A DNA stretch of 64,000 nucleotides from Chelatococcus sp. YT9 (GTDB lineage: Bacteria > Pseudomonadota > Alphaproteobacteria > Rhizobiales > Beijerinckiaceae). The notes beneath the pieces are model-generated. The model was not told where the DNA came from, searched no databases, and saw only the letters and a program-made list of their open reading frames with translations. The translations under genes were made by a program, and so were the position numbers. This document shows positions 1 to 64,000 of the stretch, one piece after another (within the stretch, counting starts at the first letter, position 1; every line of letters starts with the position of its first letter). The stretch is taken from contig NZ_JAHBRW010000001.1 of NCBI RefSeq assembly GCF_018398315.1, positions 4,038,501-4,102,500 of the forward strand. The letters are read 5' to 3'.

Positions 1-1457
1 GGTACCTCCACGAGAAGCTGAGGCCGATCCTCAACGAGACCTTCGGCATCATCATCTACCAGGAACAGGTGATGCAGGTGGCGCAGTCGCTGTCGGGCTA
101 TTCGCTCGGCGAAGCGGACCTGTTGCGCCGCGCCATGGGCAAGAAGATCAAGGCTGAGATGGACGCGCAGCGCGAGCGCTTCGTGAATGGCGCCATCGAG
201 CGCGGCCTCACCAAGGCGCTCGCCGACGAGATCTTCGACCTCCTCGCCAAATTCGCCGACTATGGCTTCAACAAGAGCCATGCGGCCGCCTATGCGCTCG
301 TGTCCTACCATACGGGGTATCTCAAGGCGAACCATCCGGTCGAGTTCATGGCGGCGTCCATGACGCTCGAACTCGACAACACCGACAAGCTGTCGGAATT
401 CCGGCGCGAGGCCGAACGCCTCGGCATCAAGGTGGAGCCCCCCTCGATCAACCGCTCGGGCGTGGTCTTCGACGTCCATTACGATGCCGAGCAGCGCGGC
501 TCGATCCGCTATGCGCTGGCCGCGCTCAAAGGCGTCGGGAGGCAGGCTGTCGAGGCGCTCGTGACGGCACGGGGCAACACGCCGTTCCGCGACCTCAGTG
601 ATTTCGCGCGGCGCTTCAACCCCAAGCTCGTCAACAAGCGCACGCTGGAAGCGCTCATCTCGGCTGGCGCCTTCGATGAACTTGAGCCGGATCGGGCGCG
701 GAGCTTCGCGGCGATCGATGCGATCACCGCGATCGCGGCGCGCACGGTGGCAGCCGAGGCTGACGGACAGAACGACTTCTTCGGTGGGCCCACATCCGCA
801 CCGGAGCCCTTGCGCATCCCGAGTTACGTCCCGTGGCTGCCGGCGGAGCGGCTGCAGCGGGAATACGATGCAGCCGGGTTCTTTCTGACGGGCCATCCGC
901 TCGACGAGTATGGCGCGCTGCTTGAGAAGTTGCGTGTGCAACGCTGGTCGGATTTCGCTAAGGCGGTCCGCGGTGGTGTCAATATGGGGCGGCTCGCCGC
1001 GACCGTGCTGGACCGGACGGAGCGGCGCACGAAGAGCGGTTCGAAGATGGGTATCGTCAATCTGTCCGACCAGAGCGGCCATTTCGAGGCCATCATCTTC
1101 GCCGAAGGACTATCGCATTTCCGCGACCTGCTGGAGCCGGGCAAGCCGGTCATCCTGCTGGTCCAGGCCTCCGCTGAGGGCGAGGAGGTGAGGGCGCGCA
1201 TCCAGTCTGTCGAGCCCCTCGACTCGGCTGTTTCGAAGCACCACAAGAGCCTGCGGATCTTTCTGCGTGACGAGGCGCCACTGCCCATCGTAGCCGAGCG
1301 GCTCCGCGATCGCGGCGATGGCGATATCTCGCTGGTGCTGATGCTGGAGGAGAGGCAGGAGGTCGAGGTGAAGCTCAAAGGGCGCTTTTCCACGACACCG
1401 CAGATGGCGAGCGCTATCCGGGCGATCCCCGGCGTCGTCCATGTGGAGATGTTGTAA
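1..1457 (+). CDS. dnaE: DNA polymerase III alpha subunit, C-terminal part (partial)
   Basis: This is the 3' part (about 484 codons; first full codon at base 3) of the replicative polymerase catalytic subunit, which elongates DNA in the polymerase III core. The frame is open to the window edge, so the start lies upstream. Visible family features, in order: the fingers segment with RRAMGKKI and the FNKSHAAAYALVSYHTGYLK block, a helix-hairpin-helix stretch (ALKGVGRQAVEAL, about bases 520-560), and an OB-fold region (about bases 970-1210) with GSKMGIVNLSDQSG. The length and order match the C-terminal half of an approximately 1150-residue DnaE1. The family call is firm. DnaE1 rather than the mutagenic DnaE2 is inferred from the fingers/OB sequence and the neighbouring housekeeping genes. 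Confidence 0.95.
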   Translation, partial: YLHEKLRPILNETFGIIIYQEQVMQVAQSLSGYSLGEADLLRRAMGKKIKAEMDAQRERFVNGAIERGLTKALADEIFDLLAKFADYGFNKSHAAAYALVSYHTGYLKANHPVEFMAASMTLELDNTDKLSEFRREAERLGIKVEPPSINRSGVVFDVHYDAEQRGSIRYALAALKGVGRQAVEALVTARGNTPFRDLSDFARRFNPKLVNKRTLEALISAGAFDELEPDRARSFAAIDAITAIAARTVAAEADGQNDFFGGPTSAPEPLRIPSYVPWLPAERLQREYDAAGFFLTGHPLDEYGALLEKLRVQRWSDFAKAVRGGVNMGRLAATVLDRTERRTKSGSKMGIVNLSDQSGHFEAIIFAEGLSHFRDLLEPGKPVILLVQASAEGEEVRARIQSVEPLDSAVSKHHKSLRIFLRDEAPLPIVAERLRDRGDGDISLVLMLEERQEVEVKLKGRFSTTPQMASAIRAIPGVVHVEML

Positions 1458-1746
1458 GGCGACGTGGAGGTGACCTTGGCCTTGGCTGAACGCCGACCGA
1501 GGTTCTGCTTGCTTCGCCGAAGTTGGGTCCACATGGCCCATAGCGGAGGCTTGCCGCGGAGACCAGCCCGAAGCAGTTCCGCGCCCCACATGGCGGAACC
1601 TCCCAGATTTTCGCCGACCAAGCTTGCGAAGGTTGATGGTTAGTCTTACCTAGAGGGCCGTTCAGCAGGAATTTGGAGCCGCTTCGACATGGATTTGTCT
1701 CTTGCCGCCGTCGTTCAGTCGATCATGCTGCGAGAAGTCCTGTCCC

Positions 1747-3336
1747 ATGCCTGCTTCCATCACCCTGTGCAATCTATCATGGCATGCTCCTGATGGAGCG
1801 CCGCTCTTCTCTGATCTCAATCTAAGCTTCGGTCCCGAGCGTACTGGCCTCATCGGGCGAAACGGCACCGGCAAGACCACGCTGCTGCGGTTGATCGCGG
1901 GCGAGCTAAGCCCGTCGTCGGGCTCCGTTCAAGCCTCTGGCACCCTTGGCGTCATGCGGCAGGATATACAGGCGAGCGCCGACACGCTCGCGGACCTTTT
2001 CGGTGCAAGATCCGCCTTGGCAGTGCTCGACCGCGCCGAAAGGGGGCTTGCCGACCCTGACGAACTGGCCGGCGCTGACTGGACCTTACCGGCTAGGATC
2101 GACGCGGCCCTCGCGCGGTGCGGTTTGTCCCTGGAGGCTCATGTGCCGCTGGCTGTGCTGTCAGGCGGGCAGCGCAGTCGCGCGGCCTTGGCAGCGCTGA
2201 TTTTTGCCGAGCCGGACGTTCTCCTGCTTGATGAGCCGACCAACAATCTGGATCGCGACGGACGCCGGGCTGTGCTGGACTTCATCCGCGCGTGGCGAGG
2301 CAGCTCGATCATCGTCAGTCATGATCGGGAGCTGCTTGATACGATGGACGCCATCGTGGAACTGACCACGCTTGGCGCTACCCGATATGGCGGGAACTAT
2401 GGTGCTTTTCATGCGCGGAAGTCCACGGAGCTCGAGGCTGCTCGCCACGATCTCGCAAATGCCGAAAGGGAACGCGCGGAGATCAGGCGTCGCGCGCAGC
2501 AGGCGGTCGAGCGCAAAGCGCGAAGGGATAGCAATGGACAGAAAGGCCGCGCCAAAGGCGACCAGCCGAAAATCCTGATGGACGCGGCGAGAGGCCGCGC
2601 CGAGACATCCGGCGGCGCAAATGCCCGCCTTCGCGATGCGCGAATCGAGATGGCTGACGAGGCCCTGTCCAGCGCGCGCGAGAAAATCGAGGTGCTGCAG
2701 CCCTTGCGCATGGAGATGCTTACCACCGACATGCCTTCCGGTAAGATCGCTCTGCGTCTTGCAGCCGTGACAGCGGGATATGCGGCTGAGCGGCCTGTCA
2801 TTCGTGATCTGTCTCTGACCTTAACCGGTCCCGAACGGGTCGCGATCACGGGTCCGAACGGCAGTGGCAAGTCCACGTTACTGGCGCTCATCGCGGGCAA
2901 GCTCGAGCCGCAGAGCGGATCCGTTGATCGGCCGGTCCCCCTGGCTTTCCTCGACCAGGATATGGGCTTGCTCGACCCGGAGCTGTCGCTGCGGGAGAAT
3001 TTCCTGCATTTGAACCCGCAGACGGATGAGAACCAGTGTCGGGCGGCTTTGGCGCGTTTTCGTTTCCGCGCGGAGGATGCGCATCAGCGGGTGGGCGATC
3101 TCAGTGGTGGCGAGCGGTTGCGCGCCGGGCTTGCCTGCACCCTGGGACGTCCCGTCCCGCCCGCGCTTCTCATTCTGGATGAGCCGACCAATCATCTTGA
3201 TCTCGACGGGATGGAGGCGCTGGAACTGGCGCTATGCGCCTTTGACGGCGCGCTCCTGGTCGTCAGCCACGATGAGAGGTTTCTTGATCGCCTCGCTTTG
3301 CAGCGAAGAGTGGAGCTGGGCGCCCCCCTTGGTTGA
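1747..3336 (+). CDS. ABC-F family ATPase (two ATP-binding domains, no membrane domain)
   Basis: The 529-residue protein has two ABC ATPase domains on one chain and no membrane segments. Domain 1 has a Walker A GRNGTGKTT near residue 37, the signature LSGGQRSRA near 138 and Walker B with LLLDEPTNNLD near 160. Domain 2 has GPNGSGKST near 369 and LSGGERLRA near 452, followed by LILDEPTNHLD. A charged, Arg/Lys-rich linker joins them (about residues 230-300). This is the ABC-F architecture of ribosome-associated translation factors or antibiotic-protection proteins, closest in feel to YheS/Uup-like members. The first ATG of the frame is at 1702, but homology to the ABC fold begins right after the ATG at 1747, so 1747 is preferred. 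Which ABC-F subgroup it belongs to is not decided. Confidence 0.9.
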   Translation: MPASITLCNLSWHAPDGAPLFSDLNLSFGPERTGLIGRNGTGKTTLLRLIAGELSPSSGSVQASGTLGVMRQDIQASADTLADLFGARSALAVLDRAERGLADPDELAGADWTLPARIDAALARCGLSLEAHVPLAVLSGGQRSRAALAALIFAEPDVLLLDEPTNNLDRDGRRAVLDFIRAWRGSSIIVSHDRELLDTMDAIVELTTLGATRYGGNYGAFHARKSTELEAARHDLANAERERAEIRRRAQQAVERKARRDSNGQKGRAKGDQPKILMDAARGRAETSGGANARLRDARIEMADEALSSAREKIEVLQPLRMEMLTTDMPSGKIALRLAAVTAGYAAERPVIRDLSLTLTGPERVAITGPNGSGKSTLLALIAGKLEPQSGSVDRPVPLAFLDQDMGLLDPELSLRENFLHLNPQTDENQCRAALARFRFRAEDAHQRVGDLSGGERLRAGLACTLGRPVPPALLILDEPTNHLDLDGMEALELALCAFDGALLVVSHDERFLDRLALQRRVELGAPLG

Positions 3337-3354
3337 GCGATCACCCGCTCAACC
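3331..3354 (+). terminator. Perfect hairpin over the stop codon of the ABC-F gene
   Basis: Arms GGTTGAGCG (3331-3339) and CGCTCAACC (3346-3354) pair over 9 bases around a 6-base loop. The stop codon TGA (3334-3336) lies inside the left arm. No T-run follows, so it may end transcription with help from Rho or protect the 3' end rather than act as a classical intrinsic terminator. Confidence 0.5.
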
Positions 3355-3458
3355 GGATGCCGAGGGATTGAATGCCTTCTTTCCGCACGCCATCTCTTGC
3401 ATCTCAACGCTGGCGCCCTTATAAGCGCGCCCATTCCACACGCGGGGTTAAGCTCGCG

Positions 3459-3524
3459 AAGGTCCTAACATAAGGACCTTCTTGAGATCTCTCACGAGCC
3501 ATCCGGTGGCCGGATCGTCCGGCC
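3459..3524 (+). promoter_or_regulatory. rpsB leader: two perfect hairpins
   Basis: Two stem-loops sit in the rpsB leader. The first is AAGGTCCT (3459-3466) with AGGACCTT (3473-3480), 8 pairs and a 6-base loop. The second is GGCCGGA (3508-3514) with TCCGGCC (3518-3524), 7 pairs and a 3-base loop. The second ends 41 bases before the rpsB start. Leaders of rpsB are known in other proteobacteria to mediate feedback control by S2; that this one does so is inference from position and structure only. Confidence 0.45.
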
Positions 3525-3565
3525 CAAGGCCCCGCGGCGGCATCATAACCGGAGTTATAAAGACT

Positions 3566-4576
3566 ATGGCGCTTCCTGATTTCTCCATGCGGCAGCTGCT
3601 CGAAGCCGGTGCGCATTTCGGCCACCAGGCTCACCGCTGGAATCCGAAGATGGATCAGTACATCTTCGGCACCCGCAACAACATCCATATCATCGATCTC
3701 GCCCAGACCGTGCCCGCGTTCTACCGCGCGCTGCAGGCGATTTCCGACACGGTTGCGGCCGGTGGCCGCGTGCTCTTCGTGGGCACGAAGCGCCAGGCCG
3801 CCGATGCGGTCGCGGATGCTGCCAAGCGTTCGGCTCAGTACTACGTGAACTCCCGCTGGCTCGGTGGGATGCTGACGAACTGGAAGACCATTTCCGGTTC
3901 GATCCAGCGTCTGCGCAAGGTCGACGAGACTCTCAACGGCGGCGCCACCGGACTGACAAAGAAAGAGCGTCTGATGCTCTCGCGGGAGCGCGAAAAGCTT
4001 GAGCGCGCGCTCGGCGGCATCAAGGACATGGGCGGCGTGCCGGACCTTCTGTTCGTGATCGACACGAACAAGGAGCAGCTTGCCATCAAGGAAGCCCAGC
4101 GTCTCGGCATCCCGGTGGCCGCGATCGTCGACACCAATTGCGATCCCGACGGCATCACCTTCCCGGTTCCGGCCAATGACGACGCGGGCCGTGCCATCGC
4201 TCTCTATTGCGACCTCGTGGCTCGCGCCGCCATCGATGGCATCTCGCGTGGCCATGGCGACCTCGGCATCGATATCGGCGAGTCGGAAGCTCCGATCGTC
4301 GAGGATCTGCCGGCTGCCGACGGCGCCGCTTCAGATGAGGTGTTCGAGCGTCTCGGCGCGCCGCGTGGCGCCCCCGATGATCTCACCAACCTGAACGGCG
4401 TCGGCCCTGAGCTCGAGAAGAACCTCAATGAGGCCGGCATCTTCCATTACTGGCAGATCGCGGCTCTCGCGCCGGCCGACATTGCCGCCCTTGACGCCGA
4501 GCTGAAGCTGCACGGCCGCATCGAGCGTGACGGCTGGGTGGCCCAGGCCCGCTCGCTGACCGATACGGCGAACTGA
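3566..4576 (+). CDS. rpsB: 30S ribosomal protein S2 with C-terminal HhH-like extension
   Basis: S2 is a small-subunit protein that binds late in assembly and is needed for S1 attachment. The protein starts [21 protein letters not shown], the standard S2 start, and carries the diagnostic WNPKM and [12 protein letters not shown] blocks. The ATG at 3566 is preferred over an in-frame upstream start at 3482 because it fits the family and has GGAG 12 bases upstream. At 336 residues it is about 90 longer than E. coli S2. The extra C-terminus has an acidic linker and then a helix-hairpin-helix-like segment ([20 protein letters not shown], about residues 271-290). Such tails are known on S2 and L21 of Hyphomicrobiales. 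It starts the conserved rpsB-tsf-pyrH-frr cluster. Confidence 0.97.
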
Positions 4577-4619
4577 TAGGGACCTTGCCGGTCACAGGCC
4601 GGCTTTGTCTGAGATGATG

Positions 4620-4661
4620 GACCTTCATATGGAAGCCTGAAGGCTGTGTCATATGAAGGTC
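4620..4661. repeat. 12-bp inverted repeat with inner stem between rpsB and tsf
   Basis: GACCTTCATATG (4620-4631) is exactly complementary to CATATGAAGGTC (4650-4661). Inside lies a short second stem, AGCC/GGCT, around TGAA. As RNA this forms a long two-tier hairpin between the rpsB stop and the tsf start. It could be an attenuator, a processing site or a stability element; there is no T-run. Confidence 0.6.
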
Positions 4662-4792
4662 TCGCTTCAGCAGCCAGATCGGAGCCGGCAGCCCATGCCG
4701 GCTCATTTGACGTGTTGATTGACGATTGACGTCTGGCCGCGCCTTGCATTGATTTTGTGAGGACGCGGCTCTTTACGATCGAGAGGATTACG

Positions 4793-5716
4793 ATGGCCAG
4801 CATTAGCGCGGCGATGGTGAAAGAGCTCCGCGACAAGACCGGCGCGGGCATGATGGACTGCAAGACGGCGCTCACCGAGACGGGCGGCGACGTCGAGGCG
4901 GCGGTGGATTGGCTGCGGAAGAAGGGACTGTCCAAGGCCGCCAAGAAGTCCGGCCGCGTGGCGGCCGAAGGCCTTGTTGCCGTGGCACTCGCCGGCAACA
5001 AGGGCGTGGTCGTCGAGATCAACTCGGAAACCGACTTCGTGGCGCGCAACGAGCAGTTCCAGCAGCTTGCCCGGACGATCGCGCAGGTCGCTCTCGACAC
5101 CGGCACCGACATCGAGGCGCTGAAGGCTGCTGCCTATCCCGGCGGTGGGACGGTGCAGGACGCGCTGTCGAGCGCCATCGCCACGATCGGCGAGAACATG
5201 ACTCCCCGCCGGGCGGCTAGTCTCGCGGTGCCCGAGGGCGTGGTCTCTGCCTACCTGCACAACACGTCCGGCGAGGGCCTGGGCCGCATTGGCGTGATCG
5301 TGGCGCTCGCCTCGACCGCCAACAAGGACGAGCTCGCAACACTTGCCCGTCAGATCGCGATGCATGTCGCGGCGACCAATCCGGTGGCGCTCGATGCCAG
5401 CGGCGTTCCGGCTGAGACGGTCGAGCGCGAGAAGGCGATCCTTGCCGACAAGCATGCGGGCAAGCCCGCCAATGTCATCGAGAAGATCGTCGACAGCGGC
5501 ATGAAGACCTACTTCAAGGAAGTGACCCTTCTGGAGCAGCCCTTCATCCACGACCAGTCCAAGACGATCTCTCAGGTGCTCAAGGAGGCCGAAGGGCGCT
5601 TGGGAGCTCCTGTGAAGCTCGAAGGCTTTGTCCGCTACGGCTTGGGCGAAGGCATCGAGAAAGAGGAAGCCGATTTCGCCGCCGAAGTGGCGGCGGCGGC
5701 GGGAAGCCAAGGCTGA
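4793..5716 (+). CDS. tsf: Translation elongation factor Ts
   Basis: EF-Ts recycles EF-Tu by displacing GDP. The 307-residue protein has the signature [20 protein letters not shown] near the N-terminus, followed by the EF-Tu-contacting block with the [10 protein letters not shown] motif (about residues 76-85) and the C-terminal coiled-coil/dimerisation part. The ATG at 4793 is chosen over the in-frame start at 4757 because it gives the standard [13 protein letters not shown] start and has a strong ribosome-binding site GAGAGGA 6 bases upstream. It lies 216 bases downstream of rpsB, with a long inverted repeat between them, and is closed by a strong intrinsic terminator. Confidence 0.97.
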
Positions 5717-5723
5717 CGACGAC

Positions 5724-5747
5724 AACGGCGCCGCAAGGCGCCGTTTT
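5724..5747 (+). terminator. Intrinsic terminator after tsf
   Basis: AACGGCGCC (5724-5732), a GCAA tetraloop, and GGCGCCGTT (5737-5745) form a 9-pair stem; the T-run TTTT spans 5744-5747. This separates rpsB-tsf from pyrH. Confidence 0.85.
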
Positions 5748-5848
5748 CATGTGAAGACCTGTGCAAGGCATGCGCCCGCACGGTGACATCGATCCCCTGG
5801 CCCCGCTATGGGGAATGGATTGGCTCAGACAACGGCGGAGGCACTAGC

Positions 5849-6556
5849 ATGCGGATCAAACGGGCGCTCATCAAACTGTCGGGCGAGGTTTTGGCCGGAA
5901 GTGCCGGTGCCGGCCTGCACGGCGAGACGTTGACGCAAATCGCTGCCGATATCGCGACAGCCGCCAAGAAGGGCCATGAGATCGCGATCGTCGTCGGCGG
6001 AGGCAATTTCTTCCGCGGCGTTCAAGGGTTGAACAAGGGGCTTGACCGCCCAACGGCTGATTCCATCGGCATGCTTGGCACCGTAATGAACGCCTTGGCA
6101 TTGGAACACGCGATCGAGGCCGCCGGCGTTCCCGCCCGCGCCATGTCCGCCGTGCCCATGCCATCGCTCTGCGAGAGCTATGCGAGACGGCGCGCGCTCG
6201 ATCATCTGGCCCATGGCAAGGTGGTGGTGCTCGGCGGCGGGCTGGGCAATCCCTATTTCACAACCGACACGCCTGCGGTGCTGCGGGCGGCCGAACTCGA
6301 CTGCGAGGCCCTGCTCAAGGCAACGAATGTGGATGGGGTCTATACCGCCGACCCGAAAAAGGACCCGGCGGCATCGCGCTTTGACAGCTTGACCCACGAC
6401 GAGGCAATCGCCCTGAACCTCAAGGTCATGGATACGGCTGCTTTCGCGCTGGCGCGCGAAGCCGGCCTGCCCATCGTGGTCTTTTCCATTCTCGATTCCG
6501 GCGCCATCGGCCAGGTGCTCGAAGGCAGCGGTCGCGCCACGATCGTGGCGCCCTAG
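5849..6556 (+). CDS. pyrH: UMP kinase
   Basis: Cytoplasmic UMP kinase of the amino-acid-kinase fold; it converts UMP and ATP to UDP and ADP in pyrimidine synthesis. The 235-residue product opens with MRIKRALIKLSGEVLAG, the typical phosphate-binding start. It carries VVGGGNFFRG (about residues 49-58), the DSIGMLGTVMNALALE segment and KATNVDGVYTADPKKDP near residue 159. The ATG at 5849 has CGGCGGAGG upstream and fits the family; the longer frame start at 5783 would add a non-conserved leader. Gene order tsf-pyrH-frr is standard. Length matches the family. Confidence 0.97.
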   Translation: MRIKRALIKLSGEVLAGSAGAGLHGETLTQIAADIATAAKKGHEIAIVVGGGNFFRGVQGLNKGLDRPTADSIGMLGTVMNALALEHAIEAAGVPARAMSAVPMPSLCESYARRRALDHLAHGKVVVLGGGLGNPYFTTDTPAVLRAAELDCEALLKATNVDGVYTADPKKDPAASRFDSLTHDEAIALNLKVMDTAAFALAREAGLPIVVFSILDSGAIGQVLEGSGRATIVAP

Positions 6557-6921
6557 ACGAGTACCGTTTCTTAAATTTCTTGAACAAACGGCGCTAAGAG
6601 CTGATCCATTCTTGGTTTTCCTGGATCACGACCGACTTCCGGTCATGCCGCACGGCTGCGGGCGATGTGGGTTCCAGCCGATGCCGGCACCTCGGGACGG
6701 CCCATTCCCACGGAATAGATGGCCTTTCGTCGCAAAACGGTCTTCCACTCCTGCCGCTCATGCTCTAAGCCCGCTACTTGTTGCCTCGGGAAGTAAGGTG
6801 CCTTTCCCGGGCTATGGGGTAGCCCTCCGTCGCTGTTCGGCGGAGGCTCGCGTTGTGCTTGACCATAGGGGCCGTAGGCGCTCAAGGTCGCGCAAACATC
6901 GAACAAGAGGGCAAATCCGAG
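6557..6921. other. Gene-free gap between pyrH and frr
   Basis: This 365-base stretch holds no credible gene on either strand; the open frames in it lack family-like sequence. Just after pyrH there is a loose inverted repeat, CCGTTT (6564-6569) with AAACGG (6586-6591). The right part presumably carries an frr promoter, but no clear -35/-10 pair was found. Confidence 0.6.
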
Positions 6922-7485
6922 ATGACTGCCACGTCTTTCGACCTTTCAGACGTCAAGCGGCGCATGCAGGGTGCCGTACAGGCCTTTCGTCATGACCTGG
7001 GAAGCCTCAGGACCGGCCGTGCCTCCCCCACGCTTCTTGATCCCCTGCAGATTGACGCTTACGGCGCGCTCATGCCGATCACCCAGGTCGCGACGGTCAG
7101 CGTGCCGGAGCCGCGGCTGATCAGTGTCCAGGTGTGGGACCGCGGCATGGTTTCGGCCGTCGAGAAGGCCATCCGCGAATCCGACCTCGGTCTTAACCCG
7201 CAGACCGAAGGTCAGGTTATCCGTCTGCGCATTCCCGAGATGAACGAGCAGCGCCGCAAGGAGATGGTCAAGGTCGCCCATAAATATGCCGAGGAAGCGC
7301 GGGTCGCGGCACGCCATGTGCGACGCGATGGGCTGGACGTGTTGAAGAAGCTCGTCAAGGACGGCAACCTGAGCGAGGACGAGCAGACCCGCCAGGCCGA
7401 TCAGGTACAGAAGGCGACGGACCAGACGATCACTGAGATCGACCAGCTTCTGGTCGCCAAGGAAAAGGAAATCATGCAGGTCTGA
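6922..7485 (+). CDS. frr: Ribosome recycling factor
   Basis: RRF splits post-termination ribosomes together with EF-G. The 187-residue product shows the RRF hallmarks: [14 protein letters not shown] near residue 31, [17 protein letters not shown] near 74, and [17 protein letters not shown] near 108. The C-terminal helices have [13 protein letters not shown]. The ATG at 6922 gives the canonical length; the longer frame start at 6853 adds an unconserved N-terminus. It sits in the usual place between pyrH and uppS. Confidence 0.97.
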
Positions 7486-7793
7486 GCCGCGCTCGGGGAA
7501 AGCATGAGTCCACGGCTGCGGAACCACGGGGGCTGAGTGCTCCGCCGACTGGAATGGGGCCAATGACGTTTTCATCATCGGCCTCATGATCCGCTGGGTA
7601 CAGGTTGGTCATCGGCTCGCGCCAGGAGGCGCCAAAATGGGTTTGGAAGCTCGCTCCGGAATGATACGAATTCCGGATGCACGCGTGGCGTGCAGCGGCG
7701 ATAGCGGGGGAGCCGGGCGGTGAGCGTGAGCAATCATGAGGGATTTCTGGCGAATTCATGCAGCACGGCGGGCGCGAAGCGTCGGAGGACGGC
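7486..7793. other. Gene-free gap between frr and uppS
   Basis: 308 bases without a supported gene, strong hairpin or recognisable promoter. A start at 7758 would extend uppS upstream, but the ribosome-binding site argues against it. Confidence 0.5.
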
Positions 7794-8564
7794 ATGAGCG
7801 CATCGCCTGAGAAGTCGGTTCGCGAGCCCGCCGGGGCGGGGAGGACCCAACCGTCCGTGCCGCGCCATGTGGCGATCATCATGGATGGCAATGGCCGCTG
7901 GGCGGCGCGCCGAGGATTGCCCCGCTTCGAGGGGCATCGCCGGGGCATGGAGGCTCTGCGCAATGCTGTGCGGGTTGCTGGCGATCTCGGCATTTCCTAT
8001 CTGACGGTCTACGGTTTCTCATCCGAGAACTGGAGCCGGCCCGCGGCCGAGGTCGCGGACTTGATGGGATTGTTGCGCCATTTCGTCAGGCGGGATCTCG
8101 CGGATCTTCATCGCAACAATGTCCGTGTCCGCATTATCGGGAGCGACGAGGGTCTTGCTCCCGATCTCGTCGGGCTATTGGGTGAGGCGGAGAACCTCAC
8201 GCGCAACAACACCGCGTTGACGCTGGTTGTCGCTTTCAACTACGGCGGGCGCCAGGAAATAACACAGGCGGCACGCCGCCTCGCGGCGGACGTCGCGGCT
8301 GGTCGCCTTGCAGCCGACGACATTTCCGTCGAACGTTTTGCAGAAGCGCTGAACACCGTGGATATTCCTGATCCTGATCTCGTCATTCGCACGTCAGGGG
8401 AGAAACGGCTGTCGAATTTTCTGCTCTGGCAAGCAGCCTACGCGGAGCTCGTATTCACGCCGGTGCTGTGGCCGGATTTCGATCGTGGCGCCTTCGAGGA
8501 GGCCCTGTCGGAATATCAACGGCGGGAGCGCCGCTTCGGCGGACTGAGCAGCGCCGCAGGATGA
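7794..8564 (+). CDS. uppS: Undecaprenyl diphosphate synthase (cis-prenyltransferase)
   Basis: The enzyme builds the C55 undecaprenyl diphosphate carrier used for peptidoglycan and O-antigen by adding isopentenyl units to farnesyl diphosphate. The 256-residue protein has the catalytic [10 protein letters not shown] motif (Asp31), the [15 protein letters not shown] block, and the IPP-binding [19 protein letters not shown] near residue 195 followed by [14 protein letters not shown]. The ATG at 7794 is chosen over 7758 because GGAGGA (7784-7789) lies at ideal spacing. Its stop overlaps the cdsA start by four bases (ATGA), implying translational coupling. Confidence 0.96.
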
Positions 8565-9418
8565 CCAAAAGCAACGGAACCGCACCCTTCGAACGCGGCC
8601 ACCCGGCGAGAGCCACGTCCGAGCTGACGCTCAGGATCGCATCCGGTTTCGTTCTGGCTTCCGTTGTGCTCACGGCAACCCTCTGGGGAGGATTGCCCTT
8701 TGTTGTCATCTGGGCAATCGCGGGTGGCGGTGTGGCTTATGAATGGCTCGCCCTGACCGAGGACGGCGAGGAAACCAGACGTACCACGCGCACGGTGTTC
8801 GGTGTGTTGATAGCCTCATCGGCGCTCGCCCTTCACTGGTATGGAATCGGCCCCGCGCTCGTCGTGGTCGCGGGTGCCGTCATCGCGCTCATTGTCGTCG
8901 ATCGACATGATGCGAGGCGGATCTTGCGAGCTGGCGGTCTGGTCTATGCCGCAGTCATCGCCTTGGTGCCCGTCGCCGCAAGGAATACCCCATTCGGCCT
9001 TTTGACGCTGTTCTGGATGTTTGGCGTCGTCTGGGGCACCGATGTTTTCGCCTATGCATGCGGAAGGCTGATCGGGGGTCCGAAGCTCTGGCCCCGCGTG
9101 AGCCCGAAGAAGACATGGTCCGGCTTTCTCGGCGGTGTTGCCGCCGGCACCGTAATCGGGTGGTTGGTGCTCACAACGCCTCTGACCGGAGGACCGGCGC
9201 CGGTGCCCGCTACGGTCATGATTGCCCTTTCCGCTGCCGCCGCCGTGCTCTCCCAAGCGGGGGATCTCGGTGAATCAGTTTTGAAACGCTACCTTGGCGT
9301 CAAGGATTCCGGCCATATCATTCCGGGGCACGGTGGTCTGATGGATCGTCTGGACTCCTTCTGGGCGGTCTCCGTCTTTCTGGGATGTGCCCTGGTGGCG
9401 AGCTCCCTGTGGAAATGA
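8561..9418 (+). CDS. cdsA: Phosphatidate cytidylyltransferase (CDP-diglyceride synthase)
   Basis: This integral membrane enzyme makes CDP-diacylglycerol from phosphatidate and CTP, the branch point of phospholipid synthesis. The 285-residue protein is strongly hydrophobic with several membrane helices and ends in the CdsA signature [19 protein letters not shown] (about residues 248-266), which carries the metal-binding acidic residues. The ATG at 8561 overlaps the uppS stop (ATGA); an upstream in-frame start at 8468 would lie deep inside uppS and is rejected. Confidence 0.95.
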
Positions 9419-9791
9419 GTCTGCGCGCGTAAAGCGTGTGTAAATCTCGTTCATGCAATTTTTGCGCGCTCAAGTTCGCGGGACAGAACGGGCCGTCATA
9501 TGCTATCTCATTGGAGGAGGGGATCATTCGGAGGGAGGCTTGCGGAATGCGGGCGATCGTCTCTCTCTTGCCATGATTGCCGGCGCATGTCTGTGCGGGG
9601 ATGGCTTCGCACCGGCCGCATAGTTTCGTAGAGCGCTTAAACTTGAATACCAGTTCTGTCGACGAAACAACTGATATAGCAGTACTTCTATCGATGTTGG
9701 CGCTGTTGTCGCTTGACTGTTGGGTCGACAAAACTATGGATGGCGGCTATGTCGCATTGGTGGACAGCCTGATGACCAGAGACCCTGCTTC
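9419..9791. other. Gene-free gap where dxr often lies
   Basis: 373 bases between cdsA and rseP. In many alphaproteobacteria dxr lies here. No dxr sequence or fragment was recognised in any frame. The right half is AT-richer and probably carries the rseP promoter. A short open frame at 9577-9804 has no recognisable features. Confidence 0.6.
9713..9740 (+). promoter_or_regulatory. Possible sigma-70-type promoter for rseP
   Basis: TTGACT (9713-9718), 16 bases, then TATGGA (9735-9740), ending 51 bases before the rseP ATG. The fit to TTGACA/TATAAT is fair and the setting is AT-richer than its surroundings; this is a guess from sequence only. Confidence 0.35.
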
Positions 9792-10958
9792 ATGGAATTT
9801 CTAAGCGCCATGGGCGCGACCGCCACCGCCTTGGTGGGCTATGTCGTCCCGTTCCTCTTTGTCCTCACTATCGTGGTCTTCATCCACGAGTTGGGCCATT
9901 TCCTGGTGGGGCGCTGGTGCGGGGTCGGCGTGCAGGCTTTCTCGATCGGATTTGGCAGGGAGCTGATCGGCTGGACGGACAGACGCGGAACGCGCTGGAA
10001 GCTGTCCGCAATTCCCCTTGGTGGTTATGTGAAGTTTGCTGGCGACGCGAATGCGGCCAGCATGCCGGATCGGGACCGTCTCGATCAACTGACGCCCGAA
10101 GAGCGCAAAGTCAGCTTCTTCCATAAATCCGTGGGACGGCGGGCAGCCATCGTTGCGGCCGGTCCCGTCGCTAATTTCCTGCTGGCGATCGCCATTTTTG
10201 GCGGTGCGGCTTATTTCAACGGCCGCCAAGTCCTCGTGCCGAAAGTGGCTGCCGTTCAGGAGAACAGCGCGGCAGCCCGGGCCGGTTTCCAGGCCGGCGA
10301 TATCGTGCTCGCCATTGACGGTCAGCCCATCGCGTCGTTTAACGACATGCAGCGCATTGTCAGCGGCCGCGCGGAGGAAGAGCTTACCTTCCTTGTCGAC
10401 CGGGCGGGCCATGAGACACGGCTCACGGCGACGCCGGATCTCCGCGAGATCACCACGCCTTTCGGAAAGCAGCGTCTCGGCATGCTGGGACTGCAGGCGG
10501 CGTCGAATGATCCCGCCAACTGGCATGTTCAGCGCTTTGGTCTGGTCGAGGCCGTCGGCGTCGGTCTCAGTGAAACCTGGTTCATCGTCACGCGGACCTA
10601 TGACTATGTGGCGAAACTCGTCACCGGTCGGGAGTCGACGGACCAGCTGTCGGGACCCATCCGGATCGCGGAGGTGTCGGGCAAGGTCGCTTCCATGGGC
10701 GGGATCTTCTCGCTCATCAATCTCGCGGCGATTCTTTCAGTCTCGATCGGCCTCATTAATCTCGTTCCGATCCCACTGTTGGATGGTGGGCATTTACTTT
10801 TCTACGCCATCGAAGCCCTGCGCGGGCGGCCATTGAGCGAGGCGGCTCAGGAGATCGGTTTCAGGATCGGTCTCGCGATCGTTGTCATGCTAATGTTGTT
10901 CGTAACGTGGAATGACCTTACGCATCTTGGGCTTGCGCTCAGTCAACGGGGCACGTGA
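9792..10958 (+). CDS. rseP: Site-2 membrane zinc metalloprotease RseP
   Basis: An inner-membrane intramembrane protease; the family cleaves anti-sigma factors and leftover signal peptides. The 388-residue protein has the zinc motif HELGH in the first membrane helix, about residue 36, one PDZ domain (about residues 150-230, from QENSAAARAGFQAGDIVLAIDG) and the second active-site motif NLVPIPLLDGGHL near residue 325. E. coli RseP has two PDZ domains; only one is evident here, as often in alphaproteobacteria. The start at 9792 (MEFLSAMGATATA) is a judgement; the ATG at 9810 is an alternative. Confidence 0.93.
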   Translation: MEFLSAMGATATALVGYVVPFLFVLTIVVFIHELGHFLVGRWCGVGVQAFSIGFGRELIGWTDRRGTRWKLSAIPLGGYVKFAGDANAASMPDRDRLDQLTPEERKVSFFHKSVGRRAAIVAAGPVANFLLAIAIFGGAAYFNGRQVLVPKVAAVQENSAAARAGFQAGDIVLAIDGQPIASFNDMQRIVSGRAEEELTFLVDRAGHETRLTATPDLREITTPFGKQRLGMLGLQAASNDPANWHVQRFGLVEAVGVGLSETWFIVTRTYDYVAKLVTGRESTDQLSGPIRIAEVSGKVASMGGIFSLINLAAILSVSIGLINLVPIPLLDGGHLLFYAIEALRGRPLSEAAQEIGFRIGLAIVVMLMLFVTWNDLTHLGLALSQRGT

Positions 10959-10971
10959 CCCTGAGGTCACG
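10954..10971 (+). terminator. Perfect hairpin at the rseP stop codon
   Basis: CGTGACC (10954-10960), loop CTGA, GGTCACG (10965-10971). The TGA stop lies in the left arm. No T-run, so partial termination or mRNA stabilisation between rseP and bamA is as likely as full termination. Confidence 0.45.
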
Positions 10972-11089
10972 GTCCCCGGGGAAAAGTTTGTTAACGGTGT
11001 TTGTACGTTTGCATGGACGAGTAAACTCTGTAGAAGCGTTATTCGCCTATGGGATTGATATGGCCGGTTTTCCGGCAGAGAAAAGAACA

Positions 11090-13543
11090 ATGAGGCGGCA
11101 TCTGATGACGCTGACGACCAAAAGAGGCCGGCACTTGGTAAAAGGGCTCCGTTCTGGACTGGTGGCACTTCCGCTGACGGCAGTTTTTGCTGGAGGCGCT
11201 TTGGCGCAGTCGATTGTTGTTCAGGGCAATCGGCGGGTCGAGGCTGACACGGTTCGGTCTTACATCACGAGCCCGTCCAATTCGCCGGCTGAAATCCGTC
11301 GCGAGTTGATGGCGACCGGCATGTTCACCAACGTGAGCGTCGCGCGTCGCGGTGGCGACGTCGTCGTGACCGTTTCCGAAAACGACCTCATCAACCGGGT
11401 CGCTTTCGAGGGCAACAAGAAGCTCAACAAGGATATCCTCGGTTCCGAGGTGCAGACGAAGGCACGCCAGCCCTACAGCCAGGCCACGGTCGATGCCGAC
11501 ATTGCCCGGATCCGCGAGATCTATAAGCAATCCGGCCGCGGTCTCGCCTCGGTGACCGCGCGGACGGTCGATCTTCCCAATGGCCGTATCGACGTCGTGT
11601 TCACCATCGACGAGGGTGATAAGACGGGCGTCAAGGAAATCAATTTCGTCGGCAACACGGCCTATTCGTCGTCGCGTTTGCGGAACCTGATGACGACGAC
11701 GGAGATGAATTTCCTGTCGTTTCTCAAGACCTCCGACGTTTATGATCCCGACAGGATCGCATCGGACGAAGAGCTGATCCGGCGCTATTACCTTAAGAAC
11801 GGCTACGCCGACTTCCGTATCGTTTCGACCGACGTCCAGTTCGATGAGGCGAAGGGTGGCTATATCGTCACCATCACGGTGGAAGAGGGGCAGCCCTACA
11901 AGGTCAGCGGCGTTCGCGTCGAATCCCAGATCCCCGACGTGTCATCCGAGCAGTTGCAGGGCATCGTCACCACATCCGCAGGCGATACCTATAATGCGGA
12001 GGCGGTCGAAAAGTCTCTCGACAGGTTGACAACCGAGCTTGGCCGCCGCGGCTATGCCTTTACCCAGGTCCGTCCTGCGGGCGTGCGCGATCCCGATACG
12101 CATACCATCGGCATCGACTATGTCGTGGAGGAGGGGCCGCGCGTTTATATCGAGCGGATCAACATCCGTGGCAACACGCGGACCCGTGACTACGTGGTGC
12201 GGCGCGAGTTTGATATCGGCGAGGGCGACGCCTTCAACAAGGTGTTGATCGACCGCGCGCTGCGCCGCCTCAATAATCTGGGCTACTTCAAGTCGGTCCG
12301 CATCACCAACGAGCCTGGCTCCAGCCCCGACCGCGTCATCGTGAATGTGGACGTCGAGGATCAGGCGACCGGCCAGTTCTCCGTGTCGGGTGGTTACTCG
12401 ACCTCGGACGGTCTTATCGGTGAGGTTGCGGTTTCTGAATCGAACTTCCTCGGCCGCGGTCAGTATGTCCGTCTCGCGGGCTCCTGGGGTCAGCGCGCGC
12501 AGGGTGTCGACTTCTCGTTCACCGAGCCTTACTTCCTCGGCCAGCGCATGGCTGCCGGCTTCGACCTGTTCTCGAAGTATACGGACAACACCAACTACTC
12601 TCGTTACACCAACCGGGTGACGGGTGGTCAGCTTCGCTTGGGTCTGCCGATCACCGAAGATACGACGGTTACGCTGCGTTACTCGCTGTATCAGTCGAAC
12701 CTCAAGGTGCCGAACAGCTACGACGATCCGTTCAACGACTGCTGGTACCCGCTCTACGGCTTCACCGGCCCCTATCCGGATTGTATCTACAACGGTGAGG
12801 CGTCCGTCGCGATCAAGGAAGCCGCCGGCAAGACCATTACGTCTCTCGTCGGTGCGACCTTTACCTACAACACCCTCGACAACATCCGGAATCCGCATTC
12901 CGGCCTCTACGTCGAGTTTAAGCCTGACGTTGCGGGTCTCGGTGGCGACTCCAAGTTCATCCGCGCCACCGCCGAGGCTCGCTACTATCGCGAGTTGTTC
13001 GACGATGTCGTCGGCTTGGTCCGCGTCCAGGGTGGTCACGTCCGTGCGTTCGGTGACAAGGACCTGCGCATCGTCGACAACTTCTTCCTCGGCCCGTCGC
13101 TGGTTCGTGGCTTTGCGCCCTCCGGCATCGGCCCGCGTGACATGAATGGTGACTCGTCGGCCAACGCGCTGGGTGGAACAACCTATTTCGGTGGTTCGCT
13201 CGAAGTGCAATTCCCGATCTGGGGGCTGCCGCGTGATCTCGGTCTGCGAGGCGCGGTCTTCGCCGACGCGGGCACGCTGTTCGGCTATGATGGCGCGACC
13301 AACTTTGCTCCCTATGGCGTGCCGGAATACTGCCCTGCGCCCGGCACTCCCTACACGAGCTATACGGCGCAGCCGACCTGCGTGAACGTGCTGGACAAGA
13401 AGACGATCCGCTCGTCAGTCGGCGCCAGCTTGCTGTGGCAGTCGCCACTTGGTCCCCTGCGCTTCGACTACGCATGGGTGCTCTCCAAGGCAACAGGCGA
13501 CCAGACACAGCAGTTCCGCTTCTCCGGCGGCACGAGCTTCTAA
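11090..13543 (+). CDS. bamA: Outer membrane protein assembly factor BamA
   Basis: BamA is the essential core of the BAM complex that inserts beta-barrel proteins into the outer membrane. The 817-residue product begins with a basic leader and a signal peptide ending near GGALAQ, then five POTRA-like repeats (for example VVQGNRRVEADTVRSYI, KEINFVGNTAYSSSRLR, IERINIRGNTRTRDYVVRR) and a C-terminal 16-strand barrel with the LVRGF motif, ending in Phe. The barrel contains two Cys pairs in loop segments. The ATG at 11090 is favoured because AGAGAAAAG precedes it and it leaves a normal signal peptide; 11060 is possible. It sits between rseP and lpxD as usual. Confidence 0.95.
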   Translation: MRRHLMTLTTKRGRHLVKGLRSGLVALPLTAVFAGGALAQSIVVQGNRRVEADTVRSYITSPSNSPAEIRRELMATGMFTNVSVARRGGDVVVTVSENDLINRVAFEGNKKLNKDILGSEVQTKARQPYSQATVDADIARIREIYKQSGRGLASVTARTVDLPNGRIDVVFTIDEGDKTGVKEINFVGNTAYSSSRLRNLMTTTEMNFLSFLKTSDVYDPDRIASDEELIRRYYLKNGYADFRIVSTDVQFDEAKGGYIVTITVEEGQPYKVSGVRVESQIPDVSSEQLQGIVTTSAGDTYNAEAVEKSLDRLTTELGRRGYAFTQVRPAGVRDPDTHTIGIDYVVEEGPRVYIERINIRGNTRTRDYVVRREFDIGEGDAFNKVLIDRALRRLNNLGYFKSVRITNEPGSSPDRVIVNVDVEDQATGQFSVSGGYSTSDGLIGEVAVSESNFLGRGQYVRLAGSWGQRAQGVDFSFTEPYFLGQRMAAGFDLFSKYTDNTNYSRYTNRVTGGQLRLGLPITEDTTVTLRYSLYQSNLKVPNSYDDPFNDCWYPLYGFTGPYPDCIYNGEASVAIKEAAGKTITSLVGATFTYNTLDNIRNPHSGLYVEFKPDVAGLGGDSKFIRATAEARYYRELFDDVVGLVRVQGGHVRAFGDKDLRIVDNFFLGPSLVRGFAPSGIGPRDMNGDSSANALGGTTYFGGSLEVQFPIWGLPRDLGLRGAVFADAGTLFGYDGATNFAPYGVPEYCPAPGTPYTSYTAQPTCVNVLDKKTIRSSVGASLLWQSPLGPLRFDYAWVLSKATGDQTQQFRFSGGTSF

Positions 13544-13562
13544 ACCAGTGGACAGAGCGACG

Positions 13563-13586
13563 GGCGGCTTCAGAAATGAGGCCGCC
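13563..13586 (+). terminator. GAAA-tetraloop hairpin after bamA
   Basis: Ten pairs (one G-U) close a GAAA tetraloop between GGCGGCTTCA (13563-13572) and TGAGGCCGCC (13577-13586), between the bamA stop and the lpxD start. Only TTC follows, so it may be a partial terminator or a 3'-end stabiliser inside the operon. Confidence 0.6.
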
Positions 13587-13612
13587 TTCGCGATTCGAGA
13601 TATCGCGGTTTC

Positions 13613-14677
13613 ATGACAGATCCGGTGTTCTTTCCGCGTATGGGCCAGCCGACCTTGGCTGAGCTGGCTGCATCTGTCGGCGTCACTCTGCCGGAAGGCG
13701 TGCAATCGGACTTGCGGATATCCGGCGTAGCATCGCTTGAGTGGGCCGGTCCGACAGATGTCGCCTATATGGACAACCCGCGCTATGTCGATGCGCTGGC
13801 GGGGACCCGTGCGGCGGCGTGCTTCGTATCCAAGCGGTTTGTTGCGAAGGTTCCTCCGGCGACTGTCGCTCTTGTGACGTCCGATCCCTACCGCGTCTTC
13901 GCGCAGGTGATGGCGAGCCTTTATCCCTCAGCGGTACGCCCCCAATCGACCTTTGCGGCGGTTGGAATATCACCGGGTGCCTTCGTGCATCCCGGCGCAC
14001 ATCTCGAACCGGGCGTGATCGTCGACCCTGGCGCGGTTATCGGGCCCGACGTCGAGATCGGCAGCGGCAGTGTCATCGGCGCCAATGCGGTGATCGGTCC
14101 CCAATGCCGGATTGGCCGTGATGTCAGTATCGGCGCCAATGTTTCCGTGCTCAACGCGCTCATCGGCAACCGGGTTATCCTGCATGGCGGCGTGCGGGTC
14201 GGGCAGGACGGATTTGGCTTCGCGATGGGCGCGAAAGGACATCTCAAAGTGCCGCAGATCGGACGGGTCATCATTCAAGATGACGTCGAGATCGGCGCCA
14301 ATACGACGATCGACCGCGGTGCAAGCCGCGACACAGTTATCGGCGAGGGAACCAAGATCGATAATCTCGTCCAGATCGGCCACAATGTGGTCATTGGACG
14401 CCATTGCGTCATCGTCTCACAAGTCGGCATTTCTGGTAGCACAACGATCGAGGACTTCGTGGCGCTCGGCGGTCAGGTCGGTGTCATCGGCCATGTCACG
14501 GTTGGTACCGGTGCCCAGATCGCGGCCTCCAGCAATGTCGCGAGCGACGTCCCACCTGGGGCGCGCTGGGGTGGCACACCAGCCAAGCCGTTGAGGGATT
14601 GGTTTCGGGAGATCAAGTCCGTTGAAAAGCTTGCGTCCAGCCGCGATCCGGGCGACAGGGGTGGCGATGGCGCCTGA
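13613..14677 (+). CDS. lpxD: UDP-3-O-(3-hydroxyacyl)glucosamine N-acyltransferase
   Basis: LpxD adds the second hydroxyacyl chain to UDP-glucosamine in lipid A synthesis, in the cytoplasm. The 354-residue protein has the N-terminal uridine-binding domain with [20 protein letters not shown], then a left-handed parallel beta-helix of hexapeptide repeats. The catalytic region includes [30 protein letters not shown] with the conserved His. The N-terminus [19 protein letters not shown] fits, though MGQ at 13640 is an alternative start. Neighbours bamA and fabZ are standard. Confidence 0.95.
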
Positions 14678-14706
14678 ATTGCCGCGCCGATGAGGAGAAG
14701 ATTTTC

Positions 14707-15171
14707 ATGAACGATGGGCCGGACAAGCTCGAAACCGCGGATATCCTGCAGATTCTGAGCTATCTGCCGCATCGCTATCCCTTTCTTCTCGTTGATAAGA
14801 TCATCGAGATGAAGGGTGATGAGTCGTGCATCGGCATCAAGAACGTCACCTATAATGAGCCGCAGTTTGCGGGGCATTTCCCCACGCGGCCAATGTTTCC
14901 GGGCGTCTTCATGATCGAGGGCATGGCTCAAACCGCCGGTGCCCTATGCGTGGCATCGAAGCTCGCCCAGAAGGCGCGGCCGAAGGAGGTCTATTTCATG
15001 ACCATCGATAAGGCCAAGTTTCGGAAGCCAGTCGGGCCGGGCGACACGGTTGAATATCACATGAAGAAAATCAACAACCGCCGCAACATGTGGTGGTTCC
15101 GTGGCGAAGCGAAGGTCGACGGCGTTCTCGTTTGCGAGGCGGAAGTCAGCGCCATGCTGGTTGTCGAGTGA
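14707..15171 (+). CDS. fabZ: 3-hydroxyacyl-ACP dehydratase FabZ
   Basis: FabZ dehydrates 3-hydroxyacyl-ACP in fatty-acid elongation and shares its substrate pool with LpxA/LpxD, which explains its place between them. The 154-residue hot-dog-fold protein has [13 protein letters not shown] with the active-site His and [19 protein letters not shown] with the catalytic Glu. The ATG at 14707 is preceded by GAGGAGAAG. The stop at 15169-15171 is followed directly by the lpxA start. Confidence 0.97.
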
Positions 15172-15174
15172 GTG

Positions 15175-15966
15175 ATGGGCGCTATTCATCCAACCGCCAT
15201 AGTGGAAAACGGTGCGTCCCTTGGCGAGGGTGTACGTATCGGTCCGTTCTGCGTGGTGGGTCCGGAAGCCACCCTCGGTGACGGCTGCGAGCTTGTCAGC
15301 CACGCGGTTGTCGCCGGCCGGACGACGATCGGCCCGCGCACGCGTATATTTCCATTCGCGTCCATCGGTCACCAGCCACAGGATCTGAAGTATCGCGGCG
15401 AGGCGTCCACACTGACCATCGGCAGCGACTGCTTGATCCGCGAGGGTGTCACGATCAATCCGGGCACGGAAGGTGGCGGCCTCGAGACCGTGGTCGGCAG
15501 CCATTGCGCACTGCTCGCCAATTCACATATCGGCCATGACTGCCATGTCGGCAATCATGTGATCCTCTCCAATAACGTGATGCTCGCGGGGCATGTGACG
15601 CTGGGGGATTATGTGATCGTCGGGGGCGGCGCGGCGATCATCCAGTTCGCGCGTGTTGGTTCCCATGCCTTCGTCGGCGGTCTGTCGGGCGTGGAGAATG
15701 ACGTGATCCCATATGGGATGGCGCTTGGTAACCGCGCACATCTTGCCGGTCTCAATATCGTTGGACTGCAGCGCCGTGGCTTCTCGCGGGAGGATATCCA
15801 TAGCCTCCGGCGGGCCTATCGCCTCCTCTTCGCCGCGGAAGGGACCCTGATGGAACGGGTTGAGGACGTCGCCGCCGAATTCGACAAGCTCGCGGTCGTT
15901 CAGGAGGTGCTGGACTTCATCCGCATCGGCGGGAAGCGGGCTATATGCACGCCGCGAGAGGCGTGA
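15175..15966 (+). CDS. lpxA: UDP-N-acetylglucosamine acyltransferase
   Basis: LpxA catalyses the first step of lipid A synthesis, 3-O-acylation of UDP-GlcNAc. The roughly 263-residue product starts MGAIHPTAIVENGASLGEGV, has many hexapeptide repeats, the catalytic His in the HIGHDCHVGNHVILSNN stretch, and the C-terminal helical part typical of LpxA. ATG at 15175 is preferred; a GTG at 15172 lies directly in front and adds one residue. It starts within four bases of the fabZ stop, so the two are probably translated together. Confidence 0.95.
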   Translation: MGAIHPTAIVENGASLGEGVRIGPFCVVGPEATLGDGCELVSHAVVAGRTTIGPRTRIFPFASIGHQPQDLKYRGEASTLTIGSDCLIREGVTINPGTEGGGLETVVGSHCALLANSHIGHDCHVGNHVILSNNVMLAGHVTLGDYVIVGGGAAIIQFARVGSHAFVGGLSGVENDVIPYGMALGNRAHLAGLNIVGLQRRGFSREDIHSLRRAYRLLFAAEGTLMERVEDVAAEFDKLAVVQEVLDFIRIGGKRAICTPREA

Positions 15967-16850
15967 GCGACACTTCGCCGCCGAGCAATCCCAGCACCGA
16001 CGGCGCCGTGGCGCCGATCGTTCTTCTCGCCGGAGGCGGTGCACTACCGGACTTGCTTGCAGAAGCCCTTAAGCGCCGGGGCAGGGCGGTCAGGGTTCTT
16101 GCCTTTCGCGGCTTCGCGGAGCGCGCATTTGCCCGCCGCGCCGACCTGATTGTCGACCTCATCGACTACAAGCGGACCCTGGCGGCCCTCAAGGCGTGGA
16201 AACCGGCGGAAGTTGTCCTGATCGGCACCGTCACACGTCCCAAGCCGATCGCCTTTATGGGGGCGCTTTCAGCTTACCGCAATCGCGAGGAAATCGCTGC
16301 CATCCTGGGTTCCGGCGACGATGGCCTTCTTGGCGGCGTCGTGCGCGTCCTTGAGGAAGAAGGCTTTGCGGTCGCCGGGATCGATCGGCTTGCGCCGGAG
16401 CTGCTCGCGCCGCAAGGTCAGCTCGGTGCCGTCGCGCCGGATTCCGACAGCTGGTCCAGCATCGCGCGCGGCCTTGCAGTGCTCGATTCTCTCTCGCCTT
16501 TCGATGTCGGGCAGGCCACGGTCATCTGTGCGCATTGGGTCGCTGCCATCGAGGGTCCGGAGGGCACCGACGCCATGCTGCGGCGTGTGCAGAAACTCCG
16601 CAGAGGGCCGCGCCTGCGCGCCACCCATGGCGGAGTGCTGGTGAAGACAGCCAAACGCGACCAGGACCTCCGTGTCGATCTGCCGACGATCGGGCCGCGT
16701 ACCGTCGTAAGAGCTGCTGCGGCGGGCCTTCAAGGTATCGCTGTTGGCGCGGGTACGACATTGATCGTCGAGATCGAACGCACAATCCGGGAAGCAGATC
16801 AGCGGGGATTGTTCCTGCTCGGGGTCGATCTTCCCCACCGATCCCCCTAG
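15945..16850 (+). CDS. lpxI: UDP-2,3-diacylglucosamine pyrophosphatase LpxI
   Basis: LpxI hydrolyses UDP-2,3-diacylglucosamine to lipid X and UMP; it is the alphaproteobacterial replacement for LpxH. The approximately 300-residue protein shows LLAGGGALPDLLAEALKRRG near the N-terminus, GLLGGVVRVLEEEGF in the middle and a C-terminal domain with MLRRVQKLR, LVKTAKRDQDLRVDLPTIGP and the metal-site region GLQGIAVGAGTTLI. Its position between lpxA and lpxB supports the call. The start overlaps lpxA by 22 bases; a GTG at 15963 overlapping the lpxA stop is an alternative. Confidence 0.93.
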   Translation: MHAARGVSDTSPPSNPSTDGAVAPIVLLAGGGALPDLLAEALKRRGRAVRVLAFRGFAERAFARRADLIVDLIDYKRTLAALKAWKPAEVVLIGTVTRPKPIAFMGALSAYRNREEIAAILGSGDDGLLGGVVRVLEEEGFAVAGIDRLAPELLAPQGQLGAVAPDSDSWSSIARGLAVLDSLSPFDVGQATVICAHWVAAIEGPEGTDAMLRRVQKLRRGPRLRATHGGVLVKTAKRDQDLRVDLPTIGPRTVVRAAAAGLQGIAVGAGTTLIVEIERTIREADQRGLFLLGVDLPHRSP

Positions 16851-16963
16851 CACCAAAGCGACATTGCTCGTGACGTTCGGATCTCGACGGTCGTTTAAAG
16901 GTGAGCGGCGCATCCGATCTCTCGTAAGCGCCCCCTTGAGCATATTCAGGAAATGAGCGATGC

Positions 16964-17038
16964 GATTTTGCGTCCTCAAGTGCGCAAAATCAAAGATATA
17001 GAGCATTTCGCCTGGAGCGGATTTCAACGAGAATGCTC
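16964..17038. repeat. Palindromic element with two inverted repeats upstream of lpxB
   Basis: GATTTTGCG (16964-16972) pairs with CGCAAAATC (16983-16991), 9 bases with a 10-base loop. Next to it GAGCATT (17001-17007) pairs with AATGCTC (17032-17038). The double structure resembles the REP-type intergenic palindromes common in Hyphomicrobiales. It ends 53 bases before lpxB. Confidence 0.5.
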
Positions 17039-17091
17039 CTGGAGGCCGCTGGCGGCGGTAGGACTATGCGTCGGACGACTGAGGAGAGGGC

Positions 17092-18258
17092 ATGCCCGCG
17101 CGAATTTTTGTGGTCGCTGGAGAGGAATCCGGTGATCAGCTCGGAGCCCGGCTCATGCAGGCTCTCCGCCAGCGACTGGCGCCCGATGGCGTGCTGTTCA
17201 CAGGCGTCGGCGGGCGCGCCATGGAGGCTGAGGGGCTAGAGAGTCTCTTTCCTATGTCGGACATAGCGGTCATGGGTTTCGCGGCGGTCATCGCACGGCT
17301 GCCAACGTTGATCAGCCGCATTAAGGCGACCGCCGAGGCCATCATCGCTCAGCGACCCGATCTGGTCGTCATCGTCGACAGCCCGGATTTCACGCACCGT
17401 GTGGCGCGGCGCGTCAAAGCCGAGCTGCCCGATCTGCCTATCGTGGACTACGTCAGCCCCACTGTCTGGGCGTGGCGGCCCGGGAGGGCACGTAAGATGC
17501 GGTCCTATGTCGATCATGTACTGGCGCTGCTGCCCTTCGAGCCGGCCGCGCATGCCCGTCTCGGCGGTCCCCCGTGCACCTATGTCGGTCACCCTCTGAT
17601 CGAACGTCTTGACGTGTTACGCCCGAGCCGTGGAGAGCGGATCGAGCCGCCCTATGACGTCGAGCCACCGACCGTGCTCGTTCTGCCCGGCAGCCGACGC
17701 TCCGAGGTGACGCGCCTCATGCCTGTCCTGGGCGAGACGGTGGCTGCCGTTTCGGCGAAGGTTGGACATGTGAACTGGGTGCTGCCGGCGGTACCCCACG
17801 TTGCGCCGCTGATTGAGCAAGGCTTACTATCCTGGCCAGTCAAGCCCACCGTCGTCGCCGGCGAGGCGGCCAAATATGCGGCATTCCGATCCGCGACCGC
17901 CGCGATCGCCGCTTCGGGAACCGTCACGCTCGAACTTGCGCTGGCACGTGTTCCAACGGTCGTGGCCTACAAGGTGTCACGGCTGGAGGTGCAGGTGCGG
18001 CACTTCATCATCGTCCAGCATGCAAGTCTGCCAAATATCATTCTCGACGAGCCCGCCGTGCCCGAATTCCTGCAATGGAACTGTACGGTCGAGAACCTCG
18101 CGGGCGCGCTTCTCCCCCTGTTGTCAGCCTCTCCGGAACGCATGGCCCAGCTCGCCGCCTTCGATCGCGTGGCAGCTGCCATGAGCATTGGCGCGGCTCG
18201 TCCAAGCGACAGGGCTGCCGAAGTGATCACGGACGTTTTGCACTCGCGGCGATCGTGA
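17092..18258 (+). CDS. lpxB: Lipid A disaccharide synthase
   Basis: LpxB joins lipid X and UDP-2,3-diacylglucosamine to form the lipid A disaccharide, at the inner membrane face. The 388-residue GT-B fold protein starts ARIFVVAGEESGDQLGARLM, contains VGGRAMEAEGLESLFPM, VVIVDSPDFTHRVARRVK, YVSPTVWAWRPGRARKM and the UDP-binding LPGSRRSEVTRLMPVL. The C-terminal AASGTVTLELALARVPTVVAYK block is diagnostic. The start has GAGGAGAGG upstream. It ends at a strong bidirectional terminator facing gltA. Confidence 0.96.
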   Translation: MPARIFVVAGEESGDQLGARLMQALRQRLAPDGVLFTGVGGRAMEAEGLESLFPMSDIAVMGFAAVIARLPTLISRIKATAEAIIAQRPDLVVIVDSPDFTHRVARRVKAELPDLPIVDYVSPTVWAWRPGRARKMRSYVDHVLALLPFEPAAHARLGGPPCTYVGHPLIERLDVLRPSRGERIEPPYDVEPPTVLVLPGSRRSEVTRLMPVLGETVAAVSAKVGHVNWVLPAVPHVAPLIEQGLLSWPVKPTVVAGEAAKYAAFRSATAAIAASGTVTLELALARVPTVVAYKVSRLEVQVRHFIIVQHASLPNIILDEPAVPEFLQWNCTVENLAGALLPLLSASPERMAQLAAFDRVAAAMSIGAARPSDRAAEVITDVLHSRRS

Positions 18259-18278
18259 GCGGTGCCCTGGTGGTAACA

Positions 18279-18304
18279 AAAAAGGGGCCTGAACGGCCCC
18301 TTTT
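18279..18304. terminator. Bidirectional terminator between lpxB and gltA
   Basis: AAAAGGGGCC, a short loop, and GGCCCCTTTT form a symmetrical A/T-flanked hairpin between the converging lpxB and gltA genes, able to stop transcription from both sides. Confidence 0.9.
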
Positions 18305-18329
18305 CCATATCGTTGACGGAGTTCAAATA

Positions 18330-19622
18330 TCAGGAGCGCTGCGCCATCGGCAGATAGTCGCGCTGGGGAGCGCCGATATAGAGCTGGCGCGGACGGCCGA
18401 TCTTCTGGGACGGATCCTCGATCATTTCCTTCCACTGGGCGATCCAGCCAACGGTGCGCGCCAGCGCGAAGAGCACTGTGAACATCGACACCGGGAAACC
18501 GAGCGCCTTCAGCGTGATACCCGAGTAGAAGTCGATGTTGGGATAGAGCTTCTTCTCGATGAAGTACTCGTCGTGCAACGCGATGCGCTCCAGCTCGAGA
18601 GCGACATCGAGCAGCGGATCGTCCTTGATGCCCAGTTCGTTGAGCACCTCGTGCGTCGTCCGCTGCATGATCTTGGCGCGTGGATCGTAGTTCTTGTAGA
18701 CACGATGGCCGAAGCCCATGAGGCGGAACGGATCGTTCTTGTCCTTGGCCTTGGCGATGAATTGGGGGATGCGGTCGGGTGTGCCGATCTCCGCCAGCAT
18801 CTTGAGGGCGGCTTCGTTGGCGCCGCCGTGCGCCGGTCCCCACAGGCAGGCGATGCCGGCGGCGATACAGGCGAAGGGGTTCGCCCCCGACGAGCCGGCA
18901 AGGCGAACGGTCGAGGTTGAGGCGTTCTGCTCATGATCGGCGTGCAGGATGAAGATGCGATCGAGCGCGCGCGCGAGGACCGGATTGACCACGTACTCCT
19001 CGCAGGGCACGCCGAAGCACATGCGCAGGAAGTTGGACGTGTAATCGAGATCGTTCTTCGGATACACGAAGGGCTGGCCGACCGAGTACTTATAGGCCAT
19101 AGCCGCCAGCGTCGGCATTTTGGCGATCATCCGCATGGACGCGATCATCCGCTGCTGCGGATCGGAGATGTCGGTCGAGTCGTGATAGAAAGCTGAGAGC
19201 GCGCCGACCGATGCCACCATCACGGCCATCGGATGCGCATCACGGCGGAAGCCTTGGAAGAAGCGGTTCATCTGATCGTGAACCATCGTGTGGCGGGTCA
19301 CCACGTAGTCGAATTCCGCCTTCTGGCTTGCCGTCGGCAGTTCCCCGTAGAGAAGAAGATAACACGTCTCCAGGAAGTCGCCGTGCTCGGCGAGCTGCTC
19401 GATCGGGTAGCCACGATAGAGGAGAACACCTTCGTCACCATCGATATAGGTGATGGCGGATTCGCAGCTCGCCGTTGAGGAGAAGCCCGGATCGTAGGTG
19501 AACATCCCGCTATGTTTGTACAAGGCACCGATATCGGCGACGCTAGGGCCTATCGTGCCGTCCTTTACAGGAAGGTCGATGCCCTTTCCGTCAACAGTCA
19601 AGGTGATTGCCTTGTCGCTCAT
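18330..19622 (-). CDS. gltA: Citrate synthase, hexameric type II
   Basis: Condenses oxaloacetate and acetyl-CoA at entry to the TCA cycle. The 430-residue protein starts [19 protein letters not shown], has [21 protein letters not shown] in the N-terminal beta domain and the catalytic blocks [16 protein letters not shown] (His) and [17 protein letters not shown] (His), with a later Asp. The ATG at 19622 has AGAAGGA upstream on the minus strand; the longer frame start at 19673 is rejected because it adds an unconserved leader. It lies between lpxB and gltX, as in related genomes. Confidence 0.97.
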
Positions 19623-19995
19623 GGATATATCCTTCTGCTCAAACGCAGCGAAGCCGTCACAGCCAGACCGCATGCACGAGCTTGGAGGAAGTGATCCACG
19701 CTCGAGAGTGCGCCAGATTTCAAAAGGTTAGCGCAGGAAACGTCGTGACGTGCAACGATCACGTTCAATCTCATGCCCTTGCCCATGAAAGTCATAAAAG
19801 CTCAACGGCAATGAATGTCGAGCCGTTCCTGACCCACCCTGGTGGGTCTTCGGCCCATTTTGGATCTGCAATTGACTCCGCGAGATAAGAAATCACGCGG
19901 AATCAATGGCTTGATGCCAGTATCCATCGAGATCCCAGCCCGCCCCGAACATGCTCTAGCTCATCCACGACCATCGTTCAAGCTGTCGGAATGGC
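19623..19995. other. Gene-free gap between gltX and gltA
   Basis: 373 bases on the minus-strand path from gltX to gltA without a supported gene. It holds a compact hairpin, GACCCACC (19831-19838) with GGTGGGTC (19841-19848), possibly ending gltX transcription, and presumably the gltA promoter. Confidence 0.5.
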
Positions 19996-21417
19996 TCAGG
20001 GCAGCTGATCGCGGATACGGCCTAAACTTTCATCACGTCCAAGGACTGTCATGACATCGAAGAGACCCGGTGAGGTTCCGCGACCGGTCAAGGCGGCACG
20101 CAGCGGCTGGGCCAATTGACCGAGCTTCAGCCCCGCTTCGGTGGCCGTCGCCCTCACCGCGGCCTCAGTGGTGTCGTTGCTCCAATCGTTGATCCCTTCC
20201 AGAGCAGGGAGCACCAGCGCGAGCCGCTCCTTACCCTCCGCATTGAGAAGAGCCTTTGCCTTGTCATCGCAAACGAGGGGCCGCGACGCGTAGAGAAAAG
20301 AAGCGCTGTCAAGCAGTTCAACCAGAGTCTTGGCACGCTCCTTGAGCCCCGGCATTGCCGCGAGCAGCTTCTCACGTAGGTCGGGAGGCAACGTGGGTCC
20401 GAGGCCGCGCGCCGGCCCGAGCTCCGGCAGGATATCTTCCAGAGCCCGAACGAGGGCCTCGTCGTCGGCGCTGCGCATGTAGTGACCGTTGAGGTTCTCC
20501 AGCTTCGCAAAGTCGAAGCGGGCGGGAGAGCGTCCGATAGAGCCCAGGTCGAAAGCCGCGATCATCTCGTCGGTCGAAAAGATCTCCTGATCGCCATGGC
20601 TCCAGCCGAGGCGGACCAGATAATTGCGCAACGCGGCCGGCAGATAGCCCATGGAGCGATAGGCGTCGATACCGAGCGCGCCGTGACGCTTCGAGAGCTT
20701 GGCGCCGTCTGGCCCATGGATCAGGGGAATATGGGCCATGATGGGCACGTCCCAGCCAAGTGCCTCGTAGATCTGCTTTTGCCGTGCGGCGTTGGTCAGA
20801 TGGTCGTCCCCGCGGATGATATGCGTGACACCCATGTCGTGATCATCGACGATGACCGCAAGCATGTAGGTCGGCGTGCCGTCAGACCGCAGCAGAACGA
20901 GATCGTCCAGATCTTTGTTCTGCCAAGTGACACGGCCCTGCACCTGGTCATCGATCGCGGTCTCACCTTCGGTCGGCGCGCGCAACCGGATCACGGGCTT
21001 GACACCGGCCGGCGCGTCCGAAGAGGGACGATCCCGCCAGCGCCCGTCGTAGCGCAACGGTCGTCCTTCGCGGCGAGCCTCCTCGCGCATGGCCTCGAGT
21101 TCCTGCGGCGTCGCATAGCAGTAATAGGCGCGTCCGCGCGCGAGCAGATCTTCAGCGACCTCGCGGTGCCGCGCCGCGCGGGAGAACTGGTGAATGGCAT
21201 CGCCATCCCAATCGAGCCCGAGCCAGCTCAGGCCATCGAGGATGGCGGCGATGGCCGCTTCCGTAGAGCGTTCGCGATCGGTGTCCTCTATTCTCAACAG
21301 CATCTTGCCGCCGTTCCGGCGGGCATAGAGCCAGTTGAACAGGGCCGTGCGGGCGCCGCCAATATGCAGGAAGCCTGTCGGCGAAGGCGCGAAACGCGTA
21401 ACGACGGTTCCGGTCAT
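19996..21417 (-). CDS. gltX: Glutamyl-tRNA synthetase
   Basis: Class I aminoacyl-tRNA synthetase charging tRNA-Glu. The 473-residue protein opens [21 protein letters not shown] with the HIGH-type motif at residues 18-21 and has the second ATP motif AKLSKRHG. The middle has [24 protein letters not shown]. The open frame runs much further upstream (to 21861), but the family begins at the ATG at 21417. Alphaproteobacteria often carry two GltX paralogues, one of which can charge tRNA-Gln; this one is between gltA and comEC, and which type it is cannot be told here. Confidence 0.96.
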
Positions 21418-21753
21418 CTCAGATATGTGCTCTCTTGTGCCAAAGCGATGACCGTGGCGGTTCGAACTCGCTTCCGCCGACGGTCGGGCGTCGTTTAGCA
21501 TGATGCCGGGCCGGGGGTAAGAAGCTCTTTCCCTCACCGGAGGCCATCGTTCCACTGGTTTGTTTCTAGTTCCGCCGGCGGCGGCCGATCTGGTGCTGTG
21601 CGTCCGGGAATATGTTTCACGTTCCGGTGCTTTCAAGGCCGGCGCTTTTGCCGGCCGATCACGTGTTTGTTCGTTCCTTGCGTTTCTGCATTTCAGAACC
21701 CGACCGTTGCAATCTGGCCCGTAGCCAGCCGTCCCCCAGAGCGTTTCGCACGT
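21418..21753. other. Divergent intergenic region gltX / comEC
   Basis: 336 bases between divergently transcribed gltX (minus) and comEC (plus). It must hold both promoters. Open frames that run through it are upstream extensions of the two genes. No clear operator or hairpin was seen. Confidence 0.45.
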
Positions 21754-24084
21754 ATGGCCCGCCAAAAGAGCCGCGCGATCATTGTCGCCGATGATAGCCG
21801 ACCGCCGCGTCCGGCGGTGGGCAGCCTGCTGCCGGGGTGGCATGTCTTCACCGCCGACCAAGCGCGAGGCGTGCTTCGGGATCTCCTCGCCTTGGAGGCC
21901 GAGAGACGGCGGGCCTTCCTCTGGCTGCCCGTTGCCTTCGGCGCCGGCATTATTCTGTACTTTCTGGCGGATGCAGAGCCCTCCCTATGGCCGTCGGCAG
22001 TGGGAGCCGTCATCGCGGTCTTCGCGGCGGCCCTTACGTGCCGCTATCGCCGGGTGTCGGGCGTGGCGATCGCGGTCGCGGCCGTCATGGCGGGATTTGC
22101 CGCCGCGACATGGCGTACGCGCACCGTCAGCGCGCCGGTGCTCTCCCGACCGGTGATCACCAAGCTCGGCGGTCTCGTTCTCAACGTCGAGGAGCGTCCG
22201 GCGGGACCTCGCATTGTCGTCAGGGTCGCGACCCTCGGAGATCTCGCAGCCCATGCGCGCCCGGCCCAGGTGCGCGTTTCCCTTCGGCCGGGTGCTAGCG
22301 TCAAGGCAGGCGACTTCATCGAGGCGACCGCCCGCCTGCTGCCGCCACCGACTGCGGCGCGCCCTGGCGGCTATGATTTCGCTAAAGATGCCTTTTTCGC
22401 CGAACTTGGCGCTGTCGGCTCGCTCGTCGGAAAGGTGTCTATCCGGGCCCCGCCGGAAGCGCCGGATATCTGGACCACCTTGACCATTGCCAATGATGTT
22501 GCCCGCAATGCCCTGACCCAGCGGATCGCCAACGCCTCCGGCGGGCAGGAGGGAGCCCTTGCGGCGGCTCTCGTTACGGGCAAGCGCGGACTGATCACGG
22601 AGGAGGTCAACGATGCCTTGCGCGCAGCCGGCATTTACCACATCGTATCGATCTCCGGGCTTCATATGGCGCTCGCTGCGGGCAGCCTGTTCTGGGCCGC
22701 GCGAGCCATGCTCTCGCTGTGGCCGGCGATCGCGCTCGCCTGGCCCGTGAAGAAGATCGCTGCTGTCATCGGGATGCTTGGAGCCACGGCTTACTGTCTG
22801 TTCTCCGGCGCGGAAGTCGCGACCCAGCGGTCTCTCGTGATGACGATTGTCATGATGGGCGCGATCCTGATCGACCGACCCGCACTGTCGATGCGCAATC
22901 TCGCCTTGTCCGCACTCATATGCCTCGCCCTGCGCCCTGAAGCCCTGCTAGGGCCTAGCTTCCAGATGTCCTTCGCCGCTGTCGCCGGCATGATCGCCTT
23001 TGCTGTCAAGCCCACGGGGCTCCTTGTCGGCGGAGATCCTTCATCTGGCAGCTATGGCTGCCTGCGGTCGGTTGGGCGGTGGGCGCTTCTGCTCACCACG
23101 ACCACTACGGTCGCGACCATAGCCACGGCGCCGTTTAGCGCCTATCATTTCCAGACGCTCAACCCGTTTGGTCTGCTCGGGAACGCGATGGCGCTCCCGC
23201 TGATCGAGCTTGCGGTCATGCCGCTCTCGGTGCTCGGCGTCTTTGCGTCTTTCTTTGAGCTCGACCGGCCGGTCTGGTGGTTGATCGGCCAAGCCACAGT
23301 GCCGGTGCTGGCATCCGCCCGCGCGGTCGCCGAGCTCGAACGCTCGCGCGTGGTCGTGCCGGCTTTCGGTGTAGGCGCTCTCGGCCTGATGGTCATCGCC
23401 ATCCTCTGGATCACCCTATGGACAACAGCCTTGCGCTGGCTTGCGCTGTGTCCCGCGGTAATCGGGCTCGCGATGGCGCACGGCGCACAGCCTCCTGACA
23501 TTTACATTGATCGTGGCGCGAGCGGCCTCGCCCTGCGCGCCGCCGACAGCCGGCTCATCGTCCTCGGCAAGCCGTCGGGCTTTGTGCTGGAGCAGTGGCT
23601 GCGAGCCGACGGTGACGGGCGGGCTATCGACGATCCTTCCCTGCGCCATGCCACACACTGTGACCGGCTCGGCTGCACCGCACGTTTAAAGAGCGGTCAG
23701 ATGATCGCCTTCGTGCGTGATAAACGTGCCTTCCCGGAGGATTGCCGACGTGCTGCAGTCATCGTGAGCCCGCTGCAGGCGCCACGCACCTGCGAGGCCG
23801 CCACTATCATCGACCGGTCCATTCTCGACCGCAGCGGTGCCATCATGCTCGTAGAGGATCCACTTAGCGCCGGCTTCAGCCGAATTCAGGCGCTCTCCAC
23901 CGCATCGCGTCCCTGGATCACCGGTGGCAAACCGGCCCAGCCCGCGGGCCGTCCACCCGACCCAAAAACGCCAGCCGCTGCATCATCCTCGAGGCACCAA
24001 AGTCTCGATCCTCTCGATGCGGCACCGGAGGCTAACGAGGAGGGAGAGGAGAGGGCGCCCCTCAATAGCGACGCAGAAGACTGA
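21754..24084 (+). CDS. comEC: ComEC/Rec2-family DNA uptake channel protein
   Basis: A 776-residue integral membrane protein of the ComEC/Rec2 family, which in competent bacteria forms the inner-membrane channel for single-stranded DNA. The N-terminal part (about residues 40-110) has membrane helices, followed by the OB-like domain (about 130-230), and the competence core with the family motif [20 protein letters not shown] near residue 291, many further helices and a C-terminal soluble region that ends in a Pro/Ala/Glu-rich tail. Whether this organism takes up DNA is unknown; the gene is conserved in many non-competent relatives. Start 21754 is preferred to 21598. The last 23 bases overlap lexA tail to tail. 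Confidence 0.9.
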
Positions 24085-24763
24085 CGAGCTTGCCCTGTAT
24101 CCGAACCCGGTCAGGGCCGAGCACGCGCGTCTCATAAGCCGGGTTAGCCGCTTCAAGCGCGATCGAGGAGCCACGGCGCCGCAGGCGTTTAAGCGTCGCT
24201 TCCTCATCATCGATCAGGGCAACGATGATGTCTCCCGTATCCGCCATGTCCTGGCGCCGGATAACGACCGTGTCGCCATCAAGGATGCCGGCCTCAATCA
24301 TCGAATCGCCGCGGACCTCAAGAGCAAAATGCTCGCCGGCACTCAGCATTTCGACCGGAATGGCCAGTGTGTTGCTGCGCGATTGGATCGCTGAGATGGG
24401 CGTGCCGGCGGCGATCCGCCCCATCACCGGGACCGAAATCGTTTTTGGCGCATCGGTTTCTGCCGCAGGAGGCAGGTTGCGCACACGTCCCAGGCCCCCC
24501 TCCACCACACTTGGGCTGAATTTTCCACGCGGCACGGCGGCCATCGCGGTATCGGGCAACTTGATGACTTCAAGAGCGCGCGCCCGGTTAGGAAGCCGGC
24601 GAATAAAGCCGCGTTCCTCGAGAGCGATGATCAGACGATGGATGCCTGATTTCGACTTCAAATCAAGCGCTTCCTTCATCTCGTCGAAGGAGGGAGGTAC
24701 GCTTGTTTCCCGCAGCCGCTCGTGGATGAAGCGAAGAAGCTCGTTCTGCTTGCGCGTCAGCAT
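24062..24763 (-). CDS. lexA: LexA repressor, SOS response
   Basis: LexA represses DNA-damage genes and self-cleaves when RecA filaments form. The 233-residue protein has an N-terminal winged helix ([17 protein letters not shown], then [11 protein letters not shown]), cleavage site Ala119-Gly120, catalytic Ser154 in RGDSM and Lys192 in ATLKR. It is about 30 residues longer than E. coli LexA because of the insert between DNA-binding and protease domains (about residues 70-105), as in other alphaproteobacteria. An SOS box lies 136 bases upstream. Its 3' end overlaps comEC by 23 bases. The accessory island begins on its upstream side. Confidence 0.97.
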
Positions 24764-24898
24764 GTTGTGACCACCCCCGCCTTTCGTTTGCCCGCTTCCA
24801 ACACATCCAGCACCAGGATCGATCAGTTTTTAGGAGCAATCGCACCTATTCAATACTGTGCTCCTGAAGTAGGAAACAAATCATGAACGACGATAGCT

Positions 24899-24913
24899 GT
24901 TCTCTATGTGTTC
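24899..24913. promoter_or_regulatory. SOS box GTTC-N7-GTTC upstream of lexA
   Basis: GTTC at 24899-24902, seven bases, GTTC at 24910-24913 (GAAC-N7-GAAC read toward lexA). This is the exact published LexA operator form of alphaproteobacteria, indicating autoregulation of lexA. It starts 136 bases from the lexA ATG, so the leader would be fairly long. Confidence 0.85.
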
Positions 24914-25064
24914 CGCAACCCCGAAAGCACGCGCCCGAGGCGGGCGGCTGATTTCAGCCGCTCCGTATGCCGCCTCTCTGCTGATCAACAGGCTCTCTCT
25001 TTGCGAACTCTGCCACCCATCTTTCCGGACGGATGACTTGGGGCCGCGCATGCAGTTTCCGAAT

Positions 25065-25126
25065 TTGTGAATTTTAAATCGGAAATATCGTTCATCATGA
25101 AATTCATGCTTGTGAATTTAAGCATG
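25065..25126. promoter_or_regulatory. Direct and inverted repeats ahead of locus A permease genes
   Basis: TTGTGAATTT occurs at 25065-25074 and again at 25110-25119. The second copy lies in the loop of CATGCTT (25105-25111) / AAGCATG (25120-25126), the first base overlapping the left arm. Related TTTGTGAAWTT-like words occur in front of the solute-binding protein gene at 29656-29681, suggesting a shared operator, possibly for the XRE-cupin regulator at 29783. Confidence 0.5.
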
Positions 25127-25217
25127 GCCGATAAGATCGTCTCAACTTCAAATCAAGCGGTCGCAAAATGCGATCCGTCGCTCTCAAAGACGTGCGACGG
25201 TGGCAGGGGAACTATGT

Positions 25218-26135
25218 ATGGGCCGTTACATCGTGCAGCGACTCATCCTCACGATTCCGGTGCTCATCGGCATCATGCTGGTGTGTTTTTTTCTGACCCG
25301 TCTAAGCGGTGATCCGACCGACCTCATGTTGCCGACCAACGCGACCGAGGAGGCCAGGGCCGCCTTCCGGTCCGTGCACGGCCTCGACAAGCCGTTGTGG
25401 GAGCAGTTCGTCACATTCTTCGCCAAAGGGCTCATGGGCGATTTCGGCTCCTCGTTGCGCTTCAACCAGCCGGCGATGAGCCTCGTCTGGGAGCGCCTTG
25501 GTGCGACCACGGAACTGGCCGCCGCAACGATGGCCATGGCGCTCTTCATCGGCGTGCCGGCGGGGGTGGCCGCTGCCTATCGCCGCAATACGCCCGCCGA
25601 TATCACCATTCGCGGCATCACGCTCATGGGACAGGCGCTGCCAGGCTTTTACCTCGGCATCATCTCGATCATTGTCTTTGCCGTATGGCTGCGCTGGCTG
25701 CCCTCGGGCGGACGCGGTTCCTGGCTCAATCTCATTCTGCCGGCCGCGACCCTTGCCTTCAATCTCGTCGCGCTGATCGCACGCGTCACGCGGTCCTGCA
25801 TGCTCGACGTGCTGCGGCAGGATTATATCCGTACAGCCCGCGCCAAGGGCGCCCGTGAGCGCACCGTGCTGTGGATCCACGCCCTGCGGAACGGCTTCAT
25901 TCCCGTGCTCACCGTTATTGGTCTCCAGGTCGGTCTCCTGATGGGAGGCGTCGTAGTGACCGAAACGGTATTCTCCTGGCCCGGAGTGGGGCGCCTCGCC
26001 ATCCAAGCGATCTACGCGCGCGACTTTCCCGTTGTGCAGGCAGTCGTTTTCACCTTCGCGATCATTTTCGTGTTCGTGAACCTCGTCGTCGATCTCCTCT
26101 ACGCGGTTCTCGATCCGCGCATCAGCTACAACTGA
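25218..26135 (+). CDS. Dipeptide/oligopeptide-type ABC transporter permease (DppB family)
   Basis: A 305-residue inner-membrane protein forming one half of a peptide-type ABC channel. It begins MGRYIVQRLILTIPVLIGIM, the usual DppB first helix, has about six membrane segments, a loop with TRLSGDPTDLMLP, and the EAA-type coupling stretch DYIRTARAKGARERTVLWIH (about residues 195-214) that would contact the ATPase. The C-terminus VVDLLYAVLDPRISYN is typical. The ATG at 25218 is preceded by AGGGGAA; GTG 25200 is an alternative. It is followed 9 bases later by the partner permease. No ATPase gene lies nearby. Confidence 0.93.
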   Translation: MGRYIVQRLILTIPVLIGIMLVCFFLTRLSGDPTDLMLPTNATEEARAAFRSVHGLDKPLWEQFVTFFAKGLMGDFGSSLRFNQPAMSLVWERLGATTELAAATMAMALFIGVPAGVAAAYRRNTPADITIRGITLMGQALPGFYLGIISIIVFAVWLRWLPSGGRGSWLNLILPAATLAFNLVALIARVTRSCMLDVLRQDYIRTARAKGARERTVLWIHALRNGFIPVLTVIGLQVGLLMGGVVVTETVFSWPGVGRLAIQAIYARDFPVVQAVVFTFAIIFVFVNLVVDLLYAVLDPRISYN

Positions 26136-26144
26136 GGCGGCGCC

Positions 26145-27050
26145 ATGTCCTTGTCACCGCCTGTCGCTGCAGCGGAGCCCACCCCCATCGAAAGCCGCTG
26201 GCGCGGCGTGCTGAAGCGCCTCGTGGCGAAGAAGGCGGCCAAGCTCAGCCTCTTGATCATCTTGATCGGGTTTCTGTTCGCGCTGGCGCCTTCGCTATTG
26301 GCGCCGCATGATCCCTATGCCCAGGAGCTAACCCTGCGCCTGCGTCCGCCGGCGCTGATGGAGCGCGGTGTGCCGGGATACTGGCTCGGCACCGACCAAC
26401 TCGGCCGCGATATTCTCTCCCGCATCATCTATGGCGCCCGTATCACGCTCTTCGTCAGTATCTTCGCTGTCCTCGTATCGGGCCTCGCGGGCGTCGCGAT
26501 GGGCCTCATCGCGGGGTACTACGGCGGCAAGGCGGATGCGGTCATCCTGCGGCTGATCGATATCCAGCTCGCCTTTCCGCTGGTTCTCCTGGTCATTGCC
26601 GTGGTGGCGGTCGTTGGTCCCTCGCTCACCAATCTCATCATCATCATGGGATTGTCGGGCTGGCCGCGCTTCGCGCGCGTGGTGCGCGGCTCGGTACTGT
26701 CCGTCCGCAACAAGGAATTCGTGGAGGCCGCGCGAGCGATCGGCGTGAAGACGCCGCGCATCATGGTGCAGCACATCCTGCCGAACGTCCTCTCGGCGGT
26801 GATCGTCTATGCCAGCTTTGATCTCGCCCGCATGATCCTCCTGGAAGCGACGCTCAGCTTTCTAGGCCTTGGCGTGCAGCCGCCATCGCCAACATGGGGT
26901 GGCATGATCAGCGACGGCGCCAAATACATGAGCTTGTCGTGGTCGGTCTCACTCAGCCCCGGCATCGCCATCGCGCTTCTGATCCTGGCCTTCAACATTC
27001 TTGGCGACGAGCTTCGCGACGCGCTCGACCCACAGATTTCCGATAACTGA
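26145..27050 (+). CDS. Dipeptide/oligopeptide-type ABC transporter permease (DppC family)
   Basis: The partner channel subunit, 301 residues. It shows the DppC N-terminus with a charged cytoplasmic leader (about residues 1-33), one helix, then a periplasmic stretch with LAPHDPYAQ and YWLGTDQLGRDILSRIIYGARITL, a diagnostic DppC motif. The coupling loop is EFVEAARAIGVKTPRIMVQHILPN and the end is GDELRDALDPQISDN. It forms an operon with the preceding permease and very likely with the tautomerase gene 34 bases downstream. Confidence 0.93.
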   Translation: MSLSPPVAAAEPTPIESRWRGVLKRLVAKKAAKLSLLIILIGFLFALAPSLLAPHDPYAQELTLRLRPPALMERGVPGYWLGTDQLGRDILSRIIYGARITLFVSIFAVLVSGLAGVAMGLIAGYYGGKADAVILRLIDIQLAFPLVLLVIAVVAVVGPSLTNLIIIMGLSGWPRFARVVRGSVLSVRNKEFVEAARAIGVKTPRIMVQHILPNVLSAVIVYASFDLARMILLEATLSFLGLGVQPPSPTWGGMISDGAKYMSLSWSVSLSPGIAIALLILAFNILGDELRDALDPQISDN

Positions 27051-27084
27051 CGTCGCGATCGATCCGGCCCAGGAGGGGGCGACC

Positions 27085-27306
27085 ATGATCATTACCATTC
27101 AGTTTGAGAACAGCCGCACGGACGACACCAAGCGTGCCGGCGCCAAGGCTTTGACGGAGGCGGCTGTTGAAACGCTCGGCGTCAAGCCGGAGTGGGTCAC
27201 CGTTCTCTACGAGAATTACGACAAGGAGAACTGGGCCATTGGCGGCGAATTGCTGCTCGACCGCCATGCGGCGCGCGAGAAGGCCGCGAAAGCGCAGGAG
27301 TCCTAA
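27085..27306 (+). CDS. 4-oxalocrotonate tautomerase-like protein, copy 1 (no Pro-1)
   Basis: A 73-residue protein of the 4-OT/tautomerase superfamily, normally small oligomeric enzymes that use an N-terminal proline (exposed after Met removal) as catalytic base. This copy starts MIITIQFENSRTDDTKRAGA. Compared with copy 2, which starts MPIITIQ, the residue where proline should be is the initiator Met itself, so the classical catalytic base is missing. The shared C-terminal part is WVTVLYENYDKENWAIGGELLLDRH. The ATG at 27085 has an excellent AGGAGGGGG, so a missed upstream start is unlikely. It follows the permeases by 34 bases. Confidence 0.85.
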   Translation: MIITIQFENSRTDDTKRAGAKALTEAAVETLGVKPEWVTVLYENYDKENWAIGGELLLDRHAAREKAAKAQES

Positions 27307-27565
27307 GGCCTACAGGAGGCCTCAGGCCGATCCAGGGCCATGAATTGGCTTTGGCTGTTCCGAAGCAGAGCCAGTCTCAACACGCGGACCGGCTCGAAAC
27401 AAGCGGGAAATCCGGCCGAATCCTTAAAGTGACGATCCAAACGCCTGAGTATTTCGAGGGGTATATCTTCTCAGCTGAGCCTGAGCCGCATCGATCAAGA
27501 TCGGAAAAGCAGGGGGATATCCACCCGATGTTCGTAACCATCACCAGCCAGACAGGGATTAATCG

Positions 27566-27781
27566 ATGCCCATCATCACCATTCAGTTCGACAAGGGCCG
27601 CTCCGTGGAGAAAAAGCGGGAAGTCGCCAATGCTGTAACCGACGCCATCGTGGCAACGCTCGGGGGCCAGCGCGATTGGGTCACCATTCTGTTCCGCGAC
27701 TATGAGCGTACGGACTGGGCGATCGGCGGCAACCTGCAACTTGACCGCCACGGTCCGCTGAAACCCGGCCACCACGGCTGA
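27566..27781 (+). CDS. 4-oxalocrotonate tautomerase-like protein, copy 2 (Pro-1 present)
   Basis: 71 residues, starting MPIITIQFDKGRSVEKKREV: the catalytic Pro-1 follows the Met and the Arg of KGRS sits near position 11, as in active 4-OT family enzymes. The conserved second half WVTILFRDYERTDWAIGGNLQLDRHG is shared almost letter for letter with copy 3. It lies 259 bases after copy 1 and 42 bases before copy 3. The substrate is unknown; the family includes tautomerases, dehalogenases and decarboxylases. In the setting it may act on an enol/keto or imine product of the transported compound. Confidence 0.88.
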   Translation: MPIITIQFDKGRSVEKKREVANAVTDAIVATLGGQRDWVTILFRDYERTDWAIGGNLQLDRHGPLKPGHHG

Positions 27782-27823
27782 TAGCGCATACCTCTCCCCT
27801 CACGAGCAAAAGGCATCACGACA

Positions 27824-28042
27824 GTGATCATCACCATTCAGATGGAAAAAGGCCGCAACGTGGATACCAAGCGGCGGGCGGCGAAGGCCTTTACGGAGGC
27901 TGCCATTGCGACCCTCGGCGCCAAAGCCGAGTGGGTGACAGTGCTGTTTGAGGATTACGAGCGCACGGATTGGGCGATCGGGGGCAACCTGCAGCTAGAT
28001 CGCCACGGCCCGGGGCTCGTCACGCTCGGCAATAAGGAATAA
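27824..28042 (+). CDS. 4-oxalocrotonate tautomerase-like protein, copy 3 (no Pro-1, GTG start)
   Basis: 72 residues from a GTG start: (M)IITIQMEKGRNVDTKRRAAK. As in copy 1 there is no proline after the start, and no in-frame upstream ATG that would supply one. The second half WVTVLFEDYERTDWAIGGNLQLDRHG matches copy 2 closely, showing recent duplication. If the GTG is right, copies 1 and 3 may be non-catalytic partners of copy 2 in a mixed oligomer; that is inference. A strong hairpin follows immediately. Confidence 0.82.
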   Translation: MIITIQMEKGRNVDTKRRAAKAFTEAAIATLGAKAEWVTVLFEDYERTDWAIGGNLQLDRHGPGLVTLGNKE

Positions 28043-28047
28043 CAAAA

Positions 28048-28073
28048 GGGGCCCGGATTTTATTCCGGGCCCT
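28048..28073. terminator. Hairpin between converging tautomerase 3 and solute-binding protein genes
   Basis: GGGCCCGG (28049-28056), 8-base AT-rich loop, CCGGGCCC (28065-28072). On the minus strand it is followed by CCTTTTGTT, a good T-run, so it should terminate the solute-binding protein gene; on the plus strand it caps the tautomerase transcript. Confidence 0.8.
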
Positions 28074-28095
28074 CATCACTGAACCGAGGCGTGAT

Positions 28096-29607
28096 CTACT
28101 TCAGCGAAGTATTATAGAAATAGAAGCGCTGGTCGCCGCTCGGCTTGAAGTTCTCGAGCTTGTTGGTCGTTCCGTAGAATTCGACGCCAGCGAACAGAAA
28201 TATGATCGGCGCCTCATCATGCATGATGCGCATCGCCTTCTTATAGATCTCGTCGCGCTTGGCACGGTCGGTCTCGCGTGCTCCGGCATCGATCAGCGCA
28301 TCGAGCTCGGCGTTCTTGATATAGGAGTAGCGATAGTCCGAACGATAGGCAGCGATCGCAAAGCCTGGATCATCGGGAACCCCAAGGCCGATCAAGCCGA
28401 GAGGCGCCAGCTCGCGAGCGATGAACTGACGCAGGAATTCGCCTGACTCGAGCGAGGTGATCTTCGTTTTCACGCCGACCTTATCGAGCATGCCGGCAAT
28501 GGCTTCGCAAAGCTCACGATCATTGGGATAACGGTTCGACGGGCATTTGAAACCGACCTCGAAGCCGCTGGGAAAGCCTGCTTCTGCAAGCAGAGCCTTT
28601 GCCTTGGCGGGATCGTAGGGATAGTCGTCGATCGAGGGATCGAAGCCGAGCTGGTTCTTCCGCAGGATCTGGCCGTGGAGCATCCCCCCCTTGCCGAAGA
28701 AGAGGTTGTCGATGATCGCCTTTTTATCGATTGCGTAGTTCAGCGCCTGGCGAACGCGCTTGTCTTGAACAGGGCCTGGGTGGGTTTCAAGCGACGACTG
28801 CACGACCTGGAATACCCGATAGCTGTCGACGCCGATCAGCTTCAAATCCGGACGCGCCTCGAGCTCGATCGCCGTGGTCACCGGCAGGTTGACGGCAAGC
28901 CCATATTCGCCCGTCGTAAGACCCGCAGCGCGCGCGGTATCGTCCGGCACGGCCTTCCAAACGAGCCGATCGATGCCTTCCGGCAACTTGCCCCAGTATC
29001 CCGTGTTCTTGTCCATCACGAGCCGGTCGTCCTTGACCCACTCGGTCAGCTTGAAAAGACCGGTGCCGATCGGCTTCTGACCAAAGCCCTTAGGTCCGAC
29101 CTCTGCCCAATAGGCAGGTGGTGTCACGAGCACCTGCGCAAGCATCAGTTCAAGGGCAGGGTAGGGATATTTGAGACGAAGGCGGACCGTATGATCATCA
29201 ACCTTCTCGGCGCCCGCAAGACCAGTCGAATAGACCGTGTAAGCGGACGCGATCTTTGGGTCCATGAAGATGCGGAGACTATGGACCACGGCATCCGCAT
29301 TCATCGGCTCGCCGTTGGTGAAGCTGACCCCCTTGCGCAGCTTGATGAGGATCTCAGTCTCGGACACCTTCTCGAAGCTCTCCGCCAGGAGAGGTTCGAT
29401 CTTGCCGCTGACCGGATTGTTGAAGAACAGCGGCTCCAGGATCGCGAAGGACGGGTTGTTCGTCGACAGTGTGCCGAACAGATCCGCTGGGTCGTAGGGC
29501 TGGGCGATGGTCAGGGTCGCCGCCACGGCGTTGGCCGACAAGGGCAATGCGGAGGCCATGAAGGGAAGCGTCACCGCAAGCGCAAGTGCACGCAGGTTGG
29601 GGCGCAT
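28096..29607 (-). CDS. Peptide-type ABC solute-binding protein (family 5), paralogue 1
   Basis: A 503-residue periplasmic binding protein of the SBP_bac_5 family (peptides, opines, glutathione and similar). It has a signal peptide (MRPNLRALALAVTLPFMASA..., cleavage near AVA), then the family blocks EPLLAESFEKVSETEILIKLRKGVSF broken into LAESFE and FTNGEPMNADAVVHSL, TGLFKLTEW, and YPYDPAKAKALLAEAGFPSG near residue 330. GAGGAG precedes the ATG. It is clearly paralogous to the protein at 32742-34256. It probably feeds the permeases at 25218-27050, although it is transcribed in the opposite direction. A divergent XRE-cupin regulator lies upstream. Confidence 0.93.
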   Translation of the reverse strand: MRPNLRALALAVTLPFMASALPLSANAVAATLTIAQPYDPADLFGTLSTNNPSFAILEPLFFNNPVSGKIEPLLAESFEKVSETEILIKLRKGVSFTNGEPMNADAVVHSLRIFMDPKIASAYTVYSTGLAGAEKVDDHTVRLRLKYPYPALELMLAQVLVTPPAYWAEVGPKGFGQKPIGTGLFKLTEWVKDDRLVMDKNTGYWGKLPEGIDRLVWKAVPDDTARAAGLTTGEYGLAVNLPVTTAIELEARPDLKLIGVDSYRVFQVVQSSLETHPGPVQDKRVRQALNYAIDKKAIIDNLFFGKGGMLHGQILRKNQLGFDPSIDDYPYDPAKAKALLAEAGFPSGFEVGFKCPSNRYPNDRELCEAIAGMLDKVGVKTKITSLESGEFLRQFIARELAPLGLIGLGVPDDPGFAIAAYRSDYRYSYIKNAELDALIDAGARETDRAKRDEIYKKAMRIMHDEAPIIFLFAGVEFYGTTNKLENFKPSGDQRFYFYNTSLK

Positions 29608-29626
29608 CTTATTCTCCTCGGAAGTT

Positions 29627-29681
29627 AAATTATGACGAGCGTATCGCTATTTTTTGAATTTACAAAAGAAAATTTCACAAA
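29627..29681. promoter_or_regulatory. Promoter/operator region of solute-binding protein 1 and the XRE-cupin gene
   Basis: Read toward the binding-protein gene, TTCAAA and CATAAT are 18 bases apart, a plausible promoter close to the start. Upstream of it two related words, GAATTTACAAA (29656-29666) and AATTTCACAAA (29671-29681), resemble the TTGTGAATTT repeats at 25065 and 25110 in reverse. The CATAAT segment (complement of 29627-29640) also resembles the region 34336-34357 in front of the second binding-protein gene. Confidence 0.45.
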
Positions 29682-29782
29682 TATCGTAATGTCACCCAAT
29701 TCATTATGAAGCATCGAAGGTCACGCCCATTCCTGCCCTCGCCAGCAATTCAGCCGCCCTGGACCGTGAAACGGACATCTCT

Positions 29783-30334
29783 GTGGGTGATCGCATTCGC
29801 CAGCTCCGCCTGGCGCGCGGTCGTTCCCTGAAGGAAGTTGCGGAACGAGCCGGGCTGTCGATCGCTCTCATCAGCCAGATCGAGCGAGGCCTTTCCTCCG
29901 CATCCGTGCGCGTTCTCGCGCGGCTTGCCTACGGTCTCGATGTGGACATCGCTGACCTGTTCGAGCCGCCGTTTGACGAGGGGGACAGCGAACGGCCCAT
30001 TGCGCGCGTCAAGGACCGCAAGCGCATTGAGTTGGCGCAAACGGGAATCACGAAGGAACTGCTCACGCCCTTCCGTCGCACGCCGCGCTTGGACATCTAC
30101 ATGATGACGATCGAGCCCAACGGGAAATCGGGCGACGAGAGCTTCGTCCACGAGGGTGAGGAAGCTGGCGTTATCCTTGAGGGAAGCCTCGATTTCTTCG
30201 TCGATGGGCGGCGTTACGTTCTGGGCCAGGGCGATTGCTTTCGCTTCGCCAGCCAGCGCCCCCATAAATACTACAATGCAGGCCCCATTCCCACGAAGGT
30301 GATGTGGGTTCTGTTTCGCAGCGACGAGAAGTAG
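29783..30334 (+). CDS. XRE-family regulator with C-terminal cupin domain
   Basis: A 183-residue transcription regulator: helix-turn-helix of the XRE/Cro type at about residues 1-60 (RIRQLRLARGRSLKEVAERA, then SIALISQIERG) and a cupin sensor domain at about 110-180 (SGDESFVHEGEEAGVILEGS, then GDCFRFASQRPHKYYNAG), which probably binds a small-molecule effector. Members such as PuuR control amine or amino-acid catabolism. The start is a GTG at 29783; no better in-frame ATG exists upstream. It is divergent from solute-binding protein 1 and precedes a dipeptidase-like gene, so it is the likely regulator of locus A. Confidence 0.88.
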   Translation: MGDRIRQLRLARGRSLKEVAERAGLSIALISQIERGLSSASVRVLARLAYGLDVDIADLFEPPFDEGDSERPIARVKDRKRIELAQTGITKELLTPFRRTPRLDIYMMTIEPNGKSGDESFVHEGEEAGVILEGSLDFFVDGRRYVLGQGDCFRFASQRPHKYYNAGPIPTKVMWVLFRSDEK

Positions 30335-30441
30335 CGCCGGGCCGGCTGACAGTCGTCTGCCTTTTCTGGCCGCATAGACGCCGGGCCCCACACAACCAGG
30401 GGCGGCCGATCAAGAACAGAGGAAATCCGGAGGTGTCCGAA

Positions 30442-31431
30442 GTGTCCCACATCGTCATAGACGGCCTGAATTGCGCATCAATGAACCGCGACCAGATGGT
30501 GCGCACCCATGAGGGGGGTATCACCGCGCTCAACTACACATGTCTGCCGGTGCTCGGGGACCTCGTCGCCTCCCTCACACGTCTGCAGGCCGTGCGCGAT
30601 ACCATCGAGGCGATGCCTGACGTCGCCCTGATCGTGTCCTCGACCGCAGACATTCGGGCAGCCCACGAAACAGGCCGGGTTGGGGTCATCCTCGGCACCC
30701 AGAACTCGACAATGGTCGAGGCCGACGTGGCGCTGCTCGGTGCGTTCCGGACACTGGGTCTGCGCATCCTGCAGCCCACCTACAACGAGCAGAACGCCTT
30801 CGGTTATGGCGCATCCTTCGACGCGAGCACCGATCTCGGCATCACCGAAGCCGGGCACGCGTGGCTGGCCGAGATGCACAAGCAGCACCTCATCGTTGAC
30901 CTGTCACATTGCGGCCCGAAGACAACCGACGACTACCTGGCGGCCGCCAAGGAGCCCGTCGTCATCAGCCATTCCAACGCCTTTGCGCTTTGTCCCAATC
31001 CACGCAACAAGTCTGACGACCAAGCGCGCGCGGTCGCCAAAACCGGCGGCCTCATTGGCGCGGTGCTGTGGTCGCCGCTCGTCAAGATCGAGACCCGGCC
31101 CACCCTCGACGACTATATCGACCATGTCGCGCATCTCGTGAGAGTCGCCGGGATCGAGCACGTGTCTTTCGCGACCGACCTTGTCGAGCCGCATCCCGAT
31201 CCTGTGAAATGGGACAAGGCGGTCGGTCCGAACGGTGAATATCCAAACATCACCGGCATTCTCGGTGACTGGTATCGCTACGAGACCCGCCTCAATACCG
31301 GCTTTCAATCGATGAGGGATACACCCGGGATCTGGGAGGCCATGCGGCGCCGCGGCTTCAGCTCGTCCGACATCGAGAGGATCGCCTCGGGCAATTGGCT
31401 TCGGGTCATGCGTGATATCTGGGGTGCGTGA
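30442..31431 (+). CDS. M19 membrane-dipeptidase-like protein, paralogue A (altered metal ligands)
   Basis: A 329-residue cytoplasmic (no signal peptide) member of the renal-dipeptidase M19 family. Conserved ligands present: VDLSH (His156), ISHSN (His177) and ATD (Asp246), with the same spacing as His198/His219/Asp288 of human DPEP1. But the N-terminal HxD of active enzymes (DGHND) is DGLNC here, and the bridging Glu (GxEGG) is Gln87 in LGTQNS. So the two-zinc site is incomplete; the protein may use one metal or act on something other than a dipeptide. GTG 30442 is preferred because GGAGG lies 8 bases before it; GTG 30433 is an alternative. Confidence 0.85.
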   Translation: MSHIVIDGLNCASMNRDQMVRTHEGGITALNYTCLPVLGDLVASLTRLQAVRDTIEAMPDVALIVSSTADIRAAHETGRVGVILGTQNSTMVEADVALLGAFRTLGLRILQPTYNEQNAFGYGASFDASTDLGITEAGHAWLAEMHKQHLIVDLSHCGPKTTDDYLAAAKEPVVISHSNAFALCPNPRNKSDDQARAVAKTGGLIGAVLWSPLVKIETRPTLDDYIDHVAHLVRVAGIEHVSFATDLVEPHPDPVKWDKAVGPNGEYPNITGILGDWYRYETRLNTGFQSMRDTPGIWEAMRRRGFSSSDIERIASGNWLRVMRDIWGA

Positions 31432-31467
31432 GGTTCCCATTCCCCCCCAGAAGCGGAACCAACGCAG

Positions 31468-31499
31468 GATCCAGCCGGGCTTTCTGGCCCGGCTGGATC
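31468..31499 (+). terminator. Strong terminator-like hairpin after dipeptidase A
   Basis: A 13-pair perfect stem, GATCCAGCCGGGC (31468-31480) and GCCCGGCTGGATC (31487-31499), with a 6-base loop and then TTTCT. It closes the regulator-dipeptidase A transcript and lies 157 bases from the converging dipeptidase B stop. Confidence 0.85.
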
Positions 31500-31655
31500 T
31501 TTCTACTGGAAACAGGTGCGGCTCGTGACGATGCAGTCCACCTGAAATACTGCTGAAATCAGCCTTAAGGTCGCGACATTCGGTCGACCGGCGGGGCTTC
31601 TTTCTGGCCCCACTTCCGGCTGGGAGATGAACAACGTGAGGTGGAGAGGGACTGA

Positions 31656-32660
31656 TCAGCCGCCCCACACTTCGGCGTAAACGCGCAAGAGGTTGCCGCC
31701 CATGATCTTGTCGACATCCGACGGGCTGAACCCTTTGCGTTTTAGCGCTTCGCTCAAATTGGGCGTTTCAGCGAGGCTCTCGAAGCCCTCAGTCATGCGA
31801 CAGGTGAAGGTGAACCAGGGACCCATGACGCCGGTAACCTCGGGATACATGCCGCGGGGACCGAAGGATTTCTGCCACTGCTCCTCCGATGCATAGGTTC
31901 CCTCGGACAGGTCGCTGCCGAACGCCACATGGTCGATGCCGATCAGATTGACGACGTAGGCGACCTGTTCTGCCCAGTCGTCCAGTGTCGGCCGCGTCGC
32001 ATGCCGTGTCATAGGCGGCCAGGGCGTCAGACCGACGGTGCCGCCCGTGCGCGCGGCGGCGCGGATCAGCTCGTCTGGAATGTTGCGCAGGCTGTTGCAC
32101 ACCGCGCGCGCGTTGGAATGGCTGAAAATGACCGGACGCTTCGAACGGGCAAGCACGTCGGCGGCCGTGCGGTAGCCCACGTGGGACAGATCGATAAGGA
32201 TCCTCAGCTCATTCATGAGCTCGACCCAGCGCTCGCCCTTTTCGGTCAAGCCGTCGTCTCCGCCCTCTGCGAGCACGCCGCAGCCAAGAGTGTTTCGCTC
32301 CATATAGGTTGGCTGGAGAATGCGAAAGCCGATGCGTTGCAGGATGCGGAGAAGTTCCAGATCCTCCTCCACCACGACCGAATTCTGCGCGCCCAGAATG
32401 ATGGCGAGCTTGCCGGCGGCTTTCGCTGCCTTGATATCGGCGACGCTGCGGGGGATGACGGCGATGTCGTGGTTCTCTGAGATGACCGCCAGGCTTCGCG
32501 CTAGCGCCGGCATGGCGGTGGCAAAATCGTGGGGCGGACGGATCGCGGTGAGATTGATGGCTGTGACGCCGCCCTCCAGCGTGCGCAGCATCTGCTCGCG
32601 GCTGACGCGCGCGCAGTTCAAGCCATCGACGACGATGGCATCAGATGACGATGATGGCAT
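31656..32660 (-). CDS. M19 membrane-dipeptidase-like protein, paralogue B (altered metal ligands)
   Basis: 334 residues, clearly paralogous to the protein at 30442-31431 (shared VDGLNCA start, ILGAQNS, RILQPTYMERN, GPxxxYPxxTG segments). It keeps LIDLSH, IFSHSN and FGSD, but like paralogue A has Leu and Cys instead of His and Asp in the first metal motif and Gln in place of the bridging Glu. Both copies sharing these changes points to a selected variant rather than decay. It is transcribed with the second solute-binding protein (81 bases away, which lies upstream on the minus strand reading order reversed: the binding protein at 34256-32742 is read first). Confidence 0.85.
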   Translation of the reverse strand: MPSSSSDAIVVDGLNCARVSREQMLRTLEGGVTAINLTAIRPPHDFATAMPALARSLAVISENHDIAVIPRSVADIKAAKAAGKLAIILGAQNSVVVEEDLELLRILQRIGFRILQPTYMERNTLGCGVLAEGGDDGLTEKGERWVELMNELRILIDLSHVGYRTAADVLARSKRPVIFSHSNARAVCNSLRNIPDELIRAAARTGGTVGLTPWPPMTRHATRPTLDDWAEQVAYVVNLIGIDHVAFGSDLSEGTYASEEQWQKSFGPRGMYPEVTGVMGPWFTFTCRMTEGFESLAETPNLSEALKRKGFSPSDVDKIMGGNLLRVYAEVWGG

Positions 32661-32741
32661 GACGTTCCTTGCACTCCCATAGTCTTCGGAACATTCCGGA
32701 CAGGCGACTTCTCAACTGGCGAATTCCTGGCGATGCCAATG

Positions 32742-34256
32742 TCACGGCTTTAGAGTGACACCGTAGAAGAAGAAGCGTTGGTCGCCGCGCGGCTGAAAGC
32801 CCTCGAGCTTTTTCGAGACGCCGTAGAAGTCGTATCCGCCGTAGAGAAAGACGATAGGCGCCTCTTCGTGCATGAGCTGCATGGCCTGGCGATAAATGGC
32901 GGTACGCTTGTCACGGTTCGTCTCGCGCGCGCCAGCGTCGATTAAGCCGTCGAGCTCCGCATTGCGCATGTAGGAATAGCGCCAGGACGAGCGATATTGC
33001 GCAACCTGGAAGTCGGGGTCGTCAAGGGGCGCAAGTCCCAGAAACGCCATCGGTTGCAGTTCACGCGCCCGGAGCTGGCGCAGAAACTCACCGGCCTCGA
33101 GCGACACCATCTTTGTGCGAACGCCCACCTTGGCCAGCATTCCGGCGATCGCCTCGGACACCTCGCGGTCCTGCGCATAGCGGCCTGAAGGAAATTTGAA
33201 GACGATCTCGAAGCCATCGGGATAGCCGGCTTCGCGCAGAAGCGCTTTAGCCTTCTCCGGGTCGTAGGGGTAGTCCTTAAGGGATGGATCGAAGCCCAGC
33301 TGTTCCTTGCGCAGCACCTGCCCGTTGAGCGGGAAGGCACGGCCGGCGAACAGGCTGTCGATGATGAGCTTCTTATCGACGGCATAGTTCATCGCCTGGC
33401 GGACGCGCTTGTCCTTCAGAGGACTTGGATGTTCCTCGAGCGAGGACAGAATCAGCTGAAATATCCTGTAGCTTGGCACCTGCATCACTTCGCGGTCGGG
33501 CAGACGCTCGATGTCGCCGATGGCGGTGATGGGAATATTCGTGGCGACATCGAACTCGCCGATCGTGAAGCCCGCGACACGGGCTGCATCGTCAGGCACC
33601 GGGCGCCAGACGAGACGATCGATACCGTTCGGCCCGTTGCCCCAATACTGGGTGTTACGCTCCATGACCAGCTGATTGTCTTTAATCCACTCCTTCAGGA
33701 TAAACGGTCCAGTACCAATTGGCTTCTGGCCGTAGGCTTCCAGTCCGACGCTCGACCAATAAGCGGGCGGCGTGATGTAGACCTGAGTCAGCATCAGCTC
33801 GAAGGGCGGGTAGGGGAACTTGGTGTGCACGGCGACGGTCATGTCGTCGAGCTTCTCGACCCGGTCGACCGCCGCTGCATAATTGGCGTACGCAGGCGCC
33901 TGCTTCGGGTCGAGGAACACCTTGAAGCTGTGGACCACCGCATCGGCGTTCAGGGGTTCGCCATTGCTGAAGCTGACACCCTTGCGGATTGTCAGCTTCA
34001 TGGTCGTTGGCGCGACGAGCTCCCAGCTTTCGGCAAGAAGAGGTTCGGTCTTGCCGCTGGTGGGATTGTTCCAGAGCAGAGGCTCGACGATCACGCCGCC
34101 GGCATTGAGATTGTCCGACGCTGTTGTGCCATTCGGCCAGAGAGTCTGTGGATCGAAGCCCTGAGCCACGGTCACGGTTTTCGTCTGCGCCACGGCCATA
34201 GTCGATGACGTGACGATGGCGAGCAGAATGAAGGCACGGCGCACAGCTTGCAGCAT
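32742..34256 (-). CDS. Peptide-type ABC solute-binding protein (family 5), paralogue 2
   Basis: A 504-residue periplasmic protein with a signal peptide (cleavage near AVAQ, residues 21-24) and the SBP_bac_5 blocks LAESWE, FSNGEPLNADAVVHSF, TGPFILKEW, and YPYDPEKAKALLREAGYPDG. It shares long identical stretches with paralogue 1, including the ends (QRFFFYGVTLKP against QRFYFYNTSLK), so the pair arose by duplication. GGGAG precedes the ATG. It is read first, followed by dipeptidase B on the same strand, repeating the binding-protein/dipeptidase pairing seen at 28.1-31.4 kb. Confidence 0.93.
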   Translation of the reverse strand: MLQAVRRAFILLAIVTSSTMAVAQTKTVTVAQGFDPQTLWPNGTTASDNLNAGGVIVEPLLWNNPTSGKTEPLLAESWELVAPTTMKLTIRKGVSFSNGEPLNADAVVHSFKVFLDPKQAPAYANYAAAVDRVEKLDDMTVAVHTKFPYPPFELMLTQVYITPPAYWSSVGLEAYGQKPIGTGPFILKEWIKDNQLVMERNTQYWGNGPNGIDRLVWRPVPDDAARVAGFTIGEFDVATNIPITAIGDIERLPDREVMQVPSYRIFQLILSSLEEHPSPLKDKRVRQAMNYAVDKKLIIDSLFAGRAFPLNGQVLRKEQLGFDPSLKDYPYDPEKAKALLREAGYPDGFEIVFKFPSGRYAQDREVSEAIAGMLAKVGVRTKMVSLEAGEFLRQLRARELQPMAFLGLAPLDDPDFQVAQYRSSWRYSYMRNAELDGLIDAGARETNRDKRTAIYRQAMQLMHEEAPIVFLYGGYDFYGVSKKLEGFQPRGDQRFFFYGVTLKP

Positions 34257-34335
34257 GAAGCGAGCTCCCCTTCTGACGTCGCGCGAGCTCGACCTACTTT
34301 TATTTAAATGAAGCCGTTTGATGCGCGCGACGATG

Positions 34336-34357
34336 AAATTATGAGGATCGTATTCGC
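34336..34357. promoter_or_regulatory. Sequence shared with the promoter of solute-binding protein 1
   Basis: AAATTATGAGGATCGTATTC matches AAATTATGACGAGCGTATCG at 29627-29646 in 16 of 20 positions. Read toward the gene it contains CATAATTT, a -10-like word. It lies about 80 bases upstream of the binding-protein 2 start. It could be the promoter or a regulator site kept after duplication. Confidence 0.45.
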
Positions 34358-34473
34358 AAAAAGTGAAGTCGGAAAGGGATATTTCAGACCTGCTGCAGCA
34401 TCAGGCCATAGGCGCACCACATTGGTCTGACGGTGCTGTTTTTTACGACGATCACCGTTCGTTAAAACAAACA

Positions 34474-34502
34474 AGGCGCGGATGACATCTGTCAGCCGCG
34501 CC
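34474..34502 (-). terminator. Intrinsic terminator of the sugar-type ABC operon
   Basis: AGGCGCGG (34474-34481) pairs with CCGCGCCT (34495-34502), with an inner TGAC/GTCA stem around ATCT. Read on the minus strand it is followed by TGTTTGTTTT. It lies 26 bases past the last gene of the operon. Confidence 0.85.
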
Positions 34503-34528
34503 TCGGATCTCGATGGCCTTGCTGTCGC

Positions 34529-35413
34529 CTAGCCCTTCACGGCACCGGACGTCAGGCCGGAGACGAGATAGCGCTGGATGACCAGGAAGAACGCTGCAGC
34601 GGGCAGCGCGAAAACGACCGACGCCGCCATCATCTCGTCCCACGCCACCGAATACTGGCTCTCGAAGGAGGTGAGACCGACCGAGAGCACCCAATTGCTC
34701 TGGGTGGCGATGAGCGTGCGCGCCAGGAAGAATTCATCCCATCCGGTGATGAAGGAGAAGGCTGTCACCACCACGAGCCCGGGAATGGCCAGCGGTAGGG
34801 TCACCCGATAGAAGGCGCCCATGCGGCTGCAGCCATCGATCTGTGCCTGCTCCTCGAGGTCCGCTGGAATGCGGTCGAAGAAGCCCTTCATCAGCCAGGT
34901 CGCGAGCGGCAGAATGAAGGCCGCGTCGGCGATCGCAAGCCCGATCAGGGTATTGTAGAGGCCGAGCTGCCGGAAGATCACATAGAGTGGCACGACGATC
35001 AGCGTCGCGGGCAGCATTTGCGAGAACAGGATGAAAATCCCGAAAGCGCCGGTCATTTTGCCGCGAAAGCGCGACAGAGCATAGCCGGCATTGATCGCCA
35101 CGATGGTGCAGAAGATCGACGTTGCGGAGGCCACGACGGCGGTGTTGGTCAGCCAGGTCAGTACCGCGCGCTCTGTGAAGATCTTTTCATAGGCTTTGAG
35201 GGAAATGCTGCTGGGAATGATCCGCGGCGGCCATTCGAAGAGAGAGCCGGTGTCCAGAGAGGATACGAGCATCCAATAGTACGGAAAGATCACGATCCCC
35301 GCGCAGAGCAGCGTGAAGATGAAAGCAGCGGTGCTTCTCACAAGCGCGAGCCGCGACGACCCTGCGATCGAAGACGAGTCCATCCTCTTTGCGGTACTGA
35401 CGAAGGATCTCAT
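34529..35413 (-). CDS. Sugar-type ABC transporter permease (MalG family)
   Basis: 294 residues, inner-membrane channel subunit of a carbohydrate uptake (CUT1-type) transporter. About six helices; the first follows a short charged leader. The coupling segment EEQAQIDGCSRMGAFYRVTLP (about residues 195-214) corresponds to the EAA loop. The C-terminus LVSGLTSGAVKG is the standard MalG ending. Its ATG overlaps the stop of the preceding permease by four bases (ATGA), indicating coupled translation. Substrate is not deducible from this sequence alone. Confidence 0.94.
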   Translation of the reverse strand: MRSFVSTAKRMDSSSIAGSSRLALVRSTAAFIFTLLCAGIVIFPYYWMLVSSLDTGSLFEWPPRIIPSSISLKAYEKIFTERAVLTWLTNTAVVASATSIFCTIVAINAGYALSRFRGKMTGAFGIFILFSQMLPATLIVVPLYVIFRQLGLYNTLIGLAIADAAFILPLATWLMKGFFDRIPADLEEQAQIDGCSRMGAFYRVTLPLAIPGLVVVTAFSFITGWDEFFLARTLIATQSNWVLSVGLTSFESQYSVAWDEMMAASVVFALPAAAFFLVIQRYLVSGLTSGAVKG

Positions 35414-36330
35414 GGTGTCTCGCTCCGGCGGGCGATCAGAAAGAAATAAACCAGGCTGAAGCAGAGCAGGATTACGAGAAGCACGGCGCCGACCGCAGAG
35501 GCGTAGCCGATGCGCTGATATTGGAAGGCGACGTTATATGTGAGAATCGACAACGTTTCCGTCGCGCGCGCTGGCCCACCGCCGGTCATCGCATAGATCA
35601 TCGTCACGCGGCGGAAGGAATTGAGAATCAGGATCAGGATGAGGATGACGTTGACGGCTCTCAAGCCAGGCAACGTCACGTGGATGAAGCGCCGGAAAAC
35701 GCCTGCGCCATCCACCATCGCGGCTTCATACTGCTCGTCGGGAATGGTCTGCAGACCGGCAAGCAGGATCAGCATCGCGAAGGGGAATTGCTGCCAACTC
35801 GTAACCAGCACAAGAGCCGGCATGGCCAGCCCTGCGCTTGTCAGCCAGGCGGCTGGAGCACTGAGAATGCCGGCTTCAACCAGGACGTAGTTGATGACGC
35901 CATACTGGGCATCCAGCATCCACACGAAGATCATGACGGCCACAACTTCGGGGATGGCCCACGGCATGATGAAAAGTGTGCGAATGAAGCCACGACCGGG
36001 CATCTTGCGGTTGAGCAGCAACGCAAAGCCGAGCCCGAGGCAATAGGTGCAGAGCATGGTCACAATGCCGTAGGTGAAAGTCACCGTTACGGAATTCGAG
36101 AATGCCGGATCGCTCCCCAAAGCCACGTAGTTGGCAAGGCCAATAAACTGGCCCTCGCTGTAGCGCAGTAGCCGCGTGTTGAAAAAGCTGAGCGCGATGC
36201 CCCGCACGATGGGATAGAAGAGGAGCCCCGCCATAATGATCCCCGCCGGCAAAATGAGCCAGACGGGCATCCAGTCGATGGGCGCCGGACGCGATGGCTG
36301 AATGACCACCGCCGATGGGTCCCGTTTCAT
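35410..36330 (-). CDS. Sugar-type ABC transporter permease (MalF family)
   Basis: 306 residues, first channel subunit of the CUT1-type importer. It has a cytoplasmic leader, then PVWLILPAGIIMAGLLFYPI, further helices, FIMPWAIPEVVAVMIFVWM and the coupling loop QYEAAMVDGAGVFRRFIHVTLP near residue 205. The start at 36330 (MKRDPSAVV) is preferred over the frame start at 36390, because the extra 20 residues would run across a palindromic operator at 36356-36370. Downstream neighbour overlaps by four bases. Confidence 0.92.
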   Translation of the reverse strand: MKRDPSAVVIQPSRPAPIDWMPVWLILPAGIIMAGLLFYPIVRGIALSFFNTRLLRYSEGQFIGLANYVALGSDPAFSNSVTVTFTYGIVTMLCTYCLGLGFALLLNRKMPGRGFIRTLFIMPWAIPEVVAVMIFVWMLDAQYGVINYVLVEAGILSAPAAWLTSAGLAMPALVLVTSWQQFPFAMLILLAGLQTIPDEQYEAAMVDGAGVFRRFIHVTLPGLRAVNVILILILILNSFRRVTMIYAMTGGGPARATETLSILTYNVAFQYQRIGYASAVGAVLLVILLCFSLVYFFLIARRSETP

Positions 36331-36355
36331 GAATCGCTCGCAAATTGGTATTAGA

Positions 36356-36370
36356 CTGGTACGATACCAG
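36356..36370. promoter_or_regulatory. 15-bp palindrome, candidate operator (copy 1 of GTA-N3-TAC)
   Basis: CTGGTA-CGA-TACCAG is a perfect palindrome 26 bases upstream of the MalF-type start. Its core GTA-N3-TAC is shared with the palindrome at 37985-37999, in front of the same operon and the divergent regulator. Two matched palindromes at two promoters of one locus suggest one regulator, most likely the GntR/LacI hybrid at 38021. Confidence 0.65.
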
Positions 36371-36603
36371 ATCGGTGGGTCCACTGGCATGGACTGGAAT
36401 CATCGTGACAGGAGAGGCATGGCGATCTTTTTCGGACAGGCCTTTCCCCGGCAGTGGGAGAGCCGGGACCTAGCCCGGCCTCGAAAGCCGCGAACGGTCG
36501 GTGATGACGGATCGTCTGTAGATGAGTGAACGCTGTGAAGCGTCGGGGAAACGGCACGTGAACGGCCACCTAAACCCCAGCCCCCAGCGGGTCAGGATCC
36601 TTC

Positions 36604-36647
36604 CGCCTTGCCGCAGGCTCGGCGGGAGGGCCCGCGGGCGACCGCGG
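36604..36647 (-). terminator. Tandem GC-rich hairpins after the sugar-binding protein gene
   Basis: CCGCC (36604-36608) pairs with GGCGG (around 36621-36625), and CCGCGG (36632-36637) with CCGCGG (36642-36647) around GCGA. They follow the binding-protein stop on the minus strand and have no T-run. Such structures often keep binding-protein mRNA more abundant than that of the permeases. Confidence 0.5.
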
Positions 36648-36680
36648 ACCGTACATAGGACCGGGAGGTGAGCCTGGCCG

Positions 36681-37925
36681 TCACCGGGTTTTCGCCCAGG
36701 TCTCCAAGGCATTCTGTGCCTGGTTCAGGCCTTCCTCGACCGTCGCCGTCCCCGCATAGATCTTGGCGAGATGGTCAGAGACGATCTGCCGGAACTCAGC
36801 CGCATCGACCGCGTAGCCGGGCGGGGCATAACCGAGTCCGCCAGGATATTTCGCCGCGATCTCGACCATCTTGCCGACCCAGGGGTTGCTGGCGAGGAAT
36901 TCCGGGCTGAGCTTCACGTCCGTGCCGGGAATCTGCAGGAGCTTCTCGACATAGGCGCGCTGGGCCGGCTCTGCGTTGATGATCTCGAGATACTCGCAGG
37001 CCTCGGCCTTCAGCTTCGAGCCTGCGGGAATCGTGTAGTAGGCGCCGCCGGTGATGGCCGCATGGGTCGGCGTCGGCATCACGGCGAAGTCCACCTTTTT
37101 CAGGAGATCCGGATTGGTGGTGCTGACCTGCCCGATCACCCAGGGACCGTCGAAGATAAAGGCGACCTTACCCTCTGCGAACATGGTGCGAATCGCGTTG
37201 GCATCGAGGCCTTTTGGGCTCAGGCCCTCGTCAAGGAAGCGCTTGGTCCATGAAACGCCTTTAATCGTCAGCGGATCGTTCGCGGTGATGGTGCCGTCCG
37301 GCTTCGACCAGTCGCCACCCAGCCCGATCACCCACTGCATGCTCTGCAGATAGGGGAAAAGCGCGTTCGACATGTTGTTGGGGAAGCCATATCCCCACTG
37401 GCCGGTCTTTTCCTTCACCGCCTTCGCGGCGGCATGGAACTCTTCGGGCGTGGTCGGGATGCTCGTGATACCGGCTCTTTCCAGAAGGGCCTTGTTCACG
37501 ATCATGGACTGAGGGCTCATTGTGAGCGGCACGCCATAGGTCTTGCCGTCCTTCTGCGCGAACTTGATCGAGGATAGCAGCCTGTCCTTGTAGGAGGAGG
37601 CCGCGATACAGTCGTCGAGCGGCGCGAGCACGCCCGCATCGATAAGCGGGGCAAGCATGTTGGTGTAAGCCGGCATGAGGTCTGGCACATCGCCAGCGGC
37701 GATCTGCGTTGTGATGACGTTCTCGAAATTGGCTGGAGACAGCACCGTGGCCTCGACCTTCACGCCCGGGTGCTTGGCTTCGAACTCCGCCTTCCGCTCC
37801 TTGTGCCAGGCTCCGACCTGGCCTTCTTCCCACATCCAGCTCGGATATTTGAAGGTCTTGTCCTGCGCGACGGCCGCGCTTGAGAGCGCCGCGAGGCAGC
37901 ACACGCCAGCGATAATCGCTTTCAT
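36681..37925 (-). CDS. Sugar-type ABC solute-binding protein (family 1)
   Basis: A 414-residue periplasmic protein with signal peptide MKAIIAGVCCLAALSSAAVA and then the SBP_bac_1 pattern: HPGVKVEATVLSPANFENVI, TQIAAGDVPDLMPAY, DGKTYGVPLTM, VNKALLERAGI, FAEGKVAFIFDGPWVIGQV and GGAYYTIPAGSK. Tryptophans such as those in WMWEEGQVGAW near the mature N-terminus and in SMQWVIGLGG fit a carbohydrate ligand site. It is the first gene of the minus-strand operon and diverges from the regulator at 38021. The ligand is unknown. Confidence 0.94.
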   Translation of the reverse strand: MKAIIAGVCCLAALSSAAVAQDKTFKYPSWMWEEGQVGAWHKERKAEFEAKHPGVKVEATVLSPANFENVITTQIAAGDVPDLMPAYTNMLAPLIDAGVLAPLDDCIAASSYKDRLLSSIKFAQKDGKTYGVPLTMSPQSMIVNKALLERAGITSIPTTPEEFHAAAKAVKEKTGQWGYGFPNNMSNALFPYLQSMQWVIGLGGDWSKPDGTITANDPLTIKGVSWTKRFLDEGLSPKGLDANAIRTMFAEGKVAFIFDGPWVIGQVSTTNPDLLKKVDFAVMPTPTHAAITGGAYYTIPAGSKLKAEACEYLEIINAEPAQRAYVEKLLQIPGTDVKLSPEFLASNPWVGKMVEIAAKYPGGLGYAPPGYAVDAAEFRQIVSDHLAKIYAGTATVEEGLNQAQNALETWAKTR

Positions 37926-37984
37926 AAAAAATCCCCCTTTGTGACCGGTATTATCATTTCAGCTGTTGTTGTCGTTTGAGCGTT

Positions 37985-37999
37985 CATGTAGAATACATG
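37985..37999. promoter_or_regulatory. 15-bp palindrome, candidate operator (copy 2 of GTA-N3-TAC)
   Basis: CATGTA-GAA-TACATG lies in the divergent region between the binding-protein gene (start 37925) and the regulator gene (start 38021). It shares GTA-N3-TAC with the site at 36356-36370. A single site here could control both directions. Confidence 0.65.
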
Positions 38000-38020
38000 T
38001 TCTATGGAGCGATACAATCC

Positions 38021-39115
38021 ATGACCGCAGATAAGACCGGACTTATGGAGCGCGCGCTGCGCGAGGCAATCGAGGAAGGGCGCTATGTGCCCGGCCACTC
38101 GATCCCCTCTGAGCGTCAGCTCATGGAGGAATATTCCCTGTCGCGCACCACCGTTCGGCGGGCGATTGATGCGCTTGTTGATGCCGGGCGGCTTGAGCGT
38201 CGGCCTGGAAGTGGTACTTTTGTCGTAGACCGCCTGGCGAGCATTCGCCCTGGTCCCGCGCGTCCGACGCGGCTCGCGCTGATCATCCCCACTTTTTCGA
38301 GTCCGTTCTACGGCGAGATGATCGATGGCATGGAGCAGGAGGCGCGTAGCCATGATCTCAAGGTCATGGCGAGCCAGTCCGAATATCGCTTCGAAAGTGA
38401 GAGCGAGCAGCTTGGCGAGGTTGCAAACGATCCCAGTATCGGCGGGGCGGTCGTCGCGCCCGGCGCGGTGGATCGCCCGACCCCGGGCGCTCTCAGGGTG
38501 ATCGAGGTCGGCAAGCCCCTCGTCTATGTCGGCCGCTGGCCGAAAGGGCTCAAGATCGACGCCATTTCAACCGACTACCTGACGGCTGCGAAGCTTGCCG
38601 TGGCGCATCTCATCGCGCTTGGTCACAGGCGCATTGCCTATGTCGAAGGGGCGCCGCATTTCCACAATTTCTCACCCTACAGCGGCTATAGCGAGGCGCT
38701 CAGGGAAGCGCGCGTGGCGCAGCATGGGGAGCTGGTATGCCTTCCCGATCTGCCTTCTCAGGAGGCGGGGCACGCTGCTGTGACCGATCTCGTCCGTCGG
38801 GGCGTCGAGTTCACGGCAGTCTTTGCGCGCAACGACGTGACTGCCGTGGGTGTAATGCGCGCGTTGCGCGAGAGGGGGCTCAGTATTCCCCAAGACGTCT
38901 CCGTCGCCGCTATTAACAATAGTCTTCTCGCACGCTCACTCGATCCGCCCCTGACCACGGTCGACCCTTTTCCGTCGACGCTCGGACGGCTCGCGCTCAA
39001 GCTCCTTCATGAAAGGGTTTTGGGGCAATATGCCGGGCCCCCCATACGGATTACGCTCGACCCGACGCTTAATGTACGGGAATCAAGTGGCCCACCGCCG
39101 AGGGCGCGTAAATGA
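38021..39115 (+). CDS. GntR/LacI hybrid transcription regulator (AraR-like)
   Basis: 364 residues. The N-terminus is a GntR winged helix (about residues 1-65: ALREAIEEGRYVPGHSIPSE, SRTTVRRAIDALVDAG, RRPGSGTFV) and the rest is a LacI/periplasmic-binding-type sensor (about 80-350: LIIPTFSSPFYGEMIDGMEQ, LIALGHRRIAYVEG, AVFARNDVTAVGVMRAL, LTTVDPFPSTLGRLALKLL). That is the AraR layout, where a sugar lifts repression. The start at 38021 leaves the palindrome at 37985-37999 outside the gene and has GGAGCG upstream. Likely target: its own gene and the divergent sugar-uptake operon. Confidence 0.92.
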   Translation: MTADKTGLMERALREAIEEGRYVPGHSIPSERQLMEEYSLSRTTVRRAIDALVDAGRLERRPGSGTFVVDRLASIRPGPARPTRLALIIPTFSSPFYGEMIDGMEQEARSHDLKVMASQSEYRFESESEQLGEVANDPSIGGAVVAPGAVDRPTPGALRVIEVGKPLVYVGRWPKGLKIDAISTDYLTAAKLAVAHLIALGHRRIAYVEGAPHFHNFSPYSGYSEALREARVAQHGELVCLPDLPSQEAGHAAVTDLVRRGVEFTAVFARNDVTAVGVMRALRERGLSIPQDVSVAAINNSLLARSLDPPLTTVDPFPSTLGRLALKLLHERVLGQYAGPPIRITLDPTLNVRESSGPPPRARK

Positions 39116-39203
39116 ATTGTCCAGCGCCCACAGCGGGAAGTGATGGTAGCTATTCGATGCTACCCACCGTCTCGTGTCGGGCGCTCCTGCGAGGGAGGTG
39201 CCT

Positions 39204-40265
39204 GTGACTGAGCGCTATTTCGCAGTTGGTAGCTTCACTGAAAGCTACGGGGATTTTCGGGCGGCCGGAGAGGGGGTCTCTCTCGTCCGGCTTGGCGAGG
39301 ATGGACATCTCGCGCTGGTTGATTGCCTCCGCGATCTGCCGAACCCATCCTATCTCAAGCCGCTCGGTAACGGTCGTTTTCTCGCGGCGCTGGAAGTTGA
39401 TGACGCGCGGAGCGGCATCGCGACCGTTGCAGCCGACTGTGAAATGGGTAGGCTTCGCCTCGTTCATCGCCGGCCAGTTCCCGGGCGCGTGTTGTGTCAT
39501 CTCGATCTTGATCCGACGGGGCGATGGCTCGCCGGTGCATGCTACGGCAGCGGACATGTCCTGACGCGCGGCATCGACGCGGACGGCTTAGTTGCGGACG
39601 AGGGCAGCATGGTCCAGCGCCACGGTCATAGTGTCCACCCCCTACGACAGACTGTTCCGCATCCCCATGCGGCCCGCTTCTCACCCGATGGCGGCTGGAT
39701 CGTGGTTCCGGACCTCGGCACGGATGAGGTTGCTTGTTATCCCGTCAATGATGGCCGGCTCACGTCAACGCCGCCGCTCGTGTGGCACGCCCCGGCGGGC
39801 TCGGGACCACGGCTTGTTCGTTTCAGTCGAGACGGGCGCCATGTTGTACTCGTTCACGAACTGGCAAGCGAGGGTTCGTCGCTCAGCTTCCGCGACGGCC
39901 GGCTTGAGGAAACGGCGCGTGTTTCGACACTGCGCACGCCTTTTCCCGGCGAGAACACCGCGGCGGGGCTGCACTGGCATCCGACCCGGAGTATCTTCGC
40001 CGTCTCGAACCGCGGCGCCCACACTATTGCTTTCTTCGAATTCGACGATGCGACGGGCGCGATAGCACCCTGGTTCGATATGCCGAGTGGTGGTGATAAG
40101 CCGCGCGACTTTGCCTTTTCACCGTGCGGACGCTGGGTCATCACAGCGAACCAGAATGATGACAGTGTCATGGTATGGGAAATCGACTGGCAAGAAGGGC
40201 GCGGCTACCGTACCCACTTTCGGCTAGACGTAGGAACGCCGAGCTGCGTTCTTTTTTTAAAATAA
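39204..40265 (+). CDS. Lactonase-family seven-bladed beta-propeller protein
   Basis: A 353-residue protein resembling the 6-phosphogluconolactonase (YbhE/Pgl) beta-propeller family. Visible blades have the repeated pattern HPHAARFSPDGGWIVVPDLG, SGPRLVRFSRDGRHVVLVHE, and FAFSPCGRWVITANQNDDSV. No signal peptide, so cytoplasmic. The start is the GTG at 39204, with GGGAGG 6 bases before; GTG 39174 is an alternative. Following a sugar regulator and importer, it may open a sugar lactone formed during catabolism, but members of this fold also have other activities. No dehydrogenase to make the lactone is in the window. Confidence 0.8.
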   Translation: MTERYFAVGSFTESYGDFRAAGEGVSLVRLGEDGHLALVDCLRDLPNPSYLKPLGNGRFLAALEVDDARSGIATVAADCEMGRLRLVHRRPVPGRVLCHLDLDPTGRWLAGACYGSGHVLTRGIDADGLVADEGSMVQRHGHSVHPLRQTVPHPHAARFSPDGGWIVVPDLGTDEVACYPVNDGRLTSTPPLVWHAPAGSGPRLVRFSRDGRHVVLVHELASEGSSLSFRDGRLEETARVSTLRTPFPGENTAAGLHWHPTRSIFAVSNRGAHTIAFFEFDDATGAIAPWFDMPSGGDKPRDFAFSPCGRWVITANQNDDSVMVWEIDWQEGRGYRTHFRLDVGTPSCVLFLK

Positions 40266-40289
40266 GAATAGAACAACCGTAATAAACCG

Positions 40290-40310
40290 CGTATTTATAT
40301 TATAAATACG
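40290..40310. promoter_or_regulatory. Perfect 21-base palindrome upstream of locus C
   Basis: The left arm CGTATTTATA and right arm TATAAATACG are exact complements around a single central T, in a short AT-rich gap between the propeller gene stop (40265) and the binding-protein start (40326). A symmetry this exact so close to the ribosome-binding site suggests an operator; it also looks like a promoter with -10-like words. The regulator is not identified and none lies adjacent. Confidence 0.65.
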
Positions 40311-40325
40311 AAAAGGGGAGACATA

Positions 40326-41855
40326 ATGAAACGGAAGTATCATTCCCTTCTGGCAGTGGCCTTGGTTTCACTTCCATTTTATTCGGGGAGTGCTATCGCG
40401 GAGCCGAAGCGTGGCGGTATTATCAACGTGGCAACCGTCGGCGAGCCGCCGACGCTCGATCCCATGGTCTCGACGGCCGATCTGGTCGGCATCGTTAGCC
40501 AGCACATCTTCGAGACGCTCTATACCTTCGGCAAGGACTGGAAAATCACGCCTCTTCTTGCTGAGGCGCTACCTGAAATATCGCCGGACGGCAAAATCTA
40601 TACAATCAAGCTGCGTGATGGAATTGCTTTCCACGACGGCGGCACCATGACGTCTCGCGATGTGGTCGCTTCACTGAAGCGCTGGACGGAGAATGCTTCT
40701 CGCGGCAAGCAGACCGCGACCAATATTGCTTCGATCGAGCCGGTCGGCGACCTGACCGTGAAGATCACGCTGAAGGAGGCCTACGCCCCGCTTCTGGCTT
40801 TGCTGGCCTTCAACAATTCGGCAGCCATCGTGCTGAAGGCGGATAATCAGGCGGTTCCGTTGGCCAAGGTGGCCGGGACGGGCCCTTATGCCTTGAAGGA
40901 GCGCAAGGCCGACCAGTATATCCAGCTCACCCGCTTCGATGGATACAAATCACGTTCCGGCGATTCGGATTTTTACGGCGGCGCGCGCAAGCAATACCTT
41001 GACGAGATCCGCTTTGTTCCCGTGCCGGATCCCAATACGCGTGTTGAAGGGGCCGTTGCGGGGCAGTTTGCTTACGCGGATTCCCTGCCGGTCGAGTCCT
41101 TTGACCGTCTGAAGACGGGTAAGTCGACGCCGGCCGTTCTGAAATCTTTCGGTTGGCCGGTCTTCGTCATGAATACGAAGGAAGGCATCACATCCAGGCT
41201 CGAGGTACGGCAGGCGGTCCAGGCTGCGCTCGATCCCAACGATATGCTGTTGGCCGCGTTCGGTTCCAAGGAGTTCTATGAGGTCGATGGTGCGCTCTAT
41301 CCGAAGGGCTTCATCTGGCATACCGAGGCGGGCACAAAGCTCTACAATCAGGCGAGCCCGGAGAAAGCCAAGTCGCTTCTCGACAAGGCCGGCTATAAGG
41401 GCGAGCCACTCGTCATTCTGACGAGCCGGCAGTACGAATTCCATTACAAGATGGCTCAGGTGGCCAAGGCCTATCTGGAGCAGGCGGGCTTCAAAGTCGA
41501 CATGCAGGTGGTCGACTGGGCAACGCTCACGCAACGCCGGGCTGATCCGAAGCTTTGGGGAATTTATATCACCCATAGTCCGTTCCTGCCGGAGCCGGCC
41601 CTGTCGAGCTACATGTCCGACGCCTCGCCGGGCTGGTGGTCAACGCCTGCGAAACAAGCGGCCGTTGGCCCGTTCAACACGGCAGTCAATACGGACGAAC
41701 GTGTGAAGTTGTTTGCCAAGGTGCAGGAGGCCGTGTTCGCCGAGGCGCCTCTCTACAAGGTCGGCAATTTCAATGCGCTTTACGCGCAGGCGCCGAATCT
41801 GAAGGGCGTGGAGCCAGCCCCATGGCCGTTCTTCTGGAACGCCTCTCTGGACTGA
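40326..41855 (+). CDS. Peptide-type ABC solute-binding protein (family 5), locus C
   Basis: A 509-residue periplasmic binding protein, with signal peptide MKRKYHSLLAVALVSLPFYS... cut near AIA/EPKRGG. Family blocks: GGIINVATVGEPPTLDPMVS, LLAEALPEISPDGKIYTIKL, FHDGGTMTSRDVVASLKRW, GTGPYALKERK and SPEKAKSLLDKAGYKGEPL. It differs from the paralogous pair of locus A and is a separate lineage. AGGGGAG precedes the ATG. It is the first gene of an operon with two permeases, an amidohydrolase and probably the SelA-like enzyme. Confidence 0.94.
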   Translation: MKRKYHSLLAVALVSLPFYSGSAIAEPKRGGIINVATVGEPPTLDPMVSTADLVGIVSQHIFETLYTFGKDWKITPLLAEALPEISPDGKIYTIKLRDGIAFHDGGTMTSRDVVASLKRWTENASRGKQTATNIASIEPVGDLTVKITLKEAYAPLLALLAFNNSAAIVLKADNQAVPLAKVAGTGPYALKERKADQYIQLTRFDGYKSRSGDSDFYGGARKQYLDEIRFVPVPDPNTRVEGAVAGQFAYADSLPVESFDRLKTGKSTPAVLKSFGWPVFVMNTKEGITSRLEVRQAVQAALDPNDMLLAAFGSKEFYEVDGALYPKGFIWHTEAGTKLYNQASPEKAKSLLDKAGYKGEPLVILTSRQYEFHYKMAQVAKAYLEQAGFKVDMQVVDWATLTQRRADPKLWGIYITHSPFLPEPALSSYMSDASPGWWSTPAKQAAVGPFNTAVNTDERVKLFAKVQEAVFAEAPLYKVGNFNALYAQAPNLKGVEPAPWPFFWNASLD

Positions 41856-41889
41856 CGAAAGCCGGGCCAATCGTTTGATTGTCTCGGTC

Positions 41890-41916
41890 GGGGCCGCGTG
41901 GGGGAGACGCGGCCCC
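41890..41916 (+). terminator. Strong hairpin between binding-protein and permease genes of locus C
   Basis: GGGGCCGCGT (41890-41899), loop GGGGGAG, ACGCGGCCCC (41907-41916), 10 perfect pairs, followed by CCTCTCTCTC rather than T's. Probably a 3'-protecting structure that keeps binding-protein mRNA in excess over permease mRNA. Confidence 0.65.
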
Positions 41917-41941
41917 CCTCTCTCTCGCAATGGTCAGGGTC

Positions 41942-42883
41942 ATGGTCGGCTATATCCTCAATCGCTTTGTCGGCATGATTGTTGTCATGTTCATTGTGGC
42001 GACCGTCGTGTTCGTCATCGTCCGCGTCACGCCGGGCGATCCGGCCGCCGTCATGCTGGGGCCTGACGCCACCGCCGCGGATATCGCTGCGTTGCGCACC
42101 CAACTCGGCCTCGATCGGCCTCTGCTGATCCAGTATCTCTCTTTTCTCGAACAGGTTGTGCGCGGTGATCTCGGTCGCTCGATCTTTCTCGACCAGCCCG
42201 TGCTAAGCGCGCTCGCCCAACGCGCCGAGCCTACCTTCTTCCTCACGGTCTTCGCCATCCTCATCGCCTGCGCCATCGCATTGCCCGTCGGCATCATGGC
42301 GGCGTGGAAACGCGGCACCTGGACGGACCAGCTCGTAACGGCAGTGGCGATGCTGTCGGCCAGTATTCCGAGCTTCTGGCTGGGTCTCATCTTCATCCAG
42401 TTCTTTTCCGTGCGCATGGGATGGTTCCCGACGTCGGGCTATGGCGGGCCGGGAGAGAGCTTCATGGGGCGCATGCAGCACCTCGTGCTGCCCGCCGTGA
42501 CGCTCGGCATCATCAGTTCTGCGCTCATCACTCGTTTCACACGCACAAGCATGATTGAGGTGTTGTCGAGCGACTACATCCGCACGGCACGCGCCAAGGG
42601 CGTCAGCCACATGAAGGTGCTGTTGCAGCATGCGTTGAAGAATGCGCTCATCCCCATTCTCACCGTCATCGGCCTCACGGCGGCGGTGCTGATTTCGGGC
42701 GCGGTCGTCACGGAAACGGTGTTCGGCCTGCCCGGTGTCGGCAACCTCGTGGTCTCGGCTGTGCTGCGCCGCGATTACCCGGTCATCCAGGGCGCGCTGT
42801 TGATCGTCGCGGGGCTCTACGTCCTGCTGAATTTCATCATCGACATGCTCTATCTCGTCGTCGATCCGCGGGTGCGCTTCTGA
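41942..42883 (+). CDS. Dipeptide/oligopeptide-type ABC transporter permease (DppB family), locus C
   Basis: A 313-residue inner-membrane channel subunit starting MVGYILNRFVGMIVVMFIVA. It contains RVTPGDPAAVMLGPDATAAD, QLGLDRPLLIQYLSFLEQVV and the coupling loop DYIRTARAKGVSHMKVLLQH (about residues 209-228), then GAVVTETVFGLPGVGNLVVS and the DppB ending YLVVDPRVRF. ATG 41942 matches other family starts; ATG 41930 is possible. The stop shares one base with the next start (TGATG), so translation is coupled. Confidence 0.93.
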   Translation: MVGYILNRFVGMIVVMFIVATVVFVIVRVTPGDPAAVMLGPDATAADIAALRTQLGLDRPLLIQYLSFLEQVVRGDLGRSIFLDQPVLSALAQRAEPTFFLTVFAILIACAIALPVGIMAAWKRGTWTDQLVTAVAMLSASIPSFWLGLIFIQFFSVRMGWFPTSGYGGPGESFMGRMQHLVLPAVTLGIISSALITRFTRTSMIEVLSSDYIRTARAKGVSHMKVLLQHALKNALIPILTVIGLTAAVLISGAVVTETVFGLPGVGNLVVSAVLRRDYPVIQGALLIVAGLYVLLNFIIDMLYLVVDPRVRF

Positions 42884-43749
42884 TGGCTACGATCGACACC
42901 CACACCTTCGCGACGCGGCCCTCGCTGCTCAGGCGCTCGATGCAGCGCAAGACGATGATCGTCGGCATCGCGGTGCTCGTGATCTTTGCTCTCGCGGGTG
43001 CCTTGGCGCCATGGGTCACCCCCTATTCGCCATCACGGTTGTCCGTGGCCAACCGGCTGCTCGCACCCTCCAGCATGCATCTGTTCGGCACGGACGACTT
43101 TGGCCGCGATGTATTCACCCGCGTCGTCTACTCCGCACGCGCATCGCTTTTCGTTGGCTTCGCCGTGGTGGTTTTTTCCTCCATCGTCGGCGTCACACTC
43201 GGGCTGCTGGCAGGCTTCTTCCGCCGGCTCGATCCGCCCATTTCGCGGCTTCTCGATGCGATGATGTCGTTCCCGGACATCCTGTTGGCCATATCGCTGG
43301 TTGCGGCGCTCGGGCCGACCCTGGTGAATGTCATCGTCGCGCTCGGGATTGTCTATGCGCCGCGGCTGGCGCGCATCGTGCGCGCCTCCACGCTCGTTAT
43401 TCGCGAGCTGCCCTATGTCGAAGCCGCTCGCGCCATCGGCGCCTCGACGCCGCATATCATGATCATGCACGTGTTGCGTAACATCACATCGCCGATCCTG
43501 GTCCAAGGCACTTTCATCTTTGCCAGCGCCATCCTCGCTGAGGCGGGATTGTCCTTCCTCGGCGTTGGCGTGTCGCCGGATGTGCCGACCTGGGGCACCA
43601 TGATCAGTCTCGGCCGCCAATATATGGATCAGGCCTGGTGGATACTGCTGTTTCCGGGGTTGGCGGTCGTCATAGCGGTGCTTTCGCTGCAGCTCGTGGG
43701 CGATGGCCTGCGCGACCTGCTGGACCCGCGATTTTCTAAAGACTTATGA
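42883..43749 (+). CDS. Dipeptide/oligopeptide-type ABC transporter permease (DppC family), locus C
   Basis: 288 residues, partner channel subunit. After a cytoplasmic leader comes the first helix, then the DppC hallmark HLFGTDDFGRDVFTRVVYSA, further helices, the coupling loop YVEAARAIGASTPHIMIMHV and the GLSFLGVGVSPDVPTWGTMI block, ending GDGLRDLLDPRFSKDL. It starts on the last base of the previous stop. The amidohydrolase start follows 19 bases after its stop. No ATPase gene follows. Confidence 0.94.
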   Translation: MATIDTHTFATRPSLLRRSMQRKTMIVGIAVLVIFALAGALAPWVTPYSPSRLSVANRLLAPSSMHLFGTDDFGRDVFTRVVYSARASLFVGFAVVVFSSIVGVTLGLLAGFFRRLDPPISRLLDAMMSFPDILLAISLVAALGPTLVNVIVALGIVYAPRLARIVRASTLVIRELPYVEAARAIGASTPHIMIMHVLRNITSPILVQGTFIFASAILAEAGLSFLGVGVSPDVPTWGTMISLGRQYMDQAWWILLFPGLAVVIAVLSLQLVGDGLRDLLDPRFSKDL

Positions 43750-43768
43750 TTACGCAAGGACAATTCTG

Positions 43769-45004
43769 ATGCTGGAACAATGGGCCCAGGAAGCCCGAGG
43801 ACGCGCACGCATCCTCGTGCGCAACGTGCGGCCAGTCGCCTTCCACGGTGGCTCACCCGAGGCGCAGGTCGATATCTTGATCGACGAGGCCGGCAAGATC
43901 GCCGCTGTCGGCCGCGGCCTGGCCGCGTCGGACAAGATGCGCGTCATCGAAGGCAACAATGCCTATGTATCGCCCGGCTGGGTAGATTTGCACGCCCATG
44001 TCTGGCACGGGGGAACCGACATCTCGATACGGCCGGAGCAAGCAGGTCTGCGGCGCGGCGTGACGACAATCGTTGACGCAGGCTCGGCCGGCGAGGCCAA
44101 TTTCCACGGTTTTCGGGAGTATGTGATCGACAGGGCGCCGGAACGGATCCGCGCCTTCCTCAATGTCGGGTCGATCGGTCTCGTCGCCTGCAACCGCGTG
44201 AGCGAGCTCATCGATACACGGTCCATCGACATGGACCGCTCGTTGGCCGTCATCGAAGCTAACCGTGACGTTATCGTGGGGATCAAATGTCGCGCGAGCG
44301 GCGTCATCGTTGGCAGCTGGGGCATCACGCCGCTTAAGATCGCTAAAAAGATGGCGCGGGTCGCCGGCCTGCCGATGATGGTCCATGTGGGGGAGGCACC
44401 ACCGACCTATGACGAGGTGCTCGCGCTCCTCGACCCCGGCGATATCGTCACCCATTGTTTCAATGGCAAGGCGGGCTCGTCGATCATCGAAGACCGACAT
44501 CTGTGGGATCTCGTCGTGACATGCGCTGAGCGCGGCATTCGCCTCGACATCGGGCACGGCGGCGCGTCGTTCTCCTTCAAGGTCGCCGAGGTTGCGCTTC
44601 AGCGCGGATTGAAGCCCTTCTCGATCTCCACGGACCTGCATTTGCGTTCGATGGACTCGACGGTCTGGGACATGGCCACGACCATGTCGAAGCTTCTCTC
44701 GGTGGGCATGCCGTTCGAGGATGTGGTGACCGCCTCGACAACCGCACCGATGACGGCCGTTGGCTTGCCTGTCGCGGATCTGCTGGCGGTCGGCACCGCC
44801 GCCGAGTTCACGGTCTTCGATCTCGTTGACGACGATTTGACGGTGATGGATTCGCTCGGGCAGACCGCCCATCTCACCCGAATGTTCGAGCCCCGCTTTG
44901 CCATTCGCGGCAGCCATGTGGCAGAGGCGGCGCGCTATAGGCCGAGCCGACGTGAAAGCACAGCGTGCTGTGGTTTCGACAACGGCATCACAAGACAGGA
45001 TTGA
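43769..45004 (+). CDS. Amidohydrolase-superfamily metal hydrolase (EF_0837/Atu3266-like)
   Basis: 411 residues with the amidohydrolase (TIM-barrel) pattern: VSPGWVDLHAHVWHGG gives the HxH pair, VGIKCRAS a lysine that is probably carbamylated, MMVHVGEAPP and VTHCFNG two further His ligands, and SISTDLH the catalytic Asp. Sequence style matches the group annotated EF_0837/AHA_3915, some of which deacylate N-acyl-D-amino acids or acetyl-(R)-mandelate; which substrate applies here is inference. A typical partner of this group is a SelA/DgaE-like PLP enzyme, which is the next gene. The ATG at 43769 has AAGGA upstream and lies 19 bases after the permease stop. Confidence 0.88.
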   Translation: MLEQWAQEARGRARILVRNVRPVAFHGGSPEAQVDILIDEAGKIAAVGRGLAASDKMRVIEGNNAYVSPGWVDLHAHVWHGGTDISIRPEQAGLRRGVTTIVDAGSAGEANFHGFREYVIDRAPERIRAFLNVGSIGLVACNRVSELIDTRSIDMDRSLAVIEANRDVIVGIKCRASGVIVGSWGITPLKIAKKMARVAGLPMMVHVGEAPPTYDEVLALLDPGDIVTHCFNGKAGSSIIEDRHLWDLVVTCAERGIRLDIGHGGASFSFKVAEVALQRGLKPFSISTDLHLRSMDSTVWDMATTMSKLLSVGMPFEDVVTASTTAPMTAVGLPVADLLAVGTAAEFTVFDLVDDDLTVMDSLGQTAHLTRMFEPRFAIRGSHVAEAARYRPSRRESTACCGFDNGITRQD

Positions 45005-45238
45005 TGAGCTGCCGGGGGGCGGAGGCGATCCATGGGACCTCGAAGGAGAGAGAATGTTGTGCTGCTGTGAGGGACATGTCTCAGCCTGGCAATATCTCTT
45101 TTCGGGGTTCCATGGATCCGCACCATGCCCGTCCCGCATGTTCGGCTTCGCTTGCCGATGATCGTTGCAGAAGCGGCATTTCAGACGTTGGCTATCGTTC
45201 CTCGCTGGCGACGGTCGACGCGTTCGCAGGAGTAAGGC

Positions 45239-46435
45239 ATGAGCACCGATATCCGTATGGACCTTGGCGTACGTCCAATTATCAACGTATCAGGCACGAT
45301 GACCGGCCTCGGGGCTTCGATCGTTGTGCCTGACGCCGTCGACACGATTTCGCAGGTCCTGCCGCAGTTCGTCGAGATCAATGACCTGCAACGTCGCGCC
45401 AGCGAGGTGATCGCGCGGCTCACCGGTGCCGACAGTGGCTTTGTGACCGCCTCCTGCGCGGCAGGCATAACGCTCGCCGTCGCGGGAGCCATGACGGGCT
45501 CTGATCTTGCAGCCGTGGAGCGGCTCCCTGATGCTCGCGGGCTTAAGGATGAGGTGGTTGTCCTCAGCGGACATCTCGTCAGCTTCGGCGCGCCTGTCGA
45601 ACAGAGCGTCCGCCTCGCCGGTGCCAAGGTTGTTCCGGTGGGGCAGGTAACGAGCGCCTATGGCTACCAGCTCGCGGGGGCCATCACCGACCGTACGGCC
45701 GCAGCGCTGTATGTGGTCTCTCACCACACGGTTCAATTTGGCCAGATCCCCTTGGCTGAATTCGCCGCGATCGCTCATGAGAGGGGTGTCCCGGTCATCG
45801 TCGATGCCGCGTCGGAATATGACCTGCGGGGCTTTCTGGCCGACGGGGCCGACGTGGCGCTCTATTCGTCCCACAAGTTCCTGGGTGGTCCTACTGGCGG
45901 CATCGTCGCCGGGCGCAAGGACCTCGTACGCGCGGCCTTCCTGCAGAACCTCGGCATTGGCCGTGGCATGAAGGTCGGCAAGGAAGGGATTGCCGGGACG
46001 ATTGCCGCCCTGAAGGCCTGGGAACGGCGCGACCATGAGGGCATCCGCACCCGTGAGCTGCGCGCCCTGGAGCTTTGGAAAATCGGCTTGGTTGCCCGCC
46101 CCGGCATTACCGCGCGCATCGTCGCCGACCCCACCAACAACCCCCTTGAGCGTCTCCAGGTCGATGTCAATCCGGAAGGCGCTCACATAACCGCGTGGGA
46201 CCTGGCGGACGCCCTGGCTGCTGGCAATCCGCCCGTCATCGTTCGCGACCATGAAGTCGAGCACGGCTATTTCTTCATGGATCCGTGCAACCTGCATCCT
46301 GGGCAGGAACACGACGTGATGGTGCGCCTCAATGAAGAGCTCGACAAGGCGCAACGCTCAAACAGTGTTATCGCGACGCCACTCGCTGACAGGCGCAAGC
46401 GCCGCGTCGAGACACTTCTGCGCTGGCCGGATTAG
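45239..46435 (+). CDS. SelA/DgaE-like pyridoxal-phosphate enzyme
   Basis: 398 residues, fold type I PLP enzyme related to selenocysteine synthase and D-glucosaminate-6-phosphate ammonia-lyase (DgaE). N-terminal [18 protein letters not shown] matches the SelA-related family; the PLP lysine is in [17 protein letters not shown] (about residue 212) with [11 protein letters not shown] before it. It starts at an ATG with CAGGAG upstream. No selB or tRNA-Sec is in the window, and the paired amidohydrolase argues for amino-acid or amino-sugar catabolism, for example an ammonia-lyase, epimerase or aldolase. 234 gene-free bases separate it from the amidohydrolase. Confidence 0.87.
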
Positions 46436-46837
46436 GACGGGAAGGGCTCATAAGCCGGTTCCGCATGGAAAAGGAGCCGCGTGAGGCCCACTCTCTCGAG
46501 TTCCGACGCCTACCACGCTCTCGATCTGCACAGCAGCGATGGCGCCTCTATATTGATGCGGATTGGAGCAGCGGTGCGGATGACGCCCCCGATCACGGGG
46601 CGTCGTCAGAACAACGCCGTTAACAATCGCTCGTTCAAAAAATTCCGCCAAATTACTGGGGGGATCCATACGCCATAGGAAGATCATTAAAATATATAGT
46701 TAATAGAAGAAAGATAAAAATATAGTGGTTTTCGTGTTGACGCAACAATTTAACATTGAATAGATTTGCTTATCATGGAGCAATTTCCATGTGCGCGGGG
46801 AAGCGCTTGACGTTGGTGACCTTGGGGAAGGTGAGCC
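46436..46837. other. Gene-free, AT-rich stretch upstream of the FAD oxidase
   Basis: 402 bases. The left half has ordinary GC; from about 46670 to 46775 it becomes strikingly AT-rich. It contains a possible promoter, TTGACG (46737-46742), 18 bases, TAGATT (46761-46766). Short open frames (for example 46481-46678) have no family-like sequence. Confidence 0.6.
46737..46766 (+). promoter_or_regulatory. Possible promoter of the FAD oxidase gene
   Basis: TTGACG and TAGATT separated by 18 bases, in the AT-rich stretch, ending 71 bases before the ATG. Confidence 0.4.
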
Positions 46838-48487
46838 ATGTCCACATGTCTTTTCAGAGAAGGTGATGCCATTACGCCCTCCGATCGGCAGGGCTTCGAC
46901 AAGCGCTGGAGCGCGCCTAATCTTGAGCGCGTGTATACGCCGCTCACCGCCGAAGATGCACTGAATGCGGCGGAGAATTTCATCACGATGTATAAGCATG
47001 ATGAAGTTCAGATCGTCAGTGGCCGCCACTGCTACGAGAATTTCGTTTATAGCAGCAAGACCAAATGCATCGTCGATGTGACCGGCCTGAGGGATTTCGG
47101 CCTCGACAAGGACAAGGGATATTATATCGGCACCGGCAATGCCAACTGGGACATGTACCAGATTCTCAATAACGTCTTCGGGAAAACGTTGCCCGCCGGT
47201 TCGTGCTATTCCGTTGGTCTTGGCGGCCATGTCACGGGTGGCGGCTATGGCCTCCTCTCCCGGCTCTACGGACTGACCGTTGATTGGCTAACCGGTGTAA
47301 GCATCGTTGTCATTCGCAACGGGAAAGCAGAGCTGATTTACTGCGATAAAGACAATAACCCGGATCTTTTCTGGGCGGTGCGAGGCGGTGGTGGCGGGAA
47401 TTTTGGGATCATAACCCACTATTATTTCAAGGAACTGCCGCGATCTCCTGATTATATGTATATCAGCACGATTACGCTTCCTTGGGGCAACATAACAAGC
47501 GATATTCTATTTCAGTATTTTCAGACATACGCCGAGTACGAGTGCGATCAGCGGAAGGATACGTGGAATAATTTCCACATATTTCACATCAACCATAAAT
47601 ACACTGGCGACTTATCGCTGTCGTCATTCACTTACTATGATAAACACCTGCATGGAAACCTGAGCGATTTTGAGCAGGCCCTGATCGCCACGACCAATGC
47701 GCGCAAGCAGCGCTACGCCGGAATTGGTGAAATCTCCAACACACCCGCGCCTCATATTGGTCATCCCGCGTGGCTGGCGGACAATGGTCTTTTTCTGACC
47801 GGCGATGACGCTCTCCCTTACCGAAAGTATACCTATCTTGAGGGGACGCAGAACGTGAATGGTTCTGGCGCCAATCGGTACGGGAAATATAAGTCTGCCT
47901 ATATGACGACGGCCGTGACGCGTTTTCAGAGTGACGCTTATTTCAACTACATGACCATCCAACCCCCCGGGGCGGATCTAAGCGCGACATTGTTCCAGCT
48001 CGATTCCTATGGTGGCCAGATCAATCGACTGCGCGGCACGGACAACCCTATGCCTGTTTCCGAAACGGCGATCGTCCAGCGGCAGTCTATTACAAAAATT
48101 CAATACGAAACCTATTGGCAGGAAGACTCGCAGGATGAGGGCGCCAACCAAGCGCTTGCACATGCCAATATTAAGTGGCTGCAAGATATGTACAAAGCCG
48201 CCTTTGCCGATCAGGGAGGCGTTCCAAACCCCGATATTTATGCGCCCTCGACGCAAGGATGCTACTTTAATTACTGTGACGTTGATTTGGGAGTAAACAA
48301 CGAAGAGTACAGCTCTACACCCGGGGACGGCCAGATAGATAGAGCAATGAACCTATATTTTAGGCGAAACTACATGGGTTTATATGGTGCGCCAAGCCTT
48401 TTCGAGATAAAGCGCAAGTGGAACCCGCAGAACTGGTTCGCGAGCAGCCAGTCCATTCCGGCCGTAGTCGCTAAGAAAGCCGCATGA
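46838..48487 (+). CDS. Berberine-bridge-type FAD-linked oxidase
   Basis: 549 residues: an N-terminal PCMH-type FAD-binding domain (about residues 30-205) and a C-terminal BBE segment (YFNYCDVDLG, then YFRRNYMGLYGAPSLFEIKR and WNPQNWF). His64 in SGRHCYENF and Cys123 in GSCYSVGLGGHVTGGGYG are placed for the two covalent bonds to FAD (8-alpha-His, 6-S-Cys) that mark the bicovalent oxidases of sugars, alkaloids and polyketides. No signal peptide is evident. Codon use is visibly AT-richer than the neighbours (many AAT, TAT, ATA codons), suggesting later transfer. The last 17 bases overlap moeA tail to tail. The substrate is unknown. Confidence 0.9.
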   Translation: MSTCLFREGDAITPSDRQGFDKRWSAPNLERVYTPLTAEDALNAAENFITMYKHDEVQIVSGRHCYENFVYSSKTKCIVDVTGLRDFGLDKDKGYYIGTGNANWDMYQILNNVFGKTLPAGSCYSVGLGGHVTGGGYGLLSRLYGLTVDWLTGVSIVVIRNGKAELIYCDKDNNPDLFWAVRGGGGGNFGIITHYYFKELPRSPDYMYISTITLPWGNITSDILFQYFQTYAEYECDQRKDTWNNFHIFHINHKYTGDLSLSSFTYYDKHLHGNLSDFEQALIATTNARKQRYAGIGEISNTPAPHIGHPAWLADNGLFLTGDDALPYRKYTYLEGTQNVNGSGANRYGKYKSAYMTTAVTRFQSDAYFNYMTIQPPGADLSATLFQLDSYGGQINRLRGTDNPMPVSETAIVQRQSITKIQYETYWQEDSQDEGANQALAHANIKWLQDMYKAAFADQGGVPNPDIYAPSTQGCYFNYCDVDLGVNNEEYSSTPGDGQIDRAMNLYFRRNYMGLYGAPSLFEIKRKWNPQNWFASSQSIPAVVAKKAA

Positions 48488-49715
48488 TACGACACCGCGC
48501 GCCGGCCTTCGCGGCCGGCGCATGGGGCGGCCGCAGCACGAGCGCGCCTGAGGCGGCAAGAGTGCTCAGCATCGAGCTGTCCTGCCGTCCGAAGGGACGC
48601 ACCAGCGGCACGCCATCCGGGCGATCGATGAGTTCGGCGCGCAGATAATCCTGGCGGAAGTCGTTGGCTGATAAGTCTGCCGCGAGTTCCGCCTCCTCGC
48701 TCATGTCGGCGAGCGCGTCGGGATCACCGCCCAGCCGGCGCAGAAGGGGTATCAGGAAAAGCTGGGCGCAGACGATTGCGGAGACCGGGTTTCCTGGCAA
48801 TCCGAGGATCGCCATGTCACCAAGCCGGCCGTGCATGAGGGGCTTGCCCGGGCGCATGGCGATCCGCCAGAAGCCAAGCTCCATGCCCTGGGCCGTCAGG
48901 GCCGATTGCACGAGGTCGTGGTCGCCGACGGAGGCCCCGCCCAGCGTCACCAGCACATCGGCTTTGGCCTCTCGGGCCGCGTTGATGGCGGCTTCAAGAG
49001 CGACGAAGCTGTCACCGGCGATTCCAAGGTCGATCACTTCCGCGCCTGCATCCTCGGCCATCGCCGCTACGGCGTAGCTGTTGGACGTCACGATCTGATC
49101 CGGACCCATCGGCTCGCCGGGCCGGACCAGCTCATCGCCCGTGGCAAGGATGGCCACGCGAGGACGCCTGCAGACGGGCAGGGCCCCATGGCCCATGGCG
49201 GCGGCCAGAGCGAGCAACCGCGCATTGAGCCGCACACCCGCGCGGATGAGGACCTCGCCAGCGGTGAAATCAAGTCCGGCCGCGCGAATATTGGCGCCCG
49301 ATGATGATTGGGTCGTCACGACCACATCATCACCGTCGCGCTTCGTATCCTCCTGGATCACGACACGGTCAGCACCGGTCGGCACGGGCGCCCCGGTAAA
49401 TATCCGGACGGCCTCGCCTGTGCCGAGCGCGCCGGGATAGCGACGCCCAGCCGCGCTGGTGCCAATGACGCGGAGCGTCGCTGGCAGCGCGGAGACATCG
49501 CTGTCACGAACAGCGTAGCCGTCCATCGCGGAGGCATCGAAGGGCGGCTGCGTCCGCAACGCTGCGAGATCATGAGCGAGATAACGGCCGCGGCATTCGG
49601 CAAGCGGAAGGTGCTCGGCTGGCAACGCCGAGCGAGCCATGCCGACGATCGTCGCCAGGGCATCCGCCACTGATGTGAGGTCAGCGCCCGCCGCCTTCTT
49701 GCCCTCTCCGCTCAA
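48471..49715 (-). CDS. moeA: Molybdopterin molybdenumtransferase MoeA
   Basis: MoeA inserts molybdate into adenylated molybdopterin. The 414-residue protein has the MoeA layout: domain with [17 protein letters not shown] near residue 57, [21 protein letters not shown] near 108, then the MoaB/Mog-like domain with [32 protein letters not shown] and [10 protein letters not shown], then LPGNPVSA and a C-terminal beta domain. It follows moaC on the same strand, the stop and start nearly touching (overlap of four bases). Its 3' end is the right edge of the island. Confidence 0.95.
48499..48521. terminator. GC-rich hairpin at the BBE/moeA junction
   Basis: GCGCCGGCC (48499-48507), loop TTCGC, GGCCGGCGC (48513-48521), 9 pairs. 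It lies 12 bases after the oxidase stop and at the same time inside the last codons of moeA, so it may stop plus-strand transcription while being part of moeA coding sequence. Confidence 0.6.
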
Positions 49716-50212
49716 GGCCCTTCCTCCGTGCCTGGCTCCGCTGCGCGGAAATCGCCGGATTGACCGCCGCTCTTGGCGAGAAGGCGGATTTCGCCGATCA
49801 CCATGCTCCGGTCCACGGCCTTCACCATGTCATAGATGGTGAGACAGGCGACGCTCGCCGCCGTCAGGGCTTCCATCTCGACCCCGGTCTGCCCGTTGAC
49901 CTTCGCCGTCGTCGTCACGCGGACACCGGGCAGAGCGTCATCCAAAGCCAGATCCACGGTGATCTTCGACAGCGCGAGCGGATGGCAGAGTGGGATGAGA
50001 TCGTGCGTCTTCTTGGCGGCCATGATGCCAGCGAGGCGGGCGGTGCCGAGTACATCGCCCTTCTTCGCGTCACCGGCTCGTATCAAGGCGAGCGTCTCAG
50101 GCCGCATGCGCACCACACCCGCGGCGGTCGCAACGCGGCTCGTCGCGGGCTTCGCGGAAACATCGACCATATGAGCTTGGCCGGAGGCGTCGAGATGCGT
50201 CAGGCCTTTCAC
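49712..50212 (-). CDS. moaC: Cyclic pyranopterin monophosphate synthase MoaC
   Basis: MoaC forms cyclic pyranopterin monophosphate in molybdenum-cofactor synthesis. The 166-residue protein shows [40 protein letters not shown] and [20 protein letters not shown], the family signature. It starts at a GTG that overlaps the trpC stop by four bases (GTGA), so the tryptophan and molybdopterin genes are translationally coupled. Confidence 0.96.
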
Positions 50213-51039
50213 GGCTGCGCCGCCTCGCCGAAGAGCAGCGCGCGTGTCGCCGCCGTCACATTCACCTGGCGCATCAGGCTCTCACCCACGAGGAGGGCGC
50301 GAATGTTGGAACCTGCCAGGCGCTGGACATCCGCATGGGTGAAGATGCCGCTCTCGCCCACGATGATGCGGTCGCCGGGTATGCGCGGCGCAAGGCTCTC
50401 GCAAACGGTCAACGACGTCTCAAAGGTCCGGAGGTTCCGGTTGTTGATGCCGATGAGCCGCGTGCCGAGCGGCAAGGCGCGGTCGAGCTCGGCTCCATCA
50501 TGCACCTCGACGAGAACGTCCATGCCCAGGTCATGCGCCGTATCCACAAGCGTGCGCGCCTCGTCGTCACTGACGCTCGCCATGATGACAAGGATGCAGT
50601 CGGCGCCCCAGGCGCGTGCCTCGAAGACCTGGTATGGCTCGAACATGAAGTCCTTGCGCAGCGCCGGCAGACCGGAGGCCGCGCGCGCCGCCTCGAGATA
50701 TTCGGGCCTCCCTTGGAACGAAGGCGTATCCGTCAATACGGAGAGGCACGAGGCGCCGCCCTCTGCGTAGGCGCGAGCCAGCGTCGGAGGATCGAAATCG
50801 GCGCGGATTAGCCCTTTGGACGGGCTCGCCTTCTTGACTTCCGCAATCAGCGCTGGACGCCCCTGCGCCATATGGCTGGCGATCGCCTCGGCGAAGGGGC
50901 GGACCGGTGCTGCGGCCCAAGCACGGCGTTCGATTTCCGCCAGCGGCACACACGCCTTGGCAGCCTCGATCTCGCGACGCTTATAGGCTTCGATATGAGC
51001 GAGTATGTCTCCCGCCGGAGCCGTTTGGGCGACACTCAT
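50209..51039 (-). CDS. trpC: Indole-3-glycerol phosphate synthase
   Basis: Ring closure step of tryptophan synthesis. The 276-residue TIM-barrel protein has [85 protein letters not shown] and [15 protein letters not shown], all standard TrpC motifs with the catalytic Lys and Glu residues. It starts at an ATG sharing a base with the trpD stop; a GTG one codon earlier is an alternative. No TrpF fusion. Confidence 0.96.
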
Positions 51040-52070
51040 CACTGCTGCTCCTCCGGCGCCGCGTTTGAGACGCGCACAAGATTCTCAAGAACATTACGCG
51101 CCGCACCGCTGTCGACCGCCTTGGCGGCCAGCAGCAATCCTTCCCTGAGATCGTTTGCCTTGTCCGCAACCACAAGGCCGGCCGCCGCGTTGAGCAGCGC
51201 AATGTCACGATAAGCGCCCGGCTTGCCCCCGAGCACATCACGCAAAGCCTGCGCATTGTGCTCCGGATCGCCCCCCTTCAGATCTTCAGGGCGGGCGAGG
51301 GCAAGGCCGAGTTCCTCAGGGTGCACCGAGAAGCGCCGGATCTGACCATTTTCCAAGGCAACCACGTCGGTCCGCGCCGCGACGGTCAGTTCGTCGAGGC
51401 CATCCGTGCCATAGACGGCCCAGACTTTTTCCGAACCCAGCGCCTTCAGCACCTCGACAAGAGGCTCCAGCCAGCTCTCGGCGAAGACGCCGAGCACCTG
51501 TCGCTTCACCCCCGCTGGATTGGCGAGCGGGCCGACCAGATTGAACAACGTGCGGGTGCCAAGCTCCGCGCGCACCGCAGCGACATGGCGCATCGAGCCG
51601 TGGTGGGTTGGCGCAAACATGAAGCCGACGCCCGCCTCTCGAATGGTGCGCGCGATTCCTGGGGCATCCTGACCAACCTTGACGCCGAGCGCCATCAACA
51701 CATCAGCGGCGCCCGACTTCGACGAGGCCGCACGATTGCCGTGCTTGGCCACGACGACGCCCGCCGCCGCGGTGATAATAGAGGCGAGCGTCGAGACATT
51801 GTAGCTGCCGGAATTGTCCCCGCCGGTGCCAACGATGTCGATGGCATCGGGCGGCGCGGAGACGCGCAGCATACGGGCCCGCATGGCCGATACGGCTCCG
51901 ACGATCTCGTCGACGCTCTCGCCGCGGACGCGGAGCGCCATGAGGAAGGCGCCGCTCTGCGCGGGCGTGACCTCACCGGAAAGCAGGGTATCGAAGGCGG
52001 CTCGCGCTTCGTCGCGGCTCAGCGGGGCGCCGGTGGCGACTTTGGCGATGAAAGGCTTGAAGGCATCCAT
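51039..52070 (-). CDS. trpD: Anthranilate phosphoribosyltransferase
   Basis: Joins anthranilate with PRPP. The 343-residue protein starts [22 protein letters not shown] and contains the PRPP-binding [20 protein letters not shown], the [21 protein letters not shown] motif, [36 protein letters not shown] (shown here as its separate known parts FAPTHH, RHVAAVR and NLVGPLANP), and [10 protein letters not shown]. The open frame runs on upstream to 52550, but homology begins at the ATG at 52070, 10 bases after trpG. Confidence 0.96.
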
Positions 52071-52080
52071 GGCGTTCCCG

Positions 52081-52689
52081 TCAGTTATGTTTGTGGCGAT
52101 GCGTCCCGTTCCAGACAGCCGCCAGGTCAAGGAAGTTTCGCATGATCGTCGGCCCATGCTCGGAAAGAACACTCTCCGGGTGGAACTGCACGCCATGCAC
52201 GGGATGCCGCCTGTGCGACAAGCCCATGATGAGGCCTCCGTCGCTCTCGGCCGTGACGTCGAAAACATCCGGGCAGGTCGGGCGATCGACCACAAGGGAG
52301 TGGTAGCGTGTCGCCTTGAACGGCCCGTCGATGCCGTGGAAGACACCGTCTCCGTTGTGCCGGACCTCCGAGATCTTGCCGTGCATCGGGGCAGGGGCTC
52401 GCACGACCTCGCCGCCGTAAGCCTGACCCATGGCCTGCATGCCAAGACACACGCCAAAGATCGGAATGGAGGGGCCGGCCTCCGTAATGAGGCTGAGGCA
52501 GATGCCCGCCTCGTTCGGCGTACAGGGCCCGGGTGACAGCACGATGGCATCCGGACCGCTGGCCAGGACGTCGGCGACGCTCAGGGCGTCATTGCGATGG
52601 ACTTCGACATCGGCGCCCGTACCAGCGACGAGATGCATCAAGTTCCAGGTGAAGGAATCGTAGTTATCGATCAGAACGATACGTGTCAT
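52081..52689 (-). CDS. trpG: Anthranilate synthase component II (glutamine amidotransferase)
   Basis: Supplies ammonia from glutamine to TrpE. The 202-residue class I amidotransferase starts [21 protein letters not shown], has [12 protein letters not shown], the nucleophile Cys in [15 protein letters not shown], and the His-Glu pair in [14 protein letters not shown]. Here trpG is a separate gene, not fused to trpE as in Rhizobium and Brucella. It begins 11 bases after the trpE stop and is followed 10 bases later by trpD. Confidence 0.96.
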
Positions 52690-52700
52690 GGCGAAACCTC

Positions 52701-54218
52701 CTACTGCCCGCGCCTGGCAGTCGCAGCGAAGCGCACCGCTTCCTCCGCTGCCCGGAAGGCGGCTTTCGCCTTGTTGACGCATTCGGTCTGTTCTGACTCC
52801 GGATCGGAATCATAGACGATGCCGGCGCCGGCCTGGACGGACATGCGCCCGTTCTTGACCAAGGCCGTGCGCAGGACAATGCAGGTGTCCATCTCGCCAT
52901 CAGCACCGAAATAACCGATGCAGCCGGCATAGGGGCCGCGCTTGTCCTTCTCCATCTCGTCAATGATCTCCATGGCACGCACCTTCGGCGCGCCGGAGAC
53001 CGTCCCGGCAGGGAAAGCCGCGACCAGGGCATCAAGGGCATCCCACTTCGGATCGAGCCGGCCCTCGACATTGGAGACGATATGCATCACCTGGCTATAG
53101 TACTCCAGGAAGAAGCTGTCGGTGACGGTGACGCTGCCTATCGCGGAAACCCGGCCGGCGTCGTTGCGGCCGAGGTCGAGCAGCATCAGATGCTCCGCAC
53201 GCTCCTTGGGATCCGCCAGCAGTTCCTCGGCAAGTGCCCGGTCCTCGGCCGGCGTGGCGCCCCGCCGGCGCGTGCCGGCGATTGGGCGCACGGTGACCTT
53301 GCCGTCCCGCACCCGCACCAGGATCTCCGGGCTCGAACAGACGATCTGGAAATCGAGAAAGTCGAGGAAACAGAGGTAAGGCGAGGGGTTGAGCCGCCGC
53401 AGCGCGCGGTAGAGCGACAGCGCCGGGAGCGTGAAAGGCGCGTCAAAGCGCTGCGAGAGTACCACCTGGAAGATGTCGCCAGCGCGGATGTAGTCCTTCG
53501 CCTTGTCCACCATCGCCTTGAAGCGTTCCGGCGTGGTGTTCGACACCGGGGTGGGCGAAGGCAGGTTCGCCGCATCCGGCCCGCTGTCACGCGGCACGGG
53601 CGCCTCAAGCGCCGCCAGCGCCTCCTCGATACGCTCCACGGCAGCCTCATAGGCGGCCTTGGCAGACACACCGTCCTGCGGACGAACAGGTGTGATGAGC
53701 GACAGCTCGTCCCTGACGGAATCGAACACAACCATCACAGTCGGACGCACGAGGATCGCATCGTCCAGATCGAGCGCATCCTGCGGTCCGCCGGGCAGGC
53801 GCTCTATCTGGCGGACCATGTCATAGCCGAGGTAACCGAAGACACCCGCCGCCATGGGAGGCAGGCCCGCCGGCAAGGAGATCGCGCTCTCGGCGATCAG
53901 TGCCCGGAGACTGTCCAGAGGTGCCCGATCATCGGGAGAGAAGGCGGCGCTGCGTGATGCGGCGCGATTGACCTCGACCTTCCCATCACGGCATCGCCAG
54001 ATCAGGTCGGGTCTGAGCCCGATCATGGAATAGCGGCCTCGGGTGGCGCCGCCCTCGACCGATTCAAGAAGAAAGGTGGGAAGGGTGCCGCCGGCGCTGA
54101 GCTTCAGATATGCGGCGACGGGGGTCTCTAGATCAGCAACGAGACTTGTGCTGAGTACGCTGGCCTCGCCTTTTTCATAGGTGGCGGCGAAGTCTTCGAA
54201 AGACGGTGAAAATAGCAT
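52701..54218 (-). CDS. trpE: Anthranilate synthase component I
   Basis: Converts chorismate to anthranilate, first step of tryptophan synthesis. The 505-residue chorismate-binding protein has the N-terminal LLESVEGGATRGRYSMIG region (near the tryptophan feedback site), IFQVVLSQRFDAPF, YLCFLDFLDFQIVCSSPEILVR, TRRRGATPAEDRALAEELLADPKERAEHLML (parts), HIVSNVEGRLDP and GTVSGAPKVRAMEIIDEMEK. It is the first gene of trpE-trpG-trpD-trpC-moaC-moeA. No tandem-Trp leader peptide was found upstream. Confidence 0.96.
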   Translation of the reverse strand: MLFSPSFEDFAATYEKGEASVLSTSLVADLETPVAAYLKLSAGGTLPTFLLESVEGGATRGRYSMIGLRPDLIWRCRDGKVEVNRAASRSAAFSPDDRAPLDSLRALIAESAISLPAGLPPMAAGVFGYLGYDMVRQIERLPGGPQDALDLDDAILVRPTVMVVFDSVRDELSLITPVRPQDGVSAKAAYEAAVERIEEALAALEAPVPRDSGPDAANLPSPTPVSNTTPERFKAMVDKAKDYIRAGDIFQVVLSQRFDAPFTLPALSLYRALRRLNPSPYLCFLDFLDFQIVCSSPEILVRVRDGKVTVRPIAGTRRRGATPAEDRALAEELLADPKERAEHLMLLDLGRNDAGRVSAIGSVTVTDSFFLEYYSQVMHIVSNVEGRLDPKWDALDALVAAFPAGTVSGAPKVRAMEIIDEMEKDKRGPYAGCIGYFGADGEMDTCIVLRTALVKNGRMSVQAGAGIVYDSDPESEQTECVNKAKAAFRAAEEAVRFAATARRGQ

Positions 54219-54579
54219 GGCTTGTACTGAGGTCCGAACCGACCGTTTGGAACCGGGCGGGAAACCTCACCTTTTCAATTAGGGAGCGTGACCAGCGCGA
54301 GGGGTGAAGTCGCGTGATACGTCCAGATCACCGTACCTCCGGACAGATCTGCCGGAGGGTCGTCAGGCCCATCTCACTGAAGACGGGCTTCCCGTGAAAG
54401 GGAAGACGGTGCGCCGGTTCTTTGCCGGGCGCGCACGCCGCTTCCGCCGTCATGGTGTTGCGGGCTATACCTGACCCGCCGCCGCAATGCCAGTGGCTTG
54501 ACGCGACGGCTGAGCAGGCGAGGTTACGCAGGCAAGAAGCCCGCGTCACGATCGCGCGGAACAGCGCACCGGCTCGCGA
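54219..54579. other. Gene-free gap between ppiD and trpE
   Basis: 361 bases with two hairpins: CCTCCGG (54336-54342) with CCGGAGG (54352-54358), and CTTCCC/GGGAAG near 54390. They could end the ppiD transcript or act in the trpE leader. No run of Trp codons (TGG) typical of an attenuator peptide was seen on the minus strand. No gene recognised. Confidence 0.55.
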
Positions 54580-56493
54580 TCAGAGATCGCTGTTGCCGAA
54601 AGCGTTGTTGATCGCCTGCTGGTTGATGGTGACGCCGAGCTCACTACGCAGCTTGGTGGTATATTCGCTGATCAAATCCTCCCCGACGGCGGTCCGCATC
54701 TGATCGCGAATACGCACCGCGTCGCCAGTCGATGTGATGTAGGGCGGTACGGTCGCCTCGGTCACCACAAACACGACGCGCGCGTCGCCGTTGGTCCCGG
54801 CGGCCGCTGATCCGGCCTTTCCGGCTGGCACGGCGAAGATCTGCGTCACGACCGGCGCGGGTAGATTCCCGCTCGGCGCGCCGCGGGCGAGGCCCGTGGC
54901 TGTCTGGACCGGCAGGGAAAGCTCGGTGGCGATCGCCTGAATGGCTTCACCCTTGTTGAGGCGCTCGACCAGAGACCGCGCCTTGTCGGACAGCGCCTTC
55001 GCAATCGCGTCTTCGCGCCAACGCGTCAGCACCTGGTCGCGTACCTCGGCGAGAGGGCGCTCGCGAGCGGGATCAACACCACGCACGTCGAACCACTCAT
55101 AACCTCCGTCGCTCAGCCGGATCGCCTCATTGTCCGCGCCGACGTCAGACGCGAAGATCGCATTCAGAAGCGCCGTATTGCCGGCAACGCCAGGGATGGG
55201 TTGGCCGTTCTTGTCATTTCCCGCCTGATCCACCGCGGCGATCGTCTGTGCGGTGAGGCCAAATTCCGTGGCGATGTCGGTGAGGGGCTTGGCCGCCAGA
55301 CGCTGGTCCTCGATCCGGTCATGAATATCGTTCATCTGGTTCTGCGCGGTGGAGCGGGCGATCCCTTGCCGGATCTCCGCGGCGACGGCCTCGAGCGGCT
55401 TCACCGATGCCGGCTCAATGGCGGTGACGCGCACGATCACCGGCCCGAACCGGCCTTCGATCGCGCCGCTGGCGACGCCTTGCGCGAGGGAGAACACTGC
55501 ATCCGCCACCGCAGTATCGATCAGTTCGCTCTTCGCAAATGTCCCGAAGGCGATATCCTTGTCCGCGAGCCCCCGCTCCGCGGCAATGGCCTCGAACGTG
55601 GTGCCGCCTGCGAGCTTCGCCGCTGCAGCCTGGGCATCGGCCAGATTGGGGAAGGTGATACGCTCGACCGTGCGACGCTCCGGCGTACCGAAACGGGTGG
55701 CTTTGTCCGCCTCGTAGACGCGGCTGACTTCCGCCTCGGAAACCGCGTCCGGCTTTGCCAGCGCTTCGGGGGTCAAGGTGAGCGTAACGACGCTGCGGTA
55801 TTCCGGCGCGCGGAAAACCGCCTTTCGGGCGTCGAACCACGTTTGCAGGGCCGCCTCGTCGGGATCGGCAATCGTGCCCACGCTCGCCGCGGGCAGAATG
55901 ATATAGGACGCCGCGCGCCGCTCCGCGCCATAACGATACACCGCTTCCTGGAGGGCAATCGGCGTCTCGAGCGCGCCCATCACCCCCTCCAGCAACTGCC
56001 GGCGAATGATGACCGCGCGCTGGTCCCTGAGGTAGGAGGCCTCGGTCAACCCGTTGTAGCGCAGCAATTCATCGAAGCGACGGCGGTCGAACTGACCGGC
56101 CGCATTGCGGAAGACCGGGTCGTCCATGACGGCCCGCGCGAGATCCGCATCGGAGATGGAGAGCCCGAGCTGCGTGGCGCGAGCATCCAGCGCCGCTTCG
56201 TTGATCAGCTTGTTGAGAACCTGCTGCTCGAGGCCGATCCGCCGTGCCATTTCATTGCTGATCGGCTGCCGCAGCTGCTGTTGCAAACGCTGCAGATCGT
56301 TCTGATACGTGTTGCGCAGCGTCTGAACCGTGATTTCCGTCTCGCCCACATTCGCCGCGGTGTTGGCCGCATAGCCTCGAAAAATGTCGCCGACGCCCCA
56401 TAGACCGAAGGACAAGATGAGAAAGCCGAACAAGATGGCAATGATGGCACGGCCAATGATCGATTTTCCGGCGTTGCGAAAACTGTTCAACAT
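54580..56493 (-). CDS. ppiD: PpiD-like periplasmic peptidyl-prolyl isomerase/chaperone
   Basis: A 637-residue inner-membrane-anchored folding factor. The start MLNSFRNAGKSIIGRAIIAI and helix ILFGFLILSFGLWGVGDIF (about residues 15-37) form the anchor; a SurA-type N-terminal chaperone domain follows (about 45-165: GETEITVQTLRNTYQNDLQR, SISDADLARAVMDDPVF). A parvulin-like PPIase domain lies near 270-370 (FPNLADAQAAAAKLAGGTTF, FGTFAKSELIDTAVADAVFS, FGPVIVRVTAIEPASV). Key parvulin residues are weakly conserved, as in other PpiD proteins. It is divergent from tpiA. In this order, relatives often have it directly before trpE. Confidence 0.92.
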   Translation of the reverse strand: MLNSFRNAGKSIIGRAIIAILFGFLILSFGLWGVGDIFRGYAANTAANVGETEITVQTLRNTYQNDLQRLQQQLRQPISNEMARRIGLEQQVLNKLINEAALDARATQLGLSISDADLARAVMDDPVFRNAAGQFDRRRFDELLRYNGLTEASYLRDQRAVIIRRQLLEGVMGALETPIALQEAVYRYGAERRAASYIILPAASVGTIADPDEAALQTWFDARKAVFRAPEYRSVVTLTLTPEALAKPDAVSEAEVSRVYEADKATRFGTPERRTVERITFPNLADAQAAAAKLAGGTTFEAIAAERGLADKDIAFGTFAKSELIDTAVADAVFSLAQGVASGAIEGRFGPVIVRVTAIEPASVKPLEAVAAEIRQGIARSTAQNQMNDIHDRIEDQRLAAKPLTDIATEFGLTAQTIAAVDQAGNDKNGQPIPGVAGNTALLNAIFASDVGADNEAIRLSDGGYEWFDVRGVDPARERPLAEVRDQVLTRWREDAIAKALSDKARSLVERLNKGEAIQAIATELSLPVQTATGLARGAPSGNLPAPVVTQIFAVPAGKAGSAAAGTNGDARVVFVVTEATVPPYITSTGDAVRIRDQMRTAVGEDLISEYTTKLRSELGVTINQQAINNAFGNSDL

Positions 56494-56847
56494 GAGGAGC
56501 GGGGTCCGGTCTTAATCAGCGAGACGTTGGTGGTGACTGGGCACAGCCGAACTCGACCCGTCAGGCAGGCCTGACCGAGCAAGGTGGCGGATCATAGAGA
56601 GCGCGCTCCTGAGCCGCAATGGACAAAGGCATCTCGTGGCGTCAGGTCTATGTGAAAGTCCGCGCGGCAGGAACGCTACTGTAGCTCGGCGTCTCCTGCC
56701 ATCTTGGGCTTGAGCCGATCTTCTTGGGTGTGAGCCAATCGAAAGGTCGGATGAACGAAACTCCCGGGTGAACCAGACTAGGCGATGCCGCCCGCACGGG
56801 TTAAGGATCGATTCGATCGAAAACATTGACGACAAGGAAAATGCTTC
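56494..56847. other. Divergent intergenic region ppiD / tpiA
   Basis: 354 bases between divergently transcribed genes; must contain both promoters. No gene, strong palindrome or convincing promoter pair was recognised. Confidence 0.5.
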
Positions 56848-57621
56848 ATGGCTGGTGGTCATCTGCGTCATCTCGTGGCTGGAAACTGGAAGATGAACGG
56901 GTTCAAGGGTTCCACGGATGTGCTGGATGCGGTGATCAAGGCCCATGACGCCGGGCTGGCGGCGAGAGCCGACCTGATGATCTGCCCCCCAGCCACCCTC
57001 ATCGCCGCATTTGCCGCGAAGGCCAGCGGCTCGGCTGTCTCTATCGGCGGGCAGGATTGCCACGCGGAACCCTCCGGGGCTTTCACGGGCGACATCGCGG
57101 CGGAAATGATTGCGGATGCCGGGGGATCAGCGGTCATCGTTGGCCACTCTGAGCGGCGCACCCTCCACGGCGAAAGCGACGCAGATGTGCGGGCGAAGGC
57201 CGAAGCGGCATGGCGTGCCGGGCTTCTGCCTATCGTCTGCGTCGGCGAGACGCGCCAGGAGCGCGACGCCGGCGACGCCCTTGCCGTGGTGGCACGACAG
57301 ATCGACGGCTCGTTGCCGGACACGCTCCCCGGTGACGTGGTTGTCGCCTATGAGCCCGTCTGGGCGATCGGTACGGGTCTCACGCCAACATCGGCCGACG
57401 TGGCCGAGATGCATGGCGCCATCCGCCGTCAGCTCGTCGAGCGCTATGGCGAGGCAGGGGCTGCCGTGCGACTGCTCTACGGCGGATCGGTCAAGCCCGC
57501 CAATGCCGCCGAGCTTATGGCCGTGCCGAATGTGAACGGTGCGCTGGTCGGCGGCGCGAGCCTGGTTGCGGATGACTTCCTTGCGATTGCCAAGGCCTGT
57601 GGTGCCCCGGCAGGCCCTTGA
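56848..57621 (+). CDS. tpiA: Triosephosphate isomerase
   Basis: Interconverts dihydroxyacetone phosphate and glyceraldehyde 3-phosphate. The 257-residue TIM-barrel enzyme has all catalytic residues: Asn13 and Lys15 in GNWKMN, His100 in IVGHSERR, and Glu169 in [12 protein letters not shown] (the hinged loop follows). [15 protein letters not shown] gives the phosphate-binding end. The gene order tpiA-secG-pyrG is standard in Hyphomicrobiales. Confidence 0.97.
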
Positions 57622-57788
57622 TCTCGCGCAGTCGCGTCACGATCTGCCGTCTCGGCAGGGAAGCCCTGCACACCACGCGGGCAATTCTCCCGCGCTATGG
57701 TCTTTCCTCGCGCGGGGGGACTGTGTTAGAGCGGCACAAATGAATCGAGCCTGGCCGGCGGTGCCCGTGCCGGGCGTTGGATGTTGAC

Positions 57789-58232
57789 ATGCAAACCGTT
57801 ATCATCGTCATCCACCTCTTTGTTGTCATCGCGCTGGTCGGTGTGGTGCTTTTGCAGCGCTCCGAAGGGGGCGGCCTTGGCATGGGCGGCGGTGGCGTTT
57901 CAGGCTTCATGACGGGCCGCGGCCAGACCAATGCGCTGACCCGCACGACTGCCATCCTTGCGACCATCTTCTTCCTGACGAGCCTCGGCCTGTCAGTGAT
58001 GGCGAGCATGCAGCGCGGCCAGCGTTCGATCTTCGATTCCGTCCCGGGTGGAGCACCCGCGGCTGTTCCGGGCGCACCGGGCGCACCAGGTGCGGGCGGC
58101 GGCGTGCTCGATCAACTTCGTCAGATGCAGGGCGACCAGCCATCAGCGCCTCCCGCGCCGGCTCAGGCTCCGGCCCCGCAACCGGCGGCACCGCCTGCGC
58201 CGTCGACGCCTCAGGTGCCCGGCTCGCAATGA
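57789..58232 (+). CDS. secG: Preprotein translocase subunit SecG
   Basis: SecG is a small inner-membrane subunit of the SecYEG channel. The 147-residue protein starts MQTVIIVIHLFVVIALVGVVLLQ (first helix; shown here for position only up to residue 20), has the QRSEGGGLGMGGGG motif and the second helix LTRTTAILATIFFLTSLGLS, then a long Pro/Ala/Gln-rich tail, usual in alphaproteobacteria. ATG 57789 is preferred over a TTG at 57777. A GC-rich hairpin follows the stop. Confidence 0.92.
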   Translation: MQTVIIVIHLFVVIALVGVVLLQRSEGGGLGMGGGGVSGFMTGRGQTNALTRTTAILATIFFLTSLGLSVMASMQRGQRSIFDSVPGGAPAAVPGAPGAPGAGGGVLDQLRQMQGDQPSAPPAPAQAPAPQPAAPPAPSTPQVPGSQ

Positions 58233-58243
58233 GCCGGACGCCG

Positions 58244-58263
58244 GCCGCGCTGCGGCGCCTTTT
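58244..58263 (+). terminator. Terminator-like hairpin after secG
   Basis: GCCGC (58244-58248), loop GCT, GCGGC (58252-58256), followed by GCCTTTT. A short but GC-rich stem with a 4-T run, 11 bases past the secG stop. Confidence 0.65.
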
Positions 58264-58403
58264 CTGATCTTCGCGACTGGCCGGGCCGAAAGGGTCCTTG
58301 ATATGCGCGCGATGCGCAGGATCAGCGCTGGTTTGCGAGTATGTACATATTTTCGCCTGGATTGGTCCTATGACCACTCCCCGAATCGATCGCGATAGAG
58401 TAA

Positions 58404-60043
<1,640 letters not shown>

Positions 60044-60044
<1 letters not shown>

Positions 60045-60934
60045 TGGTCGGCCATCCCCGCGGAATCGACCATCTCGTCGTGGCTGTCCACGATCTCGAC
60101 GCGGCTGCCGCCTTCTACGAGGCGCTCGGTTTTACGGTCGGGGCACGCAACCGGCATCCTTGGGGCACCGAGAACCGGATCGTCCAGTTCCACGGCTCCT
60201 TCATCGAGCTTATCACGGTGGGCGAGGGGGCGGTCATCGCCCCGCACGGTGAGCGGAAATTCAGCTTCGGCGCCTTCGTTCGCGACAGTCTCGCGCGCGG
60301 CGAGGGGTTGGCGATGCTCGTGCTCGAAAGCCGCAACGCGCCGGACGACGCACTCGAATTCGCCGCCGCCGGGATCGGCAATTTCGAGACTTTTTTCTTC
60401 GAAAGGCATGCGCGCCGCCCCGATGGCGGGGAGACGACCGTTGCCTTCACTCTGGCCTTCGCCCAAGACGATCGTGCCCCACGATGTGGGTTTTTCGTTT
60501 GTCAGCAGCACTTCCCGGAAAACTTCTGGAACCCGGCATTCCAGAACCACGCCAACGGGGCCCGGGGCATCTCTGCGGCCGTCATGACGGCGGAAAATCC
60601 CACCGACCACCATATCTTCCTGTCTGCCTTCACGGGGCAGCGGGATCTGCACGCAACATCGCTCGGTGTTTCCGCGGAACTGCCCCGGGGTCGCCTCGAC
60701 ATTCTCTCCACGGACGCCTTCCGCAGCCTCTACGGCATGGCTGGCCCGGTGGCGGAAGAGGTCTTCGTGGCCTATGCGGTTGCGGTTGACGATCTAGGCG
60801 CCGTGGCCGAGCGGCTCGCCAAAGCCGGTATCCCGTCGCGCATGGCGGGGCCTCGTCTGACAGTGGCCGCGCCAGACGCCTACGGCGTCACGATCGCATT
60901 TGAGCCCGCGGGACGCGGCGGCGAGAAAACATAG
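60044..60934 (+). CDS. VOC-superfamily (glyoxalase-like) protein
   Basis: 296 residues, starting HPRGIDHLVVAVHDLDAAAA, the classic first strand and helix of a vicinal-oxygen-chelate domain (His near residue 10), followed by FYEALGFTVGARNRHPWGTE. A second VOC half is seen with RGISAAVMTAENPTDHHIF and later VAYAVAVDDLGAVAERLAKA. Sequence style resembles the Glyoxalase_3-type proteins. It is translationally coupled to pyrG (TGATG), which may be chance operon membership. Reaction unknown. Confidence 0.8.
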
Positions 60935-60969
60935 CGCCGGGGTGACGTGGCGCATACGCGGGGGCAACG

Positions 60970-61374
60970 ATGGACGGTATCCTTCTGGTCAATTTCATCG
61001 ACTTTCTCGTCGATTTTGTCATTTCGATCATCCTGGTTGCGCTCTATCTAGCCGTCTACACCTTTGCCACGACTCACAACGAGTTCGAGCTCATCCGGCG
61101 CAACGTTGTCTCGGCGGCGCTGTCCCTAGGCCTCAGCCTGGTCGGTTTCGCCCTGCCGCTTTCAAGCGCCATCGTCAATACGACGACCGTTCTTGCGCTG
61201 GTCCTCTGGGGCATCATCGCGCTTGTCGTGCAGATCATCGTCTATTGGCTCGTGCGCATTCTCGTCCCCAATTTGACGGAGCGCATCGCAAAGGGCGAGA
61301 TCGCTGCTGCATGTCTCCTCGGCGCGGCCTCGCTGTCGGCAGGCATTATCAATTCTGCCTGCATGACGTTCTAA
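60970..61374 (+). CDS. DUF350-type small membrane protein
   Basis: 134 residues with four predicted helices and few charged residues: FIDFLVDFVISIILVALYLA, ALSLGLSLVGFALPLSSAIV, VLALVLWGIIALVVQIIVYW, and a C-terminal EIAAACLLGAASLSAGIINS. The repeat of two similar helix pairs (ALSLGLSLVGFALPL against ACLLGAASLSAGIIN) is a known pattern of the DUF350 family. Role unknown. It lies between the VOC gene and the TPP-controlled thiamine operon. Confidence 0.8.
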   Translation: MDGILLVNFIDFLVDFVISIILVALYLAVYTFATTHNEFELIRRNVVSAALSLGLSLVGFALPLSSAIVNTTTVLALVLWGIIALVVQIIVYWLVRILVPNLTERIAKGEIAAACLLGAASLSAGIINSACMTF

Positions 61375-61428
61375 CCGTCGCCATAAGGCTTGCGGTTCAT
61401 GCCTGAAGCCCTCATTTTAGGAAGACAT

Positions 61429-61504
61429 GGCTTGGGGTGCCTCGCTTCGCGGGGCTGAGAACATACCCATCGAACCTGTCTGGGTCATGCCAGCGTAGGG
61501 AGCC
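61429..61504 (+). promoter_or_regulatory. TPP riboswitch (THI element)
   Basis: All conserved blocks of the thiamine-pyrophosphate aptamer are present in order: GGGGTGCC (61434-61441), a short GC arm, GGGGCTGAGA (61451-61460), ACCC, GAACCTG, CTGGGTCATGCCAGCGTAGG. GGCT at 61429-61432 pairs with AGCC at 61501-61504 to close the P1 stem. The thiO ribosome-binding site AGGGAG (61497-61502) is itself inside the 3' strand, so ligand binding should directly block translation. The thiO ATG is 4 bases past the P1 stem. Confidence 0.95.
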
Positions 61505-61508
61505 GCGA

Positions 61509-62660
61509 ATGGTTCAAGATAATTCCGCGCGTCAGGACAAGGTCGCTATCATAGGGGCGGGCGTTATTGGCCTGTCCATCGCTTGGCGGCTCGCGCAGCG
61601 TGGCCTTGCCGTCACGGTCTTCGACAAGGGCGGCGCAGGACAGGGCGCGAGCCACGCGGCTGCCGGCATGCTGGCCGCATGCGCCGAAATCGAGCCCTCT
61701 GAGGAGCGGTTGCTGTTGCTTAACCGAGCGAGCCAGGCGCTCTGGCCTGAGTTTGCTGCCGAACTGGAAGCGGCGAGCGGCGAGCAGGTGGAACTGCGGT
61801 CCGAAGGCACGCTCATGGTTGCACTGACCGCTGACGACGCCGCGAAGCTCCGCAACCATGCGGAGCTACAGAGGCGACTTGGGTTGCCGGTTTCGTGGCT
61901 GAGCGGCCGCGACCTTAGACGGTTGGAGCCTGCGCTCGCTCCGGGGATCGCGGGGGGCATCTCCTCGCCGGAGGATCATCAGGTCGACAATCGCAAGCTT
62001 GCGCGAGCCTTGCGCCTGGCGGCACTCCGCGCAGGCGTCACGCTGGTTGAGAATACGCCCGTGGACGGCTTGTCCATGAGGGAGGGCCGCGTTGACGGCG
62101 TCAACACGGCCGCCGGCCTCCACGAAGCGGGCAGGGTCGTACTGGCGGCTGGCCCTTGGTCCCGGACCATCCCTGGCCTTCCGGCGGAGGCGCGACCGGC
62201 GGTGCGTCCGGTAAAAGGCCAGATGCTGGCGCTCGCGATGGATCCAGCGGCGCCGCTCCTGCGCCATGTGGTCTGGGCGCCTGGCGTCTATCTCGTGCCG
62301 CGCCTGGATGGCCGCCTCATTGTCGGCGCGACGGTGGAGGAGAAGGGATTCGATGCGGCGGTCACCGCCGGCGGGCTCTTGTCCCTGCTCCACGCGGCAT
62401 GGCGCGCGCTTCCCGGCATAGAGGAGCTGCCGGTTGTCGAGACCTGGGTGGGGCACCGTCCCGGGAGCCGTGATGACGCTCCGATCCTCGGCGCCGGACC
62501 GGTCGCAGGGCTCGTCTATGCAACGGGGCACCATCGCAACGGGATCCTGCTGACGCCGATCACGGCCAAGCTGATCAGCGATTTCATCTTGGGCGGCACG
62601 ATCGATCCGCTGGCCGAACCGTTTGCCTTCGCCCGCTTCATGCGCGCGGCGGCCGCATGA
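61509..62660 (+). CDS. thiO: Glycine oxidase ThiO (thiamine biosynthesis)
   Basis: FAD-dependent oxidase that makes the dehydroglycine used to build the thiazole ring. The 383-residue protein has the dinucleotide motif VAIIGAGVIGLSIAWRLAQR near the N-terminus, the ASHAAAGMLAACAEIEPSEE motif, and C-terminal GLVYATGHHRNGILLTPITA. Start 61509 (MVQDNSARQDK) lies directly after the TPP riboswitch. First gene of thiO-thiS-thiG-thiE. Confidence 0.93.
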   Translation: MVQDNSARQDKVAIIGAGVIGLSIAWRLAQRGLAVTVFDKGGAGQGASHAAAGMLAACAEIEPSEERLLLLNRASQALWPEFAAELEAASGEQVELRSEGTLMVALTADDAAKLRNHAELQRRLGLPVSWLSGRDLRRLEPALAPGIAGGISSPEDHQVDNRKLARALRLAALRAGVTLVENTPVDGLSMREGRVDGVNTAAGLHEAGRVVLAAGPWSRTIPGLPAEARPAVRPVKGQMLALAMDPAAPLLRHVVWAPGVYLVPRLDGRLIVGATVEEKGFDAAVTAGGLLSLLHAAWRALPGIEELPVVETWVGHRPGSRDDAPILGAGPVAGLVYATGHHRNGILLTPITAKLISDFILGGTIDPLAEPFAFARFMRAAAA

Positions 62661-62769
62661 GCGATCCCCACCTGAAAGATCTTGGTTGTCCAGGCCACGG
62701 CCTGATTAGGAAGCGGCACGGCGGCGAGACCCTTCGAACTTAAGCCGAGTACCGCTTGGAGTTGAAAAG

Positions 62770-62976
62770 ATGCCTGAACTCATCCGCGTGAATGGCGAGG
62801 AAGCCCCCCTCGAGGTGGCAACTGTCGCGGAGCTCGTGGCGAGCCGCGTCGCCCCTGAGGCGCGCGGTATAGCGGTGGCCCTCAACGGCGCCGTTCTCCC
62901 CAAAACGAAATGGCCGGAGACGCACCTTGCCGCGGGGGACCGCGTGGAAATCGTGCATGCTCGGCAGGGAGGTTGA
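62770..62976 (+). CDS. thiS: Sulfur carrier protein ThiS
   Basis: 68 residues, ubiquitin-like sulfur carrier. It begins MPELIRVNGEEAPLEVATVA, contains GIAVALNGAVLPKTKW, ends in the essential C-terminal Gly-Gly (HARQGG) that is thiocarboxylated, and is followed three bases later by thiG. Small size and C-terminal GG make the call secure. Confidence 0.94.
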   Translation: MPELIRVNGEEAPLEVATVAELVASRVAPEARGIAVALNGAVLPKTKWPETHLAAGDRVEIVHARQGG

Positions 62977-62979
62977 TCG

Positions 62980-63777
62980 ATGAACACCCTGTCTCCTGTC
63001 ACGACGACGGACGATCCGCTCGTTATCGCCGGCCGCCGATTCGAGTCGCGCCTCTTTCTAGGGACAGCCGGTTATCCTAATCAGCAGGTCATGCTCGATG
63101 CGGTGGCCGCAAGCGGCTCGCAGTTTGTCACCGCTTCGGTGCGGCGAATCAGTCTCGACGGCTATGAGGAAAGCCTCATCGACGTATTGGGAGACCGGGT
63201 CGGATTTCTTCCCAACACGGCCGGCTGTCAGACCGCGCGCGACGCCATACTCACAGCGGAACTCGGGCGTGAAGCGCTCGAAACCGACTGGGTGAAACTG
63301 GAGATCATCGGGGACCGCGAGCTGCAATATCCGGATGTCGAGGAACTTTTGATCGCGACCGCCGAACTGACCGCCAAGGGCTTTATCGTGCTCCCCTATT
63401 GCACCGAAGACCCGGTCGCCTGTCGTAAGCTCGCGGATGCCGGCGCCGCCGCCGTGATGCCGCTCGGCTCCCCGATCGGCTCAGGCCTTGGTATTTCCAA
63501 CCCCCATCTCATCGAACTCGTCTGCAGCCGCAGCCCCGTACCAGTCGTGCTCGACGCCGGCATCGGCACCGCCTCGGATGCTGCCTTTGCCATGGAACTC
63601 GGCTGTTCGGCCGTCCTGCTCAACACCGCCGTTTCCCGGGCGGACGACCCGATCAGGATGGCCCGCGCCATGCGCTATGCGGTGGAGGCGGGGCGGCTTG
63701 CGCATCTCGCCGGGCGGATCCCGCGCCGTCGTTATGCCGAACCATCGAGCCCGCAGTTGGGGCTTGTGGAGAGCTGA
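62980..63777 (+). CDS. thiG: Thiazole synthase ThiG
   Basis: Forms the thiazole phosphate from deoxyxylulose 5-phosphate, dehydroglycine and ThiS thiocarboxylate. The 265-residue TIM-barrel enzyme has [44 protein letters not shown], the Schiff-base Lys106 in [49 protein letters not shown] and [20 protein letters not shown]. The stop shares a base with the thiE start. Confidence 0.96.
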
Positions 63778-64000
63778 TGCTACCGCAGCCGCCCTTGCTG
63801 GTGGTGAGCGATCGCGCGCAGGCCTCACGGCCGCTTCCCGAGATCGCGGCGGCTGCCTTCGCCGGCGGCTGCCGGTGGTTCAGCCTGCGCGAAAAGGACT
63901 TACCCGAAGATGCTCAAGTAACACTTCTGCGCGCGATCAAGGCTGAGGCCGAGCCGTTCGGGGCTGTTGTCACCGTTCACGGGGCGCCCGCGGCGGCCGG
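63777..64000 (+). CDS. thiE: Thiamine-phosphate synthase ThiE, N-terminal part (partial)
   Basis: The frame starts at the ATG overlapping the thiG stop (TGATG) and runs open to the window edge, about 74 codons. The translation begins [19 protein letters not shown], has the ThiE-typical FSLREKDLPEDAQVTLL and reaches VVTVHGAP. ThiE couples the thiazole and pyrimidine moieties. Only the first third is present, so catalytic residues cannot all be checked. It is too short to be a normal stand-alone open frame in the window. Confidence 0.88.
   Translation, partial: MLPQPPLLVVSDRAQASRPLPEIAAAAFAGGCRWFSLREKDLPEDAQVTLLRAIKAEAEPFGAVVTVHGAPAAA

Follow-up and report, generated by a model that had tools for sequence, protein, structure and literature searches.

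A tautomerase gene trio with a single Pro1 copy lies beside importer and M19 genes in Chelatococcus

A ten-gene cluster of Chelatococcus sp. YT9 contains three neighbouring tautomerase genes, here called T1, T2 and T3, among which only T2 has the catalytic Pro1, the corresponding position in T1 and T3 being Met. We tentatively propose, with slightly less than even confidence, that two units lie side by side in Chelatococcus: an importer–M19 module, and a hetero-oligomeric tautomerase made of T1, T2 and T3 in which T2 would be the catalytic part. The trio is the strongest and newest element of the locus.

A ten-gene cluster conserved in Chelatococcus

The window, that is the whole stretch of 64,000 nucleotides analysed here, belongs to a contig of 4.37 Mb within a genome of 6.74 Mb. 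By searching profiles against the region 25218–34256, we found all ten genes listed in the earlier note in their places, each with at least one Pfam family above the gathering cut-off:

25218–26135, + strand: DppB-type permease (PF00528, 135.5 bits; PF19300)
26145–27050, + strand: DppC-type permease (PF00528, 115.3 bits; OppC_N)
27085–27306, + strand: T1, tautomerase without Pro1, Met-Ile start (PF01361, 40.7 bits for a cut-off of 22)
27566–27781, + strand: T2, tautomerase with Pro1, Met-Pro start (PF01361, 47.6 bits)
27824–28042, + strand: T3, tautomerase without Pro1, GTG start followed by Ile (PF01361, 34.1 bits)
28049–28072, no strand assigned: 9-pair hairpin resembling a terminator, with a T tail on the - strand, where the converging T3 and SBP1 genes meet; from a consensus scan only, with 10 such sites against 7.7 (sd 2.7) in shuffled sequences
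28096–29607, - strand: SBP1, family 5 binding protein (PF00496, 260.8 bits)
29783–30334, + strand: XRE-cupin regulator (HTH_31, Cupin_2)
30427–31431, + strand: M19a, M19-type protein, DGLNC variant (PF01244)
31656–32660, - strand: M19b, M19-type protein, DGLNC variant (PF01244, 250.2 bits)
32742–34256, - strand: SBP2, family 5 binding protein, encoded ahead of M19b in the same direction (PF00496, 274.9 bits)

The binding-protein gene and the M19 gene are each present twice, as the same note had pointed out: SBP1 and SBP2 have 59% identity across 500 positions, M19a and M19b 44%. Within the trio, T2 shares 47% identity with T1 and 66% with T3. Two features had escaped that note, namely the loss of Pro1 in T1 and T3 and the missing ATP-binding subunit, for which no gene was found within 25218–34256. 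The importer parts of the cluster, SBP_5 binding proteins and two BPD_transp_1 permeases, are those of Dpp/Opp/Nik-type ABC importers; the cluster differs from these by having no ATPase gene and no match to an NCBIfam importer model at cut-off, the models nearest to the DppB-type permease (Opp2B, NikB and GsiC) all scoring below theirs. The XRE-cupin regulator reached 73.5 bits with the PuuR model, far under its cut-off of 211.

The ten genes follow one another in identical order in three congeners (G397, G436 and G468), hence in 4/4 Chelatococcus genomes examined, and a genus search of four genomes recovered the trio together with three M19 proteins of the kind seen in the cluster in every one of them. 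The cluster is under purifying selection in this genus, with dN/dS values of at most 0.07 for each of the ten genes when the YT9 genome was compared to one or two congeners (a single one for the XRE gene).

Only T2 carries Pro1, in two genera

The Pro1 pattern is the same in the five genomes that have the trio (four Chelatococcus and Devosia enhydra): Pro1 is found in T2 of all five, and in T1 and T3 of none. A start-codon error as the source of the missing Pro1 was rejected, since none of the five genomes has an in-frame Met-Pro start within 60 bases ahead of T1 or T3. In an alignment, Arg11 and Trp50 are retained in T1 and T3, and Arg11 (R12 when the initiator Met of T2 is counted) is invariant in ten aligned rows. 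In the window, all three tautomerases have Thr in place of Arg39 (alignment column T40), a residue that is also missing from many 4-OT relatives. The short single beta-alpha-beta subunit and the Tautomerase domain are those of the 4-OT subgroup; because Pro1 is in T2 alone, T2 is a member of this subgroup and T1 and T3 are superfamily members without Pro-1. Furthermore, the AlphaFold2 model of T2 (mean pLDDT 75) has a 4-OT-type beta-alpha-beta fold, in which residue 2 superposes on residue 1 of the solved 4-OTs. T2 is the likely catalytic subunit.

By comparing 38 tautomerases, we found that T1 and T3 account for all 10 rows that lack Met-Pro. Outside the trio, 23/23 related tautomerases, including two further Chelatococcus tautomerases, begin with Met-Pro, although 18 order-level rows had been trimmed by a script to a Met-Pro in register, which shows the presence of this start in them without implying its use. 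A fourth related tautomerase of C. asaccharovorans (L028:9824-10123) has Pro1 and groups with tautomerases that another genus (G954, G857 and G1018) has as single copies.

Scanning the contigs of 84,980 species with two peptide patterns (46 stretches, 2 relatives), a search that diverged sets would escape, returned two loci with the trio, one in C. asaccharovorans and one in Devosia enhydra, the one genome covered by the Devosia genus search. Devosia keeps the T1-T2-T3 order, with gaps of 3 and 20 bases, and its proteins are 65, 87 and 64% identical to T1, T2 and T3 of the window; its Pro1 pattern is that of Chelatococcus, T3 starting with Met-Met. In a tree of the 38 rows, the T1 sequences of the two genera share a clade (99/97), as do their T2 sequences (81/75), T3 not resolving; therefore, the triplication predates either the split of the genera or a transfer. 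That the trio recurs in a second genus suggests that the altered T1 and T3 are functional partners rather than dead genes.

No tautomerase triplet was seen elsewhere, neither in the pattern scan nor in the genome searches, which scored part of their candidates (e.g. 14 or 15 per genome for class, phylum and order). The tallies of these searches, own genome included, were 5/99 for the family and 11/398 for the phylum (both at E 1e-10), 3/385 for the class (E 1e-12) and 37/397 for the order (E 1e-8). Twenty loci from the order-level matches were taken at length, the phylum-level matches L035-L044, as well as L016, being left out, and the 18 in which a tautomerase was recognised have one copy each. 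In the plasmid regions opened, a trio-like set was absent; the best T2 relatives on plasmids (21 records) are 42-50% identical and the M19a relatives at most about 34%.

M19 proteins, importers and their associations elsewhere

M19 renal dipeptidase has a binuclear metal site built from His-x-Asp, a bridging Glu and two His. M19a and M19b have the M19 fold and lack this binuclear site: HxD is changed to LNC and the Glu to Gln, with H161, H182 (M19a numbering) and D251 kept, so that a one-metal site is possible judging from the residues. These changes, described earlier as unusual, are real in both paralogues; they are nonetheless common, being found in 11/12 aligned M19 proteins and, identical in kind, at the aligned positions of 2i5g, the closest solved relative. 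By their shared replaced ligands and fold, M19a and M19b belong to the 2i5g-type M19 subfamily. The metal-site change was accordingly rejected as a hallmark of the cluster, as it is a trait of a wide subfamily. Presumably, 2i5g is the dgc-linked protein. It is a Pseudomonas aeruginosa 'amidohydrolase', from which M19a and M19b differ as a DGLNC-type group tied to Dpp-type importers. In both Vibrio natriegens and P. aeruginosa, dgcAB is preceded by a predicted dipeptidase gene (PMC12093977). For the metal-poor 2i5g-type subfamily, we found no assigned reaction in the literature, only the 2i5g structure, and the association of M19 genes with importers offers a lead on it.

This association, proposed before for the cluster itself, holds elsewhere, since a binding protein, DppBC and a DGLNC-type M19 occur together at two other places. 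First, the YT9 genome has an operon hyuB-hyuA-SBP-DppB-DppC-M19 (L032:9559-17975) paralogous to the importer and M19 genes of the window. Second, a locus of another family (L153) has SBP-DppB-DppC-M19 followed by two ATPase-type ORFs. The hydantoinase genes next to the paralogous importer would point to peptide- or cyclic-amide-like substrates. On a Salipiger abyssi plasmid (L054:6977-12657), a 2i5g-type M19 gene adjoins hydantoinase A/B genes and a branched-chain-type importer, making this a second M19-hydantoinase neighbourhood.

Tautomerases of other lineages also adjoin SBP_5 and DppBC genes, in four loci of one clade (L115, L117, L118 and L031) and in Roseovarius (L056). The layout comprises SBP_5, a single Pro1 tautomerase and DppBC, mostly with a luciferase-like monooxygenase, and looks like a ring-cleaving catabolic operon. 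The Roseovarius locus additionally has a flavin reductase, an alpha/beta hydrolase and a semialdehyde dehydrogenase. For the neighbourhood of the window's trio, a catabolic locus is plausible.

One pathway or two modules

We propose that, in the first module, SBP1 or SBP2 would hand the substrate to the DppB-DppC importer, powered by ATPases encoded elsewhere and possibly shared, and that M19a and M19b would then act on this peptide- or cyclic-amide-like compound once it is in the cytoplasm, by hydrolysis or by deformylation/deamidation, the whole being under the control of the XRE-cupin regulator.

The earlier note had gone further and merged importer, M19 proteins and tautomerases into a single pathway for taking up and processing a peptide- or amide-like compound, with an isomerisation step required on the way, a substrate and a step that it, too, could only suppose. 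We consider such a single pathway rather doubtful, but it has several points in its favour. The dppC-T1 gap is only 34 bases on a shared strand, the cluster is syntenic in 4/4 Chelatococcus genomes, including C. asaccharovorans with its extra genes between lexA and dppB, and the other tautomerase lineages beside SBP_5/DppBC show that a tautomerase can accompany such an importer. In Devosia, no importer or M19 gene is adjacent to the trio; an operon DppB-DppC-M19-FAD enzyme-SBP starts about 18 kb past T3, its M19 gene lying about 20 kb past. This proximity could speak for one pathway, but unrelated genes separate the operon from the trio, and its M19 protein is only 34% identical to M19a, with a motif that is not DGLNC.

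The test by which the earlier note was ready to see its proposal refuted, co-occurrence of tautomerase and M19 genes, came out negative outside the genus. With positive controls that worked, tblastn detected a tautomerase in 0/25 M19 loci, 3 of them from the YT9 genome, and an M19 in 0/29 tautomerase loci, 2 of which (L112 and L116) showed no tautomerase on annotation; several of the loci are short contigs (e.g. L156, 4.6 kb; L155, 7.0 kb; L164, 7.3 kb). On this two-way result, an integrated tautomerase-M19 system was rejected beyond Chelatococcus. The conserved neighbourhood stands for the four Chelatococcus genomes and the claim of a single system loses its support elsewhere. Tautomerase-importer and M19-importer pairs each recur; all three were seen together only in Chelatococcus.

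The trio as one proposed enzyme

Regarding the second module, we think it possible, though somewhat short of probable, that T1, T2 and T3 are the three obligate components of one tautomerase. Two of its subunits would have swapped Pro1 for the initiator Met, giving an asymmetric ring with fewer and differently built active sites. We infer one complex because the three genes are co-conserved. T2 alone would bring Pro1 into this 4-OT-type hetero-oligomer; T1 and T3, with a retained Met at the Pro1 position, would complete active sites through Arg11 and Trp50 and break the symmetry. The enzyme may tautomerise an enol or enamine product of the pathway.

Solved two-subunit 4-OT heterohexamers, that is 3mb2 (Chloroflexus hh4-OT), 8t9o ('CF') and 8t9p ('YR'), and trans-3-chloroacrylic acid dehalogenase (1s0y, 3ej7) resemble the trio in having short 4-OT-type subunits from adjoining genes, and the T2 model aligns with them. 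In the known heterohexamers, non-identical subunits form one enzyme, which for the trio is predicted from the genomic pairing. The trio differs from the heterohexameric 4-OTs by having three genes instead of two and by the absence of Pro1 from two of the three. To our knowledge, Pro1 is present in both subunits of the known 4-OT heterohexamers.

T1 and T3 have precedents among the Pro-1-less members described in the parts of a superfamily survey consulted here (PMC5818174), which likewise lost Pro-1 and retained other active-site residues, Ile being among the commonest residues after their initiator Met. That survey counts 346 members without Pro-1 out of 11,395, with 13 in the 4-OT subgroup, none characterised and their role left open; the same parts name no pairing of a Pro-1-less gene with a Pro1 paralogue. 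The trio, whose single Pro1 copy and pair of Met copies keep their order in two genera, makes the role of Pro-1-less proteins testable by co-expression. If true, an obligate trio would explain some uncharacterised Pro-1-less tautomerases as partners of a Pro1 paralogue. Among the open-access papers searched, we found none that combines tautomerase, hydantoinase, dipeptidase and ABC transporter, nor one that combines Chelatococcus and tautomerase.

Alternatively, plain duplication may have given three independent homo-oligomers. In T1 and T3, the retained Met could then act through its amino group, either as a base or as a nucleophile, or the chemistry could be a different one. The conserved Arg11 and Trp50 of T1 and T3 would fit this reading, as would the 259 bases that separate T1 from T2. 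We nevertheless find it unlikely, since Pro1 is absent, among the 38 tautomerases, only from copies beside a Pro1 copy, and since the three-gene order is preserved in Devosia, both of which favour partners. Finally, we find it improbable that T1 and T3 are pseudo-enzymes, regulatory or in decay, that take no part in catalysis: they did lose a position thought to be essential, their dN/dS against Devosia is higher than that of T2, and a regulatory role is listed as a possibility in the consulted parts of PMC5818174, but within Chelatococcus they are constrained like T2 or nearly so (dN/dS of 0 to 0.05 across the trio, with a T3 dN of 0 against G397), so that plain decay is ruled out, and Arg11 does not vary in the ten aligned rows.

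Genes around the cluster

Between lexA and dppB, C. asaccharovorans has further genes, including those for an ATPase, for Dpp-type permeases and for an SBP_5 protein. A block move of the cluster was considered and rejected: lexA is in place and other genes precede dppB, which therefore indicates an insertion. By eye, this interval (L127:13409-19835 and L027:1-4932) also contains an FMN reductase, an FAD monooxygenase and a long hydantoinase/oxoprolinase-like protein.

Downstream in the window, a second Dpp-type set occupies 40326-46435 on the + strand, with SBP_5, DppB- and DppC-type permeases (the latter at 42883-43749, called by position and similarity), an Amidohydro_1 protein and a SelA-like PLP enzyme, whose gene was not seen in C. 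asaccharovorans. Adjoining SBP2, the genes of a sugar-type ABC importer, one for its binding protein and two for permeases (34529-37925, - strand), are syntenic in three congeners, and the GntR-LacI-type regulator gene at 37976-39115 (+ strand) is syntenic in two of the three, as seen.
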